This document shows, piece after piece, positions 1 through 64,000 of a stretch of 64,000 bases of DNA (position 1 is the stretch's first letter; every line of letters starts with the position of its first letter). The notes under the pieces are model-generated. The model was not told where the DNA came from, made no database searches, and worked only from the letters and a program-made list of their open reading frames with translations. The stretch comes from Sphingopyxis macrogoltabida (lineage in GTDB: Bacteria; Pseudomonadota; Alphaproteobacteria; Sphingomonadales; Sphingomonadaceae): assembly GCF_001307295.1 (NCBI RefSeq), contig NZ_CP012700.1, positions 871,001 through 935,000 of the forward strand. Reading direction: 5' to 3'. The translations under genes and the position numbers were made by a program.

Positions 1-1665
1 CCCCAGCCCGTAGAGCGCCCAGCCATTGTTGGGCGCCTGCGTCAGCGCGGCGCGGAAGGCGTTGCTCGCTTCGGAATAACGCTTTGCCTTGAACAACGCG
101 GCACCCAGCGATTGCTGTACGGGATAATACCAGTAGGTCGGTTCCTGATAGGGAAGGCGGGTCTCGATCTCGACCGCCTGCCGGTAGAAGCCGATCGCTT
201 CGTCATGGCGGCCGAGCGCTGAGGCGAAGCGGCCTTGCGCTGCGCGTTCGGCCAGCATGACGAGATCGACGGCGGGCATGCCCTGATCGACTAAGCCTTG
301 TAGCGCACCGGAGGCCCGGAGGCCCGCCATCGCGGCAATCTCGCGGTCGAACGCGTTGCGGTCGCGGAACTCGGCGTAGGCTATGGCGCGGGCATAGTGC
401 CGCATCGCCGTTGGATAGCCGAGCCGCGCGTCGGGCGCCGGCATCGCCAATATCGCCTTCGGCGTGGCGAATTGCGCCATGGCGAAATAGGGCGCGGCGT
501 CGATCGCCTGAATCCAGCCGATCGACGCCGAGGTCTCTGGATCGAGCAGGGTCCGCAGCCGCTTCGCCTCGCGGATCGCGGTGTCCATGTCGCCCGCCAT
601 TTGCGCCGAGGTCACGATGAAATGGACATTGTGCGGATAATAGCCGTAACGCACGAGCCCCTGGTCGCCGGCGCGGCGGATATAGGCCTCGTCGGCGCGC
701 GCTGCGGCGACGTTGACGCGGATCGAATCCGCATGGCGGCCGCGCAGTTGGTAGATGTGCCCCGGCATATGCACCAGATGCGCGGCGCTGGGCGCGCCGG
801 GGCTCGCGAGCCGGTCGGCGGCCGCCTCGGCCCGCGCGGGGTCGCGCGATTCCATCAGGTGGATATAGAGATGGTTCGCCTGGACATGGGCCGGGTTGCG
901 GGCGAGCACGGTTTCGATCAGGCGCACTGCCTCGCCGCTGCGGCCCACCGGCGTCAGCTTGTCGGTCATCCAGTAATTCCAGGGACTGGTATCCATTACG
1001 GCCTCCGCCGCCAGCACGGCGACGTCGTCATCGGCGGGGAAACGGCGCGCGACGTCGAGCATCGCATCGGCATAGGCGGCGTCGAGCGCGGCGCGATCGC
1101 TCGCCGGGTCGCGCGAATAGCGGTGGGCGACGGCTTCGATCAGCGCCCGTTCCAGCGGTGTCGCCGTGTCGCGGAGCGCCATCGCGCGGTCCATCGCCGC
1201 CAGCGCCGCATCGCGGTCGCGCGCGTCCATCGGCGCGTTGATGTTGGGGCCGAGCGCCACCGCTTCGCCCCACCAGCACATCGCGCAGCCCGGATCGAGC
1301 CGCTGCGCGGTGCGGAAGGAGCGGACCGCGCCGGCATGGTTGAAGCCATAGCTCATCAGCAGGCCCTGGCTGAAATAGCTCCGCGCCTGCCCGTTCGCGG
1401 TCGAAACGGGGAAGGGCGATTTCGCGAGGTCGGCAAAGAGTGGGATGGGCCGGCCTTCGCTGGCGGGCGTGGCGAAGGCGGCCGCCGCGAGCAGATTTTG
1501 CGCGAGCGACGAGCCGGCACGCCGCGCGCCGCAGACGAAGCCGGCGAGGCGGCTCGGGTCGAGCGCTTCGAGCGTCGCAGTCGGAAAGACGGGCAAGGCG
1601 CTGTCGCCAGCGGCGAAGAGGCCAATGCCGACAAGGACGGCGATGCGGCCGGGTCGATGTATCAT
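1..1665 (-). CDS. TPR-repeat protein, 3' end cut by window edge
   Basis: The reverse strand is open from an ATG at 1665, preceded by a GGGAGG ribosome site, to the window edge, giving about 555 residues. The N-terminus has a short hydrophobic stretch (residues 8-18) that may be a weak signal or anchor. Around residue 128 there is a C-x-x-CWWGEA segment, followed by helical TPR-like pairs, a NHLYIHLMES segment near residue 260 and HMPGHIYQLRG near 300. This set of Cys, His and Trp motifs is typical of a family of uncharacterised TPR proteins in proteobacteria. TPR domains usually bind partner proteins, but no partner or enzymatic role is known here. The gene lies 98 bp downstream of the efflux gene on the same strand, with no obvious functional link. 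Confidence 0.8.
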   Translation of the reverse strand, partial: MIHRPGRIAVLVGIGLFAAGDSALPVFPTATLEALDPSRLAGFVCGARRAGSSLAQNLLAAAAFATPASEGRPIPLFADLAKSPFPVSTANGQARSYFSQGLLMSYGFNHAGAVRSFRTAQRLDPGCAMCWWGEAVALGPNINAPMDARDRDAALAAMDRAMALRDTATPLERALIEAVAHRYSRDPASDRAALDAAYADAMLDVARRFPADDDVAVLAAEAVMDTSPWNYWMTDKLTPVGRSGEAVRLIETVLARNPAHVQANHLYIHLMESRDPARAEAAADRLASPGAPSAAHLVHMPGHIYQLRGRHADSIRVNVAAARADEAYIRRAGDQGLVRYGYYPHNVHFIVTSAQMAGDMDTAIREAKRLRTLLDPETSASIGWIQAIDAAPYFAMAQFATPKAILAMPAPDARLGYPTAMRHYARAIAYAEFRDRNAFDREIAAMAGLRASGALQGLVDQGMPAVDLVMLAERAAQGRFASALGRHDEAIGFYRQAVEIETRLPYQEPTYWYYPVQQSLGAALFKAKRYSEASNAFRAALTQAPNNGWALYGLG

Positions 1666-1763
1666 AATCCTGCCCTCCCCAAGACGAACCAGAAACAACG
1701 GCGCGAGATTACCACGAAACCGGCCGTTTCCCAACTCCGATCCCGCGGGGCCGTGGCGGGCCG

Positions 1764-3377
1764 TTAATGCGCGTCCGGCGGTGCCGGGCCGCCGATGGGC
1801 GGGGGTTTGCAGAAGGGCACCATCACCAGCGCGGCGAGGAAGAGATAGGCCATCAGGCGGAAGACGTCGTCGAAGGCGAGGGTCAGCGCCTCGCGGCCGA
1901 CGATGCGGCCGAGCACGCCCTCGGCCATTTGCTGCGCGAGAGCGGGATCGGAGACGGTGCGGCCGATATGCTGCGCCAGCCCCGCCGCCGTCTCGTTCGC
2001 GGCGTCGGCCGAGCGGCCGAGCGCTTCGGACAGACGCAGCATGTGCAGGCGCATATTGTCCCCGAGCCAGGTGTTGACGAGCGCGATGCCGATCGCGCCG
2101 CCGAGGTTACGCATCAGGTTGAACAGCCCCGACGCATAGCGCAGTTCGGGCCCCTCGAAATTGCCGAGCGCGAGCCCGACCGACGGCACGATGCACAGCA
2201 TGATCGCGAAGCTGCGCACGACCTGCGGCCAGAAGAGGGCGGCGAAGCCCCATTCTGGAGTCATGAAGCTGAACATCCAGAGCCCGACCGCGAAGAGGGT
2301 GAGGCCGAAGGTGATGACGATGCGCTGGTCGACCTTCTGCGACAGCGCGGCGGCGAACGGAACGCCGAGCAATTGCGCGAGGCCGGAAACGAAGACCGTC
2401 GTGCCGATCTCCGCGGCATTATAGCCCTGCACCCGGCCGAGGAAGATCGGGACGAGATAGGTGCTGGCGTAGAGGCCGAAGCCGATTACGAGGTTGAATA
2501 CGCAGGCGAAGACGAAGGTCGGCTTGCGGAACGGGGTGAGCTTCACGATCGGCCCGTCGGAACGGAAGGAACGTTCGAGGAAGAGGCCGAAGGCAACGAA
2601 CGACAGCCACGCGCCGATCGCGATTTCGGGCTCGCTGAACCAGTCGTGCTTGGGGCCTTCCTCGAGCACGAACTCAAGCCCCGCAAGAAACACTGCCATC
2701 GAGGCGAGATGGACCCAGTCGATGCGGCGGAGCATCGGCAAATTTGGCTTGTCGATGCGGACGAGCGCAAGGATCGCGAGCGTCACCATCGCGCCGGGCA
2801 GGACGTTGATGAAAAAGACCCAGCGCCAGCCCATCGCGTCGGTGATCCAGCCGCCGACCGTCGGGCCCAGCGTCGGCGCGAGCACCGACACCATGCCGAG
2901 GATCGCGGGGATCATCGCGCGCTGCTTGCCCTCGAACAGCATGTAGCCGGTGGCGAATACCGTCGGAATCATCGCGCCGCCGACGAAACCCTGCACGGCG
3001 CGGAACAGGATCATCGATTCGATGCTCCACGCGAGCCCGCAGAGGATGCTGGCGATCGTGAACAGTCCCGCCGATGCGGCGAACAGCCAGCGCGTCGATA
3101 GCGCCTGCGCGAGGAAGGCCGAGAAGGGGATCATGACGAGTTCGGCCATCAGATAGGCGGTCTGCACCCAGCTGATCTCGTCAGGCCCGGCGCTCAGCCC
3201 CGCCTGCACCTCGTTCAAGGAGGCGGCGACGATCTGGATGTCGATCAGCGCCATGAACTGGCCGAACGCCATCACCGCGAAGATCAGATATTTGCGCGCG
3301 TCGGGCATCGCCGCGGGGTTGAACGGCGCGGCGTCGTCATTCGGGGCGGCGGCGGGGGAAAGCGGGATGGAGGCCAT
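1764..3377 (-). CDS. DHA2-family (EmrB/QacA-like) multidrug efflux permease
   Basis: A 537-residue inner-membrane protein with the 14-helix layout of drug:H+ antiporters of the DHA2 class. The N-terminal helix FGQFMALIDIQIV carries the family's conserved acidic residue in TM1. The following WVQTAYLMAE segment and the Gly/Pro-rich antiporter motif (LAPTLGPTVGGWI) around residues 165-180 are also typical. It would export hydrophobic drugs using the proton gradient. The gene is divergent from a TetR repressor, a thioesterase and an EmrA-like adaptor, so permease and adaptor are split between two transcripts that share one control region. No TolC-type outer-membrane partner lies nearby. The ATG at 3377 leaves a 55-bp intergenic region containing the presumed operator. 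The substrate is unknown. Confidence 0.92.
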   Translation of the reverse strand: MASIPLSPAAAPNDDAAPFNPAAMPDARKYLIFAVMAFGQFMALIDIQIVAASLNEVQAGLSAGPDEISWVQTAYLMAELVMIPFSAFLAQALSTRWLFAASAGLFTIASILCGLAWSIESMILFRAVQGFVGGAMIPTVFATGYMLFEGKQRAMIPAILGMVSVLAPTLGPTVGGWITDAMGWRWVFFINVLPGAMVTLAILALVRIDKPNLPMLRRIDWVHLASMAVFLAGLEFVLEEGPKHDWFSEPEIAIGAWLSFVAFGLFLERSFRSDGPIVKLTPFRKPTFVFACVFNLVIGFGLYASTYLVPIFLGRVQGYNAAEIGTTVFVSGLAQLLGVPFAAALSQKVDQRIVITFGLTLFAVGLWMFSFMTPEWGFAALFWPQVVRSFAIMLCIVPSVGLALGNFEGPELRYASGLFNLMRNLGGAIGIALVNTWLGDNMRLHMLRLSEALGRSADAANETAAGLAQHIGRTVSDPALAQQMAEGVLGRIVGREALTLAFDDVFRLMAYLFLAALVMVPFCKPPPIGGPAPPDAH

Positions 3378-3403
3378 GGGTCTTGTGTCCTGTCGTCTTT
3401 ATA

Positions 3404-3420
3404 TTATATGCGTCATATAA
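3404..3420. promoter_or_regulatory. Probable TetR operator between the divergent efflux genes
   Basis: A perfect inverted repeat with 7-bp arms TTATATG and CATATAA around a CGT centre. It lies in an AT-rich island between the permease start (3377) and the regulator start (3433). Palindromes of this size between a TetR gene and a divergent pump gene are the usual binding sites of such repressors. It ends just before the regulator's AAGGAG ribosome site, so bound repressor would block both directions. Confidence 0.65.
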
Positions 3421-3432
3421 AAGGAGACGCAA

Positions 3433-4020
3433 GTGCGCTATTCAACCGAACACAAGGCCGAGACGCGGCAGCGCGTGCTCAAGGAGGCCGCGAAGGAAAT
3501 TCGGGCGAAGGGCCCCGACAATGTCGCGGTGGCGGGCATCATGGCGCGCGCGGGACTGACCCATGGCGGGTTCTACGCCCATTTCGCGTCGAAGGACGCG
3601 CTGGTGAAGGAAGCGATCGGGGCGATGTTCGCCGACGCGCGGGCGCGAACTGAAAAGATCGATGCGGCGGGCGATCCGCGGCAGGTGCTGCGCGCCTATG
3701 TCGATTTTTACCTGTCGCCCGCGCACCGCGACAGCCGCGACCGGGGCTGCCCGCTGCCGACGCTGTCGGGCGATTTCGCGCGTGCACAGCCGGCAACGCG
3801 CGAGCGTTTCGGCGCTGGGGTCGAAGGGATCGCAGGCCGCCTTGCCGCGCCGCTGGCACAGCTCGGCTATCCCGCGAGCGAGGCGCGTGCGCTGCTGGCG
3901 CAGCTCGTCGGCGGGGTGGCGCTGGCGCGCGCGGTGGGCGATCCGGTGCTGTCCGACATGTTGCTCGCCGACACGCACGCCAGCATCGTCGCCCGCTACG
4001 GTCTGGAGGCCGCGCAATGA
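3433..4020 (+). CDS. TetR/AcrR-family transcriptional regulator
   Basis: A 195-residue protein starting at GTG 3433, with AAGGAG six bases upstream. Residues 8-55 form the helix-turn-helix domain, including GLTHGGFYAHFASKDAL, the classic TetR recognition helix region. The C-terminal part is a ligand-binding domain of the group with a C-x-L motif (RGCPLPTLSGD). It is expected to repress itself and the divergent efflux permease through the palindrome at 3404-3420 and to release on binding a toxic ligand. It overlaps the next gene by 4 bp (ATGA), so regulator, thioesterase and adaptor form one operon. The inducer cannot be told from sequence. Confidence 0.92.
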   Translation: MRYSTEHKAETRQRVLKEAAKEIRAKGPDNVAVAGIMARAGLTHGGFYAHFASKDALVKEAIGAMFADARARTEKIDAAGDPRQVLRAYVDFYLSPAHRDSRDRGCPLPTLSGDFARAQPATRERFGAGVEGIAGRLAAPLAQLGYPASEARALLAQLVGGVALARAVGDPVLSDMLLADTHASIVARYGLEAAQ

Positions 4021-4433
4021 CGCTCGCGAAGGTGCAGGGGTTGATTGCGTCGGGCGGTACGCCGCCGATCGGCGAGACGCTGGGTTTCCGGCTTGTCGAT
4101 GCCGGCGACGGCTGGGCGGCGTTCGAGGGCGTTCCGGGGCCCGAACATTATAATCCGATGGGGACCGTGCACGGCGGCTATGCCGCGACCTTGCTCGATT
4201 CCGCCTGCGGCATCGCAGTGGTGACGAAGCTTGCCGACGATCAGGCGATGACGACGCTCGAACTCAAGACCAGCTATCTGAAGGCGATGACGGGTACGAC
4301 CGGCACGGTGCGTGCCGAGGGGCGGGTGATCTCGATCGGGCGCCGCGTTGCCTATACCGAGGCGAGCCTGACCGACGAAGCGGGGCGGCTGCTCGCTACC
4401 GCGAGCTCGACGCTGCTGGTTATGGGCGCATGA
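4017..4433 (+). CDS. PaaI-type hotdog-fold acyl-CoA thioesterase
   Basis: A 138-residue single hotdog-domain protein of the PaaI/YdiI group. The segment NPMGTVHGGYAATLLDSACG (residues 43-62) is the signature of the family: HGG shapes the active site and the Asp at the start of the long helix is the catalytic acid. The C-terminal half (VGRRVAYTEASLTDEAGRL) matches the strand that packs the dimer. These enzymes hydrolyse aromatic or medium-chain acyl-CoA thioesters. The gene overlaps both neighbours by 4 bp, so it is translated with the TetR regulator and the EmrA adaptor. That may point to detoxification of an aromatic acid or its CoA ester together with efflux, but this is inference. Confidence 0.88.
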   Translation: MTLAKVQGLIASGGTPPIGETLGFRLVDAGDGWAAFEGVPGPEHYNPMGTVHGGYAATLLDSACGIAVVTKLADDQAMTTLELKTSYLKAMTGTTGTVRAEGRVISIGRRVAYTEASLTDEAGRLLATASSTLLVMGA

Positions 4434-5536
4434 ACGCGCCGGTCGCCATCGAGGTCGATACGGCGGTCCCCCGCCGGATTGCTTTGCCGAAAAAGGCATG
4501 GAAAGTTGGCCTCTTAGCGCTGACTTTAGCGGCGCTCGGCATCTGGTGGCTGACCGCGCCGCGCACGGCGGAATCGACCGACAACGCCTATTTGCAAGCC
4601 GATGCGAGCGAGGTCGCGCCGCGCGTTGGCGGGCTGGTCACCGCGGTGCTGGTGCGCGACAATCAGGCGGTGAAGGCGGGCGATCCGCTCGTCCGCATCG
4701 ATATCCGCGATTACGACACGCGTGTCCTGGCTGCCGAGGCAGCGGTCGCCGACGCCGACGCGCAGGTTGCCACGGCGCGCGCCACCTATGCCTCGCTCGG
4801 CGCCGAAGATAAGCTTGCGGCGGCGCAGATTCGTTCGGTGAACACGCAGATCGCCGCCGCCGATGCCGAATATGCCCGCGCGGCCGCGGACCGGCGGCGT
4901 TACGATGCGCTGCTCGGCGATGGTTTCGTGACGAAGCGCGATGCCGAACAGGTCGCGGCAACCGCGGTCGGCGCGGCATCGGCTGCGCGCCGTTCGCGTG
5001 CCGATCTCGGCGCCAGCGTCGAGGCTGCGGCGGTGACGCGCGCCAAGGGCCCGATCCTCGCGGCGCAGGTCAAGGCGGCCGAGGCGGAGGCGGCGAAGGC
5101 ACGCGCCGCGCTCGCGCTGGCGAGGCTCGACCGCGACCATACGTTAGTCGTCGCCCCGATCGACGGCGTCGTCGGCAACCGGCGCATTCAGGTCGGCGAT
5201 TATGTCCAGCCGGGCTCGCGGCTGCTGTCGGTCGTGCCGCTCCGTTCGATCTATGTCGTCGCCAATTTCAAGGAAACGCAGACGCGCGAAATGCGGCCGG
5301 GGCAGAAAGCCGACATCTATGTCGATGCGCTGGGGCAGACGCTGGCGGGCACGGTCGAGAGCCTTGCGCCCGGTTCGGGCAGCGAATTCACCCTGCTGCC
5401 GTTCGAGCCCGGATCGGGCAATTTCACCAAGATCGTCCAGCGCGTCGGCGTGCGCATCCGCCTGGATCCCGGGCAGGAGGCGGTGAAGCGTCTCCGCCCC
5501 GGCCTGTCGGTGACCGCTAAGGTGCGGCTCAGATAG
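4430..5536 (+). CDS. EmrA/HlyD-family membrane-fusion protein of an efflux pump
   Basis: A 368-residue periplasmic adaptor anchored by one N-terminal helix (about residues 24-42). After it come the TDNAYLQADASEVAPRVGG biotinyl-lipoyl-like half-motif, a long Ala-rich alpha-helical hairpin (residues 95-230), the second half-motif (APIDGVVGNRRIQVGDYVQPG, about 238-258) and the beta-barrel domain with PGQKADIYVDAL. It should link the EmrB-like permease on the opposite strand to an outer-membrane channel encoded elsewhere. It overlaps the thioesterase gene by 4 bp (ATGA) and closes the operon. The 140 bp that follow before the next start hold a short inverted repeat but no clear terminator. Confidence 0.93.
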   Translation: MNAPVAIEVDTAVPRRIALPKKAWKVGLLALTLAALGIWWLTAPRTAESTDNAYLQADASEVAPRVGGLVTAVLVRDNQAVKAGDPLVRIDIRDYDTRVLAAEAAVADADAQVATARATYASLGAEDKLAAAQIRSVNTQIAAADAEYARAAADRRRYDALLGDGFVTKRDAEQVAATAVGAASAARRSRADLGASVEAAAVTRAKGPILAAQVKAAEAEAAKARAALALARLDRDHTLVVAPIDGVVGNRRIQVGDYVQPGSRLLSVVPLRSIYVVANFKETQTREMRPGQKADIYVDALGQTLAGTVESLAPGSGSEFTLLPFEPGSGNFTKIVQRVGVRIRLDPGQEAVKRLRPGLSVTAKVRLR

Positions 5537-5641
5537 CGCGGGCGATCCGGCCGGCGGCGGCCGAGCGCGGGCGAAGCTGACACCAGCCTGACATCGTCCG
5601 CGGGCCTCCCGTCAGCGACATCGCTGCATAGAACGCGCAGC

Positions 5642-5656
5642 GGAGGACGGTCCTCC
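5642..5656. repeat. 15-bp perfect inverted repeat upstream of a TonB receptor gene
   Basis: GGAGGAC and GTCCTCC flank a single G, 20 bp before the GTG start at 5677. The loop would be too small for a simple RNA hairpin. It may be a protein-binding dyad, or it may hold an SD-like GGAGGA in an alternative structure. The function is unknown. Confidence 0.4.
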
Positions 5657-5676
5657 CGACGAACGGGGAACCGCCG

Positions 5677-7710
5677 GTGCGCCTTCATCATGCCTCCTTT
5701 GCCCTGGGCATCCTGCTCGCGGCGCCCGCCCTGGCGTTTCCCGCGGCCGCGCAGGATACGACGAGCGAAGGCCGCACGGCCTATACGCCCGAATATTTCG
5801 CGCGCGTTCAACCGACGACGGCTTTCGACATGCTGGCGATTCTGCCGGGCTTCCGGCTCGTCGAAGGCAATACCGACGTTCGCGGTTATTCGGGCGCAGC
5901 GGGCAATATCCTGATCGACGGCCAGCGTCCGGTGGGCAAGGCGGAAACGCTCGAAGATATGCTGAAGCGCATTCCGGCGGCGCGTGTCGCGCGCATCGAA
6001 CTCGTTCGCCCCGGGACGCCCGGTATCGACATGCAGGGCTTCGCATTGCTCGCCAATGTCGTCCTGCGTTCGGACAGCCGCCTTGCGGGCCGGGTCGAGG
6101 CCGAAAATGCGTTATACCGCCATGGGTACAGCGCGCCGCGCGGGTCGGTGCAGCTCGATCTCGACCGTGGCGGCCATGTCCTCAATTTCTTCGGCGCACT
6201 TTACCGGACGATCGACGACGAACATGGCTTCGGCACCCGCGACCGCTTCGCGGCGGATGGCACGCCGCTGCGCCTGGCCGGCTATGCGCAGCCCGAAGGC
6301 GAGACGGTGATCAAAACGAGCGCCGGCTATCGCACGCCGCTGTTCGGCGGCACGCTGCGCCTCAACGGCCTGTTCAAGGATGTGCGGATGTTCGCCGATA
6401 TCGGCTATGACATTCGCTTTCCCGAACCCGAAACGATCACCGGCAGCGAGCGCAACCACACGCGCACGTGGGAAGCCGGGCTGCGTTACGAACGCGCGTT
6501 GGGCGCGGCCGACGATATCGAACTGGTCGCCAACCATCGCGCCGAACGCGAAACCGGGATCGATCGCGAAATCTCGGGTACGTCGAGCGACCTGGCGGAC
6601 GAGCGCGCGACAAGCAGCGAATCGATCCTGCGCGCGGCGTGGCGGCATCATCGCGGCGCGCTGGCGCTCGAAATCGGCGGCGAAGGGGCGATCAATATTC
6701 TCGACAGCCGCAACCTGCTGTTCGAGGATGACGTCGCGGTGCCGCTCCCCAATGCGCAGGTGCGCGTCGAGGAGCATCGCGGCGAATTCTTCGCCAATTC
6801 GAGCTGGACGCTCGGCCCGCACCTGACCGCGGAGGCCGGCATCCGCTACGAAATCTCGCGCCTCGCGCAGAAAGGCGACAGCGATCTTGCCAAATCGCTG
6901 GCGTTCATCAAACCGCGCGCGCAGCTGAACTGGGCGCCGGGCGCCCATGACGAAATCCGGCTCCTCGTCGAACGCGAGGTCGGGCAGCTCGACTTCGACG
7001 ATTTCGTCGGTGCGGCGTCGCTCAACGCGGGGACGATCAGCGCCGGCAACCGCGACCTCGAGCCCGAGACGCTGTGGCGTGCCGAGGCCGCCTATGAACA
7101 TCGCTTCGGCGCCGGCTCGGTCGTGCTGACGGCGCGCCGCGAATGGATATCGGATCTGGTCGACCAGCTTCCGATCTTCGCTGATGGGGCCATCTATGAC
7201 GGGGTCGGCAATATCGGCAGCGCGCGCCGCGACGAGCTGGAAGCATCGCTCAAACTGCCGCTCGACGCGGCGGGGCTGAAGGATGTCCTCGTCACCGCCG
7301 ATGCGACGGCGCGGCGGAGCCGCGCGACCGATCCGTCGACCGGCGAACGGCGGCGTATCTCGAAAGATGTTCCGATCGAGGCGAAGATCAGCCTCACGCA
7401 CGACCTCCCCGCCTGGCACTTGCGGTGGGGCGGCCGTTTTGTCGTCGCCGAAGAGGAGCGCAGCTTCAAGATCGAGGAGATCGAGACCGAGCGGCTCGGC
7501 GAGCGGCTCGATCTGTTCGTCGAATATAAGCCCGACGCGCGCTGGACGATCCGCCTTTTCGGCCGCAACCTGACCGACAGCGCCGCGGAGCGGACGCGCG
7601 ATATCTATACCGGCATTCGCGGCGACAGCGCCTTTCGCTATCGCGAAGTCCGCACGCTGCGCAGCGGCCGCTATGCGGGGATCAATATCCAGCGCAGCTT
7701 CGGCGGCTGA
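5677..7710 (+). CDS. TonB-dependent receptor with plug domain
   Basis: A 677-residue outer-membrane protein with a clean signal peptide (cleavage after AFPAAAQ, about residue 25). The plug domain follows: a DMLAILPGFR segment, then GNILIDGQRPVGKAETLEDMLKRIPAARVARIELV. This pattern is typical of a sphingomonad receptor subgroup that lacks an obvious TonB box. The rest forms beta-strands of a 22-stranded barrel and ends in INIQRSFGG. It should import a scarce solute using TonB energy. The start is GTG, with GGGGAA seven bases before it. It is convergent with the porin gene, with only 9 bp between stops. The ligand is unknown; no transport or regulatory gene is coupled directly to it. Confidence 0.85.
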   Translation: MRLHHASFALGILLAAPALAFPAAAQDTTSEGRTAYTPEYFARVQPTTAFDMLAILPGFRLVEGNTDVRGYSGAAGNILIDGQRPVGKAETLEDMLKRIPAARVARIELVRPGTPGIDMQGFALLANVVLRSDSRLAGRVEAENALYRHGYSAPRGSVQLDLDRGGHVLNFFGALYRTIDDEHGFGTRDRFAADGTPLRLAGYAQPEGETVIKTSAGYRTPLFGGTLRLNGLFKDVRMFADIGYDIRFPEPETITGSERNHTRTWEAGLRYERALGAADDIELVANHRAERETGIDREISGTSSDLADERATSSESILRAAWRHHRGALALEIGGEGAINILDSRNLLFEDDVAVPLPNAQVRVEEHRGEFFANSSWTLGPHLTAEAGIRYEISRLAQKGDSDLAKSLAFIKPRAQLNWAPGAHDEIRLLVEREVGQLDFDDFVGAASLNAGTISAGNRDLEPETLWRAEAAYEHRFGAGSVVLTARREWISDLVDQLPIFADGAIYDGVGNIGSARRDELEASLKLPLDAAGLKDVLVTADATARRSRATDPSTGERRRISKDVPIEAKISLTHDLPAWHLRWGGRFVVAEEERSFKIEEIETERLGERLDLFVEYKPDARWTIRLFGRNLTDSAAERTRDIYTGIRGDSAFRYREVRTLRSGRYAGINIQRSFGG

Positions 7711-7719
7711 GCCGCGGGA

Positions 7720-8958
7720 TCAGAACCCGATCGGGCTGAAGCTTGTCTCGGCGCGGAGGCCGATGACCAAGGCATCGGGGATCGTCGGGTCGGCCGACGG
7801 ACGCCGGATATAGTGGAGGCTCGGCTGGAGCGTCAGCCACGATGTCAGCGGCGCGCGATAGGTCGCCTCGATCGCGATTTCCGAGGCGCTGGCACCGGCC
7901 GCCGCGCGATAGCTGTCCGATGTGAAGGCTGCGGCGACGGCGAGGCCGAATTCATCTTCCTCGCGGCCGGGGATCCAGCCGGCGAACTTGATCCCGCCGC
8001 TGGCAAAGGCGTCGAACATGTTGAACCGGCCCTTTGCCGTGCCGACCCGTGCGAACAGATCGGCGCGGCGTTCGCCTTGCACGACGATCGGCATCTCGCC
8101 GCGCAAATAGGTGCCGCTATTGCCTGTCGCCGCGGCGCCGCCGTCGTTCGGCTCGAACGCCGCAGTATATTGCCAGTGCCCGAGCAGCAGCTTGCCGCCC
8201 TTCAGCGGCGCTTGCACCTCGCCGACCAGCAACGCGCCGTCGCCATTCCCGAGTTTGATCGCGGTCTGCCGTGGATGGTCGGGATCGCCGGGTACGCCGT
8301 CGAGCACCGCCGCGCGCACCGCCCAGCCTTCGGCCGGCTCTACCTGGAAGCGGGCGGCGAGCGAGGTGCTCGGAAAGATCGACGGGCCATTGCGGCCGCT
8401 TTGCGCGAAGTCGGTGCCGATCCCGTGCGGGCTGCTGACGAACAGCCCGGCGGCATCGAGCGAGTCGAACTCCGAATTGAGGTCGTAGAGGCCCGCCTTC
8501 ACCGAGATGCGCTCGCCGATCTTCTGGTCGATCCATGCCTCGTAGAGGCGGAACGCCGAAACCCCGGTCTCGATATTGCTGATCGCCTGCGTGTCGCCGG
8601 CGAAAGCGCTGATCGACCGGCCGTTGTTGTAGAGGCCGTAGAGATGGAGCTGGGCGCCCGTCCAGCCGGCGAGCTTTTCCAGATCGGCCTCGAACACGAT
8701 GTCGAGATTGTCCAGATAGCGCGCGCCCTTGCGCACGCCGCCCGACACATTGCCCATCACTTCGCCGGTGTAGGTCAGTTGCAGCAGGACCGGGCCTTGA
8801 TCCTCGTCGATCTCGCCACCGGCATGGGTATGGCCGTGCGGTGCGTGGCCGGCGGCATGAGGGGCAATGGCATCGGCTGCCGGCGCGCTGGAAAGCGCAA
8901 GTGCGAGCGCCAGCATCAGAAGCTGACCATGAAGGCGAGGCGGATACGGTCGAGCCAC
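7720..8958 (-). CDS. OprB-type carbohydrate-selective porin
   Basis: A 412-residue outer-membrane protein resembling OprB-family porins: a His-rich mature N-terminus (HAAGHAPHGHTHAGG), then LDIVFEADLEKLAGWTGAQLHLYG and QAWIDQK-like segments, and a C-terminal strand ending in phenylalanine. The family passes sugars or small polar solutes by diffusion. Two starts are possible. GTG 8958 gives a signal peptide with an Arg-containing n-region. ATG 8916 forms a TGATG overlap with the upstream porin stop but leaves an uncharged leader. Neither has a strong ribosome site, so translation is probably coupled to the upstream porin. It is the last gene of the PepSY-porin-porin operon. Confidence 0.82.
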   Translation of the reverse strand: MARPYPPRLHGQLLMLALALALSSAPAADAIAPHAAGHAPHGHTHAGGEIDEDQGPVLLQLTYTGEVMGNVSGGVRKGARYLDNLDIVFEADLEKLAGWTGAQLHLYGLYNNGRSISAFAGDTQAISNIETGVSAFRLYEAWIDQKIGERISVKAGLYDLNSEFDSLDAAGLFVSSPHGIGTDFAQSGRNGPSIFPSTSLAARFQVEPAEGWAVRAAVLDGVPGDPDHPRQTAIKLGNGDGALLVGEVQAPLKGGKLLLGHWQYTAAFEPNDGGAAATGNSGTYLRGEMPIVVQGERRADLFARVGTAKGRFNMFDAFASGGIKFAGWIPGREEDEFGLAVAAAFTSDSYRAAAGASASEIAIEATYRAPLTSWLTLQPSLHYIRRPSADPTIPDALVIGLRAETSFSPIGF

Positions 8959-10193
8959 TCGCGCGGCGGCAGTGCGCCGGCATAGGCCGGGTCGAGCGGC
9001 CGGTAATGATACCAGAGCAGATCGAGCTGCAGATGCGGCGCCGGGACATAGCCGATGCCGACCCCGTGCAGCTTGTAGTTGGTCGACAGGTCGATATTGT
9101 CGTGGCTGAACGCGGCGAGCACCGAGTCCACCTGAACTTCCGAATAATTATAGGCGATGCGCCAGTCGCCGGGTTTGGCAGTCCGTCCCGCAGCCAGTTC
9201 GAGGTTGAATGCGGTATCGCCGGCGACGGCTGCCCCCAGATTCTTCACATAATCGGCAGTGAACGCCAGCGGCCAGCGTTCGGACAGGCCGGACCAGCCG
9301 AGCGTGCCGATGCCCTCGATCAGGTGAAAGTCGGAGAGGTAGCGGCCCCCCGAAATGAGGTTGCCGCGGAAATCCCCGGCATCGGCGCCCGCCACCGAGC
9401 CGAGGCGGTAGTGATAATAGCTGCCGGTCAGCCCGGCCTTCAGCGTCGCGCCGAGCGGCGCCGAGAGCGCGAGCTGACCGCCGAGCATGTCGCTGTCGCG
9501 TGCCACTGCGGCTTCATCGATGACGAACCAGATGCCACGGGCGTCGACACGCGCGCCGCCGAGGCCGGCGCCATAGCTGGCCCCGACGCCCTGCGGCGAG
9601 ACGTCGCCATCCCACAGCATGTCGGTGCGCTGGAATATCTGCGGGAATTTCCCGGCATAGGCGGTGAGGCCGCCATTGGTGTAGCGCACCCACGCCTGAT
9701 CGAGCGCGACCGCAAAGTCGTCGACGAAATTGCCCAGCGTCACGTCGGTCGAATTGGGGTCGTCGGGATCGCCCGTCGCGATCTGCGTGCCGACCGCGAA
9801 ATGGTCGTCGATCTTGTACGTGGCACGGAGGCGGGCGCGGACGGCGCTGCGCGACCGGTCGCGCGCAGTACCGTAATTCCACTCCTGCCGCACGCGCATG
9901 TCGCCGCTGACGTCGAGGCCCGCGATGCCGAACTCGTCGCGCGCCGCCGGTGCGGCGGTTGCGGCCGGCGTGCTCGCCGCGACGGGTGGCGGCGCGACCG
10001 GCGGTGCTGGGGCGGTCGTGCCGACCTGCTCGAGCATCTGCGACTGCCGCGCGACGAGGCTTTCAAGCTGCTCGATCCGCTGCTGCTGCTCGGCGAGCTT
10101 GCGTTCGAGCGCGCCGATCCGGTCCTCCTGCGCCTGGGCCGCAGGCGCGATCGACAGCGCCGTCGCGGCGAGGAGGAGAGCGCGGATTTTCAT
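8916..10193 (-). CDS. Putative trimeric porin with N-terminal coiled coil
   Basis: A 425-residue protein from ATG 10193, with AAGGAAGAA upstream; longer in-frame starts would run into the PepSY gene. A signal peptide (MKIRALLLAATALSIAPAAQAQ) is followed by a coiled coil (DRIGALERKLAEQQQRIEQLE, about residues 24-55), a Pro/Ala-rich linker, and a barrel beginning DVSGDMRVRQEWNYG and ending in FMVSF. This is the layout of the Porin_5 putative porins, whose coiled coil helps trimer formation or anchoring to peptidoglycan. It starts 2 bp after the PepSY gene stop and overlaps the OprB-like gene, so the three are one operon. The solute is unknown. Confidence 0.85.
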   Translation of the reverse strand: MKIRALLLAATALSIAPAAQAQEDRIGALERKLAEQQQRIEQLESLVARQSQMLEQVGTTAPAPPVAPPPVAASTPAATAAPAARDEFGIAGLDVSGDMRVRQEWNYGTARDRSRSAVRARLRATYKIDDHFAVGTQIATGDPDDPNSTDVTLGNFVDDFAVALDQAWVRYTNGGLTAYAGKFPQIFQRTDMLWDGDVSPQGVGASYGAGLGGARVDARGIWFVIDEAAVARDSDMLGGQLALSAPLGATLKAGLTGSYYHYRLGSVAGADAGDFRGNLISGGRYLSDFHLIEGIGTLGWSGLSERWPLAFTADYVKNLGAAVAGDTAFNLELAAGRTAKPGDWRIAYNYSEVQVDSVLAAFSHDNIDLSTNYKLHGVGIGYVPAPHLQLDLLWYHYRPLDPAYAGALPPREWLDRIRLAFMVSF

Positions 10194-10195
10194 GA

Positions 10196-11287
10196 TCAAT
10201 TCTTCCTTGTCGCCGGCTTGCGGCGCTTGAACCAAAGCAGCAGGCCGGCGACGATCATCGTCACCAGCCACAGGCCGATCCCGACCGACAGCAGCCGTCC
10301 GATCAGGCCGCCCGCTTCGCCGGTATGGATGGGGAACAATGCGCTCATGAAAGCGCGGGCGGGTTCGGCTTCGGCGATTGGAAATACCCCCCGGACGGCG
10401 CCGTCATTGGCATCGACGAGGACGATGCTGCCGCCATAGGCGCGGCGGATTTCGCCGGGCGCGAGAACGCGTATGCGATAGGTGGCGTCGTCGGCTTCGG
10501 GCCAGGCGACCTGGGTCAGGCTGCTGCCGGGGATCGCCCCGAGCGCCGCGCCGGCCGCCGCCGCGAAGCCGACCCGGGCGCCGGTCTGCGGATTGGCGGC
10601 CATGGCGACGCTTTCGGCGCCGAGCGCGGTGCCGACACCGTCTTCGAATTTCAGCATCGTGCCGGTCGCGGCGATGACGAGCGCCGGAACCACCGCCCAC
10701 AGGCCGACCGCGCGGTGCCAGGAATAGAGCCGCGCCGCCGCCGGACCGCGCCGCGCCGGGATGAGCGCGGTGCGCCACGTCCCGCGCCGCGGCCATGCGG
10801 CGACGAGGCCGAGGACGAGGTTGGAGCAAAGCAGCAGGCCGCTGATCGACACGATCCAGCTCCCCCATGCGCCGAGCAGGTCGTGATGGAAACCGACGAG
10901 GAAGTCGATCAGCGTCGTTTCGTCCGGCTTCGGCATGTCGATCACCGTCCCGTCGCCGGCAATGCGGACCTTGCCGCCATCGCCGCCCGCTTCGTCGAAA
11001 TAGACGGTGTAGCGGTCGGGCAATCCGGCGGTTGTCCAGATCGTCGTCACCGTCCTGTCGCCGCCGGCAGGTGCGATCGCATCGATGCGGCGCTCGATCG
11101 CGGCGAGATCGGTCTTGCGGTGGATATCGCTCAGCGCCGCGTCGCCGATCTCCCAGTGAAAGACGATCAGGATGCCGGTGAGCGCCTGGAGCAGCCAGAA
11201 GAGGGCGGCGCCAAGACTGAGCCATCGGTGCGCCGTCAATATCTGCCGGCGAAGCGGCGGTCGCGTCGTGCGGGATGTTTCGGTCAT
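10196..11287 (-). CDS. PepSY-associated transmembrane protein (possible iron reductase)
   Basis: A 363-residue inner-membrane protein. Four membrane segments are visible near residues 10-35, 135-155, 190-210 and 320-345. A large periplasmic domain between helices 1 and 2 contains PepSY-like strands. Conserved histidines lie next to the helices (TAHRWLS, VFHW, GFHHDLLG, YSWHRAVGLW), as in the PepSY_TM family. Members are often encoded beside TonB-dependent siderophore receptors and some have been proposed to reduce ferric iron. The ATG at 11287 is chosen over an upstream frame extension that would run through the regulatory motif. It heads an operon with two porins and lies just downstream of the receptor gene on the same strand, separated from it by a terminator and its own control region. 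Confidence 0.85.
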   Translation of the reverse strand: MTETSRTTRPPLRRQILTAHRWLSLGAALFWLLQALTGILIVFHWEIGDAALSDIHRKTDLAAIERRIDAIAPAGGDRTVTTIWTTAGLPDRYTVYFDEAGGDGGKVRIAGDGTVIDMPKPDETTLIDFLVGFHHDLLGAWGSWIVSISGLLLCSNLVLGLVAAWPRRGTWRTALIPARRGPAAARLYSWHRAVGLWAVVPALVIAATGTMLKFEDGVGTALGAESVAMAANPQTGARVGFAAAAGAALGAIPGSSLTQVAWPEADDATYRIRVLAPGEIRRAYGGSIVLVDANDGAVRGVFPIAEAEPARAFMSALFPIHTGEAGGLIGRLLSVGIGLWLVTMIVAGLLLWFKRRKPATRKN

Positions 11288-11311
11288 CCTCGCTTGTTGC
11301 CGCGCCGGCGC

Positions 11312-11353
11312 GGTCCAAAAAACATCCACTTTTCGCTATGTCGATGGGTCCAA
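11312..11353 (-). promoter_or_regulatory. Shared two-part motif A, before the PepSY-porin operon
   Basis: On the reverse strand TTGGACC (11353-11347) is followed after 18 bp by TGGATGTTTT and then TTGGACC again (11318-11312). The same arrangement occurs upstream of the receptor gene (13696-13747) and of the hypothetical/amidohydrolase operon (15972-16013), and in weaker form on both sides of the MocR gene. Spaced direct repeats are the known binding mode of MocR regulators, so this is a candidate MocR site. It lies 25 bp upstream of the PepSY start codon. Confidence 0.6.
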
Positions 11354-11367
11354 GCATCTATGCTTGG
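11350..11367. repeat. 18-bp palindrome at the edge of motif A
   Basis: CCAAGCAT and ATGCTTGG flank CT, overlapping the first TTGGACC half-site of motif A. It could be a second operator or part of the same protein-binding region. It is too close to the terminator at 11381-11406 to be explained by that structure. Confidence 0.45.
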
Positions 11368-11380
11368 CCCGGCAAAGAAC

Positions 11381-11406
11381 AAGCCCGGCTGTTGCCGGCC
11401 GGGCTT
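11381..11406 (-). terminator. Rho-independent terminator of the siderophore-type receptor gene
   Basis: Read on the reverse strand, a 9-bp stem AAGCCCGGC / GCCGGGCTT with an 8-nt loop is followed by GTTCTTT. It lies 22 bp after the receptor stop codon and separates that transcript from the PepSY operon. Confidence 0.7.
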
Positions 11407-11427
11407 TGGAACATCGATGATGTCCGA

Positions 11428-13602
11428 TCAGAATTCGATCGAGGCCGATGCCTTGAAGGTGCGCGGGCCGCCCTGCAGCAGCCGGGTGCCGAAGGCGCTG
11501 AAGACGTTATAGGCCGAAGCCCAGTAGCGCTTGTCGGCGACGTTATCGACGTTGAAGCGCAGCGTCAGCGGGGTTTCGCCGACCAGCGCGACATAGCGCG
11601 CGCCGAGATCGAAGCGGGTCCAGCTATCGAGTTCGAGCGTGTTCGTCGCATTCGCTGCCTGCTTGCCGGTGTAGACCACGCGGCCGACCAGCGTCAGTTC
11701 GGGCAGGAACGGCAGGTCCCATTCGACGTTGGCGTTGGCGAGCACTTCGGGCACGCCGATCGCGTCATTGCCCTGGTTGATGCCGCCTTCGGTCCGGCGC
11801 AGCTTGGCATCGTTGATGGTCAGGCCGGTGATGATGCGCAGGCCGTCGACCGGCTCGCCGTCGAGCGTGAGCTCGATGCCGCGGTTCCGCTGCACGCCGT
11901 AATTGCCATAGATCAGCGTGACCGGGTCGACGAAGCTGTTCGGCTTGTCGATCCGGAACAGCGCGAGACCCGCGTTGAAGCGGCCGAAGTTCAGCTTGCC
12001 GCCGACTTCATATTGCGTCGACTTGACAGGCGGCAGCACGGCGCCGCCGTTGACGACCGGGAGAAAGCCGCCCTGGCCGTCGTCGATCGTCGGCGGCGCG
12101 GTGGAGCCTGCCAGCAGACCCTCGATCCGGTTGCCGTAGATCGACAGACCCTCGACGGGCTTGATGACGAGGCCGACGACCGGGGTTATCGCCGATTCCT
12201 TGTAGCCGCCGGTGCGCGAGCCGTCGGCGTAGGAATAGGATGTCGTCTTGATCTCCTGCAGGCGCAGGCCGCCGGTGATCAGGATGCGGTCGTCCCACAG
12301 CCCGAGCGTGTCCGAGAAAAAGGCGCTCGACACGCGGGTGCGGCCGATCGGGAACACATTGTCGAGGTCGCCGCCGACGAACTGGTTGGGGATGGGCCGC
12401 GGTGCGACGACGGGATCGTAGAGGTTGGTGGCATAGCCGATGAAATCGAAATCATAGGCATTGCGATTGACCTGCCAGCTTACCGCGACGCCGGCGTTGA
12501 CCTCGTGGCTCATGCCGCCGCCTTCCAGCTTGATGCGGATGCCGGCGGTGGCCGATTCATTATTGTCCTCGCGCGGGACGTAGGAGCCGGCGCCGGTGGC
12601 GGCACCGGTCACTGCGTCGAGCACGGTGATGCTGGCGGTCGTCTGATCCTCGCGCCCGTCGCGGGCGCCGACCTTGGCATAGACCATCGCTTCTTCGGAC
12701 ACGTCATATTCGAGACTGAAGGTGCCGAAGAAATCCTTGGTCAGAATCTGGCTCCACGGCTGCGAATAGTTGGTGTCGGCATCGGGCACGCGCGGGATGA
12801 CCGCGCCGATACCCACCTGGCCGCGCCAATAGGACTGGTTGAGCCGCTGGTAGTTGAGGTTGAGCGAGCTGCGCAGCGGGCCATTGTTGTAATCGAGCGT
12901 GGCGCCGAGGACATAGCTCGAGTGGAATTCGTCGTTGATCGCGATATCGCCGCGGCGCGCCGATCCGTTGACGCGGAGGCCCCATTCGCCGTTGGCGCCA
13001 AAGCGGCGGGCAACGTCGACCGCACCCGAGAAATGCGCGGCGGATGTGTAGCCGAGCGTTGCGCGGGTCATGTCGCGCTCGGCCATTTTGGGGATCAGGT
13101 TGACGCTGCCGCCGATACCGCTGCCGCCGGGCGCGGCGCCGTTCAGAAAGGCGCTCGCGCCGTTGATGACCTGGACCGACGAGAAAAGTTCGGGCGCGAC
13201 GAGCTGGCGCGGCGTGATGCCGTAGAGGCCGTCGAAGCCGACGTCGCTTGCATCCAGTTCGAAACCGCGGATGACGAAGACTTCGCCGGCGATGCCGAAG
13301 CCCAGCGTGGTGCGGACCGTCGGGTCGTTTTCCAGCACTTCGCCCAACGTGTCGGGCTGCTGGTTGAGGATCAGCGCCTCGTTGTAACTGCGGATGTTGA
13401 AGGGGATATCTTCGGCGGCCTTGGTGCCGAAGACACCGACATTGCCGCCGCCGGTCACCTTGGTCTGGTTGTTGCGCTGCGCGGTGACGACGATGCTTTC
13501 GCTGTCCGCCGCATCCTGCGCGAAAGCCGGCCCGGCAACCGCCAGCGTAGCGCCCAGCGTCAGGAGGCTGGTCCCCCGAACGATGCCCCGAATTGCAACC
13601 AT
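11428..13602 (-). CDS. TonB-dependent receptor, siderophore-receptor type
   Basis: A 724-residue outer-membrane receptor from ATG 13602, with GGGGGA eight bases before it. After a signal peptide (cleaved after AVAGPAFAQ) comes the TonB box ESIVVTAQR, then a plug domain (EDIPFNIRSYN, QPDTLGEVLENDPTVR, FVIRGFE), and a barrel ending in ASIEF. The IRGFE and QVINGASAFLNGAAPGGSGI segments are characteristic of the siderophore-receptor branch. It would import a chelate or small peptide-like ligand. It lies between PepSY/porin genes and amidohydrolases, and a shared MocR-type motif precedes it (13696-13747), suggesting co-regulation with the catabolic genes. Whether the ligand is iron-bound or an organic nutrient cannot be decided from sequence. 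Confidence 0.9.
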   Translation of the reverse strand: MVAIRGIVRGTSLLTLGATLAVAGPAFAQDAADSESIVVTAQRNNQTKVTGGGNVGVFGTKAAEDIPFNIRSYNEALILNQQPDTLGEVLENDPTVRTTLGFGIAGEVFVIRGFELDASDVGFDGLYGITPRQLVAPELFSSVQVINGASAFLNGAAPGGSGIGGSVNLIPKMAERDMTRATLGYTSAAHFSGAVDVARRFGANGEWGLRVNGSARRGDIAINDEFHSSYVLGATLDYNNGPLRSSLNLNYQRLNQSYWRGQVGIGAVIPRVPDADTNYSQPWSQILTKDFFGTFSLEYDVSEEAMVYAKVGARDGREDQTTASITVLDAVTGAATGAGSYVPREDNNESATAGIRIKLEGGGMSHEVNAGVAVSWQVNRNAYDFDFIGYATNLYDPVVAPRPIPNQFVGGDLDNVFPIGRTRVSSAFFSDTLGLWDDRILITGGLRLQEIKTTSYSYADGSRTGGYKESAITPVVGLVIKPVEGLSIYGNRIEGLLAGSTAPPTIDDGQGGFLPVVNGGAVLPPVKSTQYEVGGKLNFGRFNAGLALFRIDKPNSFVDPVTLIYGNYGVQRNRGIELTLDGEPVDGLRIITGLTINDAKLRRTEGGINQGNDAIGVPEVLANANVEWDLPFLPELTLVGRVVYTGKQAANATNTLELDSWTRFDLGARYVALVGETPLTLRFNVDNVADKRYWASAYNVFSAFGTRLLQGGPRTFKASASIEF

Positions 13603-13695
13603 GATATTTCCCCCGAATGGTGTCCGAATTCCCGTCCGATCGAGCGAGGCGGTTGCCAAGCCCATAATCAGAACCGTAACATGTTTGACCTGGTT

Positions 13696-13747
13696 GGGCC
13701 GTAAAACATCCAATTTGCGTAGCGACTGGGGACCAAGGCGGGTCCAG
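13696..13747 (-). promoter_or_regulatory. Shared two-part motif B, before the TonB receptor
   Basis: Reverse strand: CTGGACC (13747-13741), TTGGTCC (13736-13730), then 17 bp, then TGGATGTTTT and CGGCCC (13698 onward). It matches motifs A and C in sequence and spacing and has one additional half-site. It ends about 95 bp before the receptor start codon. I infer a MocR-family operator or promoter element. Confidence 0.6.
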
Positions 13748-13766
13748 TTTTCGGTTTGCGACCGGA

Positions 13767-15431
13767 CTATCCGAACCGGACAATCCCGCCGACGACCGTT
13801 TTCAATGCCTTGGTCTTCACAAGTAAATGCGAATCGATAGCAAATAGATCGCTATCCCAGACCACAAAGTCGGCGAGAAAGCCAGCCGCGATCAGGCCGA
13901 GCTTCTTTTCGTTGAACCCGGCGAAGGCGCCTTCCTGTGTGTAGCAGTGCATCGCCTGCGCGAGAGTGACCCGCTGTTCGGGGTGCCAGCCTTGCGGATT
14001 CTGGCCGTCGAGCGTTTCGCGATTGACCGCGGCGTCGAGCCCGGTGAGCGGATCGATCGGCGCGACCGGCCAGTCAGAGCCCATGCAGACATGCGCGCCC
14101 GAGCCAACGAGCGATCCGTAGGCAAAGCTGGTTTTCAGCCGTTCCTCGCCGATGCGTCGCACCGCCCAGCGGCCGTCGTCGATCGCATGATAGGGCTGCA
14201 CCGACGCGATGATGCCCTGTTCCCTGAAACGGCCGATCGCATGCGGTTTCATATGCTGCACATGTTCGATGCGGAAACGACGGTCGCGCGGGCCATTGGC
14301 CTTGGCCACCGCCGCCATCGTGTCGAGCACGATATCGTTCGCTTCGTCGCCGATCGCGTGCGCCGTCACCTGCAGCCCGGCCTTGTCGGCGCCTTCGATC
14401 CAGCGGCGGAGATCGGCGGGGTCGGTGACGACGATGCCGCGCGTCGTCGGATCGTCGCTATAGGGTTCGTAGAAGCGCGCCGTTCGCGATCCCAGCGAAC
14501 CGTCGAACACCACCTTGCACGCCCCCCATTGCACCCAGTCGTCGCCGCGCCCCTGTTCCGCGATGAGCGCGACCTGCGCCTCCCAGTCTTTGAGCGGCAG
14601 ATAATGGCGGAAGCGCAGCCCCGTCTCGCCGAGCGCGCGCAGCCGCCGGGTGGAATCGAAGCTGATCGTTTCGAGTTCGGTCGGATGGACCTGCGTCACG
14701 CCCTTGCTCAGCGCAAGTTCGATACCCTTGCGCGTCGCGGCGTCGATCTGCGCTTCGGAAGGTGCGCCGATCGCGCGTACGACCAGATCCTTCGCGGCGT
14801 CCTTGACGATGCCGGTCGGTTCGCCCTTGGCGTCGCGTTCGATCACGCCGCCGGGGACGTTGGGGGTGTTGCGGTCGATTCCGGCCAGTTTCAGCGCAAG
14901 CGAATTGAGCAGCAGCATGTGAAGGTCGTAACGGATGACCGCGACGGGTGTGTCGGGGGTGACGGCGTCGATCCAGTCCTTGTGCGGCATCTCGCCGCAC
15001 CAGCGGTCCTGATCCCAGTTGCCGCCCTCCAGCCACTGGCCCTTGGGCAGCGCTTTCGCCGCCGCGGCGATGCGGGCGACGAATTCCTGCGGATTGGCGG
15101 CGTCGCGTAGCGAAGGCTGCGACAGCATCGTCGACGCGGTCACGAAATGGACGTGCGGGTCGATAAAGCCCGGTGTGACGAATGCGCCGGCAAGGTCGAC
15201 GATTTGCGTGCGCTTGCCGGTCCGCGCGCGCACCGCGTCGGCGCCGATCGCGGCGATCCGGTCGCCGATGATGCCGATCGCATCGGTGCGCGCCGTGGGG
15301 CCGGCCCCCGTCCATACTGCCGCGTTGATATAGGCGGCGTCGAGGTCGCCCTCGGCGTGGGCGAAGGCGCGCGTGGCGGCCGCCGCAGCGGTGCCGCCGG
15401 CGAGGGCGAGGAGCGTGCGGCGGCCGAGCAT
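13767..15431 (-). CDS. YtcJ-like metal-dependent amidohydrolase, exported
   Basis: A 554-residue protein beginning at ATG 15431, inside a TGATG overlap with the upstream stop. This start gives an export signal with a twin Arg (MLGRRTLLALAGG) ending near AFAHA. The amidohydrolase-3 fold is clear: the metal-binding H93-V-H95 in FIDPHVHF, HAIGDEANDIV with its ligand His, RIEHVQHM, and the late SDWPVAP motif with the catalytic Asp, then AGFLADFVVWD. Family members hydrolyse amide or ester bonds in diverse small substrates; YtcJ-type substrates are mostly unknown. With the hypothetical protein upstream it forms an operon controlled by motif C. Its likely role is processing an imported compound in the periplasm. 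Confidence 0.88.
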   Translation of the reverse strand: MLGRRTLLALAGGTAAAAATRAFAHAEGDLDAAYINAAVWTGAGPTARTDAIGIIGDRIAAIGADAVRARTGKRTQIVDLAGAFVTPGFIDPHVHFVTASTMLSQPSLRDAANPQEFVARIAAAAKALPKGQWLEGGNWDQDRWCGEMPHKDWIDAVTPDTPVAVIRYDLHMLLLNSLALKLAGIDRNTPNVPGGVIERDAKGEPTGIVKDAAKDLVVRAIGAPSEAQIDAATRKGIELALSKGVTQVHPTELETISFDSTRRLRALGETGLRFRHYLPLKDWEAQVALIAEQGRGDDWVQWGACKVVFDGSLGSRTARFYEPYSDDPTTRGIVVTDPADLRRWIEGADKAGLQVTAHAIGDEANDIVLDTMAAVAKANGPRDRRFRIEHVQHMKPHAIGRFREQGIIASVQPYHAIDDGRWAVRRIGEERLKTSFAYGSLVGSGAHVCMGSDWPVAPIDPLTGLDAAVNRETLDGQNPQGWHPEQRVTLAQAMHCYTQEGAFAGFNEKKLGLIAAGFLADFVVWDSDLFAIDSHLLVKTKALKTVVGGIVRFG

Positions 15432-15928
15432 CACTTGCCCGCCGGCTTGCGCGGCGGATTCGCGGCGCGCCATGTGTCGAGCCTTGCGAGCCAGACGGCG
15501 GCCGACAGGGGCCCATAGGTCTTTGAATCGGTGTGTTCGGCAACAAGCGCACGGATGTTGACGAAATAGGCGGGGCCGCTCGGCAGGCCGAGTTCCTTGC
15601 TTTTCCGCTCCATCGCCGCCGCCTGTTCGGGGGTCGGTTCGACGCCGGTCACCGGCTTGAACAGGATGACGTCGAAGTCGGCGCCATTTTCATGAAAGAA
15701 GAGCTGCGTCGGCGGGAAGCCGCCGGCGGCGGCGACTTCGTCGGCGAGCGCGAGTTCGCGGATGAACTGTTCCTGCTTGCCCGGCGCCAGCTTGAAGATT
15801 TCGAACCACGCTTCGGGCCAGGGCGCGTCGGCCGCGGCCGGGGTCGCGGCGGCGGCGGGCGTCTGTTGCGCGCCGGCGGAGAACGGCAGGGCCGCTGCGG
15901 CGATCGTCAAGGCGAATGCGTATTTCAT
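15431..15928 (-). CDS. Secreted protein of unknown function, paired with an amidohydrolase
   Basis: A 165-residue protein from ATG 15928, with GGAGGGAG upstream. Residues 1-22 form a signal peptide (cleaved after SAGAQ). The mature part has the segments WFEIFKLAPGKQEQFIREL and LPSGPAYFVNIRALVAEHTD. They resemble the small secreted family often annotated as hypothetical in sphingomonads, and the fold may be a ferredoxin-like alpha/beta domain. No catalytic motif is seen. Its stop overlaps the amidohydrolase start (TGATG), so the two are made together. It is the first gene after motif C. A role as a partner or binding protein for the exported amidohydrolase is a guess from context. Confidence 0.8.
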   Translation of the reverse strand: MKYAFALTIAAAALPFSAGAQQTPAAAATPAAADAPWPEAWFEIFKLAPGKQEQFIRELALADEVAAAGGFPPTQLFFHENGADFDVILFKPVTGVEPTPEQAAAMERKSKELGLPSGPAYFVNIRALVAEHTDSKTYGPLSAAVWLARLDTWRAANPPRKPAGK

Positions 15929-15971
15929 GATATCTCCCTCCTGAACCGGCCGCACGATCCGCTTCCGGGGT

Positions 15972-16013
15972 GGATCGCAAAACATCCAATAAGCGGGAGA
16001 GGGAGGGGGCCAG
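15972..16013 (-). promoter_or_regulatory. Shared two-part motif C, before the amidohydrolase operon
   Basis: Reverse strand: CTGGCCC (16013-16007), 18 bp, TGGATGTTTT (15988-15979), then GATCC (15976-15972). Sequence and spacing match motifs A and B. It lies in the 94-bp gap between the MocR gene's 3' end and the hypothetical gene start, so that operon has its own promoter here. Confidence 0.6.
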
Positions 16014-16022
16014 TCGGAAGAA

Positions 16023-17483
16023 CTATCCCGCCGCCTCGCGAAGCGCCGACAGGGCGGTGCGCGCTTCGTGCGCATTGAGACTGGCGAAACCGATGCGCAG
16101 GCCGCGCGGCGCATCGTCGGTCGTCATGAAGGACCGCGACGAGGCAAAGCGAAGCCCCATCGCCGCGGCGCGTACTTCCATCTTGTCGAGGTCGGTGTTG
16201 ACCTTGAGCCAGAAGGCAAGGCCGCCGTCGGGCAGGCGATATTCGGCGATGTCGCCCAGCGTGCGGTCGATTTCGGCCGCGAAATTGGCGCGCCTTTTCG
16301 CATAGATCTGGAGCACTTTGCGGCCGTGGCGGCGGAGTTCGCCGCTTTCGATCAACTCGGCGGCGGCATCCTCGGTCAGCGCATTGCCCATGCCGTCGGT
16401 CAGCGACACGCGGTGCGCAATGGCCTCGACGACGGCGGGCGGCGCAGCGACATAGCCGATGCGCAGCGCGGGCAGGAGGAGCTTCGACATCGAACCGACG
16501 TAGAGGACATGGCCGGGACCATAGGCCGCGAGCGGCAGCAATGGCTGCGATTCGAAGTGGAACTCGTGATCATAATCATCCTCGATAATCGCAAAGCCGA
16601 ACTGGCGGGCGAGGTCGAGAAGACGCAGCCGGCGTTCGGGGCGCAGCGACACCGTCGTCGGGAACTGGTGGTGCGGCGTCACGAAGACCGCGCGCACCGC
16701 GTTGCGGCGGCAGGCATGCTCGACCGCGTCGATGTCGATGCCGTCCTCGTCGAGCCCCACCGGCACGATATTGGCGCCGAGCGCGCGGAATGCGGCGACC
16801 GCGGGTTCGTAGGTGAGTTTCTCGACAATCACCGAATCGCCGCGCCCGAGCAGGACCTGCGCCGCGAGGAATATGCCGTTCTGGCTGCCGCGCGTGATGC
16901 AGATATTTTCCGCGCTGACCGGCACGCCGCGCTGGCTCCGCAGCATCGCGGCGATCGCTTCGCGCAGCGCGGGCGATCCGCGCGGATCGCGATACTGGAA
17001 GCCATTGTCGCGCGACGCGCGGAGCGCCGCCAGCCGGTAGGCGCGCGCCAGCAGCTCGACGGGAAAGAGGCGGCCGTCCGGAGCGCCCTCGTCGACCTTG
17101 AGCCCCGGCCCGCCCGGTACCGCGAGCGGCCGTTCGGGCGGCATGGCAAAGCGATAGTCGATGACGGCGCTGCTCATCGTCGCTTCGGCCTCGCCATGGT
17201 GGCGGATGACCGGATCGGGAAGCGAGGCGGCAACCATCGTGCCGCGGGTGCCCGCCGAATCGAGCCACCCCTGCGCGATCAGATCCTCATAGGCGATCAC
17301 CACCGTCTTGCGATTGACCCCCAGCGTCTGCGCCAGTTCGCGGCTGCTCGGCAGATAGGTGCCCGATGCCAGCCGGCCGCGTTCGATGTCGCGGATCACC
17401 GCCTGGATGATCTGCATATAGATGGGGACGTCGCGCGACGGATCGATCCGTTCGCCCAGGCTCACTTGTAAGGGACGCAGCAT
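16023..17483 (-). CDS. MocR-family PLP-dependent transcriptional regulator
   Basis: A 486-residue fusion of a GntR winged-helix DNA-binding domain and a fold-type I aminotransferase. Residues 20-85 show the helix-turn-helix (YMQIIQAVIRDIERGRL, YLPSSRELAQTLGVNRKTVVIAYEDL). The aminotransferase domain carries the PLP motif SMSKLLLPALRIGY with Lys334, the IIEDDYDHEFHF Asp-Tyr motif and a late Arg in RGLRIGFAS. MocR proteins sense vitamin B6 or an amino-group ligand by forming a PLP adduct (PdxR, GabR, TauR are examples) and often control adjacent genes. Here related sites lie before five neighbouring transcripts, including its own (17484-17526) and the divergent PaiB-amidohydrolase operon. The effector is probably an amino compound linked to the local catabolic genes. 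Confidence 0.93.
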   Translation of the reverse strand: MLRPLQVSLGERIDPSRDVPIYMQIIQAVIRDIERGRLASGTYLPSSRELAQTLGVNRKTVVIAYEDLIAQGWLDSAGTRGTMVAASLPDPVIRHHGEAEATMSSAVIDYRFAMPPERPLAVPGGPGLKVDEGAPDGRLFPVELLARAYRLAALRASRDNGFQYRDPRGSPALREAIAAMLRSQRGVPVSAENICITRGSQNGIFLAAQVLLGRGDSVIVEKLTYEPAVAAFRALGANIVPVGLDEDGIDIDAVEHACRRNAVRAVFVTPHHQFPTTVSLRPERRLRLLDLARQFGFAIIEDDYDHEFHFESQPLLPLAAYGPGHVLYVGSMSKLLLPALRIGYVAAPPAVVEAIAHRVSLTDGMGNALTEDAAAELIESGELRRHGRKVLQIYAKRRANFAAEIDRTLGDIAEYRLPDGGLAFWLKVNTDLDKMEVRAAAMGLRFASSRSFMTTDDAPRGLRIGFASLNAHEARTALSALREAAG

Positions 17484-17526
17484 TGGACCTGTCTCACCGG
17501 AAAATTTTCGTGAACGATGGGGCCAA
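17484..17526 (-). promoter_or_regulatory. Degenerate shared motif E, at the MocR gene start
   Basis: Reverse strand: TTGGCCCCATCG (from 17526), about 15 bp later the 10-bp palindrome GAAAATTTTC (17509-17500), and GGTCCAA touching the start codon (17490-17484). The first part closely matches motif A (TTGGACCCATCG). The TGGATGTTTT part is not conserved. An autoregulatory site is plausible. Confidence 0.45.
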
Positions 17527-17561
17527 GTCTATCGCGATATTTTCCGGGCTGCAACCGTCAC

Positions 17562-17599
17562 TGGTCCCCCGCGCTTTTCGTTTTTGGTGCTTGCCGGAG
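17562..17599 (+). promoter_or_regulatory. Degenerate shared motif D, before the PaiB-amidohydrolase operon
   Basis: Forward strand: CTGGTCC (17561-17567), 17 bp, then TGGTGCTTG and a GTGCC shortly after. The spacing equals that of motif B, while the second half differs from TGGATGTTTT. It lies about 105 bp upstream of the PaiB-like start. It is a weaker candidate for control of this operon by the divergent MocR gene. Confidence 0.4.
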
Positions 17600-17694
17600 T
17601 GCCAAGGCTGGGGAACAATCAGCGTATCGGTGCCGGGACCGGTGTGCCCGCAGGCGGGCGATGATTTTCGGTTTCGCATGATTTTTCAGGGGGT

Positions 17695-18297
17695 ATGGTG
17701 GGGCTCTTCGACACATTCGACAATGCCGACGTTCGCGCGCTGGTGGAGCAATATCCGCTCGCCTGGGTGTGCGGCGGGCCGGCAGGCGCGGTCGAGGCAA
17801 GCCTGCTGCCGCTGGTCGGTGTCTTCGATGCGGACGGCCGGCTCGTCGAACTGGTCGGTCACCTGATGCGCTCCAATCCGCTTTTGACGGCGCTGGAGGC
17901 CGACCCGCGCGCGACGATCCTGTTCAAGGGACCCGACGCCTATGTCAGCCCCGAACATGCCGGGCTCAAAAATTGGGGTCCGACCTGGAATTATGCGCAG
18001 CTCAGGATCGGCGCCGAGGTCCGCTTCGATATCGCGCTCACCGAATGGTCGCTCGAACTGCTCGTCGAGGCGATGGAAGCGGAGCGTGCCGAGCCGTGGA
18101 ACGTCGAAGAACTCGGCAAAAGATATCAGGCGATGCTCGGGCATATCATCGGCTTCCGAGCCTCGGTGACCTCGCTGTCGGGCAAGTTCAAGCTGGGGCA
18201 GGACGAAAAGCCGGAAACATTCGCGTCGATCGTGGCGACGCTGCCCGACGCACCGACGACGGCATGGATGCGGCGGTTCAACAAGGGGCGGGAATGA
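17695..18297 (+). CDS. PaiB-like FMN-binding family protein
   Basis: A 200-residue protein with the split-barrel fold of the PaiB family (FMN-binding negative transcriptional regulator). Visible signatures are LPLVGVFDADGRLVELVGHLMRSNP, the AYVSPEHAG segment, PTWNYAQLRIGAEV, and the C-terminal IIGFRASVTSLSGKFKLGQD, which corresponds to the conserved I-x-G-x-K-LSQ region. The founding Bacillus member was described as a repressor of protease genes, but most relatives are probably flavin-dependent enzymes. The ATG at 17695 follows AGGGGG. It heads a tightly coupled operon with two amidohydrolases and ProC (ATGA overlap with the next gene) and is divergent from the MocR gene. Its own role here is uncertain. 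Confidence 0.85.
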   Translation: MVGLFDTFDNADVRALVEQYPLAWVCGGPAGAVEASLLPLVGVFDADGRLVELVGHLMRSNPLLTALEADPRATILFKGPDAYVSPEHAGLKNWGPTWNYAQLRIGAEVRFDIALTEWSLELLVEAMEAERAEPWNVEELGKRYQAMLGHIIGFRASVTSLSGKFKLGQDEKPETFASIVATLPDAPTTAWMRRFNKGRE

Positions 18298-19682
18298 TGA
18301 GGATGCGGCAGCTCGGTCTCTCGGTCATGGTGGGCGCATTGCTGTTCGCAGCGCCGGCAGATGCGCAGCGATCGGCGCCGCTCCCCTGGCAGGAAGATCC
18401 GTATCCGAGCCGCTATCAGGCCCCGGTGGCCAGCGACATGCTGCTCCGCGGCGCTACCATCCTCGATGGCGCCGGGGGGCGCATCGACGGCGGCGACGTC
18501 CTTGTCCGCGGCGGCAAGGTCGCGGCGGTCGGCAAGCAATTGGCGAACCCCGGCGTGCCCGAGGTCGATGCCACCGGCCGCTGGATCACCCCCGGGGTGA
18601 TCGACGTGCACAGCCACGATGGAACCTATGTCCTGCCGCTGACCGAAATCGACAGCGAAGCCTCCGACGTCGCCGAAGTCGCGACACCGAACAGCGCCGA
18701 CACGTGGATCGAGACGGCGGTGAATGCGCAGGACATGGCGTTCGACCGGGCGTTGGCGAACGGAGTGACGACGCTCCAGATCCTCCCCGGATCGACGCCG
18801 ATCTTCGCGGGCCATTCGGTCGTCGTAAAGCCGGTCCGCGCGCCGACCGTGTGGGGCATGAAGGCGGCCGGCGGAATCCAGGGCTTCAAGATGGCGTGCG
18901 GCGAGAATCCGAAGAGCTGGGGCGCCGACGACGACAATGAAGGGCCGACGAGCCGGCAGGGCGTCATCGCCTATATGCGGCAGCAGTTCGCCGACGCGCA
19001 GCGCTACAAGCGCGCGGTCGAGCAGGCGCGCGCCGGAGCGGGGGCGATGCCGCCGCGCGATTTCAAGCTCGAGACGCTGGCCGGCATCCTTGCGGGCGAC
19101 GTCCGCGTCAATCTTCATTGCTATCGCGCCGGCGATATCGCGGCGTCGCTGGGTGTCGCGAAGGAATTCGGCTTTCGCATCGGTGCGATCCATCATGCGA
19201 CCGAAGCGTACAAGATCCCCGGCCTGCTGCGCGAGGCGGGCACCTGCGCGGCGGTATGGGCCGACTGGTGGGGGTTCAAGGTCGAGGCGCAGGACGCGAT
19301 CCGTGCCGAGGCGCCGTTGCTCGAACAGGCGGGGGTGTGCGTGATGATGCATTCGGACTCGCCCGCCGACGGCCAGCGGCTCAACATTGCCGCAGCAAAG
19401 GCGGCCGCTGCCGGCCGCCGCATCGGCGTCGACATCCCGCCCGAACGGATGATCAAATGGACGACAGGTAACCCCGCGAAGCTGCTCGGGCTCGACAAGC
19501 AGGTCGGCACCATCGCGCCGGGATTGCAGGCCGATCTGGTCCTGTGGTCGGGCGACCCGTTCAGCATCTACACGCACGCCGACCTTGTCCTGATCGGCGG
19601 CGCGGTGGCGTGGGATCGCGCGAAGCCGCCGGCGGGGCCGGTTTCGGACTTCGAACTCGGGCGTGGGGGAGCACGGCCGTGA
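18294..19682 (+). CDS. Exported COG1228-type amidohydrolase with intact metal site
   Basis: A 462-residue protein. The ATG at 18294 overlaps the PaiB stop (ATGA); a second ATG follows at 18297. A signal peptide ends near PADAQ (residue 25). Metal ligands are visible: H106-S-H108 in GVIDVHSHDG, the LHCYR and AIHHATE histidines, and MHSDSPAD with the catalytic Asp. The C-terminal LGLDKQVGTIAPGLQADLVLWSGDP is typical of imidazolonepropionase-like enzymes. Some members of this group are known prolidases acting on Xaa-Pro dipeptides. The pyrroline-5-carboxylate reductase gene two positions downstream would fit a proline-related substrate. It overlaps the next amidohydrolase gene by 4 bp and probably works with it. 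Confidence 0.88.
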   Translation: MMRMRQLGLSVMVGALLFAAPADAQRSAPLPWQEDPYPSRYQAPVASDMLLRGATILDGAGGRIDGGDVLVRGGKVAAVGKQLANPGVPEVDATGRWITPGVIDVHSHDGTYVLPLTEIDSEASDVAEVATPNSADTWIETAVNAQDMAFDRALANGVTTLQILPGSTPIFAGHSVVVKPVRAPTVWGMKAAGGIQGFKMACGENPKSWGADDDNEGPTSRQGVIAYMRQQFADAQRYKRAVEQARAGAGAMPPRDFKLETLAGILAGDVRVNLHCYRAGDIAASLGVAKEFGFRIGAIHHATEAYKIPGLLREAGTCAAVWADWWGFKVEAQDAIRAEAPLLEQAGVCVMMHSDSPADGQRLNIAAAKAAAAGRRIGVDIPPERMIKWTTGNPAKLLGLDKQVGTIAPGLQADLVLWSGDPFSIYTHADLVLIGGAVAWDRAKPPAGPVSDFELGRGGARP

Positions 19683-20953
19683 AGATGTTCGTCAGCCTGA
19701 TTGCGCTCACCGTCGCCATGCCCGCCGCGGCGCAGACGCTCGCCGTCACCCATGCCGAGGCGTGGACGATGGAAGGCGACGCGCCGGTGAAGGACGCGAC
19801 GATCGTCATCGAGAACGGCCGTATCGTATCGGTCGCGGCGGGCGGTGCGGCGCCGGCAGACGCGCGCGTCATCGATGCGCACGGCAAGCCGGTGACCCCC
19901 GGCCTCGTCAACGGCGCGACCCAGATCGGCCTCGTCGAGGTCGCGGGCTCATCCGATACCGTCGACACGAGTTCGGCCGACGATCGCAATCCGGGCTATG
20001 ACGTCAGCCGCGCGCTCAACGGCAATTCGACGCTGGTCAGCCTCGCGCGCGCCGACGGTCTGACGCGCGCGCTCGTCTATCCGTCGCCGTCGCGGCGCGC
20101 GCCGTTCAACGGCGAACCCGCCCTCGCGCGGCTTCGCGACGGCGTCGATATCCTCGATGTCGCCAACGTCGGGGTCTATACGGTGATCGGTGGCGGCGCA
20201 TGGGAGCGGATCGGGTCGCGCGCCGCGCAGTGGGACAGTCTTCGCAACGCTCTCACCGAGGCGAAACGCAAAGCCGATGGTCCCCCCGCCGCTGGGGGTA
20301 AGAAGGATCGCAAGCGTCCATCGCCGCCGCCGCGCGGCGGGCCCGGCGGACGCCATGGCGGCGAGGAGCTGCTTGCCGATGTCCTGCGCGGCGAGGTGCC
20401 GCTGGCGATCCAGACGCATCGCGAGTCCGACATCCGTCAGGCGGCGGCGCTTGCCGGGGATTTCGGTATCCGCGTCATTATCGTCGGCGGGGCAGAGGCA
20501 TGGCGCGTCGCCGACCAGCTCGCCGCCGCCAAGGTGGCGGTGATCGTCGACCCGCAGGTCAACCTGCCGTTCAATTTCGACCAGCTCGGCGCGCGGCAGG
20601 ATAATGCGGCGCTGCTCGCCAAAGCCGGTGTCATGGTTGCGGTGGGGCAGGCTGGCGGGGTGATTCACGCCAACTACAATGCCGGCATGGGGCTTCGCGA
20701 GGGGGCGGGGATCGCGGTCGCCAACGGCCTGCCTTATGTGGAGGCGCTGAAGGCCGTCACCGTCAATCCGCTCACCATATGGGGCTGCGGCGGCGGCAGG
20801 CTCACGCCGGGCGCCGACGCCGATCTCGTGATCTGGGACGGCGACCCGCTCGAGCCCTCGACCAACGCGCGCTCGGTGATCGTCGAAGGCCGCGAGACGG
20901 CGATCCGGTCGCGGCAGGACCAGCTCGCCGAGCGGTATCGGGAGGTTCGCTGA
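19679..20953 (+). CDS. Amidohydrolase-like protein lacking the HxH metal motif
   Basis: A 424-residue protein starting at GTG 19679 in a GTGA overlap, with GGGGGAG eight bases upstream. A signal peptide ends near PAAAQ (residue 19). The fold is recognisable from GRIVSVAAGG, KPVTPGLVNGATQIGL and the C-terminal LTPGADADLVIWDGDPLEPS. At residues 80-82, where relatives have His-x-His, it has A-T-Q, although THRESD (ligand His region) remains. A basic Pro/Gly-rich insert lies near residues 195-230. It may be inactive, may bind metal differently, or may form a complex with the intact paralogue encoded upstream. Tandem pairs of this kind in one operon suggest a hetero-oligomer. Confidence 0.83.
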   Translation: MKMFVSLIALTVAMPAAAQTLAVTHAEAWTMEGDAPVKDATIVIENGRIVSVAAGGAAPADARVIDAHGKPVTPGLVNGATQIGLVEVAGSSDTVDTSSADDRNPGYDVSRALNGNSTLVSLARADGLTRALVYPSPSRRAPFNGEPALARLRDGVDILDVANVGVYTVIGGGAWERIGSRAAQWDSLRNALTEAKRKADGPPAAGGKKDRKRPSPPPRGGPGGRHGGEELLADVLRGEVPLAIQTHRESDIRQAAALAGDFGIRVIIVGGAEAWRVADQLAAAKVAVIVDPQVNLPFNFDQLGARQDNAALLAKAGVMVAVGQAGGVIHANYNAGMGLREGAGIAVANGLPYVEALKAVTVNPLTIWGCGGGRLTPGADADLVIWDGDPLEPSTNARSVIVEGRETAIRSRQDQLAERYREVR

Positions 20954-21729
20954 TGACGGTTCTCCTTATCGGTTGCGGACGCATGGGCGGCGCGATGGCG
21001 CGCGGCTGGGTCGGCAGTCGCCGCGTGCTCGTCCACGATCCGCTCGCTGCCGACCTGCCCGACGGAGCCGAGCGCGTCGCATCGCTCGCCGATATCGTGA
21101 TCGACGGACCGCTGTCGGTCGTTCTTGCGATCAAGCCGCAGACGTTCGATGCGGTCGCCGAGGCGCTGCGGCCGCTCGCCGAGCGCGGCGCGCTTTTTCT
21201 CTCGATCATGGCGGGGATCACACTTCAGCGACTGGAAACGGCGCTCGGCACCGGCCGCGTCGTGCGGGCGATGCCGAACACGCCGGCCGCGATTGGCCGG
21301 GGAATCAGCGCGGTGGTACCGGGCCCCGATTTGCGGGTTGAAGATCAGGGGGCGGTCGATAGCCTGCTCGCGCCTGCGGGCGCGGTCGTCTGGCTCGACG
21401 AGGAAGCGCTTATCGATGCCGTAACCGCCGTGTCGGGCAGCGGTCCCGCCTATTTCTTCCGTTTCACTGAAGCGCTCGCGGCCGCCGGAGCAGCGGCGGG
21501 ATTGCCGGCGCCGCTCGCGATGGAACTCGCACGCGCCACCTTCACCGGCGCGGCGGCGCTGGCCGATGCCGATCCGTCGCCGCTGGCGGGGCTCCGCGAA
21601 CAGGTGACCAGCCCCGGCGGGACAACCGCGGCCGGACTGGCGCAGATGGATGCGAAGGAGGCGATCGATCGGCTGCTGCGTGCGGTCGTCGACGCGGCGG
21701 CAACGCGGTCGCGCGAACTTGCGGGTTGA
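20953..21729 (+). CDS. proC: Pyrroline-5-carboxylate reductase
   Basis: A 258-residue cytoplasmic enzyme that reduces pyrroline-5-carboxylate to proline with NAD(P)H. The Rossmann motif LLIGCGRMGGAMARGW is at the N-terminus. The family signatures MPNTPAAIGRGISAV and the C-terminal SGSGPAYFFRFTEAL and LREQVTSPGGTTAAGL are intact. The start ATG overlaps the preceding stop (TGATG), so it is translationally coupled to the amidohydrolase pair. A ProC inside an exported amidohydrolase operon is unusual for the housekeeping enzyme. It may be a catabolic or dedicated copy, or may act on a related cyclic imine. Whether a second proC exists elsewhere cannot be seen here. Confidence 0.93.
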   Translation: MTVLLIGCGRMGGAMARGWVGSRRVLVHDPLAADLPDGAERVASLADIVIDGPLSVVLAIKPQTFDAVAEALRPLAERGALFLSIMAGITLQRLETALGTGRVVRAMPNTPAAIGRGISAVVPGPDLRVEDQGAVDSLLAPAGAVVWLDEEALIDAVTAVSGSGPAYFFRFTEALAAAGAAAGLPAPLAMELARATFTGAAALADADPSPLAGLREQVTSPGGTTAAGLAQMDAKEAIDRLLRAVVDAAATRSRELAG

Positions 21730-21774
21730 TGACGGCGGTCCTTCGGTGACACCGGGCTTGGACGGGGAGGCGAG

Positions 21775-24700
21775 ATGAGGAACATGGTTCGGACGATGTG
21801 CGGGCTCACGGCGGCATTCGCGCTAGCGGTTCCCGCCCTGCATGCCGACGAAGGCGGCGGCCTGCCGATGCAGCCCGCCCGCACGCTCGACTATGAAGTG
21901 TCGAGTGGCACCTTCATGTCGCTCGCCGTCTCGCCCGACGGCAAGACGATCCTCTTCGACATGCTCGGCGAGATTTACGCGATGCCCGCAAAGGGCGGCC
22001 GCGCGGTGCCGGTCACGACCGGCATGGCGTTCGAGGTGCAGCCGACCTTCTCGCCCGACGGAAAATGGATCGCCTATGTCAGCGACCGGTCGGGCGGCGA
22101 CAATGTCTGGATCGCGCGCACCGACGGCAGCGGCGCGCGGCGGATCAGCACCGGCGACGAGGGCGAGGTGCGCACCTCGCCCGAATGGAGCGCCGACGGC
22201 AAGTCGGTCTATGTCAGCCGCTATCGCATCCGAATCGACCGTTACGAACTTTGGCGCCATCCGGTCGACGGATCGCCCGGCGAACTCGTCGCGCCTGCGA
22301 GGCCCGCCGAGGATGCGCCGCGTTCGGCGTGGCAAAGCACGCTCGGCGCCTCGGCGTCGCGCGACGGCAAATATCTTTATTATGCGCGGCAGACCGGCGA
22401 TCTTTCGTTCGACGGACCCGTGTCGTGGACGGTCGTCCGTCGCGACATCGCCACCGGCGCCGAAACGACCGTGATCGAGAGCTCGGGCGGACGCGAAGCC
22501 GGCGGCGAAACCTTTTTCCGCCCGGCGATCTCGCCGGACGGCAAGCTGCTTGCCTATGCGACGCGGCAGATGGCGCGGACAAACCTGCGCGTCCGTGAGC
22601 TGGCGACCGGCATCGACCGCGATCTCGGGCCGGCGCCGCTCGACCTGATGAACGGCGCGGCGTGGCTTGACCTGATCCCGCGCTATGCCTTCACCCCCGA
22701 CAGCAAGGCGGTCCTGATCGCCTATGACGGCAAGATCGAGCGCCGGCCGGTCGACGGCTCGGCGGCATCGCGCATTCCGTTCACCGCGCGGCTCCAGCTT
22801 GCGGTCGGGCCGACGACGCGGATCGCCTTTCGCGAGGAAACGGGCGCGGTGCGCGCGAAATTGCCGCAGGGAACCGCGCCGTCACCCGACGGGGCGCGCG
22901 TCGTCTTTGCCGCGCTCGGCAGCCTCTATGTCCAGCCGCTAGATGGCGGCAAGGCGCTGCGCCTGCCGATCAGCGGCGATCCGGCGTCGCTGCCGGCGTG
23001 GAGCCCCGACGGCAAGCGCCTGACCTATGTGACTTGGAGCGAGACGGCGGGCGGCGCGATCTGGACGATCGCTGCCGACGGATCGGGGGAAGCCGCAAAG
23101 ATCAGCGACATCCCCGCCTTCTATACCCATCCGGCCTTCACCCCCGACGGCCGGTCGATCCTTGCAGTGCGCTCGCCCGCCGCGGCGCGCCAGCATACGA
23201 GCTTCGAGTTCGGGACGATACGGCCTGCCGAACTGGTCGCCCTTCCGGCGCGTGGCGGAACGGCGCGCGTCGTTGCGTCGGGACAGCTCGGCGGCCGCCC
23301 GCATTTCGTCGACGGTCAGGACGGCACCGCCTTTCTGCTCGGTGACACCGGTCTCGTCGCCATCGATCTGGCTTCGGGCGCCCGGCGTTCCGTCGCATCG
23401 GTGAAGGGGCAGGGCTATTATTTCACCGACCAGCTCGCGGCCGCCGATGACATTCGCATCAGCCCCGACGCAAAATGGCTTGCCGCACAGACTAGCGAAC
23501 AGCTTTATGTGATGCCCGTGCCGCCGTCCGAAGGCGGGACGATCGACTTGACGGCGTCCGGCAACCCGGCGCGCAAGGTCACGACGATGGGCGCCGATTT
23601 CTTCGACTGGCGCCGTGACAGCAGCCTGCTCTGGTCGGTCGGCAATTATGTCGAGATATTGCCCGGACCCGGCGCCGCGGCGGCGCCCAAGGACCGGATC
23701 GAACTGGTCGCCGAACTGCCGCGGGCGCGGCCCACGGGTCGCTTGCTGCTGCGCGGCGCCCGCGCGCTCACCATGGCGGACGGCGACCGGGTGATCGACG
23801 ACGCCGATATCCTGATCGAGGGCGACCGGATCGCGGCGATCGGGCCGCGCGGCAGCTTTGAGATTCCGGCCGCAACTCCGACTCGCGAACTCGGTGGCCA
23901 GACGGTGGGGCCCGGCTTCATCGACGACCATGACCATATCGGCGGCGTCCGCCGCAACGTCATCGGCTATGACGAATGGGGGCTGCGGGCGCGGCTGGCC
24001 TTCGGCGTTACGACCTCCTTCGATCCCTCGACGCTGGGCATCGACCAGATCGCCTATCAGGATCTGATTGATACCGGACTGGTCGTGGGGCCACGGCTCC
24101 GCTCCACGGGGCCGGCGCTCTTCTCGAAGGAGCGTTTTACCTCGCTCGATCAGGTGCGCGATGTGCTGCGCCGCTATCGCGACGCCTGGGGGCTGCGCAA
24201 CATCAAGCAATATCGCGGCGAGAGCCGGACGGTGCGTCAGTGGATCGCGATCGCCGCGCGCGAACTCGGCCTGCTGCCGACGACCGAGGGCAGCCTCAAC
24301 CCCAAGCTGATGCTGACCCAGGCCATCGACGGCTATGCCGGCAACGAGCATGCGCTGCCGATCTCGCCGTTCCAGGAGGATGTGCTGACCCTCTACCGGC
24401 TCATGCGGACGAGCTATGTCGCGACTTTGCTCATCGACACCAACGGGCCGTCGGCGCGCCATTATTTTGTCGCCAAATATGACCCGGCGCTCGATGCCAA
24501 GGTCAAGCGCTTCTGGTCGCCGCCGGCGATCGCGCACAAGCTGGCGCATCGCGAATGGAGCTCGCTCGATGCCTCGCGCCTGCCGGCGCTGGCGGCGGAC
24601 GCCGCGCGGCTCGCCGAAAACGGCGCCCTGGTGGGGATAGGGTCGCACGGCGACGACCCCGGTATCGGCTATCATTACGAGCTCGAAGCGCATGCCCTCG

Positions 24701-25002
24701 GCGGCATGAAGCCGATGGCGGTCCTCCATGCCGCGACCGCGGGCGCGGCGGAGACGATCGGCCGCCTCGGCGACATGGGAACGCTCGAACCGGGCAAATA
24801 TGCCGACCTTGTCGTGTTCGAACGCGATCCGCTGGCCGACATCCGTAACACACGGTCGGTCAAGCTGGTGATGCGCGGCGGGCAATTGTTCGATGCCGAT
24901 ACGCTCGATGAACTGTGGCCCGAAGCGCGCAAGTCGCCGCCGAGCTGGTTCGCGGGTGAACAGCGTCCAAGCCATTGGCTGCCGGTGGCGGAAGGGAAAT
25001 AG
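21775..25002 (+). CDS. TolB-like beta-propeller fused to an amidohydrolase
   Basis: A 1075-residue exported protein with a signal peptide (cleaved near ALHADE). Residues 40-620 carry several PD40/TolB-type repeats (FSPDGKWIAYVSDRSGGDNVWI, FTPDGRSILAVRSP, WSPDGKRLTYVTW), which fold into beta-propellers. Residues 660-1060 form an amidohydrolase domain: GDRIAAIGPRG, GFIDDHDHIGG with metal ligands H719 and H721, GSHGDDPG with the catalytic Asp, and LGDMGTLEPGKYADLVVFERDP. Propellers of this kind bind peptides or gate access in the tricorn and DPP families. A periplasmic peptidase-like function on short peptides is therefore likely. It follows proC by 45 bp with GGGGAGG before the ATG and shares the operon. 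Confidence 0.88.
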   Translation: MRNMVRTMCGLTAAFALAVPALHADEGGGLPMQPARTLDYEVSSGTFMSLAVSPDGKTILFDMLGEIYAMPAKGGRAVPVTTGMAFEVQPTFSPDGKWIAYVSDRSGGDNVWIARTDGSGARRISTGDEGEVRTSPEWSADGKSVYVSRYRIRIDRYELWRHPVDGSPGELVAPARPAEDAPRSAWQSTLGASASRDGKYLYYARQTGDLSFDGPVSWTVVRRDIATGAETTVIESSGGREAGGETFFRPAISPDGKLLAYATRQMARTNLRVRELATGIDRDLGPAPLDLMNGAAWLDLIPRYAFTPDSKAVLIAYDGKIERRPVDGSAASRIPFTARLQLAVGPTTRIAFREETGAVRAKLPQGTAPSPDGARVVFAALGSLYVQPLDGGKALRLPISGDPASLPAWSPDGKRLTYVTWSETAGGAIWTIAADGSGEAAKISDIPAFYTHPAFTPDGRSILAVRSPAAARQHTSFEFGTIRPAELVALPARGGTARVVASGQLGGRPHFVDGQDGTAFLLGDTGLVAIDLASGARRSVASVKGQGYYFTDQLAAADDIRISPDAKWLAAQTSEQLYVMPVPPSEGGTIDLTASGNPARKVTTMGADFFDWRRDSSLLWSVGNYVEILPGPGAAAAPKDRIELVAELPRARPTGRLLLRGARALTMADGDRVIDDADILIEGDRIAAIGPRGSFEIPAATPTRELGGQTVGPGFIDDHDHIGGVRRNVIGYDEWGLRARLAFGVTTSFDPSTLGIDQIAYQDLIDTGLVVGPRLRSTGPALFSKERFTSLDQVRDVLRRYRDAWGLRNIKQYRGESRTVRQWIAIAARELGLLPTTEGSLNPKLMLTQAIDGYAGNEHALPISPFQEDVLTLYRLMRTSYVATLLIDTNGPSARHYFVAKYDPALDAKVKRFWSPPAIAHKLAHREWSSLDASRLPALAADAARLAENGALVGIGSHGDDPGIGYHYELEAHALGGMKPMAVLHAATAGAAETIGRLGDMGTLEPGKYADLVVFERDPLADIRNTRSVKLVMRGGQLFDADTLDELWPEARKSPPSWFAGEQRPSHWLPVAEGK

Positions 25003-25006
25003 TGCG

Positions 25007-25951
25007 GTGATCGATCCGGAAATCCAGGCCTTTCTCGATGAAATGAAGCGGCGCTGGGCGGCGCACCCGCCCTTTGGCGACCTCGGCTTTCCCGAACAGC
25101 GCGCCGTGTCCGAAAAGGTGCGGGCGCGCTGGACCGAGGGCGGCCCCGCGATGGCCGAGACGCTCGAACGGACCTTCGATCCCGGGGCGGGCGAACTTCG
25201 CATCCGGGTCTATCGCCCCGCAGGCGCCGCGAGGCCCGCCCCGGCGCTCATTTACCTGCACGGCGGCGGCTTCACGCTCTTCTCGATCGACACGCACGAC
25301 CGGCTGATGCGCGAATATGCGGCGGCGGGCGGGTTCGTGGTGATCGGCGTCGATTATCCGCTGTCGCCCGAACATAAATATCCCGTCGCGCTCGATCGCA
25401 TCGAGGCGCTGTTGCTGTGGCTGAAGGCGCATGGCGGCGAGCTTGGCGTCGATGCGGCGCGGCTCGCGCTCGGCGGCGACAGCGCGGGGGCCAATCTCTC
25501 CTTTGCGACGACGCTTCGCCTTCGCGAGCGCGGCGAAGGCGGCCTCGTGCGGGCGATCCTTGCCAACTACGGCTATTTCACGCCCGAGGTCTCCGATCGC
25601 GCCGAGGAACGCTTCGGCGGTCCGGGTTCGATCATGGATCGCGCCGAGGCGCAGAGCTATTACGTCAATTACCTCGCCGACTGGGACGCGGGCCAGCGCG
25701 ATCCCTTCGCCTGTCCGATCCATGCCGACCTTGCCGGTCTGCCGCCCGTGTTCCTCGTCATCCCCGAATGCGACCTGCTGACCGAACAGTCGCTGGCGAT
25801 GGAAGCGCGGCTCGAGCAGGCGGGCGTCGCGACGATGGCGAAAATCTATGCCGGGGCGACGCACAGCTTCCTCGAGGCGATGTCGGTCGCGGCGGTGGCG
25901 CGCGAAGCGATCCGCGACGGCGCCACCTTCATTCGCGACCGGCTGGGCTGA
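25007..25951 (+). CDS. Alpha/beta hydrolase of the hormone-sensitive lipase family
   Basis: A 314-residue esterase from GTG 25007, five bases after the previous stop and preceded by GGAAGGG. The oxyanion-hole motif YLHGGGFTLFS (about residues 83-93), the nucleophile elbow GGDSAGANL, the acid in PECDLLTEQS and the His in GATHSFLEAM make up a complete catalytic set. These enzymes hydrolyse short-chain esters or acyl groups in the cytoplasm; there is no signal peptide. It is the last gene of the PaiB-amidohydrolase operon and could remove an acyl or ester group from the imported compound. The substrate is not predictable. Confidence 0.9.
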   Translation: MIDPEIQAFLDEMKRRWAAHPPFGDLGFPEQRAVSEKVRARWTEGGPAMAETLERTFDPGAGELRIRVYRPAGAARPAPALIYLHGGGFTLFSIDTHDRLMREYAAAGGFVVIGVDYPLSPEHKYPVALDRIEALLLWLKAHGGELGVDAARLALGGDSAGANLSFATTLRLRERGEGGLVRAILANYGYFTPEVSDRAEERFGGPGSIMDRAEAQSYYVNYLADWDAGQRDPFACPIHADLAGLPPVFLVIPECDLLTEQSLAMEARLEQAGVATMAKIYAGATHSFLEAMSVAAVAREAIRDGATFIRDRLG

Positions 25952-26112
25952 TTTGCCCATCGGCATTAGAAGGTTGCACCATCGCCGTTTCGTGGACGGG
26001 AAACGCTTTATCGCGTAGCGGCGATGCCGGAGCCCACGGACGAGGATGATGCGGATATGAACTTTGCCCCGCTCGGTTTCCCGCGCGATCCGGGCGCGCG
26101 CCCCGCTTCGCT

Positions 26113-27003
26113 ATGACCCACAAGCATCTCATTGCGGCCATCGAGACCGGCGGCACCAAGCTGCTCTATCGGCTGGCCGACGCCGAAGGCGCGGTGATCG
26201 GGGAAGGGCGGTTCGATACCGCGACGCCCGACGCCTCGGTTGCCCTGCTGGCCGGCGCGGTTCGCCAGGCGATGCCCCCCGGCGTGGCGCTCGCTGCGGT
26301 CGGGGTGGCGAGTTTCGGCCCGATCGTCGTCGATCCGGCGAGCCCGCGCTACGGCCGGATGCTCGCCACCACCAAGGCCGGCTGGTCGGGCTACGACCTG
26401 CGCGGCGCGATTGCGGCAGAACTTGGCGCTCCCGTGCTGGTCGACAGCGACGTCAATGCGGCGGCGCTCGCCGAACAGCAGGTCGGCGCCGGGCGCGGCC
26501 AGCGGCTCGTCGCCTATGTCACGGTCGGCACCGGCATCGGGGGTGGGCTGTCGATCGCGGGCGAAACGCTCAAGGGCAATCCGCATCCCGAAATCGGGCA
26601 TATCCGGCTGGTTCGCCGTCCGGGCGATGCCTTCGCCAGCAGTTGCCCCTTCCATGCCGATTGCGCCGAAGGGCTGGTTGCGGGGCCCGCGATCCGGCGC
26701 CGGCTGGGCGATATCGCCGATCTTGCCGATGCGCCCGACGTGCTGGCGCTGGCCGCCGATTATCTCGCCCAGCTTTGCGCGACGCTGACGCTCGCCTGGT
26801 CGCCCGATTGCATCGTACTGGGTGGCGGCGTGCTTCGCGCCCACGGCCTTATCGATGCCGTCCGCACCGAATTGCAGGCGCAACTCGGCACCTATGGCGC
26901 CGCCGCCGACATCGATCCGGCGACCTATCTGGTGCCGGCGGCGCTCGCCGACGCGGGGCTCGAGGGCGCGATGCTGATGGCGCGGGCCGCAGCGGGCAAA
27001 TAG
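26113..27003 (+). CDS. ROK-family fructokinase
   Basis: A 296-residue cytoplasmic sugar kinase. The N-terminal phosphate loop AAIETGGTK, the ROK catalytic region VDSDVNAAALAEQ, TVGTGIGGGL, and HPEIGHIRL with CPFHADCAEGLVAGPAI (zinc-binding His and Cys residues) match the bacterial ROK fructokinase subgroup. It would phosphorylate fructose at C6 using ATP. The gene stands alone: it is preceded by a 160-bp gap with no clear promoter and weak ribosome site, and followed by fahA with its own promoter. Mannose or another hexose as substrate cannot be excluded. Confidence 0.88.
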   Translation: MTHKHLIAAIETGGTKLLYRLADAEGAVIGEGRFDTATPDASVALLAGAVRQAMPPGVALAAVGVASFGPIVVDPASPRYGRMLATTKAGWSGYDLRGAIAAELGAPVLVDSDVNAAALAEQQVGAGRGQRLVAYVTVGTGIGGGLSIAGETLKGNPHPEIGHIRLVRRPGDAFASSCPFHADCAEGLVAGPAIRRRLGDIADLADAPDVLALAADYLAQLCATLTLAWSPDCIVLGGGVLRAHGLIDAVRTELQAQLGTYGAAADIDPATYLVPAALADAGLEGAMLMARAAAGK

Positions 27004-27041
27004 GCCGCAACGCCGCCACACGCCAACCCTGTACGCGGTCG

Positions 27042-27085
27042 TTGACACGCGTTTCACGGCCCGCCTATATGGTTTCAATTGAAAC
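27042..27085 (+). promoter_or_regulatory. fahA promoter with palindromic operator
   Basis: A -35 box TTGACA (27042-27047), an 18-bp spacer and a -10 box TATATG (27066-27071) lie 31 bp before the fahA start. The 14-bp perfect palindrome GTTTCAATTGAAAC (27072-27085) follows the -10 box and would cover the transcription start. This is a textbook repressor position. A MarR- or IclR-type regulator of tyrosine catabolism is likely, but none is encoded in the window. Confidence 0.75.
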
Positions 27086-27101
27086 TAAATAGGCGACTGA
27101 C

Positions 27102-28412
27102 ATGATCGATGCAGCCGATCGCCACGCGATCGACGAGACCCATGACGCCCGGCGGACGAGTTGGGTGCCGGGCGCCGACGGCCACCCGGACTTCCCGGTC
27201 CAGAACCTGCCCTATGGCATTTTCTCGCCACGGGACGGCGCGGCGCGCGCGGGGGTGGCGATCGGCGACCAGATTCTCGACCTCGCGGCAGTCGCGGCGA
27301 TGCTGCCCCCCGACGTCGTCCCGGCGTGCGGCGGGAACAGGCTGAACGCCCTGTTCGCGCTGCCGCGCGCCATGCGGGTGACACTTCGCCGGCGGCTATC
27401 GGAACTACTGTCCGACGAGCAATATCGCGCCGCCGTCGAACCGGCGCTGCATCCGGCGGACGACTGCGAACTGCACCTGCCTGCGATGATCGGCGATTAC
27501 ACCGATTTCTATGTCGGCATCCATCATGCGACCAATGTCGGAACGCTGTTCCGTCCCGACAATCCGCTGCTGCCCAATTACAAGCATGTGCCGATCGGCT
27601 ATCATGGCCGCGCCTCGTCGGTCCGGCCCTCTGGCGTGCCGGTGGTGCGACCGCTCGGCCAGCATAAGGCGCCCGATGCGGCGGAGCCCGCTTTCGGGCC
27701 GTCGCAGCGGCTCGACTACGAACTCGAACTGGGGGTGTGGATCGGCGCGGGCAATGCGCTCGGCACGACGATCCCGATCGCGTCGGCGGCCGAGCATATC
27801 GCGGGCTTCTGCCTGCTTAACGACTGGTCGGCGCGCGATTTCCAGGCGTGGGAGTATCAGCCGCTCGGTCCCTTCCTCGCCAAGAATTTCCAGACGACGA
27901 TCTCGCCTTGGGTGGTGACGGCGGAGGCACTGGCGCCGTTTCGCTGCGCGCAGCCGGCGCGCCCCGCGGGCGACCCGCAGCCGCTGCCCTATCTGTGGGA
28001 TGAGGCCGATCAGGCGGGCGGGGCGCTCGACCTCGAACTCGAAGTCTCTTTGCTGACCGGGGCGATGCGCGCCGCCGGTCTGGCACCGCACCGGCTGAGC
28101 CGCGGGCCGGCATCGAACATGTACTGGACGGTCGCGCAAATGGTCGCGCATCATGCTTCGGGCGGTTGCAACCTCAACGCCGGCGACCTGCTTGGCACCG
28201 GGACGATCTCGGCCCCCGACAGGGACGGGTTCGGCAGCCTGCTCGAAATCACGCACGGCGGCAGCGATCCGGTCGCGCTCCCGAACGGCGAAACGCGGCG
28301 CTTTGTCGAGGATGGCGACGAGATATTGCTGTCGGCGCGCGCGCGCAAGGACGGCTACGCCCCGATCGGTTTCGGCAGTTGCCGCGCGGTGGTGTTGCCG
28401 GCGGTCGGCTGA
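27102..28412 (+). CDS. fahA: Fumarylacetoacetase
   Basis: A 436-residue enzyme of the last step of tyrosine degradation, splitting 4-fumarylacetoacetate into fumarate and acetoacetate. Both domains are present: the N-terminal domain with FPVQNLPYGIFS, and the catalytic domain with IGDYTDFYVGIHHATNVGTLFR, IGYHGRASSVRPSG, the metal ligands in LDYELELGVWIG and LLNDWSARDFQAWEY, and the C-terminal NLNAGDLLGTGTIS. The length is close to the mammalian enzyme. No other tyrosine genes are adjacent. Transcription is probably substrate-induced through the palindrome at 27072-27085. Confidence 0.96.
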   Translation: MIDAADRHAIDETHDARRTSWVPGADGHPDFPVQNLPYGIFSPRDGAARAGVAIGDQILDLAAVAAMLPPDVVPACGGNRLNALFALPRAMRVTLRRRLSELLSDEQYRAAVEPALHPADDCELHLPAMIGDYTDFYVGIHHATNVGTLFRPDNPLLPNYKHVPIGYHGRASSVRPSGVPVVRPLGQHKAPDAAEPAFGPSQRLDYELELGVWIGAGNALGTTIPIASAAEHIAGFCLLNDWSARDFQAWEYQPLGPFLAKNFQTTISPWVVTAEALAPFRCAQPARPAGDPQPLPYLWDEADQAGGALDLELEVSLLTGAMRAAGLAPHRLSRGPASNMYWTVAQMVAHHASGGCNLNAGDLLGTGTISAPDRDGFGSLLEITHGGSDPVALPNGETRRFVEDGDEILLSARARKDGYAPIGFGSCRAVVLPAVG

Positions 28413-28479
28413 CAAGCGGCACCGCGCGCCGGTCAGAGCCGGTGTTGCATTCGGCCGGCGGCGATAAAATATAGGCCGA

Positions 28480-29070
28480 ATGACAAGGCAGAACTTCTAT
28501 CACCTGTTCGAAACCGTGGCTGGGTTCGTCGCGCTCGGCTGGAACGATCAGGGGATTTCGGCGCTTCGCCTGCCCGCCGCCAGTGCGGGTGAGGCAGAGC
28601 GGGCGCTGCTCCGCCGCCTGCCCGGCGCGTTGCGGTCCGCGCCGCCGCCGCCGGTCGCGGCCATCGTCGACGCTGTCCAACGCTATTTCGCCGGAGAGAA
28701 AGTCGATTTCGCCGCTGTGCCCGTCGACATGGGCGAGCAGGAGCCCTTTTTCCGGCAGGTTTACGCCCGCGTCCGCGATCTCGGGTGGGGCGAGACGACC
28801 ACCTATGGCGCCATCGCAAAGGCGCTCGGCGCCGGTCCCGAATTTGCGCGTGACGTCGGACAGGCGATGGCGGGCAACCCGATCCCGCTGATCGTCCCCT
28901 GCCACCGCGTGACCGGTGCCGGCGGCAAGATCGGCGGCTTTTCCGCGCCCGGCGGATCGTTGTCGAAAGCACGGATGCTCGAACTCGAAGGGGTGACGGT
29001 CGCGCCGCCGGTACCCTCGAAAAAGACGCCGCGCGGTCGGGACGATGCTCAGACCGGTTTCGACTTCTAA
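28480..29070 (+). CDS. ogt: Methylated-DNA--protein-cysteine methyltransferase
   Basis: A 196-residue DNA-repair protein that removes alkyl groups from O6-methylguanine by irreversible transfer to its own Cys. The active site [15 protein letters not shown] (about residues 145-160) and the helix-turn-helix with [14 protein letters not shown] are intact. The C-terminal extension after KARMLELEG is basic and not conserved. There is no Ada-type N-terminal domain, so it is the Ogt form. The gene lies alone between fahA and the ferredoxin reductase. The ATG is preceded by an AT-rich stretch with TATAGG but no strong promoter or ribosome site. Confidence 0.92.
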
Positions 29071-29213
29071 TGACCGGCGATGCGCGTATCGGTCCGGCCG
29101 ATCGCCGTTACGGCCTGGTGGAAAATCCCGGGCCAAGGTCCCTTGCCATCGCGGGGCCGCGCGTGCGAGGGACGCGCTCGCAAATCGGCAAGAGACGCGA
29201 GAGGGCAAGGATA

Positions 29214-30437
29214 ATGCGATTCGACGTTGTGATCGTTGGTGCTGGGCATGGCGGGGCGCAGGTTGCGGTGATGCTGCGGACGCAGAAGTTCGAAGGCAGC
29301 ATTGCGATCATCGGCGACGAGCCCGAGCTTCCCTATGAGCGTCCGCCCTTGTCGAAGGAATATTTCGCGGGCGAGAAGGAATTCGAACGCATCCAGCTCC
29401 GCCCTGCCAAATATTGGGACGAGCGCGAGGTGACGATGCTGCTCGGCAAGCGCGTCGTGTCGGTCGATCCGGCGGCGCACAATGTCACGACCGACGGCGG
29501 CGAGACGATCGGTTACGGCAAGCTCGTCTGGGCGACCGGCGGCGCTCCGCGCATGCTGCCGATCCCCGGCGGTGACCTGCCCGGCGTGCAGGGCGTGCGG
29601 ACCAGGGCCGATGCCGACGCGATGAAGGCGGCGTCGGAGACCGCGGGCCAGATCGTCGTGATCGGCGGCGGCTATATCGGGCTCGAGGCGGCAGCGGTGC
29701 TGACCAAGGCGGGCAAGAAGGTCGTGCTGCTCGAAGCGCTCGACCGGGTGCTCGCGCGTGTTGCGGGCGAGGAACTGTCGCGCTTCTATGAAAAGGAGCA
29801 TCGCGACCATGGCGTCGATCTGCGGCTCGGCGTGTCGGTCGCGGCGATCGAGGGCGAGGGGCGTGTCACCGGGGTGCGGCTGGCGGACGGCGAGGTCATC
29901 CCCGCCGACCTCGTCATCGTCGGCATCGGCATCGTCCCCGCGGTCGAACCGCTGATCGCGGCGGGCGCCGAGGGCGGCAACGGCGTGCTCGTCGACGGGC
30001 TGTGCAAGACGAGCCTGCCCGATATCTATGCGATCGGCGACTGCGCGGCGCATGAGAATCATTTTGCCGAGGGCGCCTGCATCCGGCTCGAATCGGTCCA
30101 GAATGCCAACGACCAGGCGAATGTCGTCGCCAAGGGCATCGTCGGCGACGAGGCGCCCTATCACGCCATCCCGTGGTTCTGGTCGAACCAATATGACCTC
30201 AAGCTCCAGACCGCAGGCCTGTCGACCGGCCATGATCAGGCAGTTCTGCGCGGCGATCCCGCGACGCGCAGCTTCTCGGTCGTCTATCTAAAGTCCGGCA
30301 AGGTGATCGCGATCGACTGCGTCAACGCGACCAAGGATTATGTCCAGGGGCGCATGATCGTCACCGCCGGTCTCGTCGCGACCGCCGAGCAGCTTGCCGA
30401 TGCCGAAACGCCGCTCAAGGCGTTGCTACCGGCCTGA
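29214..30437 (+). CDS. FAD-dependent ferredoxin/rubredoxin reductase
   Basis: A 407-residue pyridine-nucleotide oxidoreductase of the rhodocoxin/putidaredoxin reductase type. Motifs in order are the FAD-binding [18 protein letters not shown] at the N-terminus, [26 protein letters not shown], the NAD-binding [17 protein letters not shown] near residue 145, and [13 protein letters not shown] binding the flavin. It would pass electrons from NADH to a small ferredoxin that feeds a P450 or oxygenase; none is adjacent. The ATG at 29214 (GGGCAAGGATA upstream) gives the standard length, and upstream in-frame codons add an unconserved Arg-rich stretch. It is convergent with the autotransporter, with 3 bp between stops. 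Confidence 0.92.
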
Positions 30438-30440
30438 GCG

Positions 30441-33265
30441 CTACCAGTTGATGGTCAGGCCGACCGTCCCGCCCAGCCGCCGGCTGCGCGGGCCGTCGGC
30501 GTTGATCGCATAATCGCCCTTCAGGTGAAGGGCGACATTCTGTCCGAGGCGGGCAACCAGTCCTGCGCCGGCCTCGAATTCGGTGCGGCCGAGGTCAGTG
30601 CGGATCGGGTCGTCGCCGAAGCGGGTCGTCTGCCATCCCGACAGGCCATGGCGTAAACTGGCATGAAGATAGGGTTGGAAGCGACTGTTCTTGCTTCCGA
30701 AATCGCCGTGCAGGCGTAGCCCGAAGCGCCCCGTCAGGGCGTCGTCCGCCCGGAAATCGATCATCGAAAACATGTCGGCGCGATCGTCGAGCGACACCTT
30801 CTGCCAGACGATCTGGGCCTGCGGTTCGAGCGTCCAGCGCCCGATAGCGCCAGCGGATAGCCTGCTTCGAACGACGCGGCCCAGCCGGTGCCGTCGATGT
30901 CGATGGCAAGGCCGCTGTCCGCAGACGCCTTGCCGTCGAACCAGCTATGCATGACGACGGCGTCGACATACCAGCCGTCCGCACCGGTCAGCGTTGCATA
31001 ACCGCCGAAGCTGGTGCTCCGGGTCTCGATCCGGCCGACGGTCAGGTCGTTCCAGCCGAGCGACCGGCCACGCGTCGTGCCGTCCATTTCGGCGCGGCCG
31101 ATGAAGATACCGGCGCGGACGTTCGTGCCGTCGGCGTCGCCCTGACCGAACAGGTCCTGCCCGATCTGGAACCCTTTGAGGTCGCCGTCGAACGACGGCG
31201 CGACGTCGCCCTGCCACTTGAGCTCCGTATCCTCGCCGAGGATGCGGCCCCATGTCGCGGGGAGCAGTTTGCCGCCGCGCAGCAGTGCCTGTTCGCCGCG
31301 CCGCGCGTGGAAGGTGCCTAGCGCTGCGGTCGCCAGATAATGCGCGACGGGTACGGCAACGACATAGGCGGGAACCTCGGGGCGATAGAGCGGCACGACC
31401 TCGGCGATCACCGGCGTCGCGCCGGGCGTCGGCGGCGGCGTCGGTGTATCGGGCACCGGAACCGGGGCGGGCGCGGTCGGCGGTGCCGGGGGTGGTGCCG
31501 GCGGCTCGGGTTCGGGCGCGGGCGGCGGGGCGGGCTCTCCGGGCGGCGCCGGATCGCCGATCACCACCGGCGGCGCCGGGTCGACCGGGTCGGGATCGGC
31601 CGGGGTCGGCTCGGGGGGCAAGGGTGGCGGGGGCGGCGCGGGGGGATGCGGCGGCGCCGGCGGTTCGGGCGCCACCGGGGGAGGCGGCGGCGGCGCGGGT
31701 TCGAGCGGTGGCGGAGCGGGCGCGGGCTGCGGCGGCGGTGTCGTGGCGGGCGGCGTGACCAGCGTCGAACGCAGATACCAGTTTTCCTCGCTGTCGGCCG
31801 AAACGCCGCCGCGGAACAGATAATATTCGAACGCGCCCACCGCGACGCGGTGATTGAGGGCAAAGGCGCCGCTTGCCGTCGTCGCGCCGTTCAGCGTATC
31901 GACGATCAGGATCCCGTCCTGCGCCGTCGCGGCGCCGGTTCCTCCGGCATTCAGCACCGTCACCCCGGTCGTTCCCGAAGCGGAGCCGCCATCGATCACC
32001 AGCTTGTCCGACAGCGAAGCATCGTCGCCGAGCACCGTATCGATGAGCAGCAGCCCGCCATTGCCCACATAGTCTCCGGCGATGGTGAAGCTGTCGCCGG
32101 GCAGGTTGCCGCCGTTGGTCAGGTCGATGCGGCCGGCGTTGATCACGGTCGCGCGCTGGCCGGCGGTGAAGGCGATAACGCCGCCTTGCGCGCCGCCGCC
32201 GAAGATCGTGCTCGACGCGTCGATCCGCAAGGTGCCGGTACCGGTGCCCGCATCGCCGAGGGTCAGGACATCGCCGAAGGTCAATTCGGTGTCGTTGACG
32301 GCATCGATCGTCTCCCATCCGGTGAAGCGTCCGACATCGTCCGTCGTGACATTGTCGAAGGTCAGCGCGTCGGTGCCGTCGCCGCCGCCGACAGCCGGCG
32401 TCGCGCCGATGTTCGCGGCGGTGAGATTCGCGAGGCGGGCGCTGTCGTCATTGTCGCCGAGGTCGATGGCGCCGTGGATGACACCGCCCCCGTCCCACAC
32501 GAAGCTGTCGGTGCCGCTGCTCATCCGGACCTCGCCGCCGACCGAACCGCCGGTGACCGTGACGCTGTCGGTGCCGCCCGAAACGCTGATATTGCCCCCG
32601 ATCGTTCCGCCCGACAGGATGATCGTGTCGTTGCCGAAACCGGTGACGAGGTTGCGGTCGATCGTGCCGCCCGACATGTCGAACAGATTGTCGGCGAGTT
32701 TCATGTTCACGCGGCCGATGCGCCCGCCCGTCATCACGGCGCTGTCGCCGTCGTCGAACGCATCGACGATGCGGCCCCCCGACATGAAGAAGCTGTCGAG
32801 CGCGCCGCCCTGGTTCAGCGACCCCATCTCGCCGCCCGTCATCCGGAAGTCGTCGAGCCCTTCGCCCTGCTGGACATTGCCGGTGACCGTGCCTGCCGTA
32901 ATCTCGAAGCGGTCGTCGCCATTGTCCTGATCGACCATGCCGCGGATTTCGCCCGATCCCATGACGAAGACGTCCGTGCCCGCGCCAAAGGTCACGTCGC
33001 CGTCGATAATTCCCGTCCCGCCGGACGGCAGGTCGAGCCGGTTGTTGCCGCCGGGATCGGCAAGGCCGCCCGGCGCGGTACCGCTGTCGCAGATATAGCT
33101 GTCGTCGCTCGGGGTCGGCACGAGGTCGCATTGCGCGAACGCCGGTGCCGCCTGTCCAAGCGCAAGCGCCATCGCCGACGAAAGGAGCAGCCGCCGGCGG
33201 GTTTGCGAGGACGGCGCCGCGCCGAATACGCGACGGGATGCGGGGGTTTTCGATTTCCGAGGCAT
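30441..33265 (-). pseudogene. Autotransporter with a frameshift in the beta-barrel domain
   Basis: The frame from ATG 33265 has a signal peptide (cleaved after APAFAQ), a passenger of about 450 residues built of repeats like the pattern GGTIGGNISVSGGTDSV, a Pro-rich linker of about 115 residues (roughly 505-625), and an autotransporter barrel. At 30840-30842 (CCC on the plus strand, GGG in the gene) the reading shifts by one base. In the -1 frame the barrel resumes with GRWTLEPQAQIVWQKVSLDD and ends in GLTINW, the expected outer-membrane C-terminus. One missing G in a short G-run explains it. It is therefore either a recently inactivated gene, a slippage or phase-variable site, or a sequencing error. 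If read through, the protein would be about 940 residues and surface-exposed. Confidence 0.8.
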
Positions 33266-33374
33266 AGGCTTCCCTTCGTGCGGGGCGCAGCCTGGTCCCT
33301 GTTTTCCGCAAACGTTCGGTGGAAAAATGCGCGGTTTGCAAATAGCTGCCTATGCGGCAGTGGTTGCCAAATCG

Positions 33375-34031
33375 CTAATCCGGAGCGCTGGTGCCGGCCT
33401 GCGGCAATTCAGCTGCCGGAGATGCAGGCGCATCGCCGAGCGCTTTTTTCAGCGTCGCCTTGATGTTGCGGAGGAGGCGGCGCAGCGCGATGATCACCAC
33501 GACGGCGGCGACCGCCATGACGATGGCGATCGCGATCGCCAGCGGCGGGAAGGCGATGGCGAGCGCCAGCAGGCCGCCGGTCGCGACATCCTCGCCCGTC
33601 GAAACCACCGCGTTGCTGTAGGGCTCGGGGCTGACGTTGACGACCGCCCGCGTCGTCGCCTTGGCGCCGTGGCTGAGCAGGGCGCCGCCGCCGCCGAGCA
33701 GGAAGGCGACGACCTGCCACGCCGGGTCGGAGGAATCGACGAGCGCCAGCGCCAGCAGTGCGCCGCCGAGCGGGCGGATGACGCTGTGCACCGTGTCCCA
33801 CGCCGAATCGACCCACGCGATCTTGTCGGCGGTAAATTCCGCGACCGTGCCGATCGCCGCGACGCCGAGTACCCAGGGATTGGCGAGCACCTTGAGCGCC
33901 GCGAGATGTTCGGGAAGCGGCAGCCAGCCGAAATGCATCGCGATACCCGTCGCCAGGATGGTGAGGTAGAGCCGCCAACCGGCCAGCAGGCTGAGACTGC
34001 CCGCGACGCCCAAAATCTCGACAATCCCCAT
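33375..34031 (-). CDS. DUF4126 family membrane protein
   Basis: A 218-residue membrane protein from ATG 34031 (GGAGCAGGG upstream). Hydrophobic segments are near residues 3-25 (VEILGVAGSLSLLAGWRLYLTIL), 48-65, 90-115 and 150-185, with a short basic C-terminal tail. The segment ILGVAGSLSLLAGWRLYLT and the KIAWVDSAWDTVHSVIRPLGGALLA region are typical of DUF4126, a family of unknown function. It is transcribed away from the NUDIX gene, with a 98-bp gap between the starts. It lies 109 bp upstream of the autotransporter on the same strand, so the two could share a transcript. Confidence 0.85.
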   Translation of the reverse strand: MGIVEILGVAGSLSLLAGWRLYLTILATGIAMHFGWLPLPEHLAALKVLANPWVLGVAAIGTVAEFTADKIAWVDSAWDTVHSVIRPLGGALLALALVDSSDPAWQVVAFLLGGGGALLSHGAKATTRAVVNVSPEPYSNAVVSTGEDVATGGLLALAIAFPPLAIAIAIVMAVAAVVVIIALRRLLRNIKATLKKALGDAPASPAAELPQAGTSAPD

Positions 34032-34129
34032 GGCCCTGCTCCCGGTTCTTGCAGCGATCCGGCATCTTGCACCGGTGGGCGGGTCGCTGCAATGGCCGGA
34101 TGACAAGCCGCCGCGGGCCAGTTATCGCC

Positions 34130-34933
34130 ATGGCCATGACCGATACAGCTTCATCGCCCGGCGCCGTCGCGGGCCTTCCCGACGGGGCAATCCCTGCGGC
34201 AACCCTCGTCATCATGCGCCCCTCCGAAGACGGCGGGCCCGACGAAATCCTGATGGTGAAGCGTTCGAGCAACATGGCCTTCGCGGCGGGCGCCGTCGTA
34301 TTTCCCGGCGGGCGAGTCGATCCCGACGACTATTATGTCGCGCGCCAGCACGGCTTTGCCGACGATGAGGCCGATGGCGCGGCGCGCGTCGCGGCGCTCC
34401 GCGAGACACTCGAAGAAACGGGACTCGCGGTCGGTTGGCCGGGGCTGGCCGAGCCAGATGTAGCAGGCGTGCGGCAGGCGCTGCTCAGCGACGTCCTGCT
34501 GTCCGACATATTGGCGGAACGCGGCGAGCGACTCGTACTGGACGCGCTGGTGCCCTTTGCGCGCTGGTGCCCCAATTTCAAGGAAGCGCGGACCTTCGAC
34601 ACGCGTTTCTATGCGGTGGCGGCGCCGTTGCACGGCCACGAACTCACCGTCGAGGAGGCCGAGCACAGCCATATTTTCTGGGCCAGCGCGAAGCACACGC
34701 TGGCGATGGCCGAAAACGGCGAGGTGTCGGTAATCTTCCCGACCAAGCGCAATCTGGAGAAATTGTCACAAGCAGATGATTTTGAAGGGTTTTCATCCTA
34801 TTCCCGGCAGTTTCCGGTCGAGCTCGTCACGCCGTGGCTCGAGGAGCGGGGAGGCGAGACCCACCTCTGCATACCCGGCCATCTCGGCTACCCGGTGACC
34901 AGCGAAAGCTTCGAACGTGTGCGGCGGGGATAA
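34130..34933 (+). CDS. NUDIX hydrolase, NUDT19-like
   Basis: About 267 residues if started at ATG 34130; in-frame codons at 34049, 34100 and 34136 are alternatives, and none has a strong ribosome site. The NUDIX signature is split by a loop: GAVVFPGGRVDPDD is followed by an insert and then AALRETLEETGL, the layout of the NUDT19/CoA-pyrophosphatase-like group. The rest (CPNFKEARTFDTRFYAV, HSHIFWASA) also fits this group. Members hydrolyse nucleoside diphosphate-linked compounds, possibly CoA derivatives. The gene is divergent from the DUF4126 gene. The C-terminus is followed by an AT-rich intergenic region. Confidence 0.87.
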   Translation: MAMTDTASSPGAVAGLPDGAIPAATLVIMRPSEDGGPDEILMVKRSSNMAFAAGAVVFPGGRVDPDDYYVARQHGFADDEADGAARVAALRETLEETGLAVGWPGLAEPDVAGVRQALLSDVLLSDILAERGERLVLDALVPFARWCPNFKEARTFDTRFYAVAAPLHGHELTVEEAEHSHIFWASAKHTLAMAENGEVSVIFPTKRNLEKLSQADDFEGFSSYSRQFPVELVTPWLEERGGETHLCIPGHLGYPVTSESFERVRRG

Positions 34934-35002
34934 AATTTGATCTGGGTCAATTTTTCGCCAATTTTGCAGTTTTCTAGTCGTCGATAAGTGACGCAAAATA
35001 TA

Positions 35003-35031
35003 TTGCAATTGCGAATACCAAACCCTAAGAC
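35003..35031 (+). promoter_or_regulatory. Possible promoter of the 77-aa protein gene
   Basis: TTGCAA (35003-35008), 17 bp, TAAGAC (35026-35031), within the most AT-rich stretch nearby (34934-35030). The match to consensus is modest. The leader would be about 70 nt, ending in GGACGGAGAATAAG before the ATG. Confidence 0.3.
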
Positions 35032-35107
35032 GGCTGCGCAGAAGCAGATCGGGGACGATTCTCTGGTGTGATTCGAGAAGACAAAGTTCCAGTGGACGGA
35101 GAATAAG

Positions 35108-35341
35108 ATGAACCTGCTGAAGAAAGCCGCTGTCTCCCTTGCGGCGACATCGATGATCGTTGCGCCGGTTGCAGCGTCGGCTGCGCCCGCCCTTGACGGC
35201 GCTCGCGCGACGTCGGTTGTCAGCGACCAGAACGAGATGGAAGGCAATGGCTGGCTTCTCGGTCTGCTGGCGCTGGTTGCTTTCGGCCTGGGCGTCTATT
35301 TCCTGGTCGACAACAACAACGACTCGCCGACCAGCCCGTAA
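35108..35341 (+). CDS. Small exported membrane protein of unknown function
   Basis: A 77-residue protein with a signal peptide (MNLLKKAAVSLAATSMIVAPVAASA), a short charged stretch (DGARATSVVSDQNEMEG), one transmembrane helix (WLLGLLALVAFGLGVYFLV) and a polar tail DNNNDSPTSP. It is a single-gene transcript: an AT-rich promoter region lies upstream, GGACGGAG serves as ribosome site, and a strong terminator lies 24 bp downstream. Such short exported proteins with their own terminator are often abundant or stress-responsive. No known family was recognised. The charged region and helix might suit a role in envelope regulation, but this is speculation. Confidence 0.8.
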   Translation: MNLLKKAAVSLAATSMIVAPVAASAAPALDGARATSVVSDQNEMEGNGWLLGLLALVAFGLGVYFLVDNNNDSPTSP

Positions 35342-35364
35342 GCTTCGGCCGAGCTAAAGATACC

Positions 35365-35396
35365 AAAGGGCTCCGAGCATTTGCTCGGGGCCTTTT
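35365..35396 (+). terminator. Rho-independent terminator of the 77-aa protein gene
   Basis: A GC-rich stem (GGGCTCCGAGCA / TGCTCGGGGCC, one G-U pair) with a short loop is followed by TTTTG. It lies 24 bp after the stop codon. An A-run on the 5' side may give weak termination for the opposite strand too. Confidence 0.85.
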
Positions 35397-35466
35397 GTGC
35401 GTCCGCTGAAGTCGAAAAAATTGCGAGCTGGCGCCGAGGCGCGAAGCCGGGTTCTAGGCGGGCCTG

Positions 35467-36324
35467 TTATAGCGTGATGGCGCGCACGCTGCGTGACCGT
35501 GCCAGAGGGATCGCCTGCCTTGCCCGGACGACCGCGTCCTTTTCGATCGGTGCCAGCGCCAGATCGAAACCCGGATTGGTCGCCGTTCCGTTCCTTGCAT
35601 CGGCGATGACGGCACCCCAAGGATCGACGGCAAGGCTGTGGCCATAGGTCGCACGGCCGTCGGCGTGCGTGCCGTTCTGCGCCGCCGCCAGGAGATGGCA
35701 ACCCGTTTCGATGGCGCGGGCGCGGAGCAGGACATGCCAATGTGCCTCGCCGGTCGATACTGTGAAGGCGGCCGGGACGGCGATGATGTCGGCGCCTTGG
35801 TCGACGAGGGCGCGATAAAGTTCGGGGAAGCGGACATCGTAACAGATGCTGAGGCCGAGCCGTCCGAGCGGCGTGTCGACAACCGTTATCGCATCGCCGC
35901 CGGCATAGGCGGCCGATTCGGTCCAGTTCTCGCCCGACGGCAGGGTGACATCGAACATGTGGATCTTGTCGTAGCGGGCGCGGATGCTGCCGTCGGCGGC
36001 AATGATATGGCTACGGTTGACGCGGCGCTCACCATCGTCGGCGAGCAGCGGCATCGACCCCGAATGCAGCCAGAGCCCGTGCCGCCGCGCCATCTCCTGC
36101 AGCGCTGCGGGCCACGGACTGTCGGCTTCGCGCAGGATATGCGCTGCCGAACGCGCGCGGTCGCGATCGAGCAGCAGCGACATTTCGGGCAGGAAGGCCA
36201 TTGCGGCGCCGCGCGCGGCGGCTTCGGCCATCGCGCGATCGATTGTCGCGAGGTTGGCGTCCGGATCGATGCCGCTGGTCATCTGGATCAGCGCAGCGAC
36301 GGGTGAGGGAGAGATGTTGTCCAT
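35467..36324 (-). CDS. Nit-type carbon-nitrogen hydrolase (deaminated glutathione amidase-like)
   Basis: A 285-residue nitrilase-superfamily enzyme with the full Glu-Lys-Cys triad: E47 in FLPEMS, K120 in RYDKIHMFD and C161 in SICYDVRFPELYR. The segment KIHMFDVTLP and the C-terminal region resemble the Nit1/Nit2 branch, whose best-known members are omega-amidases or repair deaminated glutathione. The protein is cytoplasmic. In many alphaproteobacteria the homologue lies beside a glutaredoxin gene; none is seen here. The start at 36324 lacks a strong ribosome site. It is convergent with the 77-aa protein gene. Confidence 0.88.
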   Translation of the reverse strand: MDNISPSPVAALIQMTSGIDPDANLATIDRAMAEAAARGAAMAFLPEMSLLLDRDRARSAAHILREADSPWPAALQEMARRHGLWLHSGSMPLLADDGERRVNRSHIIAADGSIRARYDKIHMFDVTLPSGENWTESAAYAGGDAITVVDTPLGRLGLSICYDVRFPELYRALVDQGADIIAVPAAFTVSTGEAHWHVLLRARAIETGCHLLAAAQNGTHADGRATYGHSLAVDPWGAVIADARNGTATNPGFDLALAPIEKDAVVRARQAIPLARSRSVRAITL

Positions 36325-36423
36325 CGCGTCTGGCTAGTCCGCTGGCGCAGGCAGGACAAGAGGCGCGCGGGGGGACGCGACAGTTCAGTGGCCAGCAAGC
36401 TTCGATGGCGATAAGATGGGCCG

Positions 36424-39396
36424 ATGTCCTATTCTCCCGCGTCGACCACGCTCTCGCTTTTCCGATTTCTGCTTCCAGCCTGTGCGGCGACCGCCCTGCT
36501 GCTCGCGCCTCCTGCCGCGGCGCAGACCGGCGGAACGTCTGCACCTTCCGCCAAGACGACGGCCGGCACCGCAAAGGCTGACGACTGGCTCTATGTCGGC
36601 AGTGATATCCCGCGCGATACCGCATGGACCTTTGGCGTCCTGCCGAATGGTGTCCACTATGCGGTGCGCAACAATGGCGTGCCGCCGGGGCAGGTTTCGA
36701 TCCGCGTGCGGATGGACGTCGGATCGCTGTTCGAAACCGAAAAGGAACGCGGCTTTGCGCACCTGCTCGAACATCTGACCTTTCGCGGGAGCGAACATAT
36801 CCCCGACGGCGAGGCGAAACGGATCTGGCAGCGGTTCGGGGTCACTTTCGGCAGCGATTCGAACGCGCAAACGACGCCGACCCAGACGGTGTACCAGCTC
36901 GACCTGCCCAGCATCACGTCGGCCAACCTTGACGAGAGCATGAAATTGCTCGCGGGCATGGTCCGCGAACCGCGGATTTCGGACGCCGCGGTGACCGCCG
37001 AACGCGGCGTCGTCATGTCCGAACTGCGCGAATCGGACGGTCCGCAAAAGCGGATTTCGGACGCGACGAGTGCGCATCTGTTCGCCGGGCAATTGCTCGG
37101 CGACCGCTCGCCGATCGGCACCGTCGAATCGCTCGGCGCGGCGCGCGCCGACACGGTGACCGCCTTCCACGACCGCTGGTACCGCCCCGACCGCGCCGTG
37201 GTCGTCATCGTCGGCGACGGCGATCCCGCCGAATTCGCCCGGCTGATCGAGAAATATTACGGCGACTGGCGCGCCGCCGGTCCCAATCCGGCGCAGCCCG
37301 ATTTCGGCAAGCCGAACCCCAAGGCGCCGGTGGCGCGGGCGATCGTCGAGGCGAACCAGCCGGTCGCGCTGTCGCTGGCGATGGTCCGGCCGTGGAAGAA
37401 ACGGATCGACACGGTCGAAAATACCCGGCGGCTTTATATGGAGTTTCTTGCGCAGGCGCTGGTCAACCGCCGCCTCGAAAACCGCGCCCGCGCAGGCGGC
37501 AGCTATCTCGTCGCGACGGTCGAGCAGGAATATGTCAGCCGCAGCGTCGACGTGACGATGGCGCAGATCGTGCCGCTCGGCGACTGGAAGCCGGCGCTCG
37601 CCGACGTGCGCGGGGTGATCGCCGATGCGATGAAAACGCCGCCGTCGCAGGCCGATATCGACCGCGAGGCGAACGAGATCGAAGCCTTCCTGCGCAAGGA
37701 ACTCGAAAACGCGCGCAACGAACCGGGCGCGCGGCTGGCCGACGACATGGTGCGCGCGGTCGACATCGGCGAAACGGTCACCAGCCCGCAGGGCCAGGTC
37801 GACATGTTCCGGTCGATCCGCGCTGCGGCGACGCCGCAGGCGATGCTCGAGATCAGCCGCGCGATCTTCAGTGCGCCGGTGACGCGCGTCGTGTTGACGA
37901 CGCCGACCGCGATCGAGGGCGGCGACGGCGCGTTGCTGGCGGCGCTCGCAGCGCCGGCGCTGGTGCGCGACGACCGGCTGGCGACGATCAAGGCCGATTT
38001 CAGCCAGCTACCGGCGATCGGCCAGCCCGGCACGATCGCATCGACGACTCTCGTCCCCGGGCTGCGCGCCGAGCGCATCGAATTCGCCAATGGCGTGACG
38101 GCGCTCGTCTCGAACAACAAGGTCGAACCCGGCAAGGTGCGCGTCAACGTCCGCTTCGGTACCGGCAACCGCAGCGTCGCCGCCGACGCACCCAACCTGC
38201 TGTGGACGGGCGATTATGCCCTGATCGCGAGCGGCATCGGCCCGTGGGGTCAGAACGAGATCGATCAGCTCACCAACGGGCGTCAGATCCAGATGAATTT
38301 CGCGATCGACGACGATGCGTTCGAGCTGTCGGCCGAAAGCAAGCCTGCCGACCTTGCCGACCAGATGAAGCTGTTGGCGGCCAAGCTGGCGTCGCCGCGC
38401 TGGGATACGGCGCCCGTCGACCGCCTGCGCGTCGGCTTCCTCACCGGCTACGACCTCAACGACGCGACCCCCAATGCCGTGCTCGACCGCAATTTGCGCG
38501 GCTGGCTTTCGGGCAACGACGCGCGCTGGTCGGCGCCCGACAAGGCCGAGATCGAGGCGCTGACCCCGGCAAAGTTTCGCGCCTTCTGGGAACCGCGCCT
38601 CGCGAGCGGGCCGATCGAGGTCCAGCTGTTCGGCGATATGGCGTCGATCGATTATCGCAAGATCTTGGCCGAGACGTTCGGCGCCCTGTCGCCGCGCGCC
38701 CCGCTGGCGCCGGCGGGCGGCCAGAAGGTCGCCTTTGCCAAGCATGTGACCGTGCCCGAAGTTGCCTATCATCGCGGCGAGCAGGGGCAGGCCGCGGCGA
38801 TGACCGCCTGGCCGACGAGCGGCGGCCTCGCCAGCCCGCGCGATGCGCGGGGTCTGGAAGTGCTGGCGGCGATCTTCAACGACCGCCTGTTCGACCGGCT
38901 GCGCGCCGAGCAGGGGGCCAGTTATGGCCCCGTCGTCGACAGCCATTGGCCGACGGGGTTCGACAATAGCGGCGGTTATCTGCTCGTCGGCAGCCTGCTG
39001 GCGCCGAAGGACATCGACCGTTTCTATGGCATCGCGAAAGATATTGCGGCCGACCTCGTCGCCAACCCGGTCACCGCCGACGAACTCGCGCGCAACGCCG
39101 GGCCGATCCGCGAGCAGGTCGCGCGCGCCTCGACGGGCAATGTCTATTGGATGTTCCTGCTCGAAGGCGCGACGCGCGATCCGCGGGTCGCCGCGGCGGC
39201 GCTGTCGATCCAGGACGATATCGCAGCGGTGACCGCCGCCGATATCCAGCGCCTTGCCAAGCTCTACCTGACGCCGGCACGCCAATGGTCGCTGGCGATC
39301 CTGCCCAAGGGGATGACGCTGGCCGATGCCTCGGCGGCTGGGGCGGCCGCCGCGGGCGGATCGCAGGCCTCGGCGCCGGTTGCCGCCTCGCGCTGA
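36424..39396 (+). CDS. M16-family zinc metallopeptidase, full-length two-domain form
   Basis: A 990-residue exported protease with a signal peptide ending near APPAAAQ. The inverted zinc motif H113-L-L-E116-H117 (in AHLLEHLTFRGSEH), followed about 75 residues later by the third ligand Glu region (ERGVVMSELRES), is intact. The second half (about residues 540-960) is the inactive M16 domain that closes the chamber, with RAEQGASYGPVVDS. This pitrilysin/PqqL-type layout cleaves small peptides in the periplasm. It could supply peptides to the uptake genes in this window, but that is inference. The start ATG has no strong ribosome site; the gene is preceded by a 99-bp gap and divergent from the nit gene. 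Confidence 0.93.
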   Translation: MSYSPASTTLSLFRFLLPACAATALLLAPPAAAQTGGTSAPSAKTTAGTAKADDWLYVGSDIPRDTAWTFGVLPNGVHYAVRNNGVPPGQVSIRVRMDVGSLFETEKERGFAHLLEHLTFRGSEHIPDGEAKRIWQRFGVTFGSDSNAQTTPTQTVYQLDLPSITSANLDESMKLLAGMVREPRISDAAVTAERGVVMSELRESDGPQKRISDATSAHLFAGQLLGDRSPIGTVESLGAARADTVTAFHDRWYRPDRAVVVIVGDGDPAEFARLIEKYYGDWRAAGPNPAQPDFGKPNPKAPVARAIVEANQPVALSLAMVRPWKKRIDTVENTRRLYMEFLAQALVNRRLENRARAGGSYLVATVEQEYVSRSVDVTMAQIVPLGDWKPALADVRGVIADAMKTPPSQADIDREANEIEAFLRKELENARNEPGARLADDMVRAVDIGETVTSPQGQVDMFRSIRAAATPQAMLEISRAIFSAPVTRVVLTTPTAIEGGDGALLAALAAPALVRDDRLATIKADFSQLPAIGQPGTIASTTLVPGLRAERIEFANGVTALVSNNKVEPGKVRVNVRFGTGNRSVAADAPNLLWTGDYALIASGIGPWGQNEIDQLTNGRQIQMNFAIDDDAFELSAESKPADLADQMKLLAAKLASPRWDTAPVDRLRVGFLTGYDLNDATPNAVLDRNLRGWLSGNDARWSAPDKAEIEALTPAKFRAFWEPRLASGPIEVQLFGDMASIDYRKILAETFGALSPRAPLAPAGGQKVAFAKHVTVPEVAYHRGEQGQAAAMTAWPTSGGLASPRDARGLEVLAAIFNDRLFDRLRAEQGASYGPVVDSHWPTGFDNSGGYLLVGSLLAPKDIDRFYGIAKDIAADLVANPVTADELARNAGPIREQVARASTGNVYWMFLLEGATRDPRVAAAALSIQDDIAAVTAADIQRLAKLYLTPARQWSLAILPKGMTLADASAAGAAAAGGSQASAPVAASR

Positions 39397-39423
39397 CCTG
39401 CTGCGCCCGGCGGGCGGCTACTT

Positions 39424-41205
39424 CTAGCTGTCGCTGCCCGTCGCGTGCCGCCGGGTGCGGCGGATCCGCGGTTCGTGGTCGAGCTTGCCCTTGGTCATGA
39501 TGTCCTGCCGCATCTTGGCGCGGACGTCGTGGATCGACGCGATCACCGGCCCCATGGCGACGCCAAGGTCGATCAGCACCGCCTCGGCGAGCTGCAACGA
39601 GCTTTCGAGCGTTTCGGGCACCGCGTCGGAGGCGCCGGCCTGATAGAGTGCCGCGGCATGGTCGGCATCGCGCGCGCGGCTGATGATCGGCAGCTCGGGA
39701 TATTTCTGGCGCAGCTGCCGGGTCATTCTGAGCTGCTGGACCGGATCGTCCATGGTCAGCACGATCGCCTTCGCATTCTCGATGCCTAGCTTGTCGAGGC
39801 TGCCGGACCGCGCGACGTCGGCGAAGCGGACGGCGAAGCCGTCGCGCCGGGCTGCGGCGACGGTGTCGATATCGGCGTCGACGGCCACGTAAGGACGCCC
39901 ATGTTCGCGGAGCAGCTCGGCGACGGTGTGGCCGACGCGGCCAAAGCCGACGATGACGGTGCGGCCTTCGGGGGTTTCTTCGCTTTGCGCGTCGCCGGTC
40001 CGCAGCTCGATCCGCCGCGCGATATCGTGGCCGACGCGCGCCAGCAGCGGGGTGATCGTCAGCCCGATCGCGGTGACGAGCTGCCAGAACTCCGCGGTGT
40101 CGCGGCTGATGAGTTGCGCCTGCAGGGCCGTCGCGAGCACGATCAGGGTGGTTTCCGACGGGCTCGCCATCAACAGGCCGACTTCGGCGGCGGTGCCGCG
40201 CCGGACGACGCCCGAAAAGCGTAATAACGCGGCGGTGACGACCGCCTTGACCACGACAACGCCGACGACCGCGCCGATCAGTTGCGGCCACAGCGCGGCG
40301 ATCGTCTTGAGGTTGAGGCCCATGCCGACGCTGATCAGGAATACCCCGAGCGCGAGACCCTTGAAGGGCGCGGTGATCGCCTCGACCTCTTCATGATATT
40401 CGGTCTCGGCGATCATCAGGCCGGCGAGCAGCGCGCCGACGATCGGCGACAGGCCGACGGCCGCCGTCGCCAGCGCGGCGACGATGACGACAAGCAGGCT
40501 GGCGGCGAGGAACAGTTCGGGATCCTTGGCGCGCGCGGCCTGGGCAAAGATTTTCGGCAACAGGAACCAGCCGCCGATCGCCAGTCCGGCGACGACGACG
40601 ACGCCTTGCCAGAGCGTCGTCAGCAGCAATTCGGCGCTGTCGCCTGACGCCGTCGGCGACAGGGCGGCGAGGATGAAGATGATCGGGACGAGCGCCAGAT
40701 CCTCGAACAGCAGCATCGAAAAGGCCGATTTTCCTACGGCCGACTTGGTGCCGGCAATAGGTAGAACGAGGGCGGTCGAGGAGAGGGCGAGCGCGATACC
40801 GAGGCCGTAGGCGGCGGCGGGTGAAAGGTCGCCGAGCAGGAGCAATGCGGTACCGAGGATCAGCCCGCCCAGCCCGAGTTCGGCGGCACCGATGCCGAAC
40901 ACCAGCTTGCGCAGTTGCCACAGGCGCCGGAACGACAGCTCGAGCCCGATCGAAAAGAGCAGGAGCACGATGCCCAGCTCGGCGAACAGGGCGATTTCCT
41001 CGGCCGATCCGATGGTGACGTGGCGCAGCCATGGATAATCGCCGGTCAGCGATCCCAGGCCGGACGGGCCGACGAGCAGGCCGACGAGGATGAAGCCGAT
41101 CACGGGCGGCAGGCGGAAGCGGGCGAAGGCGGGAATGACGATTCCCGCAGCGCCCAGCACCACCAGCGCGTCGCCGATGAGGGAGGTTTCTGTTTCCGAT
41201 ACCAT
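39424..41205 (-). CDS. KefB/CPA2-type cation:proton antiporter with RCK domain
   Basis: A 593-residue inner-membrane protein. The membrane half (about residues 10-385) has twelve or thirteen helices including FARFRLPPVIGFILVGLLVGPSG and ALALSSTALVLPI, the CPA2 signature. A TrkA-N/RCK domain follows, with RTVIVGFGRVGHTVAELL (Gly-rich NAD-binding motif, about residue 415) and AKAIVLTMDDP. The C-terminal tail is basic. KefB/KefC proteins release K+ in exchange for H+ and are gated by glutathione adducts and nucleotides. The gene stands alone and is convergent with the M16 peptidase gene. Whether it carries K+ or Na+ cannot be decided. Confidence 0.92.
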   Translation of the reverse strand: MVSETETSLIGDALVVLGAAGIVIPAFARFRLPPVIGFILVGLLVGPSGLGSLTGDYPWLRHVTIGSAEEIALFAELGIVLLLFSIGLELSFRRLWQLRKLVFGIGAAELGLGGLILGTALLLLGDLSPAAAYGLGIALALSSTALVLPIAGTKSAVGKSAFSMLLFEDLALVPIIFILAALSPTASGDSAELLLTTLWQGVVVVAGLAIGGWFLLPKIFAQAARAKDPELFLAASLLVVIVAALATAAVGLSPIVGALLAGLMIAETEYHEEVEAITAPFKGLALGVFLISVGMGLNLKTIAALWPQLIGAVVGVVVVKAVVTAALLRFSGVVRRGTAAEVGLLMASPSETTLIVLATALQAQLISRDTAEFWQLVTAIGLTITPLLARVGHDIARRIELRTGDAQSEETPEGRTVIVGFGRVGHTVAELLREHGRPYVAVDADIDTVAAARRDGFAVRFADVARSGSLDKLGIENAKAIVLTMDDPVQQLRMTRQLRQKYPELPIISRARDADHAAALYQAGASDAVPETLESSLQLAEAVLIDLGVAMGPVIASIHDVRAKMRQDIMTKGKLDHEPRIRRTRRHATGSDS

Positions 41206-41281
41206 AAGGGCCGACCTTATGCAGGCCGGCCCCGATTGGCTAGTCGCCCATATCGACTAAATCGCTAAACTATGTTTGCCG

Positions 41282-42496
41282 TCAGGCGCCCATCTTGGCT
41301 TCGAGATTCTCGACGATTGCTTCGAAGAAGCCCTCGGTGGTCAGCCAGTTCTGGTCGGGGCCGATCAGCAGCGCGAGATCCTTGGTCATCTTGCCGCTTT
41401 CGACCGTGGCGACGCAGACCTTTTCGAGGTCGTCGGCGAACTTCACCACTTCGGGGGTGCCGTCGAGCTTGCCGCGGTGCTTGAGGCCGCCGGTCCAGGC
41501 GAAGATCGACGCGATCGGGTTGGTCGACGTCGCCTTGCCCTGCTGGTGCATGCGGTAGTGGCGGGTGACCGTGCCGTGCGCGGCTTCGGATTCGACCGTC
41601 TGGCCGTCGGGGGTCATCAGCACGCTGGTCATCAGGCCGAGCGAGCCGAAGCCCTGCGCCACGGTGTCCGACTGGACGTCGCCGTCGTAATTCTTGCAGG
41701 CCCAGACGAACTTGCCCGACCATTTGAGCGCCGAGGCGACCATGTCGTCGATCAGGCGGTGCTCGTAGACGATGCCGAGCGCATCGAACTGCGCCTTGAA
41801 CTCGGCCTGGAACACTTCCTCGAACAGGTCCTTGAAGCGGCCGTCATAGGCTTTCAGGATCGTGTTCTTGGTCGACAGATACACCGGCCACTGGCGCGCG
41901 AGGCCATAGTTCAGGCTGGCGCGCGCGAAGTCGCGGATCGAATCGTCGAGGTTGTACATGCCCATCGCAACGCCCGACGAGGGGAAGTGGAACACTTCCT
42001 CGTCGATCAGCGTGCCGTCCTCACCCTCGAACACCAGGCGCAGCTTGCCGGGGCCGGGGACGCGGAAGTCGGTCGCCTTATACTGGTCGCCGAAGGCATG
42101 GCGGCCGACGACGATCGGGTCGGTCCAGCCGGGAACGAGGCGGGGGACGTTGCGCATCACGATCGGTTCGCGGAAGACGACGCCGCCGAGGATGTTGCGG
42201 ATCGTGCCGTTCGGCGACTTCCACATCTTCTTGAGCCCGAATTCCTCGACGCGGGCTTCGTCGGGGGTGATCGTTGCGCACTTCACGCCGACGCCATGCT
42301 TCTTGATCGCATTGGCGGCCTCGACGGTGATCTTGTCGTCGGTGCGGTCGCGTTCCTCGATGCCGAGGTCGTAATAATGCAGGTCGATGTCGAGATAGGG
42401 CAGGATCAGCCGTTCGCGGATCCATTGCCAGATGATCCGGGTCATTTCGTCGCCGTCGAGTTCGACAACCGGGTTGGCTACCTTGATCTTGCCCAT
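41282..42496 (-). CDS. icd: NADP-dependent isocitrate dehydrogenase, eukaryote-like type
   Basis: A 404-residue TCA-cycle enzyme. The N-terminal [26 protein letters not shown], the [19 protein letters not shown] segment and GVGVKC are those of the homodimeric type II IDH found in eukaryotes and alphaproteobacteria, not of the E. coli enzyme. The substrate residues (SPNGT, R in TIRN) and the C-terminal [12 protein letters not shown] cofactor-binding region are intact. The start ATG has AAGGAAAAAGG upstream. It is divergent from psd, with 140 bp between starts. I expect constitutive expression. Confidence 0.97.
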
Positions 42497-42636
42497 ATCT
42501 TCGCCTTTTTCCTTGGGGAGTCGGAGTTGCGAGGGGCCTTAGGCAAAGCGGGGCGATTGATCAATGGCCCTGACGGATGCGGAACCTTCGCCTTATTCGA
42601 TTGTCAGTACCGGGGACGCACCCTAGAAAGATCGCC

Positions 42637-43371
42637 ATGTCCACAACCATCTCTTCCAACCGCCCCGGCGGCGGTATCAAGTGGCGCTGGCCGTCGGTCC
42701 ATCCCGAGGGGCGCAAGTTCCTGCTGATCGCCGGCATCGTCACCCTTTGCTTCTGGCTGCTCGGCTGGACGATTCCGGGCTGGCTGATGCTCGGCGTGAC
42801 GATCTGGGTCGGCACCTTCTTTCGCGATCCCGTTCGCATCACCCCGACCGGCAGCGACCTTATCGTCGCGCCCGCCGACGGGCTGGTAACGCAGATCGCC
42901 GAAGTTGCGCCGCCGCCGGAGATTGCCGGGCCCGACGGCCTCGTCGCCCCGACGATGCTGCGCGTCTCGATCTTCATGAGCGTGTTCGACGTCCACATCA
43001 ATCGCACCCCGGTCGCCGGGACGCTGCGCAAGCTCGTCTATATTCCCGGGAAATTCCTCAACGCCGACCTCGACAAGGCGAGCGAGGAGAATGAGCGCCA
43101 GCATTTCGTCGTCGAGCGCGCCGATGGCGTGCGCGTCGGTTTTACCCAGATCGCCGGGCTCGTGGCACGGCGTATCCTGCCGTTCGTCAGCATGGGCACC
43201 GAGCTGTCGACCGGCCAGCGCGTCGGCCTCATCCGCTTCGGCAGCCGCGTCGATGTCTACCTGCCCGCAGGCACGACGCCGCAGGTGTTGCTCGGCCAGC
43301 GCACGCTGGCCGGCGAAACCATCGTCGCGCGGATCGGCAAGGCCGAAATGATCGACGGCATCGGGCAATAG
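42637..43371 (+). CDS. psd: Phosphatidylserine decarboxylase proenzyme
   Basis: A 244-residue membrane-associated enzyme that converts phosphatidylserine to phosphatidylethanolamine. It is the short form (PSD-A) with an N-terminal membrane segment (residues 30-55). The autocleavage site is G202-S203 in [13 protein letters not shown]; the Ser becomes the pyruvoyl cofactor. The [26 protein letters not shown] and [15 protein letters not shown] segments are characteristic. The ATG at 42637 follows AGAAAG; an upstream frame adds unconserved residues. It is followed 2 bp later by pssA, which makes its substrate, so the two form a phospholipid operon. Confidence 0.95.
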
Positions 43372-43373
43372 GC

Positions 43374-44147
43374 ATGGCCGATGAAGCGCAGCCGGCCGCC
43401 GACGCCGAGCGCCGCCGGATCGGCGGTATCCCGCTGCGCGCCTTCGCGCCCAACGCGATCACCGCGCTGGCGCTGTGCTTCGGCCTGACCGGCGTCCGCT
43501 TCGCAATCGGCGAAGAGTGGGAAAAGGCGCTCGCGGCGATCATCTTCGCCGGCGTGCTCGACGGGATGGACGGGCGGATCGCGCGGCTGCTCCGCGCACA
43601 GAGCAAGTTCGGGGCCGAACTCGATTCGCTGTCCGACGTCATTGCTTTCGGCGTCGCGCCGGCGATGATCCTGTTTCTCTGGTCGCTCGACAATGCACCG
43701 AAGTTCGGCTGGACTGCGGCGCTCGCACTGGCGGTGTGCTGCGCGCTGCGGCTCGCGCGCTTCAATTCGCGGATGGACGCCGATTTCCAGCCGCATAAGT
43801 CGGCGGGCTTCAATACCGGCATTCCCGCGCCAGCGGGTGCAGGGATGGCGTTCGTGCCGGTCTATTTGTGGCTGGTGACGGCGAACGACCTGTTTCGCGA
43901 ATGGTATGTCGTCATGCCCTGGGCGCTCGGAATTGCGATGCTGATGATCTCGGCGATCCCGACTTATAGCTGGGCATCGATCCGCCTGCGCCGTTCGTGG
44001 CGCCTGTTCGCGCTGGCGGGCGTTGGGCTGCTCGGTGCTGCGCTGGTCACGGCGCCGTGGCTGACCTTGCTCGCGGTGTGCGCCGTCTATACCGCGACGC
44101 TGCCTTTCGGTCTCGCGAGCTATGCAAGGGTCAAGCGGCGCGGCTGA
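43374..44147 (+). CDS. pssA: CDP-diacylglycerol--serine O-phosphatidyltransferase
   Basis: A 257-residue integral membrane enzyme that forms phosphatidylserine from CDP-diacylglycerol and serine. The CDP-alcohol phosphotransferase signature with its metal-binding Asp residues is clear at residues 63-85 (DGMDGRIARLL, then GAELDSLSD). Several transmembrane helices follow. It starts 2 bp after psd, and cdsA for the precursor lies 5 kb downstream. The last 17 bp overlap, tail-to-tail, the 3' end of the small membrane protein gene on the other strand. Confidence 0.95.
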   Translation: MADEAQPAADAERRRIGGIPLRAFAPNAITALALCFGLTGVRFAIGEEWEKALAAIIFAGVLDGMDGRIARLLRAQSKFGAELDSLSDVIAFGVAPAMILFLWSLDNAPKFGWTAALALAVCCALRLARFNSRMDADFQPHKSAGFNTGIPAPAGAGMAFVPVYLWLVTANDLFREWYVVMPWALGIAMLMISAIPTYSWASIRLRRSWRLFALAGVGLLGAALVTAPWLTLLAVCAVYTATLPFGLASYARVKRRG

Positions 44148-44391
44148 GCTGCGGCTGGACGCGGGTGGCGGTACGGACAGGACGCGGAGCGTCGCGGCGG
44201 GCCGGCGAACGGCGCAGCGTCAGTTTCTGCGACGCCGGATCGGGCTGCGGGCCGGCAATGGCCGGGAAGGCGCCTTCGCCCAGGAGCGCCGAAAGGATCG
44301 CGTCTTCATTGCTGCGGAACATCGCCAGAATGACCGTGATGCCCAGCCCGGCGGCGAGGGCGAAAAGGAGTGCGGCTGCGACCTGAACCAT
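44131..44391 (-). CDS. Small membrane protein, probably SOS-regulated
   Basis: An 86-residue protein with one N-terminal transmembrane helix (VAAALLFALAAGLGITVILAMF), a short acidic segment (NEDAILSALLGEG), and a Pro/Arg-rich, strongly basic tail. The ATG at 44391 has GGAAGGA at the proper distance. A perfect alphaproteobacterial LexA box (GTTC-N7-GTTC) lies 74-88 bp upstream. SOS-induced small inner-membrane proteins that stop cell division are known in Caulobacter (SidA, DidA); no sequence similarity to them is claimed. The gene overlaps pssA by 17 bp at the 3' ends. A division inhibitor or another damage-response peptide is plausible but unproven. Confidence 0.75.
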   Translation of the reverse strand: MVQVAAALLFALAAGLGITVILAMFRSNEDAILSALLGEGAFPAIAGPQPDPASQKLTLRRSPARRDAPRPVRTATRVQPQLSRAA

Positions 44392-44700
44392 GATCTTGTC
44401 CTTCCGGCTTCTTTGTGCGAAACCTTCTCATCCTGGGACGGTTTCCGTTGGCTCTTCGTTCCATGTTCTCGTTTTGTTCTCAACCGTTTTGCGACGAACG
44501 GAGTCAGTTTGTCGCCGGAATGACGTGCGCCGGTCGCAATCGCGCGCGTCAAATCATCGCCCGGGCCCTTGCTTTTCCCGACCGGGAAGGCTAACGGGCC
44601 GCCCATTCCACATGGAAGGCGCACATAAACCGGTGCCGGATCATCCGCTTGCGGATCCCGGTTCTTGCTTTCCAGAGGACCAACCGGAAGGAGAAAGACT
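44392..44700 (+). other. 309-bp control region of the SOS gene and the rpsB operon
   Basis: No gene is seen in this divergent region. It contains the LexA box (44465-44479), a possible rpsB promoter (TTGCTT 44569-44574, 17 bp, TAACGG 44592-44597), a short hairpin (ATCCGC-TT-GCGGAT, near 44643-44656) in the presumed leader, and the rpsB ribosome site GGAAGGAG. The hairpin may contribute to S2 autoregulation, but this is not established for this group. Confidence 0.4.
44465..44479 (-). promoter_or_regulatory. LexA (SOS) box of alphaproteobacterial type
   Basis: GTTC, seven bases (TCGTTTT), GTTC on the plus strand; on the gene's strand it reads GAAC-N7-GAAC. TTGAGA partly overlaps it and may be the -35 box for the reverse-strand small membrane protein gene. 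The AT-rich centre and the position just upstream of a small gene with a good ribosome site support it. Confidence 0.65.
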
Positions 44701-45552
44701 ATGGCGGCACCTGTCGTCACGATGCAGAATCTTATCGAGGCTGGCGCCCACTTCGGCCACCAGACCCACCGCTGGAACCCGCGCATGAAGCCGTATATCT
44801 TCGGCGCGCGCAACGGCATCCACATTCTCGACCTGTCGCAGACCGTGCCGCTTTTCGCGCGCGCGCTCGACTTCATCGCGTCCTCGTCGGCCGCTGGTGG
44901 CAAGGTACTGTTCGTCGGCACCAAGCGCCAGGCGCAGGGTCCGATCGCCGATGCGGCCCGCGCTTCGGGCCAGCACTTCGTCAACCACCGTTGGCTGGGC
45001 GGCATGCTCACCAACTGGAAGACGATCTCGAACTCGATCAAGCGCCTGAAGACACTCGAAGAGCAGCTGTCGGGCGACACCTCGGGTCTCACCAAGAAGG
45101 AAGTGCTCAACCGCACCCGCGAACGCGACAAGCTCGAAATGTCGCTCGGCGGCATCCGCGACATGGGCGGCATTCCCGACGTGATGTTCGTGATCGACGC
45201 GAACAAGGAAGAGCTGGCGATCAAGGAAGCCAACGTCCTTGGCATCCCCGTCGTCGCGATCCTCGATTCGAACGTCTCGCCCGACGGCATCGCTTTCCCG
45301 GTTCCGGCGAACGATGACGCCGCGCGCGCCATCCGTCTGTACTGCGATGCGGTGGCCCAGGCGGCGACCCGTGGCGGCCAGCAGGCCCGCGCGAACCGCG
45401 GCGAAGACCTTGGCGCGGCCGTCGAGCCCGCCGCCGAAGCCGTGCTGACCGAAGAAGCCGCTCCGGCTGCCGACGTCGCCGCTCCGGTGACCGAAGACGA
45501 ACAGGTCCCGGCGGAAGCCGCGGCCGAAACCGAACGTCAGAGCGACGCCTAA
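44701..45552 (+). CDS. rpsB: 30S ribosomal protein S2
   Basis: A 283-residue ribosomal protein. The S2 signatures are intact: [23 protein letters not shown] at the N-terminus, [11 protein letters not shown], and [21 protein letters not shown] roughly 45-residue Ala/Glu-rich tail after the core ([10 protein letters not shown] to the end) is common in alphaproteobacteria. The ATG at 44701 follows AAGGAGAAAG; a frame extension upstream is not conserved. It begins the rpsB-tsf-pyrH-frr block. A strong hairpin follows the stop, before tsf. Confidence 0.97.
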
Positions 45553-45569
45553 GCGTCCTCGGGCATGAC

Positions 45570-45601
45570 GGGACGGCGCGGCAACAGGTTCGCGCCGTCC
45601 C
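45570..45601. other. Strong hairpin between rpsB and tsf
   Basis: A perfect 11-bp stem, GGGACGGCGCG and CGCGCCGTCCC, with a 10-nt loop, 17 bp after the rpsB stop. There is no U-tract, so it is more likely an mRNA-stability or partial-termination element that lowers tsf relative to rpsB. Confidence 0.5.
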
Positions 45602-45686
45602 TGTCATCGCTTTGACTTATCGCCCCGCCATGCGCGCGGGCGTCCCGCGGGCCAGATGGGCTCGCCCCTTTTGAAAGGATTTTCCC

Positions 45687-46613
45687 ATGGCTGAGATTAC
45701 GGCCGCTCTCGTCAAGGAACTGCGCGACCGCACGGGCGCAGGCATGATGGACTGTAAAAAGGCGCTCGCCGAAAACAACGGCGATATCGAAGCGTCGATC
45801 GACTGGCTGCGCACCAAGGGGCTCGCCGCCGCTGCCAAGAAGGCCGGCCGCGTCGCCGCCGAAGGTCTTGTCGGCTTTGCCACCGACGGCACCAAGGGTG
45901 CGCTCGTCGAAGTGAACAGCGAAACCGACTTCGTCGGCAAGAACGAGCAGTTCCAGGAATTCGTCCGCGACGTGACGCAGGTCGCGCTTGCCGGCAGCAT
46001 CACCGACATCGACGCGCTTAACGCCGCACCCTATCCGACCGGCGGCACCGTCGCCGAGAAGCTGACCAGCAACATCGCGACGATCGGTGAAAACCAGTCG
46101 CTGCGCCGCAGCGCGATCGCTTCGGTGAACTCGGGCGTCGTCACGGGCTATGTCCACAACGCCGCCGCGCCCGGCATGGGCAAGATCGGCGTGCTCGTCG
46201 CGCTCGAATCGACCGCCGGTGCCGATGTTCTTGAACCGCTCGGCAAGCAGCTCGCGATGCACGTCGCCGCCGCCAACCCGCTGGCGCTGAACGGCGACGA
46301 TCTCGACGCCGACCTCGTTGCGCGCGAACGCGCGATCGCCGAGGAAAAGGCCGCCCAGTCGGGCAAGCCCGCCGAGATCGTCGGCAAGATGGTCGACGGT
46401 GCGATCGCCAAGTACCGCAAGGAAAATGCGCTGCTGTCGCAGCTCTTCGTGATGGACGGCAAGACCCCGGTCGCCGAAGTCGTCGCCGCCGCCGGCAAGG
46501 ATGTCGGCGCGACGATCACGCTGAAGGGCTTCGTCCGCTTCCAGCTCGGCGAAGGCATCGAGAAGGAAGAAAGCGACTTCGCGGCGGAAGTCGCGGCGGC
46601 CGCCGGCGTCTAA
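45687..46613 (+). CDS. tsf: Elongation factor Ts
   Basis: A 308-residue translation factor that exchanges GDP for GTP on EF-Tu. The N-terminal UBA-like domain with [25 protein letters not shown] and the core motif [19 protein letters not shown] are unmistakable. Length and domain order are normal. The ATG at 45687 follows GAAAGGA. It is 134 bp downstream of rpsB. The 382 bp after it contain the nested inverted-repeat element described separately, which separates tsf from pyrH. Confidence 0.98.
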
Positions 46614-46660
46614 AAAGAAGAACCGGATTGCTGCGCGTCAGGCGCCGCAGTCCGCTTGGC

Positions 46661-46960
46661 AATGGCGCGCGCCTGAAGAGCCAGTCCCAGCCAATTGGAA
46701 GTGTCGTGACGGAGCCGAATTTGCTCCAGCGCTAGGCGCGAGGAGGGAGCGATGGAATGCCATCGTGACCGACGAGCAACGAAGCGATGGAGCAAATTCG
46801 GCCCGCCGCTTCGCGGTCGGCGTGAGAAGCGCTTCGGAGGGCGTCGGATCGCTTGCATGGGCTACCGGCCCGCGCTGCGCGCTCCTCCTACCCGAAGCGC
46901 TTCTCACGCCGATCCCGATACTTCCAATTGGCTGGGACTGGCTCTAGGGTGCGCGCCATT
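46661..46960. repeat. 300-bp nested inverted-repeat element between tsf and pyrH
   Basis: The whole tsf-pyrH gap (46614-46995) lacks a gene. Its outer arms match over about 42 bp (46661-46702 against 46920-46960), including a perfect 26-bp part (46677-46702 and 46920-46945). Two further perfect pairs lie inside: 15 bp (46714-46728 and 46788-46802), enclosing a 6-bp hairpin (46750-46765), and 21 bp (46817-46837 and 46892-46912). Short open frames run through it on both strands but have no protein-like features. The structure resembles a MITE or a compound palindromic repeat. The GAGCCAGTCCCAGCCAATTGG arms could define its ends. Confidence 0.75.
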
Positions 46961-46995
46961 CGCGTATCTGCTGTTTACAAGAGGTTCCCCCGATC

Positions 46996-47718
46996 ATGGC
47001 ATTGCCCGGCCTGAAACGCATATTGCTCAAGCTGTCGGGCGAGGCGCTGATGGGCTCCAGTCCTTTCGGCATCGACCCTGAAACGGTCGCGAGCATGGCG
47101 GCGGAGGTCAAGCAGGCGAAGGAAAGCGGCCTCGAAATCTGCCTTGTTATCGGCGGCGGCAACATCTTCCGCGGCATGGCCGGGGCGGCGAAAGGCATGG
47201 ACCGCGCGCAGGCCGATTATATGGGCATGCTGGCGACGGTGATGAACGCGCTGGCGATGCAGAATGCGCTCGAGCAGCTTGGCGTCGAAACGCGCGTCCA
47301 GTCGGCGATCGAGATGGACAAGGTGTGCGAACCCGTCATCCGCCGCCGCGCCGAACGCCATATGGAAAAGGGCCGCGTGGTGATCTTCGCCGCCGGTGTC
47401 GGAGCCCCTTATTTCACCACCGACAGCGGTGCCGCGCTCCGCGCCGCCGAAATGAAGTGCGACGCCTTGCTCAAGGGTACCAGCGTCGACGGCGTTTATA
47501 ATGCCGATCCGAAGAAGGATGTCTCCGCGGTGCGCTACGATACGCTGAGCTACGATCGTGTGCTCGCCGACAATTTGAAGGTGATGGACGCAAGCGCGGT
47601 GGCGCTGTGCCGCGACAACCATATCCCGATCGTCGTGTTCAACATCCGCGAGCCGGGCAATCTGGCGCGCGTGCTGGCGGGCGAGGGCGTTTCTACCGTC
47701 GTCGGCGACGCGGCCTGA
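46996..47718 (+). CDS. pyrH: UMP kinase
   Basis: A 240-residue kinase that phosphorylates UMP to UDP with ATP. It has the bacterial amino-acid-kinase fold: [13 protein letters not shown] at the N-terminus, [17 protein letters not shown]-like residues in [18 protein letters not shown], and the C-terminal [15 protein letters not shown] motif. It is allosterically controlled (UTP, GTP) in other bacteria. The ATG at 46996 follows GAGGTTCCCCCGATC. The gene is 23 bp from frr and cotranscribed with it. Confidence 0.98.
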
Positions 47719-47741
47719 AAGAATCAAGAGAGGAAAGACAG

Positions 47742-48296
47742 ATGGCGAAATATGACAAGGCCGACCTCGAACGCCGCATGCACGGCGCGGTCGAATCGCT
47801 GAAGCACGACCTCGCGGGTCTGCGTACCGGCCGCGCGCACACCGCGCTGCTCGATCCCGTGACGGTCGAGGTTTATGGCAGCCACATGCCGCTCAACCAG
47901 GTCGCCTCGGTCAGCGCGCCCGAACCGCGCATGCTGTCGGTGCAGGTGTGGGACAAGTCGAACGTCGGCCCGGTCGACAAGGCGATCCGCTCGGCGGGCC
48001 TCGGGCTCAACCCGATCGTCGATGGCCAGACGCTGCGCCTGCCGATCCCCGAAATGACGCAGGAGCGCCGCAAGGAGCTGTCGAAGCTCGCTGGCCAATA
48101 TGCCGAAAAGGCCCGCGTTGCGGTGCGCAACGTCCGCCGCGACGGCATGGACAATCTGAAGGCCGACGAGAATAAGAAGGAAATCAGCGAGGACGAGCGC
48201 AAGCGCGCCGAAACCGATGTCCAGAAGCTGACCGACGCAACGATCGCAGAACTCGACGCCGCCGCGACCGCCAAGGAAAAGGAAATCCTGGGCTAG
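47742..48296 (+). CDS. frr: Ribosome recycling factor
   Basis: A 184-residue cytoplasmic protein that releases ribosomes from mRNA after termination together with EF-G. The signatures LEAR-like [51 protein letters not shown] and the C-terminal [29 protein letters not shown] are intact. The ATG at 47742 follows AGAGGAAAG. It lies 23 bp downstream of pyrH, as in most bacteria. A palindromic repeat follows between its end and uppS. Confidence 0.98.
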
Positions 48297-48329
48297 TGCT
48301 TTTGGGCGCTAATCTCTCCTCCGCTCGTG

Positions 48330-48393
48330 TCGAGCGAAGTCGAGACACCCATCGGACTGGAGCCGGGCCGAGGGGCATCTCGACTTCGCTCGA
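48330..48393. repeat. Sphingomonad-type palindromic repeat before uppS
   Basis: TCGAGCGAAGTCGAGA (48330-48345) and its exact inverse (48378-48393) flank a 32-bp centre, itself preceded by GTG-TCGA-like sequence that makes a local palindrome (GTGTC...GACAC). The core CTCGACTTCGCTCGA resembles a repeat I recall as common in sphingomonad intergenic DNA. It lies between frr and uppS and could form a stem-loop in the mRNA. Confidence 0.7.
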
Positions 48394-48419
48394 TGCGAAC
48401 GGATTTTGAGGTTCTTCCT

Positions 48420-49106
48420 GTGAGTGTTTCGGATCACGGTGCGCGCCATGTCGCCATCATCATGGATGGCAACGGTCGCTGGGCGAAGAAGCGCCTGCTG
48501 CCCCGCGTCGCCGGTCACAAGGCGGGCGTCGAGGCGGTGCGCACGATCGTCCGCGCCGCCGGCGATCTCGGCATCGAGGCGATGACGCTCTATGCTTTCA
48601 GTTCCGAAAACTGGAAGCGGCCCGAAGAGGAAGTCAGCGACCTGATGGGGCTGATGAAGCGCTTCATCCTCTCCGACCTCGACGAATTCGCCGCCAATGA
48701 CGTGAAGCTGAAAGTGATCGGCAATTGGCGCGCGCTCGCCCCCGATGTTGTCGCGCTGATCGACAATGCGCTCGAGCGCACGTCGGGCAACAAGCGCACG
48801 ACACTGGCGGTGGCGCTCAATTACGGCGCGCAGGACGAACTGGTGCGCGCCGCGACCGCGGCAGCGGCGGAGGGGCTGATTACCGAGGATAGTATCGCCG
48901 CGCATCTCGACACCGCCGACATGCCACCGCTCGATCTGCTCATCCGCACGTCGGGCGAGGTCCGGCTGTCGAATTTCCTGCTCTGGCAGTCGGCCTACGC
49001 CGAACTTTACTTTACCGACACATTGTGGCCGGATTTCAAGCCCGCCGACCTGAAGGCGGCGCTCGACCAGTTTGCGCGGCGCGATCGTCGTTACGGGGGA
49101 TTATGA
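48420..49106 (+). CDS. uppS: Undecaprenyl diphosphate synthase (cis-prenyltransferase)
   Basis: A 228-residue enzyme from GTG 48420 that adds isoprene units to farnesyl diphosphate to give the C55 lipid carrier of peptidoglycan synthesis. The HVAIIMDGNGRWAKKR motif with the Mg-binding Asp, LYAFSSENWKRP, and LLIRTSGEVRLSNFLLWQSAYAELYF are conserved. An ATG at 48393 would also be in frame, but it overlaps the edge of the palindromic repeat. GAGG ten bases before the GTG supports the shorter form, which matches the family's N-terminal length. It overlaps cdsA by 4 bp (ATGA). Confidence 0.94.
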   Translation: MSVSDHGARHVAIIMDGNGRWAKKRLLPRVAGHKAGVEAVRTIVRAAGDLGIEAMTLYAFSSENWKRPEEEVSDLMGLMKRFILSDLDEFAANDVKLKVIGNWRALAPDVVALIDNALERTSGNKRTTLAVALNYGAQDELVRAATAAAAEGLITEDSIAAHLDTADMPPLDLLIRTSGEVRLSNFLLWQSAYAELYFTDTLWPDFKPADLKAALDQFARRDRRYGGL

Positions 49107-49783
49107 GCATGGCATCTGGCAAATCGGACCTGTGGGTGCGGATCGGATCGGCGATCGTGATGTTCGCGATCGCGGGGACGGCGCTGTGGTTCGGTGGCAT
49201 CGCCTTCGGCCTGCTGCTGCTGGTCGGCGGCGCGCTCGTGCTCGTCGAATGGTTCGCGCTCGTCCGCGTGATGGCGGTTCCCGGCGGGACGAAGAAGATA
49301 TTGCTGCTGCTCGGTCCGCTGCTCGTCGCGGGATCGATGGCCGGGCTCTGGTATATTCGCGACCATCTGGGCGTCACGGCGGCGCTGTGGGTGTTCGGCA
49401 TGGTATGGGCGACCGACATCGGTGCCTATTTCGCCGGCCGCGCCTTTGGCGGCGCGCGTCTTGCGCCGACGATCAGCCCGTCGAAGACCTGGTCGGGGCT
49501 GATCGGCGGCATGATCGCTGCGCTCGTCGCCAGCGCGACGATCGGCGACCGTGGCGGCATCATCGGCGTGCCGCTGTGGATCGGCTTGTTCATGGGGCTC
49601 GCCGCGCAGCTTGGCGATCTGGCGCAAAGCTGGATGAAGCGCCGCGCCGGGGTCAAGGATTCGGGCAAGCTGATTCCGGGCCATGGCGGTCTGTTCGACC
49701 GCGTCGACGGCCTGCTTCCGGTTGCGTTGATCCTCGGCGGCCTCGCTGTTGCGGGCCAGATCGCCGTGCGCGCGGCCGGCTGA
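49103..49783 (+). CDS. cdsA: Phosphatidate cytidylyltransferase
   Basis: A 226-residue integral membrane enzyme that makes CDP-diacylglycerol, the precursor of all phospholipids and the substrate of the PssA encoded upstream. At least six helices are seen. The CTP transferase signature is at the C-terminus: SPSKTWSGLIGG and GDLAQSWMKRRAGVKDSGKLIPGHGGLFDRVDGLL. The start overlaps uppS by 4 bp (ATGA) and dxr follows 1 bp after its stop. It is somewhat shorter than the E. coli enzyme, as is normal in alphaproteobacteria. Confidence 0.94.
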   Translation: MSMASGKSDLWVRIGSAIVMFAIAGTALWFGGIAFGLLLLVGGALVLVEWFALVRVMAVPGGTKKILLLLGPLLVAGSMAGLWYIRDHLGVTAALWVFGMVWATDIGAYFAGRAFGGARLAPTISPSKTWSGLIGGMIAALVASATIGDRGGIIGVPLWIGLFMGLAAQLGDLAQSWMKRRAGVKDSGKLIPGHGGLFDRVDGLLPVALILGGLAVAGQIAVRAAG

Positions 49784-49784
49784 C

Positions 49785-50948
49785 ATGGCGCGGCGCCTCT
49801 CGCTGTTCGGCGCCACCGGATCGGTCGGCCAATCGACCCTCGACCTTGTCCGGCGCGATGGCGAGGCGTGGCAGATCGGCGTGCTGACCGCGAACAGCGA
49901 CGTCGCCGAGCTGGCAAAGCTGGCGAAGGAATTCCGGCCCGATGTCGCGGTGATCGCCGACGAGGCGCGCCATGCCGAGCTCCAGGAGGCGCTGGCCGGG
50001 ACGGGGATCGAAGCGAGTGCCGGCGCCGAAGCGCTGGTCGAAGCGGCAAAGCGCCCCGCCGACCTTGTCATGGCGGCGATCGTCGGCTGCGCCGGCCTCG
50101 CGCCGACGATGGCGGCGATCGAGGCGGGCACCGATGTCGCGCTGGCGAATAAGGAGGCGCTCGTTTCGGCGGGCGAATTGATGACCGCGGCGGCGCGCGC
50201 CTCGGGTTCGACGCTGCTGCCGGTCGACAGCGAGCATAATGCGATCTTCCAGTGCCTTGCGGGCGGCAAGATCGATCAGGTCCGCCGGATCATCCTGACC
50301 GCGAGCGGCGGTCCGTTCCGCACCATGAGCGCCGCCGACATGGCGCGCGTCACGCCGGCGCAGGCGGTTGCGCATCCCAATTGGTCGATGGGCGCCAAGA
50401 TCAGCGTCGATTCGGCAACGATGATGAACAAGGGCCTCGAACTCATCGAGGCTTATCATCTGTTCCCGGTCGGCCTCGACCGCATCGAGATTCTTGTCCA
50501 CCCGCAGTCGGTGATCCACAGCCTCGTCGAATATATCGACTGCTCGACGCTGGCACAGCTTGGTTCGCCCGACATGCGCATCCCGATCGCGAGCGCTCTT
50601 GCCTGGCCGGAACGGATGGCGACGCCGTGCGCGCCGCTCGACCTAGCGACGATCTCGCGGCTCGATTTCGAGGCGCCCGACGAAATACGCTTCCCCGCGA
50701 CCGCGCTGTGCCGCGCCGCGATCGCCGAGGGCGGCGCGCGCCCGGCGCAACTCAACGCCGCGAACGAGGTGGCGGTCGCCGCGTTCCTCGCCGGCCGCAT
50801 TTCCTTTCCCGCCATCGTCGACACAGTGCGCCGGGTGATCGACGCCGAAGCGCCGCCGATGCCGGTATCGCTTCACGACATATTCAGCGTCGACGCCGCA
50901 TCACGCGCGGCTGCGCAGCATTTTGTGGACCATTACGAACATGCTTGA
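49785..50948 (+). CDS. dxr: 1-deoxy-D-xylulose 5-phosphate reductoisomerase
   Basis: A 387-residue enzyme of the MEP isoprenoid pathway. The N-terminal NADPH motif RLSLFGATGSVGQSTLDLV, DVALANKEALVSAG, LPVDSEHNAIFQCL (metal-binding Asp and Glu) and HPNWSMGAKISVDSATMMNKGLELIEA are intact. The ATG at 49785 lies 1 bp after the cdsA stop. It overlaps rseP by 8 bp. Together with uppS it feeds lipid carrier synthesis. The order uppS-cdsA-dxr-rseP-bamA is standard for Proteobacteria. Confidence 0.97.
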   Translation: MARRLSLFGATGSVGQSTLDLVRRDGEAWQIGVLTANSDVAELAKLAKEFRPDVAVIADEARHAELQEALAGTGIEASAGAEALVEAAKRPADLVMAAIVGCAGLAPTMAAIEAGTDVALANKEALVSAGELMTAAARASGSTLLPVDSEHNAIFQCLAGGKIDQVRRIILTASGGPFRTMSAADMARVTPAQAVAHPNWSMGAKISVDSATMMNKGLELIEAYHLFPVGLDRIEILVHPQSVIHSLVEYIDCSTLAQLGSPDMRIPIASALAWPERMATPCAPLDLATISRLDFEAPDEIRFPATALCRAAIAEGGARPAQLNAANEVAVAAFLAGRISFPAIVDTVRRVIDAEAPPMPVSLHDIFSVDAASRAAAQHFVDHYEHA

Positions 50949-52074
50949 AGCCCCCGGCATTCCTTTCACGATTCTGGCCTTCCTGCTGGTGCTCGGCCCG
51001 CTCGTCTTCGTGCACGAATATGGGCATTATATCGTCGGGCGCTGGTGCGGCGTGAAGGCCGATACCTTCTCGATCGGCTTCGGCCGCAAGATCCTCGCGT
51101 GGACCGACAAGCGCGGCACCGAATGGAAGATCGGCTGGCTGCCGCTTGGCGGCTATGTCCAGTTCGCGGGCGACCGCGACGCGGTCAGCCAGCCCGACGC
51201 CGAATGGGAAAAGCTGCCCGAAGCCGAGCGCTCGCACAGCTTTCCCGCCCAGCCGGTGTGGAAACGCACCCTGATCGTCCTCGCGGGGCCGGTGACCAAT
51301 TTCCTGTTCGCGATCCTGATCCTCGCCGGTTTCGCGTGGATCGGCGGCACGCCGACCACGCCGCCCGTCGCGGGCTCGGTGATGGAGGGTTCGGCCGCCG
51401 CCGCCGCGGGTATTCGCGAGGGCGATCGTATCGTCTCGATCGACGGCCGCGCCATGGACGTCTTTACCGATATTCCGATGGCGGTCGCGCACCGCCCCGG
51501 CGAGGCCATGGACGTGCGGATCGAACGCGGCGGCGCCGAAGAGACGCTGCGCCTGACCCCGCGGCTGGTGAAGGAGCAGGACCGGTTCGGCAACAGCTTC
51601 GAACGCGGCGTCATCGGCATCGCCGCGGGCGAGGTGGTGTTCGAGAAGGTGTCGCTCGTCGAGGCGCCGTTGATCGGGCTCAAGCAGACCGCGCAGATCG
51701 TCCGGCAGACGGGCGAAGTGCTGGGCCAGCTTCTGACCGGCAACCGGTCGGTCAAGGATCTGAGCGGGCCGCTCAACATCGCGAAGGTGTCGGGTGAGGC
51801 CGCGAGCCTCGGGATTGCGTCGCTGATCTTCCTGATCGCGCTGATCTCCATCAATCTGGGGTTCATAAACCTGTTGCCATTGCCCATGCTCGATGGCGGT
51901 CATTTGCTTTTTTACGGATATGAGGCGATCAGGCGACGTCCCGCGCCCGCCAAGGTGCAGGAATGGGCGTTCCGATTCGGCTTTGCGGCGGTCGTGACGC
52001 TGATGCTGGTCGTGACTTTCAATGATTTGGGCTCATTCGGCCTGTGGGACCGGATCGCCCGCTTGATTGGATAG
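50941..52074 (+). CDS. rseP: Site-2 protease RseP-like zinc metalloprotease
   Basis: A 377-residue intramembrane protease. The zinc motif H25-E26-Y-G-H29 lies in the first helix (LVFVHEYGHYIVG). A PDZ domain follows at about residues 125-205 (GSAAAAAGIREGDRIVSIDGRAM) and the third metal ligand is in LLPLPMLDGGHLLFYGYE near the C-terminus. In E. coli it cleaves the anti-sigma factor RseA and signal peptide remnants; the substrate here is unknown. The ATG at 50941 overlaps the dxr end. Only one PDZ domain is evident, whereas E. coli has two. Confidence 0.95.
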   Translation: MLEAPGIPFTILAFLLVLGPLVFVHEYGHYIVGRWCGVKADTFSIGFGRKILAWTDKRGTEWKIGWLPLGGYVQFAGDRDAVSQPDAEWEKLPEAERSHSFPAQPVWKRTLIVLAGPVTNFLFAILILAGFAWIGGTPTTPPVAGSVMEGSAAAAAGIREGDRIVSIDGRAMDVFTDIPMAVAHRPGEAMDVRIERGGAEETLRLTPRLVKEQDRFGNSFERGVIGIAAGEVVFEKVSLVEAPLIGLKQTAQIVRQTGEVLGQLLTGNRSVKDLSGPLNIAKVSGEAASLGIASLIFLIALISINLGFINLLPLPMLDGGHLLFYGYEAIRRRPAPAKVQEWAFRFGFAAVVTLMLVVTFNDLGSFGLWDRIARLIG

Positions 52075-52146
52075 CCGGACTGGGGCAGGGAGTGCGCGCG
52101 AACTGCCGAAAAAGGGCGTTCGCCGCTTGTGGGTTATTTTTGCGGG

Positions 52147-54849
52147 ATGAACAGCGTGGCTTCACACAAAATTTCGGCGCGGATGCAGCTGTCGGCACTC
52201 CTCATGGCAGGAACGATGCTGGCTCCCGTCGCGCCGCTCATGGCGCAGGAAGCTGCACCGCCGGCTACCGTGCCGACCGTCCCGGCACCCCCCGCGCCCG
52301 AGGCTGTGCCGTCGGCGACGACCGTCCAGTCGATCACGGTCACCGGCAACCAGCGGCTTGAGGCGCAGACGATCCTGTCATACCTGCGCCTGCGCGTCGG
52401 CCAGCCCTATGACCGGTCGGTACTCGACCAGGCGCTCAAGGACCTTGCCGCGACCGAACTCTTCAAGGATTTCCAGATCACCGACAATGCCGGTGCGCTG
52501 ACAATCCAGGTCACCGAAAACCCCGTGATCAACCGCGTCATTCTGGAGGGCAACAAGCGCCTGAAGGAAGACAAGATCCGCCCCGAGATCAAGCTCGCGC
52601 CGCGCCAGATCTTTACCCGGTCGAAAGTCCGCGCCGACGTTGCGCGCATCATCGAACTCTACAAGCGCCAGGGCCGCTTCGCCGCGACCGTCGAGCCGAA
52701 GATGGTGTCGCTCGACCAGAACCGTGTCGATGTCGTCTTCGAAATCAATGAAGGTCCAAAGTCGAAGGTCCGCCAGATCAACATCATCGGCAACGAGAAG
52801 TTCAGCGACGGTGACCTTCGCGACGAGATGGCGACGAAGGAATCGGGCCTGCTGACGATCCTGTCGTCGAACACCAGCTACGACCCCGATCGCCTCGCCT
52901 ATGACCAGCAAAAGCTGCGCCTTTTCTACCTGCAGAACGGCTATGCCGACTTCCGCGTCATTTCGGCGGTCGCCGAGCTGACCAGCAACAAGCAGGACTT
53001 CATCATCACCTATGTCGTCGAGGAAGGCGAGCGCTACAAGTTCGGCGATGTCGACGTGAAGAGCGAAATCCGCGATTTCCGGCCGGAAACGCTGAAGACG
53101 CTGCTGCCGATGAAGAAGGACGACTGGTACGACGCCAAGCTGGTCGAGGACACCGTCGAAAGCCTGAGCGAGACCGCCGGTCTGTTCGGTTACGCCTTTG
53201 CCGACATCAGCCCCGAGTTTCGCCGCGATCCCGAAACGCGGACGATGGGGATCACCTTCAACGTCGCCGAAAGCCCGCGTACTTATGTCGAGCGCATCGA
53301 CGTCAACGGCAACACGCTGACCCACGATAAGGTCGTTCGCCGCGAGTTTCGCCTGAACGAAGGCGACGCGTTCAACAGCTTCGGCGTTAAGCGGACCGAG
53401 AACCGCATCAACAGCCTCGGCTATTTCCAGGAAAATCTGGAGATCGAGCGCAAGGAAGGCAGCGCCCCCGACCGCATCATCCTCGAAACCAATGTCGAGG
53501 AAAAGCCGACCGGCGAACTGTCGCTGTCGGCCGGTTTCTCGTCGATCGAGAATTTCCTGCTGCAGGGATCGATCCGCCAGCGCAACTTTCGCGGCCTCGG
53601 CCAGCAGTTGCAGGCGTCGGTCAACTATTCGAGCTATTCGAAGTCGGTCGAACTCGGCTTTACCGAGCCCTATCTGTTCGACCGCAACATCTCGATCGGC
53701 GGCACCGTCTATCGCCGCGATCTCAACTCGTTCAACTTCATCGGCAGCGATCGCCGTACGACGTTCGAACAGTCGACGACGGGCTTCCAGATCAACGCCG
53801 GTGTGCCGCTCACCGAATTCCTGTCGTTCTTCACGCGTTACAGCCTGAACTTCGACGATGTGTCGCTCGACAAGAATCTCTATTATTTCCGCGACGAGTG
53901 CGACCCGCTGGTCGCCGGCCGTTACCTCTGCGACGCGATCGGCAAGCGCACGACGTCGCTGCTCGGCTTCACCATCGCCTATGACGACCGCGACAACCGT
54001 CTGCGCCCGACGCGCGGCCAGTCGCTGTCGCTCAGCCAGGATTTCGCCGGCCTCGGCGGCAGCGTCAAATATGTCCGTACCCGCGCCGCGGCGAGCAAGC
54101 ACTTCAACCTCGGCAGCCGCTTCATCCTCAATGTTTCGGCCGAGGGCGGTTATATCTACCCGCTCGGCGGGCGCCCGACCCCGACGAGCGACAAGGTCCG
54201 CCTGACCGACCGCTTCTTCCTCGGCGAACCGCAGATGCGCGGCTTCGACATTCGCGGCGTCGGCCCGCGCGTCATCCGCTATGCGTCGGTCGACGTGACC
54301 GATCCGGCGAACCCGATCCTCGACACGACGACCAAACAGCGCATCGACGACGCGCTCGGCGGCCGCGCCTATTATCAGGGGCGGCTCGAGATCGACATTC
54401 CGCTCGGCACCGGGGCCAAGGAACTGGGCTTGCGGCCGTCAGTCTTCCTCGACGTCGGTTCGGTCTTCGGGGTGAAGCGCCCCGACCTCACCACGCTCGC
54501 CGACTTCAAGGATCCGTCCGACGGTCTCACCAAGAATCTTTGCCGCAACGGCACCACCGGCGCGATCAGCTTTGGTACGCAGGCTCTGGTCGATCATGAC
54601 AACAACGCTGCGACCCCGGCGATCCCGCAGGGGTCGTACAGCAGCTGTCCGACCGGGACGACCTCCAACCTCTCCCCGTTCGAGGAACGTTATTTCGGCG
54701 ATAGCTGGATGCCGCGCGTCTCGATCGGTGCCGGTGTCAACTGGAACTCGCCTTTCGGTCCCTTCCGGATCGACTTCGCTTACGCCCTTCGCAAAGAAGA
54801 GGGCGATGATACCAAACGCTTCTCATTCAACGTAGGAACCCAATTCTGA
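52147..54849 (+). CDS. bamA: Outer membrane protein assembly factor BamA
   Basis: About 900 residues from ATG 52147, with an upstream GTG at 52129 as alternative. A signal peptide ends near PLMAQE (residue 34), and the mature N-terminus has a Pro/Ala-rich stretch. Five POTRA domains occupy roughly residues 60-415 (for example SITVTGNQRLEAQTILSYLRLRVGQPY). The Omp85 barrel follows, with the IRGF-like signature in FLGEPQMRGFDIRGVGPR, and ends in NVGTQF with a C-terminal Phe. It inserts beta-barrel proteins, including the receptors and porins seen in this window. It overlaps skp by 1 bp (TGATG). Confidence 0.96.
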   Translation: MNSVASHKISARMQLSALLMAGTMLAPVAPLMAQEAAPPATVPTVPAPPAPEAVPSATTVQSITVTGNQRLEAQTILSYLRLRVGQPYDRSVLDQALKDLAATELFKDFQITDNAGALTIQVTENPVINRVILEGNKRLKEDKIRPEIKLAPRQIFTRSKVRADVARIIELYKRQGRFAATVEPKMVSLDQNRVDVVFEINEGPKSKVRQINIIGNEKFSDGDLRDEMATKESGLLTILSSNTSYDPDRLAYDQQKLRLFYLQNGYADFRVISAVAELTSNKQDFIITYVVEEGERYKFGDVDVKSEIRDFRPETLKTLLPMKKDDWYDAKLVEDTVESLSETAGLFGYAFADISPEFRRDPETRTMGITFNVAESPRTYVERIDVNGNTLTHDKVVRREFRLNEGDAFNSFGVKRTENRINSLGYFQENLEIERKEGSAPDRIILETNVEEKPTGELSLSAGFSSIENFLLQGSIRQRNFRGLGQQLQASVNYSSYSKSVELGFTEPYLFDRNISIGGTVYRRDLNSFNFIGSDRRTTFEQSTTGFQINAGVPLTEFLSFFTRYSLNFDDVSLDKNLYYFRDECDPLVAGRYLCDAIGKRTTSLLGFTIAYDDRDNRLRPTRGQSLSLSQDFAGLGGSVKYVRTRAAASKHFNLGSRFILNVSAEGGYIYPLGGRPTPTSDKVRLTDRFFLGEPQMRGFDIRGVGPRVIRYASVDVTDPANPILDTTTKQRIDDALGGRAYYQGRLEIDIPLGTGAKELGLRPSVFLDVGSVFGVKRPDLTTLADFKDPSDGLTKNLCRNGTTGAISFGTQALVDHDNNAATPAIPQGSYSSCPTGTTSNLSPFEERYFGDSWMPRVSIGAGVNWNSPFGPFRIDFAYALRKEEGDDTKRFSFNVGTQF

Positions 54850-55538
54850 TGAAGAAAATTTTTGTCGCTTCGGCGCTGGCCTTTGCCGCGCTGTCGGTTT
54901 CGCCCGTCGTATCGGCTCCCGCCTTCGCGCAGGCAAAGGCGGTTGCCGTCGCCGACGTCCGTGCCGCCGCCGCGCGCTCGGCCGCCTTCCAGACCGCCAC
55001 GCAGCAGATCGAGACCACCTACAAGGCGCAGATCGATCAGCAGCAGTCGCGCGGCCAGACGCTGCAGGCCGAAATTAACGTCTTGATCGCCAAATATAAC
55101 GAAGAAGCGAAGAAGACGCCGCAGAATCAGGCTGCGCTGCAGGCGGCCGCCAAGGCCGTGCAGGACAAGCGTCAGGCTGCGCAGACCGAACTCGCCAAGA
55201 TCAGCGCACCGGTGGATCTCGCAATCGCCTATGTCGAGGACCAGATCAGCGTTCGCATGAACGAAGCGATCAAGGCGGCGATGACCGCGAAGAAGGTCGA
55301 CCTGCTGCTCAACCCCGACGCGGTGCTGGCACGCGAGAATAATGTCGACATCACCGACGCGGTGGTGACCGAACTCAACCGCATCCTGCCCAGCGTGTCG
55401 ACCGCGGCGCCGGCCGGCTACCAGCCCGGCCAGCTCGTCCAGCAGCGCAACCAGCAGCTGATGGACGCCGCGCGCGCCGCACAGGGCACGCCTGCTCCCG
55501 CCGCGCCGGCGACCGGCACGCCGCCGACGACGCGCTGA
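54849..55538 (+). CDS. skp: OmpH/Skp-family periplasmic chaperone
   Basis: A 229-residue exported protein with a signal peptide ending near APAFAQ (residue 28). It continues with [17 protein letters not shown], then a long helical region rich in Gln, Ala and Lys (about residues 50-130) forming the tentacle-like coiled coil of Skp. The C-terminal part ends in a Pro/Thr/Ala-rich tail longer than in E. coli. Skp carries unfolded outer-membrane proteins to BamA. The TGATG overlap with bamA shows tight coupling. In most Gram-negatives lpxD follows; here it is missing and fabZ is next. Confidence 0.9.
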
Positions 55539-55543
55539 TCCTG

Positions 55544-56023
55544 GTGGCTGACGGGGAAAAGGACGCGGGGGCACTGGGTCCGTTGGATATCCGCCGGATC
55601 CTGACGCTGCTGCCGCATCGTTATCCGATGCTGCTCGTCGACCGGGTGGAATCGATGGTGAAGGACACCTCGATCCACGCGGTCAAGGCAGTGACGATGA
55701 ACGAGCCCTTTTTTCAGGGCCATTTCCCCGGCCGGCCGATCATGCCCGGCGTCCTCATCGTCGAGGCGCTGGCGCAGGCCGGCGGTATCCTCGCGGTCGA
55801 ATCGCTCGGCCTCGGCGGTTCGGGCAAGCTCGTCTATTTCATGGGCATCGACGGCGTGAAGTTCAGGAAACCGGTCGAACCCGGCGTCCTGCTCGACCTT
55901 CACGTCACCATCCTTCAGGCCAAGCGGAATATCTGCAAGTTCGAAGGCAAGGCGATGCTCGGCGGACAACTGGCGACCGAATGCCAGTTCACCGCCATGA
56001 TCGCCGATCCGCCCGGCGACTAA
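55544..56023 (+). CDS. fabZ: 3-hydroxyacyl-[acyl-carrier-protein] dehydratase
   Basis: A 159-residue hotdog-fold enzyme of fatty-acid elongation. The catalytic H60 and E74 lie in [37 protein letters not shown] and [19 protein letters not shown] are the family signatures. The start is GTG, six bases after the skp stop, and the ribosome site is weak (CTGATCCTG), so coupling with skp is likely. It ends the envelope operon. A palindromic repeat follows at 56041-56113. Confidence 0.96.
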
Positions 56024-56040
56024 GCAAGACGTCCCTTCTT

Positions 56041-56113
56041 CGTCATCCCGGACTTGATCCGGGATCCATTGCCGCGCCGAAGCCGTGGACCCCGGATCAA
56101 GTCCGTGGTGACG
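56041..56113. repeat. Palindromic intergenic repeat after fabZ
   Basis: CGTCATCCCGGACTTGATCC (56041 onward) and an imperfect inverse (56086-56113) form a long stem around about 17 bp. Repeats with the core CCCGGACTTGATCCGGG are widespread in alphaproteobacterial intergenic DNA. It probably acts as a transcript end or stability element for the envelope operon. Confidence 0.7.
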
Positions 56114-56232
56114 CGGGGAAGGTGTTGCATTTTCCACCATTCGCCGTTAGGGGCCACCGCTTCGCGGGCCCCATAGCGGGGACAGCATCGACTCAGCCGC
56201 TGGTCGGAAACCAGTGGCACAGGAGCCAAGAG

Positions 56233-56460
56233 ATGAAAAAAGACATTCACCCCGACTATCACACCATCACGGTCAAGATGACCGATGGCACCGAATATCA
56301 GACGCGCTCGACCTGGGGCAAAGAGGGCGACGTGATGACGCTCGAAATCGACCCGACGGCGCACCCGGCATGGACCGGCGGCACGGGCCGCATGCTCGAC
56401 GCGGGCGGTCAGGTTGCGAAGTTCAACAAGCGCTTCGGTGGTCTCACCCTCAAGCGTTAA
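56233..56460 (+). CDS. rpmE: 50S ribosomal protein L31, zinc-free form
   Basis: A 75-residue ribosomal protein from ATG 56233: [20 protein letters not shown], then [25 protein letters not shown] and [12 protein letters not shown]. It has no Cys residues, so it belongs to the C-minus type of L31, which does not bind zinc. In bacteria with two L31 copies this form is often induced on zinc limitation; here it may be the only copy. The ribosome site is AGGAGCCAAGAG. It is a single gene flanked by two palindromic repeats. Confidence 0.93.
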
Positions 56461-56465
56461 AAGCC

Positions 56466-56540
56466 CGTCATCCCAGCGAAAGCTGGGATCGCTGGCGGTA
56501 CTTCAGAACGATCGCGGTCCCAGCTTTCGATGGGACGACG
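56466..56540. repeat. Palindromic intergenic repeat between rpmE and glpK
   Basis: CGTCATCCCAGCGAAAGCTG (56466 onward) and an imperfect inverse (56514-56540) surround 21 bp. The core CCCAGCGAAAGCTGGGA is a common alphaproteobacterial repeat, different from the one at 56041-56113. It lies between two convergent genes and touches the glpK stop, so it may work as a bidirectional terminator. Confidence 0.7.
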
Positions 56541-58013
56541 TTATGAAAGAACCTTTGCAAGCGCGCTTTGCCACCCGGCGAGGCGCGTTTTGCGTTTTGC
56601 GGCATCGAGCGCGGGGGTGAAGCGCGTCGCGGTGCCGCGCATCGCGGCCGCCGCGCTCGCGAGGTCGGGATAAATCCCTGCGCCGGTCGCCGCGAGCATC
56701 GCGGCACCCAGCGCCGTGCTCTCGACGAAGCCCGGCCGCTCGACCACCAGATCCAGCATATCGGCCAGATCCTGTGCCATCCAGTCGTTCGCGGCCATGC
56801 CGCCGTCGATGCGCAGTTCGGCCCAGTCGACCCCGTCGGCGGCGAAGGCCGATTTAAGGTCGTGTGCCTGATAGGCCTGCGCCTCGAGCGCTGCCCGTGC
56901 GACATGCGCCTTGCCGCTGGCGAAACTTAGCCCCGATATCGCGCCCAGCGCGTCGGGCCGCCAGTGCGGGGCACCGAGGCCGGTCAGGGCCGGGACCAGA
57001 TAGACCCCGCCATTGTCCTCGATCGACCGCGCCAGCCCCTCGCTCTCACCCGCGCTGGCGAGCAGGCCGAGCCCGTCGCGGAGCCATTTGATCAGGCTGC
57101 CGGCGACGAACACCGATCCTTCGAGGGCGTAGGAGCGGACATCGCCTTCCTGCACCAGCACCGTCGCGAGCAGGCGGTTGTTCGAGTGCGGCCGTTCGGT
57201 GCCGCTCGCCGACAGGATGAAGGCGCCGGTCCCGAAGGTCGCCTTGGTCTGCCCCGGCGCGAGACACGCCTGCCCGATCGTCGCCGCCTGCTGGTCGCCC
57301 GCCATGCCCGTGATCGGGATCGCGCCGCCGAACAGCGCCGGGTCGGTCGTGCCGACCGTCGCGGTGCAGCCGGCGATCTCGGGCAGCAGCCGCATCGGAA
57401 CGCCAAGCAAGTCGCAAAGGCCGGCGTCCCAGCCGCCATTCCCGTTGATATCCATCAACAGCGTGCGCGACGCGTTGCTCGCATCGGTGACGTGCACCCC
57501 GCCGGTCAGCCGGTAGACGAGATAGGATTCGATCGTGCCGACCGCGAGCCGGTCGCCGGCCTCTTCGAGCTGCGGCCAATGCTTCAGCGCCCAGCCGATT
57601 TTGCTGCCGGAAAAATAGGGATCGAGCAGGAGGCCGCTTTTTTCCTGCACGGCCTTTTCATGCCCCGCATCCTTGAGCGCGGTGCAGTCGGCCGCGGTGC
57701 GGCGATCCTGCCAGACGATGGCGGGCGCGAGCGGTTCGCCGGTATTGCGGTCCCAGAACACGACCGTTTCGCGCTGGTTGGTGATGCCGATCGCCGCCAC
57801 CGCAGCCGCGCCGCCCGCCTGCGCGATCATCTCGCGCGTGCAGGCGAGCGTCGCGTCCCATATTTCGGCGGCATCATGCTCGACGCGGCCGGGGGCGGGA
57901 TAGTGCTGTCGGAACTCGCGCTGGGCACTGCCGAGCGGGGTGCCGTCGGCGGCGAAAAGCATCGTGCGGGTCGAGGTGGTGCCCTCGTCGATGACGATGA
58001 TCTTCTCGGCCAT
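56541..58013 (-). CDS. glpK: Glycerol kinase
   Basis: A 490-residue FGGY-family kinase that makes glycerol 3-phosphate. The N-terminal phosphate motif is VIDEGTTSTRTMLF (relatives usually have D-Q-G-T-T). LTGGVHVTDASNASRTLL, ITGMAGDQQAATIGQ, TFGTGAFIL, LTGLGAPHW and DGGMAANDWMAQDLADML are the GlpK signatures. The ATG at 58013 follows GGAGGGCAGC; an upstream frame extends but is not conserved. No glpF or glpD lies nearby, so glycerol entry must be encoded elsewhere. It is divergent from the helicase gene. Confidence 0.92.
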   Translation of the reverse strand: MAEKIIVIDEGTTSTRTMLFAADGTPLGSAQREFRQHYPAPGRVEHDAAEIWDATLACTREMIAQAGGAAAVAAIGITNQRETVVFWDRNTGEPLAPAIVWQDRRTAADCTALKDAGHEKAVQEKSGLLLDPYFSGSKIGWALKHWPQLEEAGDRLAVGTIESYLVYRLTGGVHVTDASNASRTLLMDINGNGGWDAGLCDLLGVPMRLLPEIAGCTATVGTTDPALFGGAIPITGMAGDQQAATIGQACLAPGQTKATFGTGAFILSASGTERPHSNNRLLATVLVQEGDVRSYALEGSVFVAGSLIKWLRDGLGLLASAGESEGLARSIEDNGGVYLVPALTGLGAPHWRPDALGAISGLSFASGKAHVARAALEAQAYQAHDLKSAFAADGVDWAELRIDGGMAANDWMAQDLADMLDLVVERPGFVESTALGAAMLAATGAGIYPDLASAAAAMRGTATRFTPALDAAKRKTRLAGWQSALAKVLS

Positions 58014-58321
58014 GCTGCCCTCCCATTCTTCGTGTTTCGGCAAATTCAGCACGAACGGGGAAGGGGGGCAATCCCGCCCAGCGCAATAATCTTGCAATTT
58101 CGCGCAACCCGTGCCATATGATGGTGCAGCGCAGCATGGCGGACCGATCCGCCGCAACCACCGGCAGCGTGATTTTCCCGCCCGTTTCAGGCGCGGGACG
58201 AGCCGGACCAGCGCTTTGTCCCCAGAGGCACCCTTTCACGCGGGTCGTTTCGAACCCGCGGCCGCGCGCCGTCCGTTCGATGCGAACGGACGCTGTGCGC
58301 GTCGCCCATTGTGAGTAGAAC
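58014..58321 (+). other. 308-bp divergent region with a structured helicase leader
   Basis: No gene is seen. A possible promoter for the helicase is TTGCAA (58092-58097), 19 bp, TATGAT (58117-58122). About 200 nt of leader follow with three hairpins: GGCGGA-N4-TCCGCC (58138-58153), CGCGGGT-N8-ACCCGCG (58239-58260) and CGTCCGTTCG-N3-CGAACGGACG (58270-58292). The last ends 29 nt before the start codon. Long structured leaders are known for cold-shock helicase genes. Confidence 0.45.
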
Positions 58322-59731
58322 ATGACGACTTTTAACGACTTTGGCCTGCACGCCGACATCAATCGCGCGCTCGCCGCCAAGGATTATACCCAGCCGACCC
58401 CGATCCAGACGCAGGCGATCCCGCCGCTGATGAAGGGCCGTGACCTGTGTGGCATCGCGCAGACCGGTACCGGCAAGACCGCGGGCTTCTCGCTGCCCTC
58501 GATCCATCACCTGCTGACCTATCCGCATCGCGCCAATCCGCGTAGTTGCCGGATGCTGGTGCTCGCCCCGACGCGCGAGCTCGCGGCGCAGATCGCGCAG
58601 AGCTGCCGCGACTATGGCCGCTTCACCAAATTATCGGTGACGACCGTGTTCGGCGGCGTGCCGATCAACAAGCAGATTCGCGACCTGTCGAGCGGCGTCG
58701 ATATTCTCGTCGCCACCCCCGGCCGCCTGCTCGACCTGATCGACCAGCGCGCGCTGCGTCTTGACGACGTCGAAATCTTCGTCCTCGACGAAGCCGACCA
58801 GATGATGGACATGGGCTTCATCCACTCGCTGCGCCGTATCGCCAAACTGCTGCCGTCGCGCCGCCAGAACCTGTTCTTCTCGGCGACGATGCCGAAGGAA
58901 ATCGCCGGGCTTGCCGACCAGTTCCTTAACGACCCCGTCACCGTATCGGTGACGCCCGCCGCGACGACCGTCGAAAAGATCAGCCAATATTCGACCTTCG
59001 TCGAACAGAAGGAAAAGCAGGCGCTGCTCCATTCGGTCATCGCCAGCGAAGATATCGACCGCGCCCTGATCTTCACCCGCACCAAGCATGGCGCCGACCG
59101 CGTCGTGCGCCATCTCGCCGGCGCGAAGATCAAGGCGATGGCGATCCACGGCAACAAGAGCCAGTCGCAGCGCACCCAGGCGCTGCAGGCGTTCCGATCG
59201 GGCGATATCAAGCTGCTCGTCGCGACCGACATCGCTGCGCGCGGTATCGACGTGTCGGGTGTCAGCCATGTGATCAACTTCGAGATCCCGAACGTTCCCG
59301 AACAATATGTCCACCGCATCGGCCGCACCGCGCGCGCCGGCGCCGAGGGCAAGGCGATCAGCTTCATCGCGCCTGATGAGCGTCCGTACATGCGCGACAT
59401 CGAACGCGTCACGCGGAGCAAGTCCGAACCGATGCCGCTGCCCGAGAATTTCAACGAGTTGGTGCGCAACCTGCCGAAGCCGGCGCAGCCGCCGCGCGAT
59501 ACCGGCAGCAAGGGCCGCAATCCGCAGCGCCAGCGCGAAGATGCGCTGCGTCAGCGCGATGGCGGGCAGCGCGACGCCGGGCACCGTGACGGGGGCCAGC
59601 CGCGCGGCGATCGTGGTCCGCGCCGCGACGGTCCGGTGACGGCCGACGGCCAGCCGCAGCGCAAGCGCCGCTTCCGCCCGCGCAACAAGAGCGTCGGCGC
59701 GCACAAGGGCGCGGTGAAGCGCGTCGGCTGA
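58322..59731 (+). CDS. DEAD-box RNA helicase, RhlE-like
   Basis: A 469-residue ATP-dependent RNA helicase. All motifs are visible: the Q motif (PTPIQTQAIPPLM), motif I AQTGTGKTAGF, Ia PTRELAAQI, motif II with DEAD (VLDEADQMMDMGF), SAT, HGNKSQSQRTQAL, ATDIAARGIDV and HRIGRTARAG. The C-terminal tail after residue 385 is rich in Arg, Gly and Gln (RQREDALRQRDGGQRDAG) and ends in a basic cluster, as in the RhlE/CsdA type that unwinds ribosome or cold-shock RNA. The ATG at 58322 has only GTGAGTAG before it. A long, structured leader precedes it and a strong stem-loop follows. Confidence 0.95.
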   Translation: MTTFNDFGLHADINRALAAKDYTQPTPIQTQAIPPLMKGRDLCGIAQTGTGKTAGFSLPSIHHLLTYPHRANPRSCRMLVLAPTRELAAQIAQSCRDYGRFTKLSVTTVFGGVPINKQIRDLSSGVDILVATPGRLLDLIDQRALRLDDVEIFVLDEADQMMDMGFIHSLRRIAKLLPSRRQNLFFSATMPKEIAGLADQFLNDPVTVSVTPAATTVEKISQYSTFVEQKEKQALLHSVIASEDIDRALIFTRTKHGADRVVRHLAGAKIKAMAIHGNKSQSQRTQALQAFRSGDIKLLVATDIAARGIDVSGVSHVINFEIPNVPEQYVHRIGRTARAGAEGKAISFIAPDERPYMRDIERVTRSKSEPMPLPENFNELVRNLPKPAQPPRDTGSKGRNPQRQREDALRQRDGGQRDAGHRDGGQPRGDRGPRRDGPVTADGQPQRKRRFRPRNKSVGAHKGAVKRVG

Positions 59732-59742
59732 TCGGCCGAATT

Positions 59743-59773
59743 GATGCGAGGGCGGCTTGGACGCCCTCGCATC
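59743..59773 (+). terminator. Stem-loop after the helicase gene
   Basis: A perfect 12-bp stem GATGCGAGGGCG / CGCCCTCGCATC with a 7-nt loop, 12 bp after the stop. There is no T-run, so it may be a terminator without a U-tract, or a 3'-end stabiliser. Confidence 0.55.
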
Positions 59774-59845
59774 CGGCATCTGGCCCATTGACGCCGAGTC
59801 CGCACCGTCTACCTTCCCGCCACCAACGACAGGAAGGGGCAGGGG

Positions 59846-61513
59846 ATGACGAACGGCGAGGCAGCGGTAGCGGCCGACACCCGGCAGAGCGAGCGCAAGG
59901 TCATCCTTGCGTCCTCTCTCGGCACGGTGTTCGAATGGTATGATTTCTACCTCTACGGCCTGCTCGCGACGATCATCTCGGCGCAATTCTTTTCGGGCGT
60001 CAACGAAACCACGGGCTTCATCTTCGCGCTCGCGGCCTTTGCCGCGGGCTTTGCGGTGCGCCCGTTCGGGGCGCTCGTCTTCGGCCGCATCGGCGATCTG
60101 GTCGGCCGCAAGAACACCTTCCTCGTCACCATGGGCCTGATGGGGGTTTCGACCTTCCTCGTCGGCATGCTGCCCAGCTATGCGTCGATCGGCGTCGCGG
60201 CGCCGATCCTCCTCGTGTTGCTGCGTCTCGTGCAGGGGCTTGCGCTCGGCGGCGAATATGGCGGCGCCGCGACCTATGTCGCCGAACATGCGCCGGAGGG
60301 TAAACGCGGCCTGTTCACCAGTTTCATCCAGACCACCGCGACACTCGGCCTGTTCGCGGCGCTCGGCGTCGTCATCGCGATCCGCTCGGCGATCGGCGAG
60401 GAAGCCTTTGCCGACTGGGGGTGGCGCCTGCCGTTCCTGATCTCGGTGATCCTGCTCGGCGTCTCGCTGTGGATCCGCCTCCAGCTCGAGGAAAGTCCGG
60501 TCTTCAAGCAGATGAAGGAGGAGGGCACGACGTCGAAGGCGCCCTTGACCGAAGCCTTCGGGCGCTGGGCGAACCTCAAATGGGTGATCATCGCGCTGTT
60601 CGGGGCGGTCGCGGGGCAGGCGGTCGTCTGGTATTCGGGGCAATTCTATGCGCTCTTTTTCCTCGAAAAGACGCTGAAGGTCGACGGCGCGACCGCGAAC
60701 ATATTGATCGCGATTGCGCTGGCGCTCGGCACGCCTTTCTTCATCTTTTTCGGCTGGCTCAGCGACAAGGTCGGCCGCAAGCCGATCATCCTTGCCGGCT
60801 GCGCGCTCGCCGCAATCACCTATTTCCCGGCTTTCCAGATGCTGACTGCCGCCGCCAACCCGGCGATGGCGAAGGCACAGACGAGCGCCGCGGTTTCGGT
60901 CACCGCCGATCCCGGTGCCTGCGCGTTCCAGTTCGATCCGGTGGGCAAGGAGAAGTTCGAAAGCACCGGCTGCGACATCGCCAAATCGGCGCTGGCCAAG
61001 GCGGGTGTCAGCTACACGAGCCACACGCGCGCCCGCGTGGCGGGGCAGTCGGCGCACGTGCGGATCGGCGACCGCGTGCTGGTCGCACCCGAACCATGGC
61101 GCCTCGCCGAAAGCGAACGCGCCGGCGCGATCGAAGTTTTTCGCGAGGAACTGGCTGCCGCGACCGCCGCGGCGGGCTATCCCGCCGCCGCCGATCCAAA
61201 GGCGATCAACAAGCCGCTCGTCGTCGCGATCCTCTTCTACCTCGTCCTGCTCGTGACGATGGTCTACGGCCCGATCGCGGCGCTGCTGGTCGAGCTTTTC
61301 CCCAGCCGCATCCGCTATACCGCCATGTCGCTGCCCTATCATATCGGCAACGGCTGGTTCGGCGGCTTCCTGCCGACGACGGCGTTCGCGATGGTCGCGG
61401 CGACCGGCAATATCTACTACGGTCTCTGGTATCCGGTGGTGGTCGCGGTGATCACGGTGATCGTCGGTCTGCTGTTCCTTCCGGAAACCTTCCGCCGTTC
61501 GATCCATCAATAG
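59846..61513 (+). CDS. MHS-family major facilitator transporter
   Basis: A 555-residue inner-membrane transporter of the metabolite:H+ symporter family (ProP/ShiA type). TM1 carries GTVFEWYDFYLYG, and the MFS motif is in FGRIGDLVGRKNTFLV with a second copy FGWLSDKVGRKPIIL. The segment LVQGLALGGEYGGAATYVAEHAP is typical of the family. An extra loop of about 120 residues (roughly 335-455, with two Cys residues) lies between helices in the second half, longer than in E. coli ProP. Substrates of the family are organic acids, betaine or proline; here it is unknown. AGGAAGGGGCAGGGG precedes the ATG. Confidence 0.92.
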   Translation: MTNGEAAVAADTRQSERKVILASSLGTVFEWYDFYLYGLLATIISAQFFSGVNETTGFIFALAAFAAGFAVRPFGALVFGRIGDLVGRKNTFLVTMGLMGVSTFLVGMLPSYASIGVAAPILLVLLRLVQGLALGGEYGGAATYVAEHAPEGKRGLFTSFIQTTATLGLFAALGVVIAIRSAIGEEAFADWGWRLPFLISVILLGVSLWIRLQLEESPVFKQMKEEGTTSKAPLTEAFGRWANLKWVIIALFGAVAGQAVVWYSGQFYALFFLEKTLKVDGATANILIAIALALGTPFFIFFGWLSDKVGRKPIILAGCALAAITYFPAFQMLTAAANPAMAKAQTSAAVSVTADPGACAFQFDPVGKEKFESTGCDIAKSALAKAGVSYTSHTRARVAGQSAHVRIGDRVLVAPEPWRLAESERAGAIEVFREELAAATAAAGYPAAADPKAINKPLVVAILFYLVLLVTMVYGPIAALLVELFPSRIRYTAMSLPYHIGNGWFGGFLPTTAFAMVAATGNIYYGLWYPVVVAVITVIVGLLFLPETFRRSIHQ

Positions 61514-61595
61514 CGTCGGAAACGGACCACGGACGTTGACGGCCGCCGCGCCGCGCGGCTAGGTTTGCATCGGGTCGTTGGGGGACGATGACGCG

Positions 61596-62648
61596 ATGAT
61601 CGACCAGGACGAGTTTGAGCCGCTGCCGCCGCGGCGCCCTTTGCTTCGCCGCAAGCGGGTGCTCATCCCGCTCGGCCTGGTTGTCGCGCTCGTCCTGCTC
61701 TTCCTGATGCTGCGGACCCCCGACACCGACCGCGACGAAATGATCGCCAAATATGGCGGCGAGACCTCCGAATTTGCCGCAGGGCCGGCGGGGCAGCGCA
61801 TCCATTATCGCGATCAGGGGCCGCGTGATGCGCCGGTCGTCGTCCTGCTCCACGGATCGAACAGCAGCCTCCACACCTGGGAGCCGCTCGTCCAGCGGCT
61901 CGGCGACCGTTATCGCATCGTGACGCTCGATCTGCCCGGACACGGGCTGACCGGCGGCACCCCCGACCGCGATTATAGCGCCGACGGCATGATCGCCGCG
62001 GTCGATGTGATCGCGGCGAAGCTCGGGCTCGATCGTTTCACCCTCGGCGGCAATTCGATGGGCGGCTGGGTAGCGTGGCGCTATGCGCTCGCCGAACCGG
62101 CGCGGGTCGACGCGCTGCTGCTGCTCGACGCCGCGGGTATGCCGCCGCGCAAGGGCGACAAGCCGCCGCCGTCGAACATCGGCTTCCGCATCCTCAAATA
62201 TCCCGCCGGGCGCTGGCTCGCCGGACAGATCACGCCGCGCGCGCTGGTCGAAAGCTCGCTGCGCGGGTCGGTCGAACGGCAGGACATCGTCGACGATGCG
62301 ATGGTCGATCGTTACTGGCAATTGCTGCGTTTCCCCGGCAATCGCGAGGCGACGTCGCTCCGCGCGACGTTGGACCGCGAGCCGGCGATGGCCGACCGCA
62401 TCGGCGCCATCAAGGTGCCGACGCTGATCCTGTTCGGCAAGAAAGACCGGTTGATCAACCCGAGCGCTGCCCAGACCTTCCACGAACGTATCGCGGGATC
62501 GGAGGTCGTGCTGCTCGACGATATCGGGCATCTGCCGATGGAAGAAGCGCCCGATGCGACCGCCAACGCGATCGCCGATTTCCTCAGGCGGCGGCTTGCC
62601 GCCCCGAATGCGGTTGCTTCACCGGTTCCCGATCCAGAAACGCGCTGA
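61596..62648 (+). CDS. Membrane-anchored alpha/beta hydrolase
   Basis: A 350-residue hydrolase with an N-terminal basic stretch and one transmembrane anchor (about residues 21-40). The catalytic triad is visible: Ser in LGGNSMGGWVAW, Asp in LFGKKDRLINP and His in DDIGHLPMEEAP. The oxyanion segment is VVLLHGSNSSLHTW. The ATG at 61596 has GGGGGA nine bases upstream; a TTG at 61578 is an alternative. The substrate is unknown; the fold suits lipase, esterase or haloperoxidase-like activity at the membrane. Its 3' end overlaps the next, convergent hydrolase gene by 65 bp. Confidence 0.88.
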   Translation: MIDQDEFEPLPPRRPLLRRKRVLIPLGLVVALVLLFLMLRTPDTDRDEMIAKYGGETSEFAAGPAGQRIHYRDQGPRDAPVVVLLHGSNSSLHTWEPLVQRLGDRYRIVTLDLPGHGLTGGTPDRDYSADGMIAAVDVIAAKLGLDRFTLGGNSMGGWVAWRYALAEPARVDALLLLDAAGMPPRKGDKPPPSNIGFRILKYPAGRWLAGQITPRALVESSLRGSVERQDIVDDAMVDRYWQLLRFPGNREATSLRATLDREPAMADRIGAIKVPTLILFGKKDRLINPSAAQTFHERIAGSEVVLLDDIGHLPMEEAPDATANAIADFLRRRLAAPNAVASPVPDPETR

Positions 62649-63354
62649 TCCGCTCGGCCGTCGCGGCGGCGTGGGTAAAGGGGAAGAGGTGCGACCCCGG
62701 CACGACTTCGAGTAGCGCGCCGTCGACCAGTTCGGTGATCGCCTGTCCATGGCACGCGGGGACGACGCCGTCGCGCTCGCCCATGAGGACGAGGACCGGC
62801 ACGTTCCTGAGCTGCGGCAGCATCGCCGCGCTGGTCCAGCCCGCCATCGCCATCGTCTGGTAAGCGAGGCCGAGCGGGGTCGCGGTCGGCAGCTTGAGCC
62901 CGCTCGCGAGCATGTCCTCGTCGAGCAACGCCGCCCAGCCGATCCCCGGTGCGGTCACCGTCGGGGTCGTCGCCATCAGGACAAGGCGGCGGACGCGGCC
63001 GGGAAACTGGATCGCCACCTGCTGCGCCAGCGCACCGCCCCAACTGAAGCCGGCGACGTCGAGCGCCTTGTGCCCCAGCCGGCCGGCGATCTCCATGACC
63101 ACCGCCGCCATCGTCGGGGCGCCATAGGGCAGCAGCGCGTCGGGCGATCCCCCGACGCCGGGCATGTCGACCGTCCACACCTCGCGCCCTGCGATCTGCG
63201 CGAGCAGCGGCGCCGCCGCGGCGATATCGGCGCCGATGCCGTTCAGGAACAACAAGGGCGTGCCCGCCTCGCCGACGTGCCAGCGCGCGACGCGCAGCGT
63301 CATGCCATAGACATGTTCCATGCTGATGGCGGGGCGCCCGCTGATCCTCGTCAT
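62584..63354 (-). CDS. Alpha/beta hydrolase, PHA depolymerase (PhaZ)-like
   Basis: A 256-residue hydrolase without a signal peptide. The pattern FLNGIGADIAAAAPLL, DMPGVGGSPD, VAGFSWGGALAQQVAIQFP (Ser nucleophile), LMGERDGVVPACHG and GSHLFPF matches the intracellular medium-chain-length polyhydroxyalkanoate depolymerase branch. It may degrade storage polyester inside the cell. No pha synthase or phasin gene is adjacent, so another ester substrate is possible. The ATG at 63354 has AAGGCGGG upstream; an internal ATG (residue 12) is also possible. Confidence 0.82.
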   Translation of the reverse strand: MTRISGRPAISMEHVYGMTLRVARWHVGEAGTPLLFLNGIGADIAAAAPLLAQIAGREVWTVDMPGVGGSPDALLPYGAPTMAAVVMEIAGRLGHKALDVAGFSWGGALAQQVAIQFPGRVRRLVLMATTPTVTAPGIGWAALLDEDMLASGLKLPTATPLGLAYQTMAMAGWTSAAMLPQLRNVPVLVLMGERDGVVPACHGQAITELVDGALLEVVPGSHLFPFTHAAATAERISAFLDREPVKQPHSGRQAAA

Positions 63355-63395
63355 GGCGCCCGCCTTGGCATGTTTCGGTTACGGGGGAAAGGCCG

Positions 63396-63650
63396 TCAGG
63401 CCGGCGTGTCGCTCTGTTGAGCCGCCTTTGCCGCCTGTTCGTAGCGGAGGCAGTCGAAAATCTTCGCGCCGGCAAGGAAGACAGCGCCGCTGCACGCCAC
63501 CATCAACAGCTTGCCGCCGAACCCCGGGAACTGGTCGAGATAGGCATGACCCCGCGCCATCGCGCCAAGCGCAAGCGCATAGATGATGAGGCACGCCTCG
63601 AACCGGGTCTTGATGACGAACAGGCGTCCGATTTTCTTCAGCATTGCCAT
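63396..63650 (-). CDS. Small conserved-looking membrane protein
   Basis: An 84-residue protein with two hydrophobic segments (about 15-35 and 45-65: CLIIYALALGAMARGHAYLDQF and GGKLLMVACSGAVFLAGAKIF), a basic start MAMLKKIGRLFVIKTRFE and a polar Ala/Gln-rich end. The composition and layout look like a real inner-membrane protein, but no family is recognised. The gene lies 41 bp upstream of the PhaZ-like gene on the same strand and may share its transcript. A CTAGGA site precedes the ATG. Confidence 0.75.
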   Translation of the reverse strand: MAMLKKIGRLFVIKTRFEACLIIYALALGAMARGHAYLDQFPGFGGKLLMVACSGAVFLAGAKIFDCLRYEQAAKAAQQSDTPA

Positions 63651-63837
63651 ATCCTAGGCAAGAGCCATGCCAGTGGCGCAAAAGCGCGATTCGCTGCGCC
63701 GCGCTTATGGTAAACTGTAAGTTAATCCGACAGGAGAGGGAATACTTACGGTGCGAGGCTGGAAAAATGCTCATCGATCGTTAAGCGGTCGCACCGCATC
63801 ACCGGCCCGGCGCGATGCCTTCGCCAGGGAGAGGTCG

Positions 63838-64000
63838 ATGCGAAACCACCTTGTCCATCTGCTGCTGTTGTCGGCGCTTACCGGCGTCGCGACTCCGGCG
63901 TTCGCGGGCCGGGTCCATCATCCCGCCGAGATGGCCGATCTGCCGGAAGCGGACGTCATCCTGTGGGGACGCATCTCGAACTATGCCATCGTCCCGAACG
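63838..64000 (+). CDS. N-terminus of an exported protein, cut by window edge
   Basis: An open frame from ATG 63838 to the window edge, 54 codons, with AGGGAGAGG upstream. It begins with a signal peptide (MRNHLVHLLLLSALTGVATP, cleaved near AFAG), followed by HHPAEMADLPEADVILWGRI. It looks like a periplasmic or surface protein; too little is present to assign a function. It is divergent from the small membrane protein gene. Confidence 0.6.
   Translation, partial: MRNHLVHLLLLSALTGVATPAFAGRVHHPAEMADLPEADVILWGRISNYAIVPN

Follow-up and report, generated by a model that had tools for sequence, protein, structure and literature searches.

A predicted MocR operator before outer-membrane uptake and amidohydrolase genes in Sphingopyxis macrogoltabida

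A MocR-type regulator gene of Sphingopyxis macrogoltabida stands among genes for a TonB-dependent receptor, porins and amidohydrolases, several of which are preceded by the same two-part motif. The locus raises the question of whether the motif marks operators of that regulator, and what its targets would have in common. The copies are very probably MocR operators, and there is a strong likelihood that five of them, as operators of the intervening MocR, define a self-regulated regulon of five transcripts; both readings are drawn from sequence comparison.

Sequence data and searches

The window is a 64,000-nt stretch of S. macrogoltabida DNA (GCF_001307295.1, NZ_CP012700.1, positions 871,001-935,000). 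The strict motif was defined as YTGGNCC-N15..20-TGGATGTTTT and was searched for in the 5.10 Mb of the own genome. Relatives were the best 80 of 566 loci, picked by MocR protein match. As these loci were selected via MocR, only the searches of a genus set of 80 genomes and a family sample of 249, which both include the own genome and were not conditioned on MocR, test co-occurrence freely.

Orthologues for the upstream counts were not selected for the motif; they were accepted if ≥40% identical, aligned from residue 60 or earlier and preceded by ≥150 bases of sequence. Genes behind the motif were assigned against a reference set of the window proteins, the translated genes of A1, one S9 peptidase and one aldehyde dehydrogenase; GTGG-initial motifs before four TolB_AH genes fall outside the general pattern used for this assignment. 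Sites D and E were scored in the 38 of the best 80 of 566 loci that have divergent PaiB and MocR genes and a MocR match from residue 1. The D/E alignment held 17 chosen relatives and the window. The motif served to select and anchor the rows of the operator alignment, which builds in the conservation of boxes 1 and 2 there.

Motif copies and target genes

Three copies of the motif, all on the minus strand as the first-pass annotation had stated, contain YTGGNCC (box 1), TGGATGTTTT (box 2) and an inverted box 3.

11312-11353, minus: predicted operator A, TTGGACC-N18-TGGATGTTTT-NN-GGACC, 24 bases before the PepSY start at 11287
13695-13736, minus: predicted operator B, TTGGTCC-N17-TGGATGTTTT-NN-GGCCC, 92 bases before the TonB receptor start
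15971-16013, minus: predicted operator C, CTGGCCC-N18-TGGATGTTTT-NN-GATCC, 42 bases before the LP165-amidohydrolase operon

The spacing of boxes 2 and 3 is identical in all three (TGGATGTTTT-NN-GRNCC). The strict two-box pattern has three matches in the 5.10 Mb genome, A, B and C, and its reversed control none, which bears out the shared motif proposed earlier. The relaxed form TGGNCC-N17..18-TGGATGTT again gave these three sites only, as did TGGATGTTTTNNGRNCC at zero mismatches. With up to two mismatches the latter gave 24 matches in the own genome against 16 in the control, so that weaker copies elsewhere are near background; further sites were sought there by the exact and slightly relaxed patterns and none was found. 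An extra CTGGACC lies just upstream of B, reaching about 13747, inside the span that the first-pass annotation gave for B.

The genes that follow the predicted operators, with neighbouring features, are:

7720-8919, minus: porin (OprB by Pfam)
8916-10196, minus: porin (Porin_5 by Pfam)
10196-11287, minus: PepSY_TM inner-membrane protein (PF03929)
11381-11406, minus: terminator-like hairpin between the receptor gene and operator A, weak (8 such sites found, 5.1 expected)
11428-13602, minus: TonB-dependent receptor of siderophore type (nearest solved FemA, 1e-104, and BauA, 1e-103)
13767-15431, minus: amidohydrolase AH3 (Amidohydro_3), HxH present, signal-like N-terminal segment by eye
15431-15928, minus: LP165, 165 aa, predicted by eye to be exported, no assigned family
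17695-18297, plus: PaiB-like FMN-binding protein (FMN_bind_2)
18297-19682, plus: amidohydrolase AH_A, HxH present (18/18 relatives)
19676-20953, plus: AH_B, amidohydrolase homologue without the HxH motif
20953-21729, plus: ProC-like pyrroline-5-carboxylate reductase
21775-25002, plus: TolB_AH, WD40-like propeller and amidohydrolase, following the D operon in the window

LP165 gave no Pfam, NCBIfam or PHROG match, and the NCBIfam matches listed for the amidohydrolases were all below their cut-offs. The putative role in amide hydrolysis follows from amidohydrolase family membership. Reading a substrate from amidohydrolase homology was abandoned, the nearest solved chains (3ooq, 3icj and 3igh) being named only as amidohydrolase or uncharacterised.

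Conservation in related loci

Among the best 80 of 566 loci, 100 copies of the general motif form were present in 63, compared with 1 for the reversed control and a mean of 1.1 for shuffles. Absence of the motif before the orthologous genes of related genomes, the outcome that the first-pass annotation had set against its own proposal, did not occur: in these loci the motif precedes 19 of 24 TonB receptor orthologues, 15 of 17 LP165-amidohydrolase operons and 12 of 20 PepSY orthologues. It also lies upstream of AH3 in 9/45 cases and, in its full form, directly upstream of PaiB in 13/60, the reversed control being 0 for each of the five counts. No motif was found before the remaining 5 of 24 receptors and 8 of 20 PepSY genes. 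For 97 of 106 motif copies a gene of the reference set starts between −60 and +320 bases, with nine copies unassigned. The gene order is altered in L040, L048, L049, L063-L065, L093 and L099, yet the motif stays with its gene. TolB_AH has its own motif in five other loci.

Exact box 2 fades with distance, TGGATGTT being present in 3/11 loci at 55-60% MocR identity and in 2/9 below 55%; variant boxes occur at comparable positions in many loci of ≤60% identity. L033 (81% identity) has MocR and the receptor and no recognisable motif. Around distant MocR genes (L088, L092, L096, L100, L102-L105) the neighbourhoods have merely a loose amino-acid theme. Uptake parts that may have been exchanged between lineages comprise different TonB receptors, amino-acid permeases and an S9 peptidase.

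The receptor passed TIGR01783 (301.9 bits, cut-off 223.5), and the next operon begins with PepSY_TM. Siderophore receptors pair with PepSY_TM reductases, and with the FemA and BauA matches this would suit a regulon for a xenosiderophore, imported by the receptor and PepSY reductase and broken down by the amidohydrolases. However, the motif stands before a TonB receptor without BLASTX match to that of the window at 16 places, 15 of them among the best 80 of 566 loci and one in L151, and the gene behind the motif is an amino-acid permease in L088, L104 and L105 and an S9 peptidase in L084. We regard a xenosiderophore as rather unlikely, with about one chance in its favour to several against.

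Co-occurrence of motif and regulator

In the genus set, whose genomes are not independent of one another, the strict motif was found in 14 of 80 genomes. All 14 belong to the 15 genomes whose MocR is ≥78% identical, and none of the 65 others has it. The fifteenth genome with a close MocR (G272) has two motif copies with one base changed. Within the genus 32 of 33 motif matches lie ≤5 kb from the MocR gene; a strict motif away from MocR (G309:C146:125520) has no credible gene behind it and was treated as chance. In the family sample the motif was found in 2 of 249 genomes, both with MocR, and in 0/238 without it. The upstream orthologue counts, the altered gene orders and this restriction to MocR-bearing genomes support the earlier proposal of a putative local regulon tying outer-membrane uptake to hydrolysis.

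Taken by itself, box 2 is no commoner in the window than chance predicts (TTGGATGTTTT with ≤2 mismatches, 4 matches against 4.16 expected), which would fit chance copies or duplicated sequence without function. The motif as a whole, in contrast, is confined to the locus, tied to MocR and placed before orthologues far above controls. Chance repeats were rejected on genome uniqueness and on the orthologue and locus counts against controls, and the probability left to this explanation is very small.

The MocR protein

16023-17483, minus: MocR-type regulator, 486 aa, GntR winged helix-turn-helix and aminotransferase-like domain, K334 in SMSK

The N-terminal domain was assigned to PF00392 (residues 22-84, E 4.3e-14) and the C-terminal fold-type I aminotransferase-like domain to PF00155. 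SMSK aligns with the lysine motif of an aminotransferase, making K334 the predicted PLP lysine, and the equivalent lysine is kept in 80/80 loci (best 80 of 566). GabR chains match it over residues 20-477 (E 8e-37). The own genome has a single other match to MocR at E ≤ 1e-20, with 32% identity. The winged helix-turn-helix, the aminotransferase-like domain with its PLP lysine and the spaced direct boxes place the protein among the MocR/GabR transcription factors, and the boxes would be read by it.

The NCBIfam PdxR equivalog model was passed (335.5 bits, cut-off 320). PdxR, PdxW and PdxQ regulons often include putative pyridoxamine-phosphate oxidases (PMC5320631), and PaiB bears FMN_bind_2, so the regulator could be a PdxR balancing vitamin B6, with PaiB as an FMN-dependent B6 oxidase. 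Against this, a PF01680 search detected no pdxS in the own genome (control positive in 10/14 genomes), and by Pfam the motif-bearing operons of the window encode porins, receptor, amidohydrolases and ProC, with no recognised B6 gene. A vitamin B6 regulon is considered improbable.

Sites beside the MocR gene

17484-17526, minus: predicted operator E, boxes 1 and 3 with the 43-base outer span of C, box 2 degenerate
17561-17593, plus: predicted operator D, CTGGTCC-N17-TTGGTGCTTG variant, 101 bases before PaiB

D and E had been described as weaker copies flanking MocR. Both recur in relatives: of the 38 divergent PaiB/MocR loci from the best 80 of 566, 22 carry the D pattern and 16 the E pattern of boxes 1 and 3, compared with 0.01 and 0.06 per shuffled set, respectively. 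Two results weigh against these sites. The D pattern is not unique: it has three matches in the own genome, D itself included, and two in the control, and no claim of further D-type sites there is made on these numbers. The full two-box motif was absent from the 330 bases preceding MocR in all 80 loci (best 80 of 566), because E lacks box 2. E abuts the MocR ATG at 17483 and covers the ribosome-binding region of mocR.

A and C end 24 and 42 bases before their start codons and must therefore overlap the core promoter or transcription start. This position, the 17-18 base gap from box 1 to box 2, which resembles promoter spacing, and the 0/80 count before MocR would all fit a promoter read by an alternative sigma factor, or a binding site for some other regulator, with MocR a mere neighbour. 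The promoter scan returned two sigma-70-like sites, neither at A-E, and no −35/−10 pair at A-E. The strict motif, however, is absent from 65/65 genus genomes without a close MocR and from 238/238 sampled family genomes without MocR; boxes 1 and 3 are seen again at the start of MocR itself; the YTGGNCC box resembles the CTGGACYTAA of TauR (PMC5320631); and in two Rhodopseudomonas loci, L102 and L103, both boxes are YTGGACC and lie upstream of MocR. A promoter or foreign site is thus very unlikely, and recognition by MocR is the reading carried forward.

Proposed regulation

A head-to-tail MocR dimer would read the two direct boxes, YTGGNCC and, at a distance of 23-24 bp, YTGGATG; the inverted GGNCC of box 3 may be a further MocR contact. 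Since E extends over the ribosome-binding region as far as the start codon, MocR binding should shut off mocR; autorepression through E is considered reasonably likely, an estimate lowered because the full motif precedes MocR in 0/80 loci (best 80 of 566).

Without ligand the target genes would be held down, and ligand would cause release or a switch to activation; repression relieved by ligand is slightly preferred to pure activation. The ligand may be an amine-bearing breakdown product that forms an external aldimine with the PLP on K334, in the manner reported for GabR and EnuR. The TonB receptor, porins and PepSY protein would carry a nitrogenous compound across the outer membrane, and exported amidohydrolases would then split it in the periplasm. 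The odds lean a little towards the substrate being a peptide, amide or amino-acid conjugate.

More tentatively, and with rather less than even confidence, the proteins could form a sphingomonad-centred MocR branch reaching other Alphaproteobacteria, with the asymmetric operator YTGGNCC/YTGGATGTTT/GGNCC, that senses the amine from extracytoplasmic hydrolysis and has outer-membrane receptors, porins and periplasmic amidohydrolases under its control. As a PLP-based sensor it would couple TonB-dependent uptake to hydrolysis of one N-acyl/peptide nutrient class, its uptake part being exchanged between lineages.

If true, the regulon would link sensing by PLP with TonB-dependent uptake in sphingomonads, most of whose TonB receptors have, to our knowledge, no known substrate. 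The motif makes the ligand question directly testable by reporter. For the MocR family, in which a 2016 survey assigned roles to just 38 of 86 groups (PMC5320631), it gives a concrete predicted operator, regulator and target list.

Comparison with known systems

Literature searches gave nothing pertinent to this MocR regulon among the papers listed. The main text of the 2016 survey has no mention of sphingomonad, PaiB, TonB, amidohydrolase or outer membrane (PMC5320631). According to that text, two direct boxes followed by an inverted one form the commonest MocR operator type, and MocR regulators are often autoregulated and beside their targets (PMC5320631). The regulons of Suvorova and Rodionov (2016) share this operator class with the present one (PMC5320631).

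TauR, present in alphaproteobacteria among others (PMC5320631), shares direct repeats and the CTGGACC part of CTGGACYTAA; the second box here is TGGATGTTTT, and YTAA is not in the present consensus. TauR serves taurine use, whereas no taurine gene was found by Pfam in the window operons. Passing the NCBIfam model is a likeness to PdxR, from which the locus differs in having no pdxS and no recognised B6 gene in the window operons. With siderophore receptor systems it shares a receptor of the TIGR01783 family.

GabR of Bacillus subtilis is homologous to MocR over its full length, including the PLP lysine, but its targets differ; with a mimic of its ligand it gives an external aldimine (PMC8739950). 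EnuR, a MocR repressor of ectoine catabolism, is induced by a hydrolase product whose free amine reacts with PLP (PMC8739950). EnuR is the model for the mechanism proposed here, although its target classes differ from the present regulon and its proposed operator is a short inverted repeat, ATTGT-N6-ACAAT (PMC8739950), unlike the motif described here. The regulon may be of a familiar MocR type and a predicted new circuit, possibly one with an earlier listing in RegPrecise.

The motif in its own genome

The two-part motif that the first-pass annotation had claimed before five transcripts around the mocR gene is present at A, B and C, the candidate operators before the PepSY gene, the TonB receptor gene and the LP165-amidohydrolase operon. 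All three lie on the minus strand and read YTGGNCC, 17-18 bases, TGGATGTTTT, 2 bases, GRNCC (boxes 1, 2 and 3). The genome (5,098,553 bases, 6 contigs) was searched with the strict two-box pattern, which gave 3 matches, exactly A, B and C, against 0 for the reversed pattern; shortening the pattern by its first base and its two final T's added no genome matches. Boxes 2 and 3 together returned only A, B and C without mismatch, and with up to 2 mismatches gave 24 matches against 16 in the control, near background. Box 2 alone occurs at chance level within the window, so the signal resides in the composite motif.

16023-17483, minus strand: mocR, the regulator gene
15431-15928, minus strand: LP165, a small protein of 165 residues
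19676-20953, plus strand: AH_B, an amidohydrolase homologue

The motif in related loci

The MocR protein was used to scan named genomes, and the best 80 of 566 loci served as the relatives. These are mostly from Sphingopyxis, which supplies the nearest named relatives among them, Sphingomonas, Novosphingobium and Sphingobium, the rest being from Alphaproteobacteria outside these genera and from a small number of additional lineages. The strict motif was located in 37 copies in 24 of the 80 loci, 36 of the 37 on the MocR strand, with gaps of 17 (15 copies) or 18 bases (22 copies) between boxes and an A-rich stretch before box 2. The general form YTGGNCC-N17..19-TGGNNGTTY was present in 100 copies in 63 loci; over the same 80 loci there was 1 copy in the reversed control, and block shuffling (20 rounds) averaged 1.1 with a maximum of 5. 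Over the 80 loci, 23 of the 39 occurrences of TGGATGTTTT run on into NNGRNCC, the third box. Alignments of the DNA before the receptor (11 sequences), PepSY (12) and LP165 (13) genes contained the boxes, then scant conservation up to the ribosome-binding region; because rows were picked and anchored by the motif, conservation of boxes 1 and 2 is built in and only the third box is free of that selection.

At least one TGGATGTT copy was found in 13 of 14 loci with MocR identity of at least 75%, 18 of 23 at 65-75%, 17 of 23 at 60-65%, 3 of 11 at 55-60% and 2 of 9 below 55%. Many loci without TGGATGTT carry a variant box 2 at a comparable place (e.g. YTGGAGG, YTGGCCG, YTGGCGG, YTGGACG), and two Rhodopseudomonas loci have boxes TTGGACC and YTGGACC, then at least GGTC. 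L033 is a clear exception, having no motif despite 81% MocR identity and the presence of the receptor.

Co-occurrence with MocR

Eighty genomes of the genus, own included, were searched regardless of MocR, which was called at E <= 1e-140. The strict motif was present in 14 and MocR in 16, these and the following figures being counts over related genomes and not independent trials. Fifteen of the 16 MocRs were at least 78% identical and one was 55% identical. All 14 motif genomes fall among the 15 with the close MocR; the fifteenth, G272, has two motif copies with an altered last T. Within 5 kb of MocR lay 32 of 33 strict matches, and the remaining one (G309, contig 146) is followed by no credible gene. 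In a family sample of 249 genomes, own included, the motif was found in 2, both with MocR, which was present in 11; the strict motif occurred in 0 of the 238 family genomes lacking MocR. The 9 MocR-bearing family genomes without the strict motif are all at 56-69% identity, where box 2 varies.

Genes behind the motif

The check set for the claim, presence of the motif before orthologous genes in relatives, came out in its favour. Orthologues in the 80 loci were taken regardless of motif, and a motif was counted if it lay on the gene's strand no more than 330 bases upstream of it. It precedes 19/24 TonB receptors, 15/17 LP165 and 12/20 PepSY genes, 13/60 PaiB, 9/45 AH3 (amidohydrolase), 2/36 TolB_AH (propeller plus amidohydrolase), 1/11 OprB and 1/9 Porin5 (both porins) and 1/19 alpha/beta hydrolases. 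None was found within that distance of AH_A (amidohydrolase, 0/18), AH_B (0/16), ProC (0/13) or MocR (0/80), and the reversed control gave 0 for every gene class. In the window's arrangement AH3 lies behind LP165, and AH_A, AH_B and ProC behind PaiB, so shared promoters are expected. These counts strengthen the receptor, LP165 and PepSY as predicted targets.

Counted from the motif, a reference-set gene starts at -60 to +320 bases for 97 of 106 copies, with 9 unassigned: 38 TonB receptors, 16 LP165, 13 PepSY, 13 PaiB, 9 AH3, 2 S9 peptidases, 2 amino-acid permeases, and one each of Porin5, OprB, alpha/beta hydrolase and TolB_AH. Sixteen motif-bearing genes (15 from the 80 loci, 1 from L151) did not match the receptor of the window, and every one of them encodes a TonB plug domain. 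The motif follows its gene through changed gene order in L040, L048, L049, L063-L065, L093 and L099, where divergent genes have one or two motifs between them. The gene preceded by a form of the motif in the distant relatives L104, L105 and L088 encodes an amino-acid permease; in the first two it diverges from MocR.

Sites D and E

Conservation in the stretch between PaiB and MocR falls precisely at D (before PaiB) and E (before mocR). Where PaiB and MocR are divergent (38 loci), the D pattern fits 22 and the E pattern 16, against 0.01 and 0.06 per set in shuffled gaps. Several Sphingobium loci have PaiB downstream of MocR with an ordinary motif bearing TGGATGTTTC, which makes PaiB a target independently of D. 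In site E, boxes 1 and 3 have the 43-base outer span seen in C, box 2 is lost, and the GGTCC stops one base ahead of the MocR ATG. As E spans the ribosome-binding region and abuts the gene start, autorepression of mocR through E is rather likely, made slightly less so by the gene-based count (0/80 for MocR). With box 2 absent, binding at E may be weaker or of a different mode.

The MocR protein

MocR comprises a GntR helix-turn-helix and an aminotransferase-like domain, and GabR is similar to it over the full length. The PLP lysine, K334, is kept in 80/80 loci (best 80 of 566). The own genome holds a single other match at E <= 1e-20, with 32% identity. MocR narrowly exceeds the cut-off of the NCBIfam PdxR equivalog model; identification as PdxR was set aside because pdxS was not found in the genome and no B6 gene was recognised among the window's operons, and the automatic annotation may be misleading here.

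On one contig (L074 and L080; also G295) the first MocR is accompanied, ~20 kb away, by a second of ~62% identity that has a PepSY gene as its neighbour; L080 has no matching motif copy. G298 has a second, partial MocR on another contig. In L102 and L103, judged by eye from the sequence, a distant MocR gene and the gene for a ferredoxin-type oxidoreductase are divergent, and a formamidase-like gene is nearby.

Function of the proposed regulon

The first-pass annotation proposed that a local MocR regulon couples amide hydrolysis to outer-membrane uptake. The motif does precede uptake and amidohydrolase genes. An iron chelator is possible, as the receptor encoded in the window belongs to the siderophore class (FemA and BauA nearest) and the operon after it begins with PepSY_TM. 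Against this, the motif in many other loci stands before a receptor of another type, and in a few distant loci before a gene for an amino-acid permease (L088, L104, L105) or an S9 peptidase (L084). The best-fitting candidate substrate is a peptide, an amide or an amino-acid conjugate. AH_B has PGLVNGATQ in place of PGxxDxHxH; the metal-binding HxH is absent from it in 17/17 relatives and kept by AH_A in 18/18, and AH_B is probably a non-catalytic partner. LP165, which precedes AH3 in close relatives, gave no match in Pfam, NCBIfam or PHROG.

Proposed mechanism and comparison with known systems

From the confinement, recurrence and co-occurrence of the motif, together with the partial site at the regulator's own gene, we infer that MocR would bind the motif copies. 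The distance from the end of the site to the start codon is 24 bases at A and 42 at C, so the site would overlap the promoter or start point; a promoter scan placed no -35/-10 pair at A-E. Repression of the targets, relieved by a ligand, is favoured, activation being possible; E would block mocR itself.

This kind of regulon is already known. The present one was not described in the literature searched, including the main text of PMC5320631; RegPrecise and that paper's supplements may hold an unnamed entry. The commonest MocR-family operator in that main text consists of two direct boxes and one inverted, and the window motif is alike, with direct boxes 23-24 bases apart and an inverted box. 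By analogy, a free amine produced by the hydrolases would probably act as inducer, with EnuR, the MocR-family repressor of ectoine catabolism (PMC8739950), as the model.
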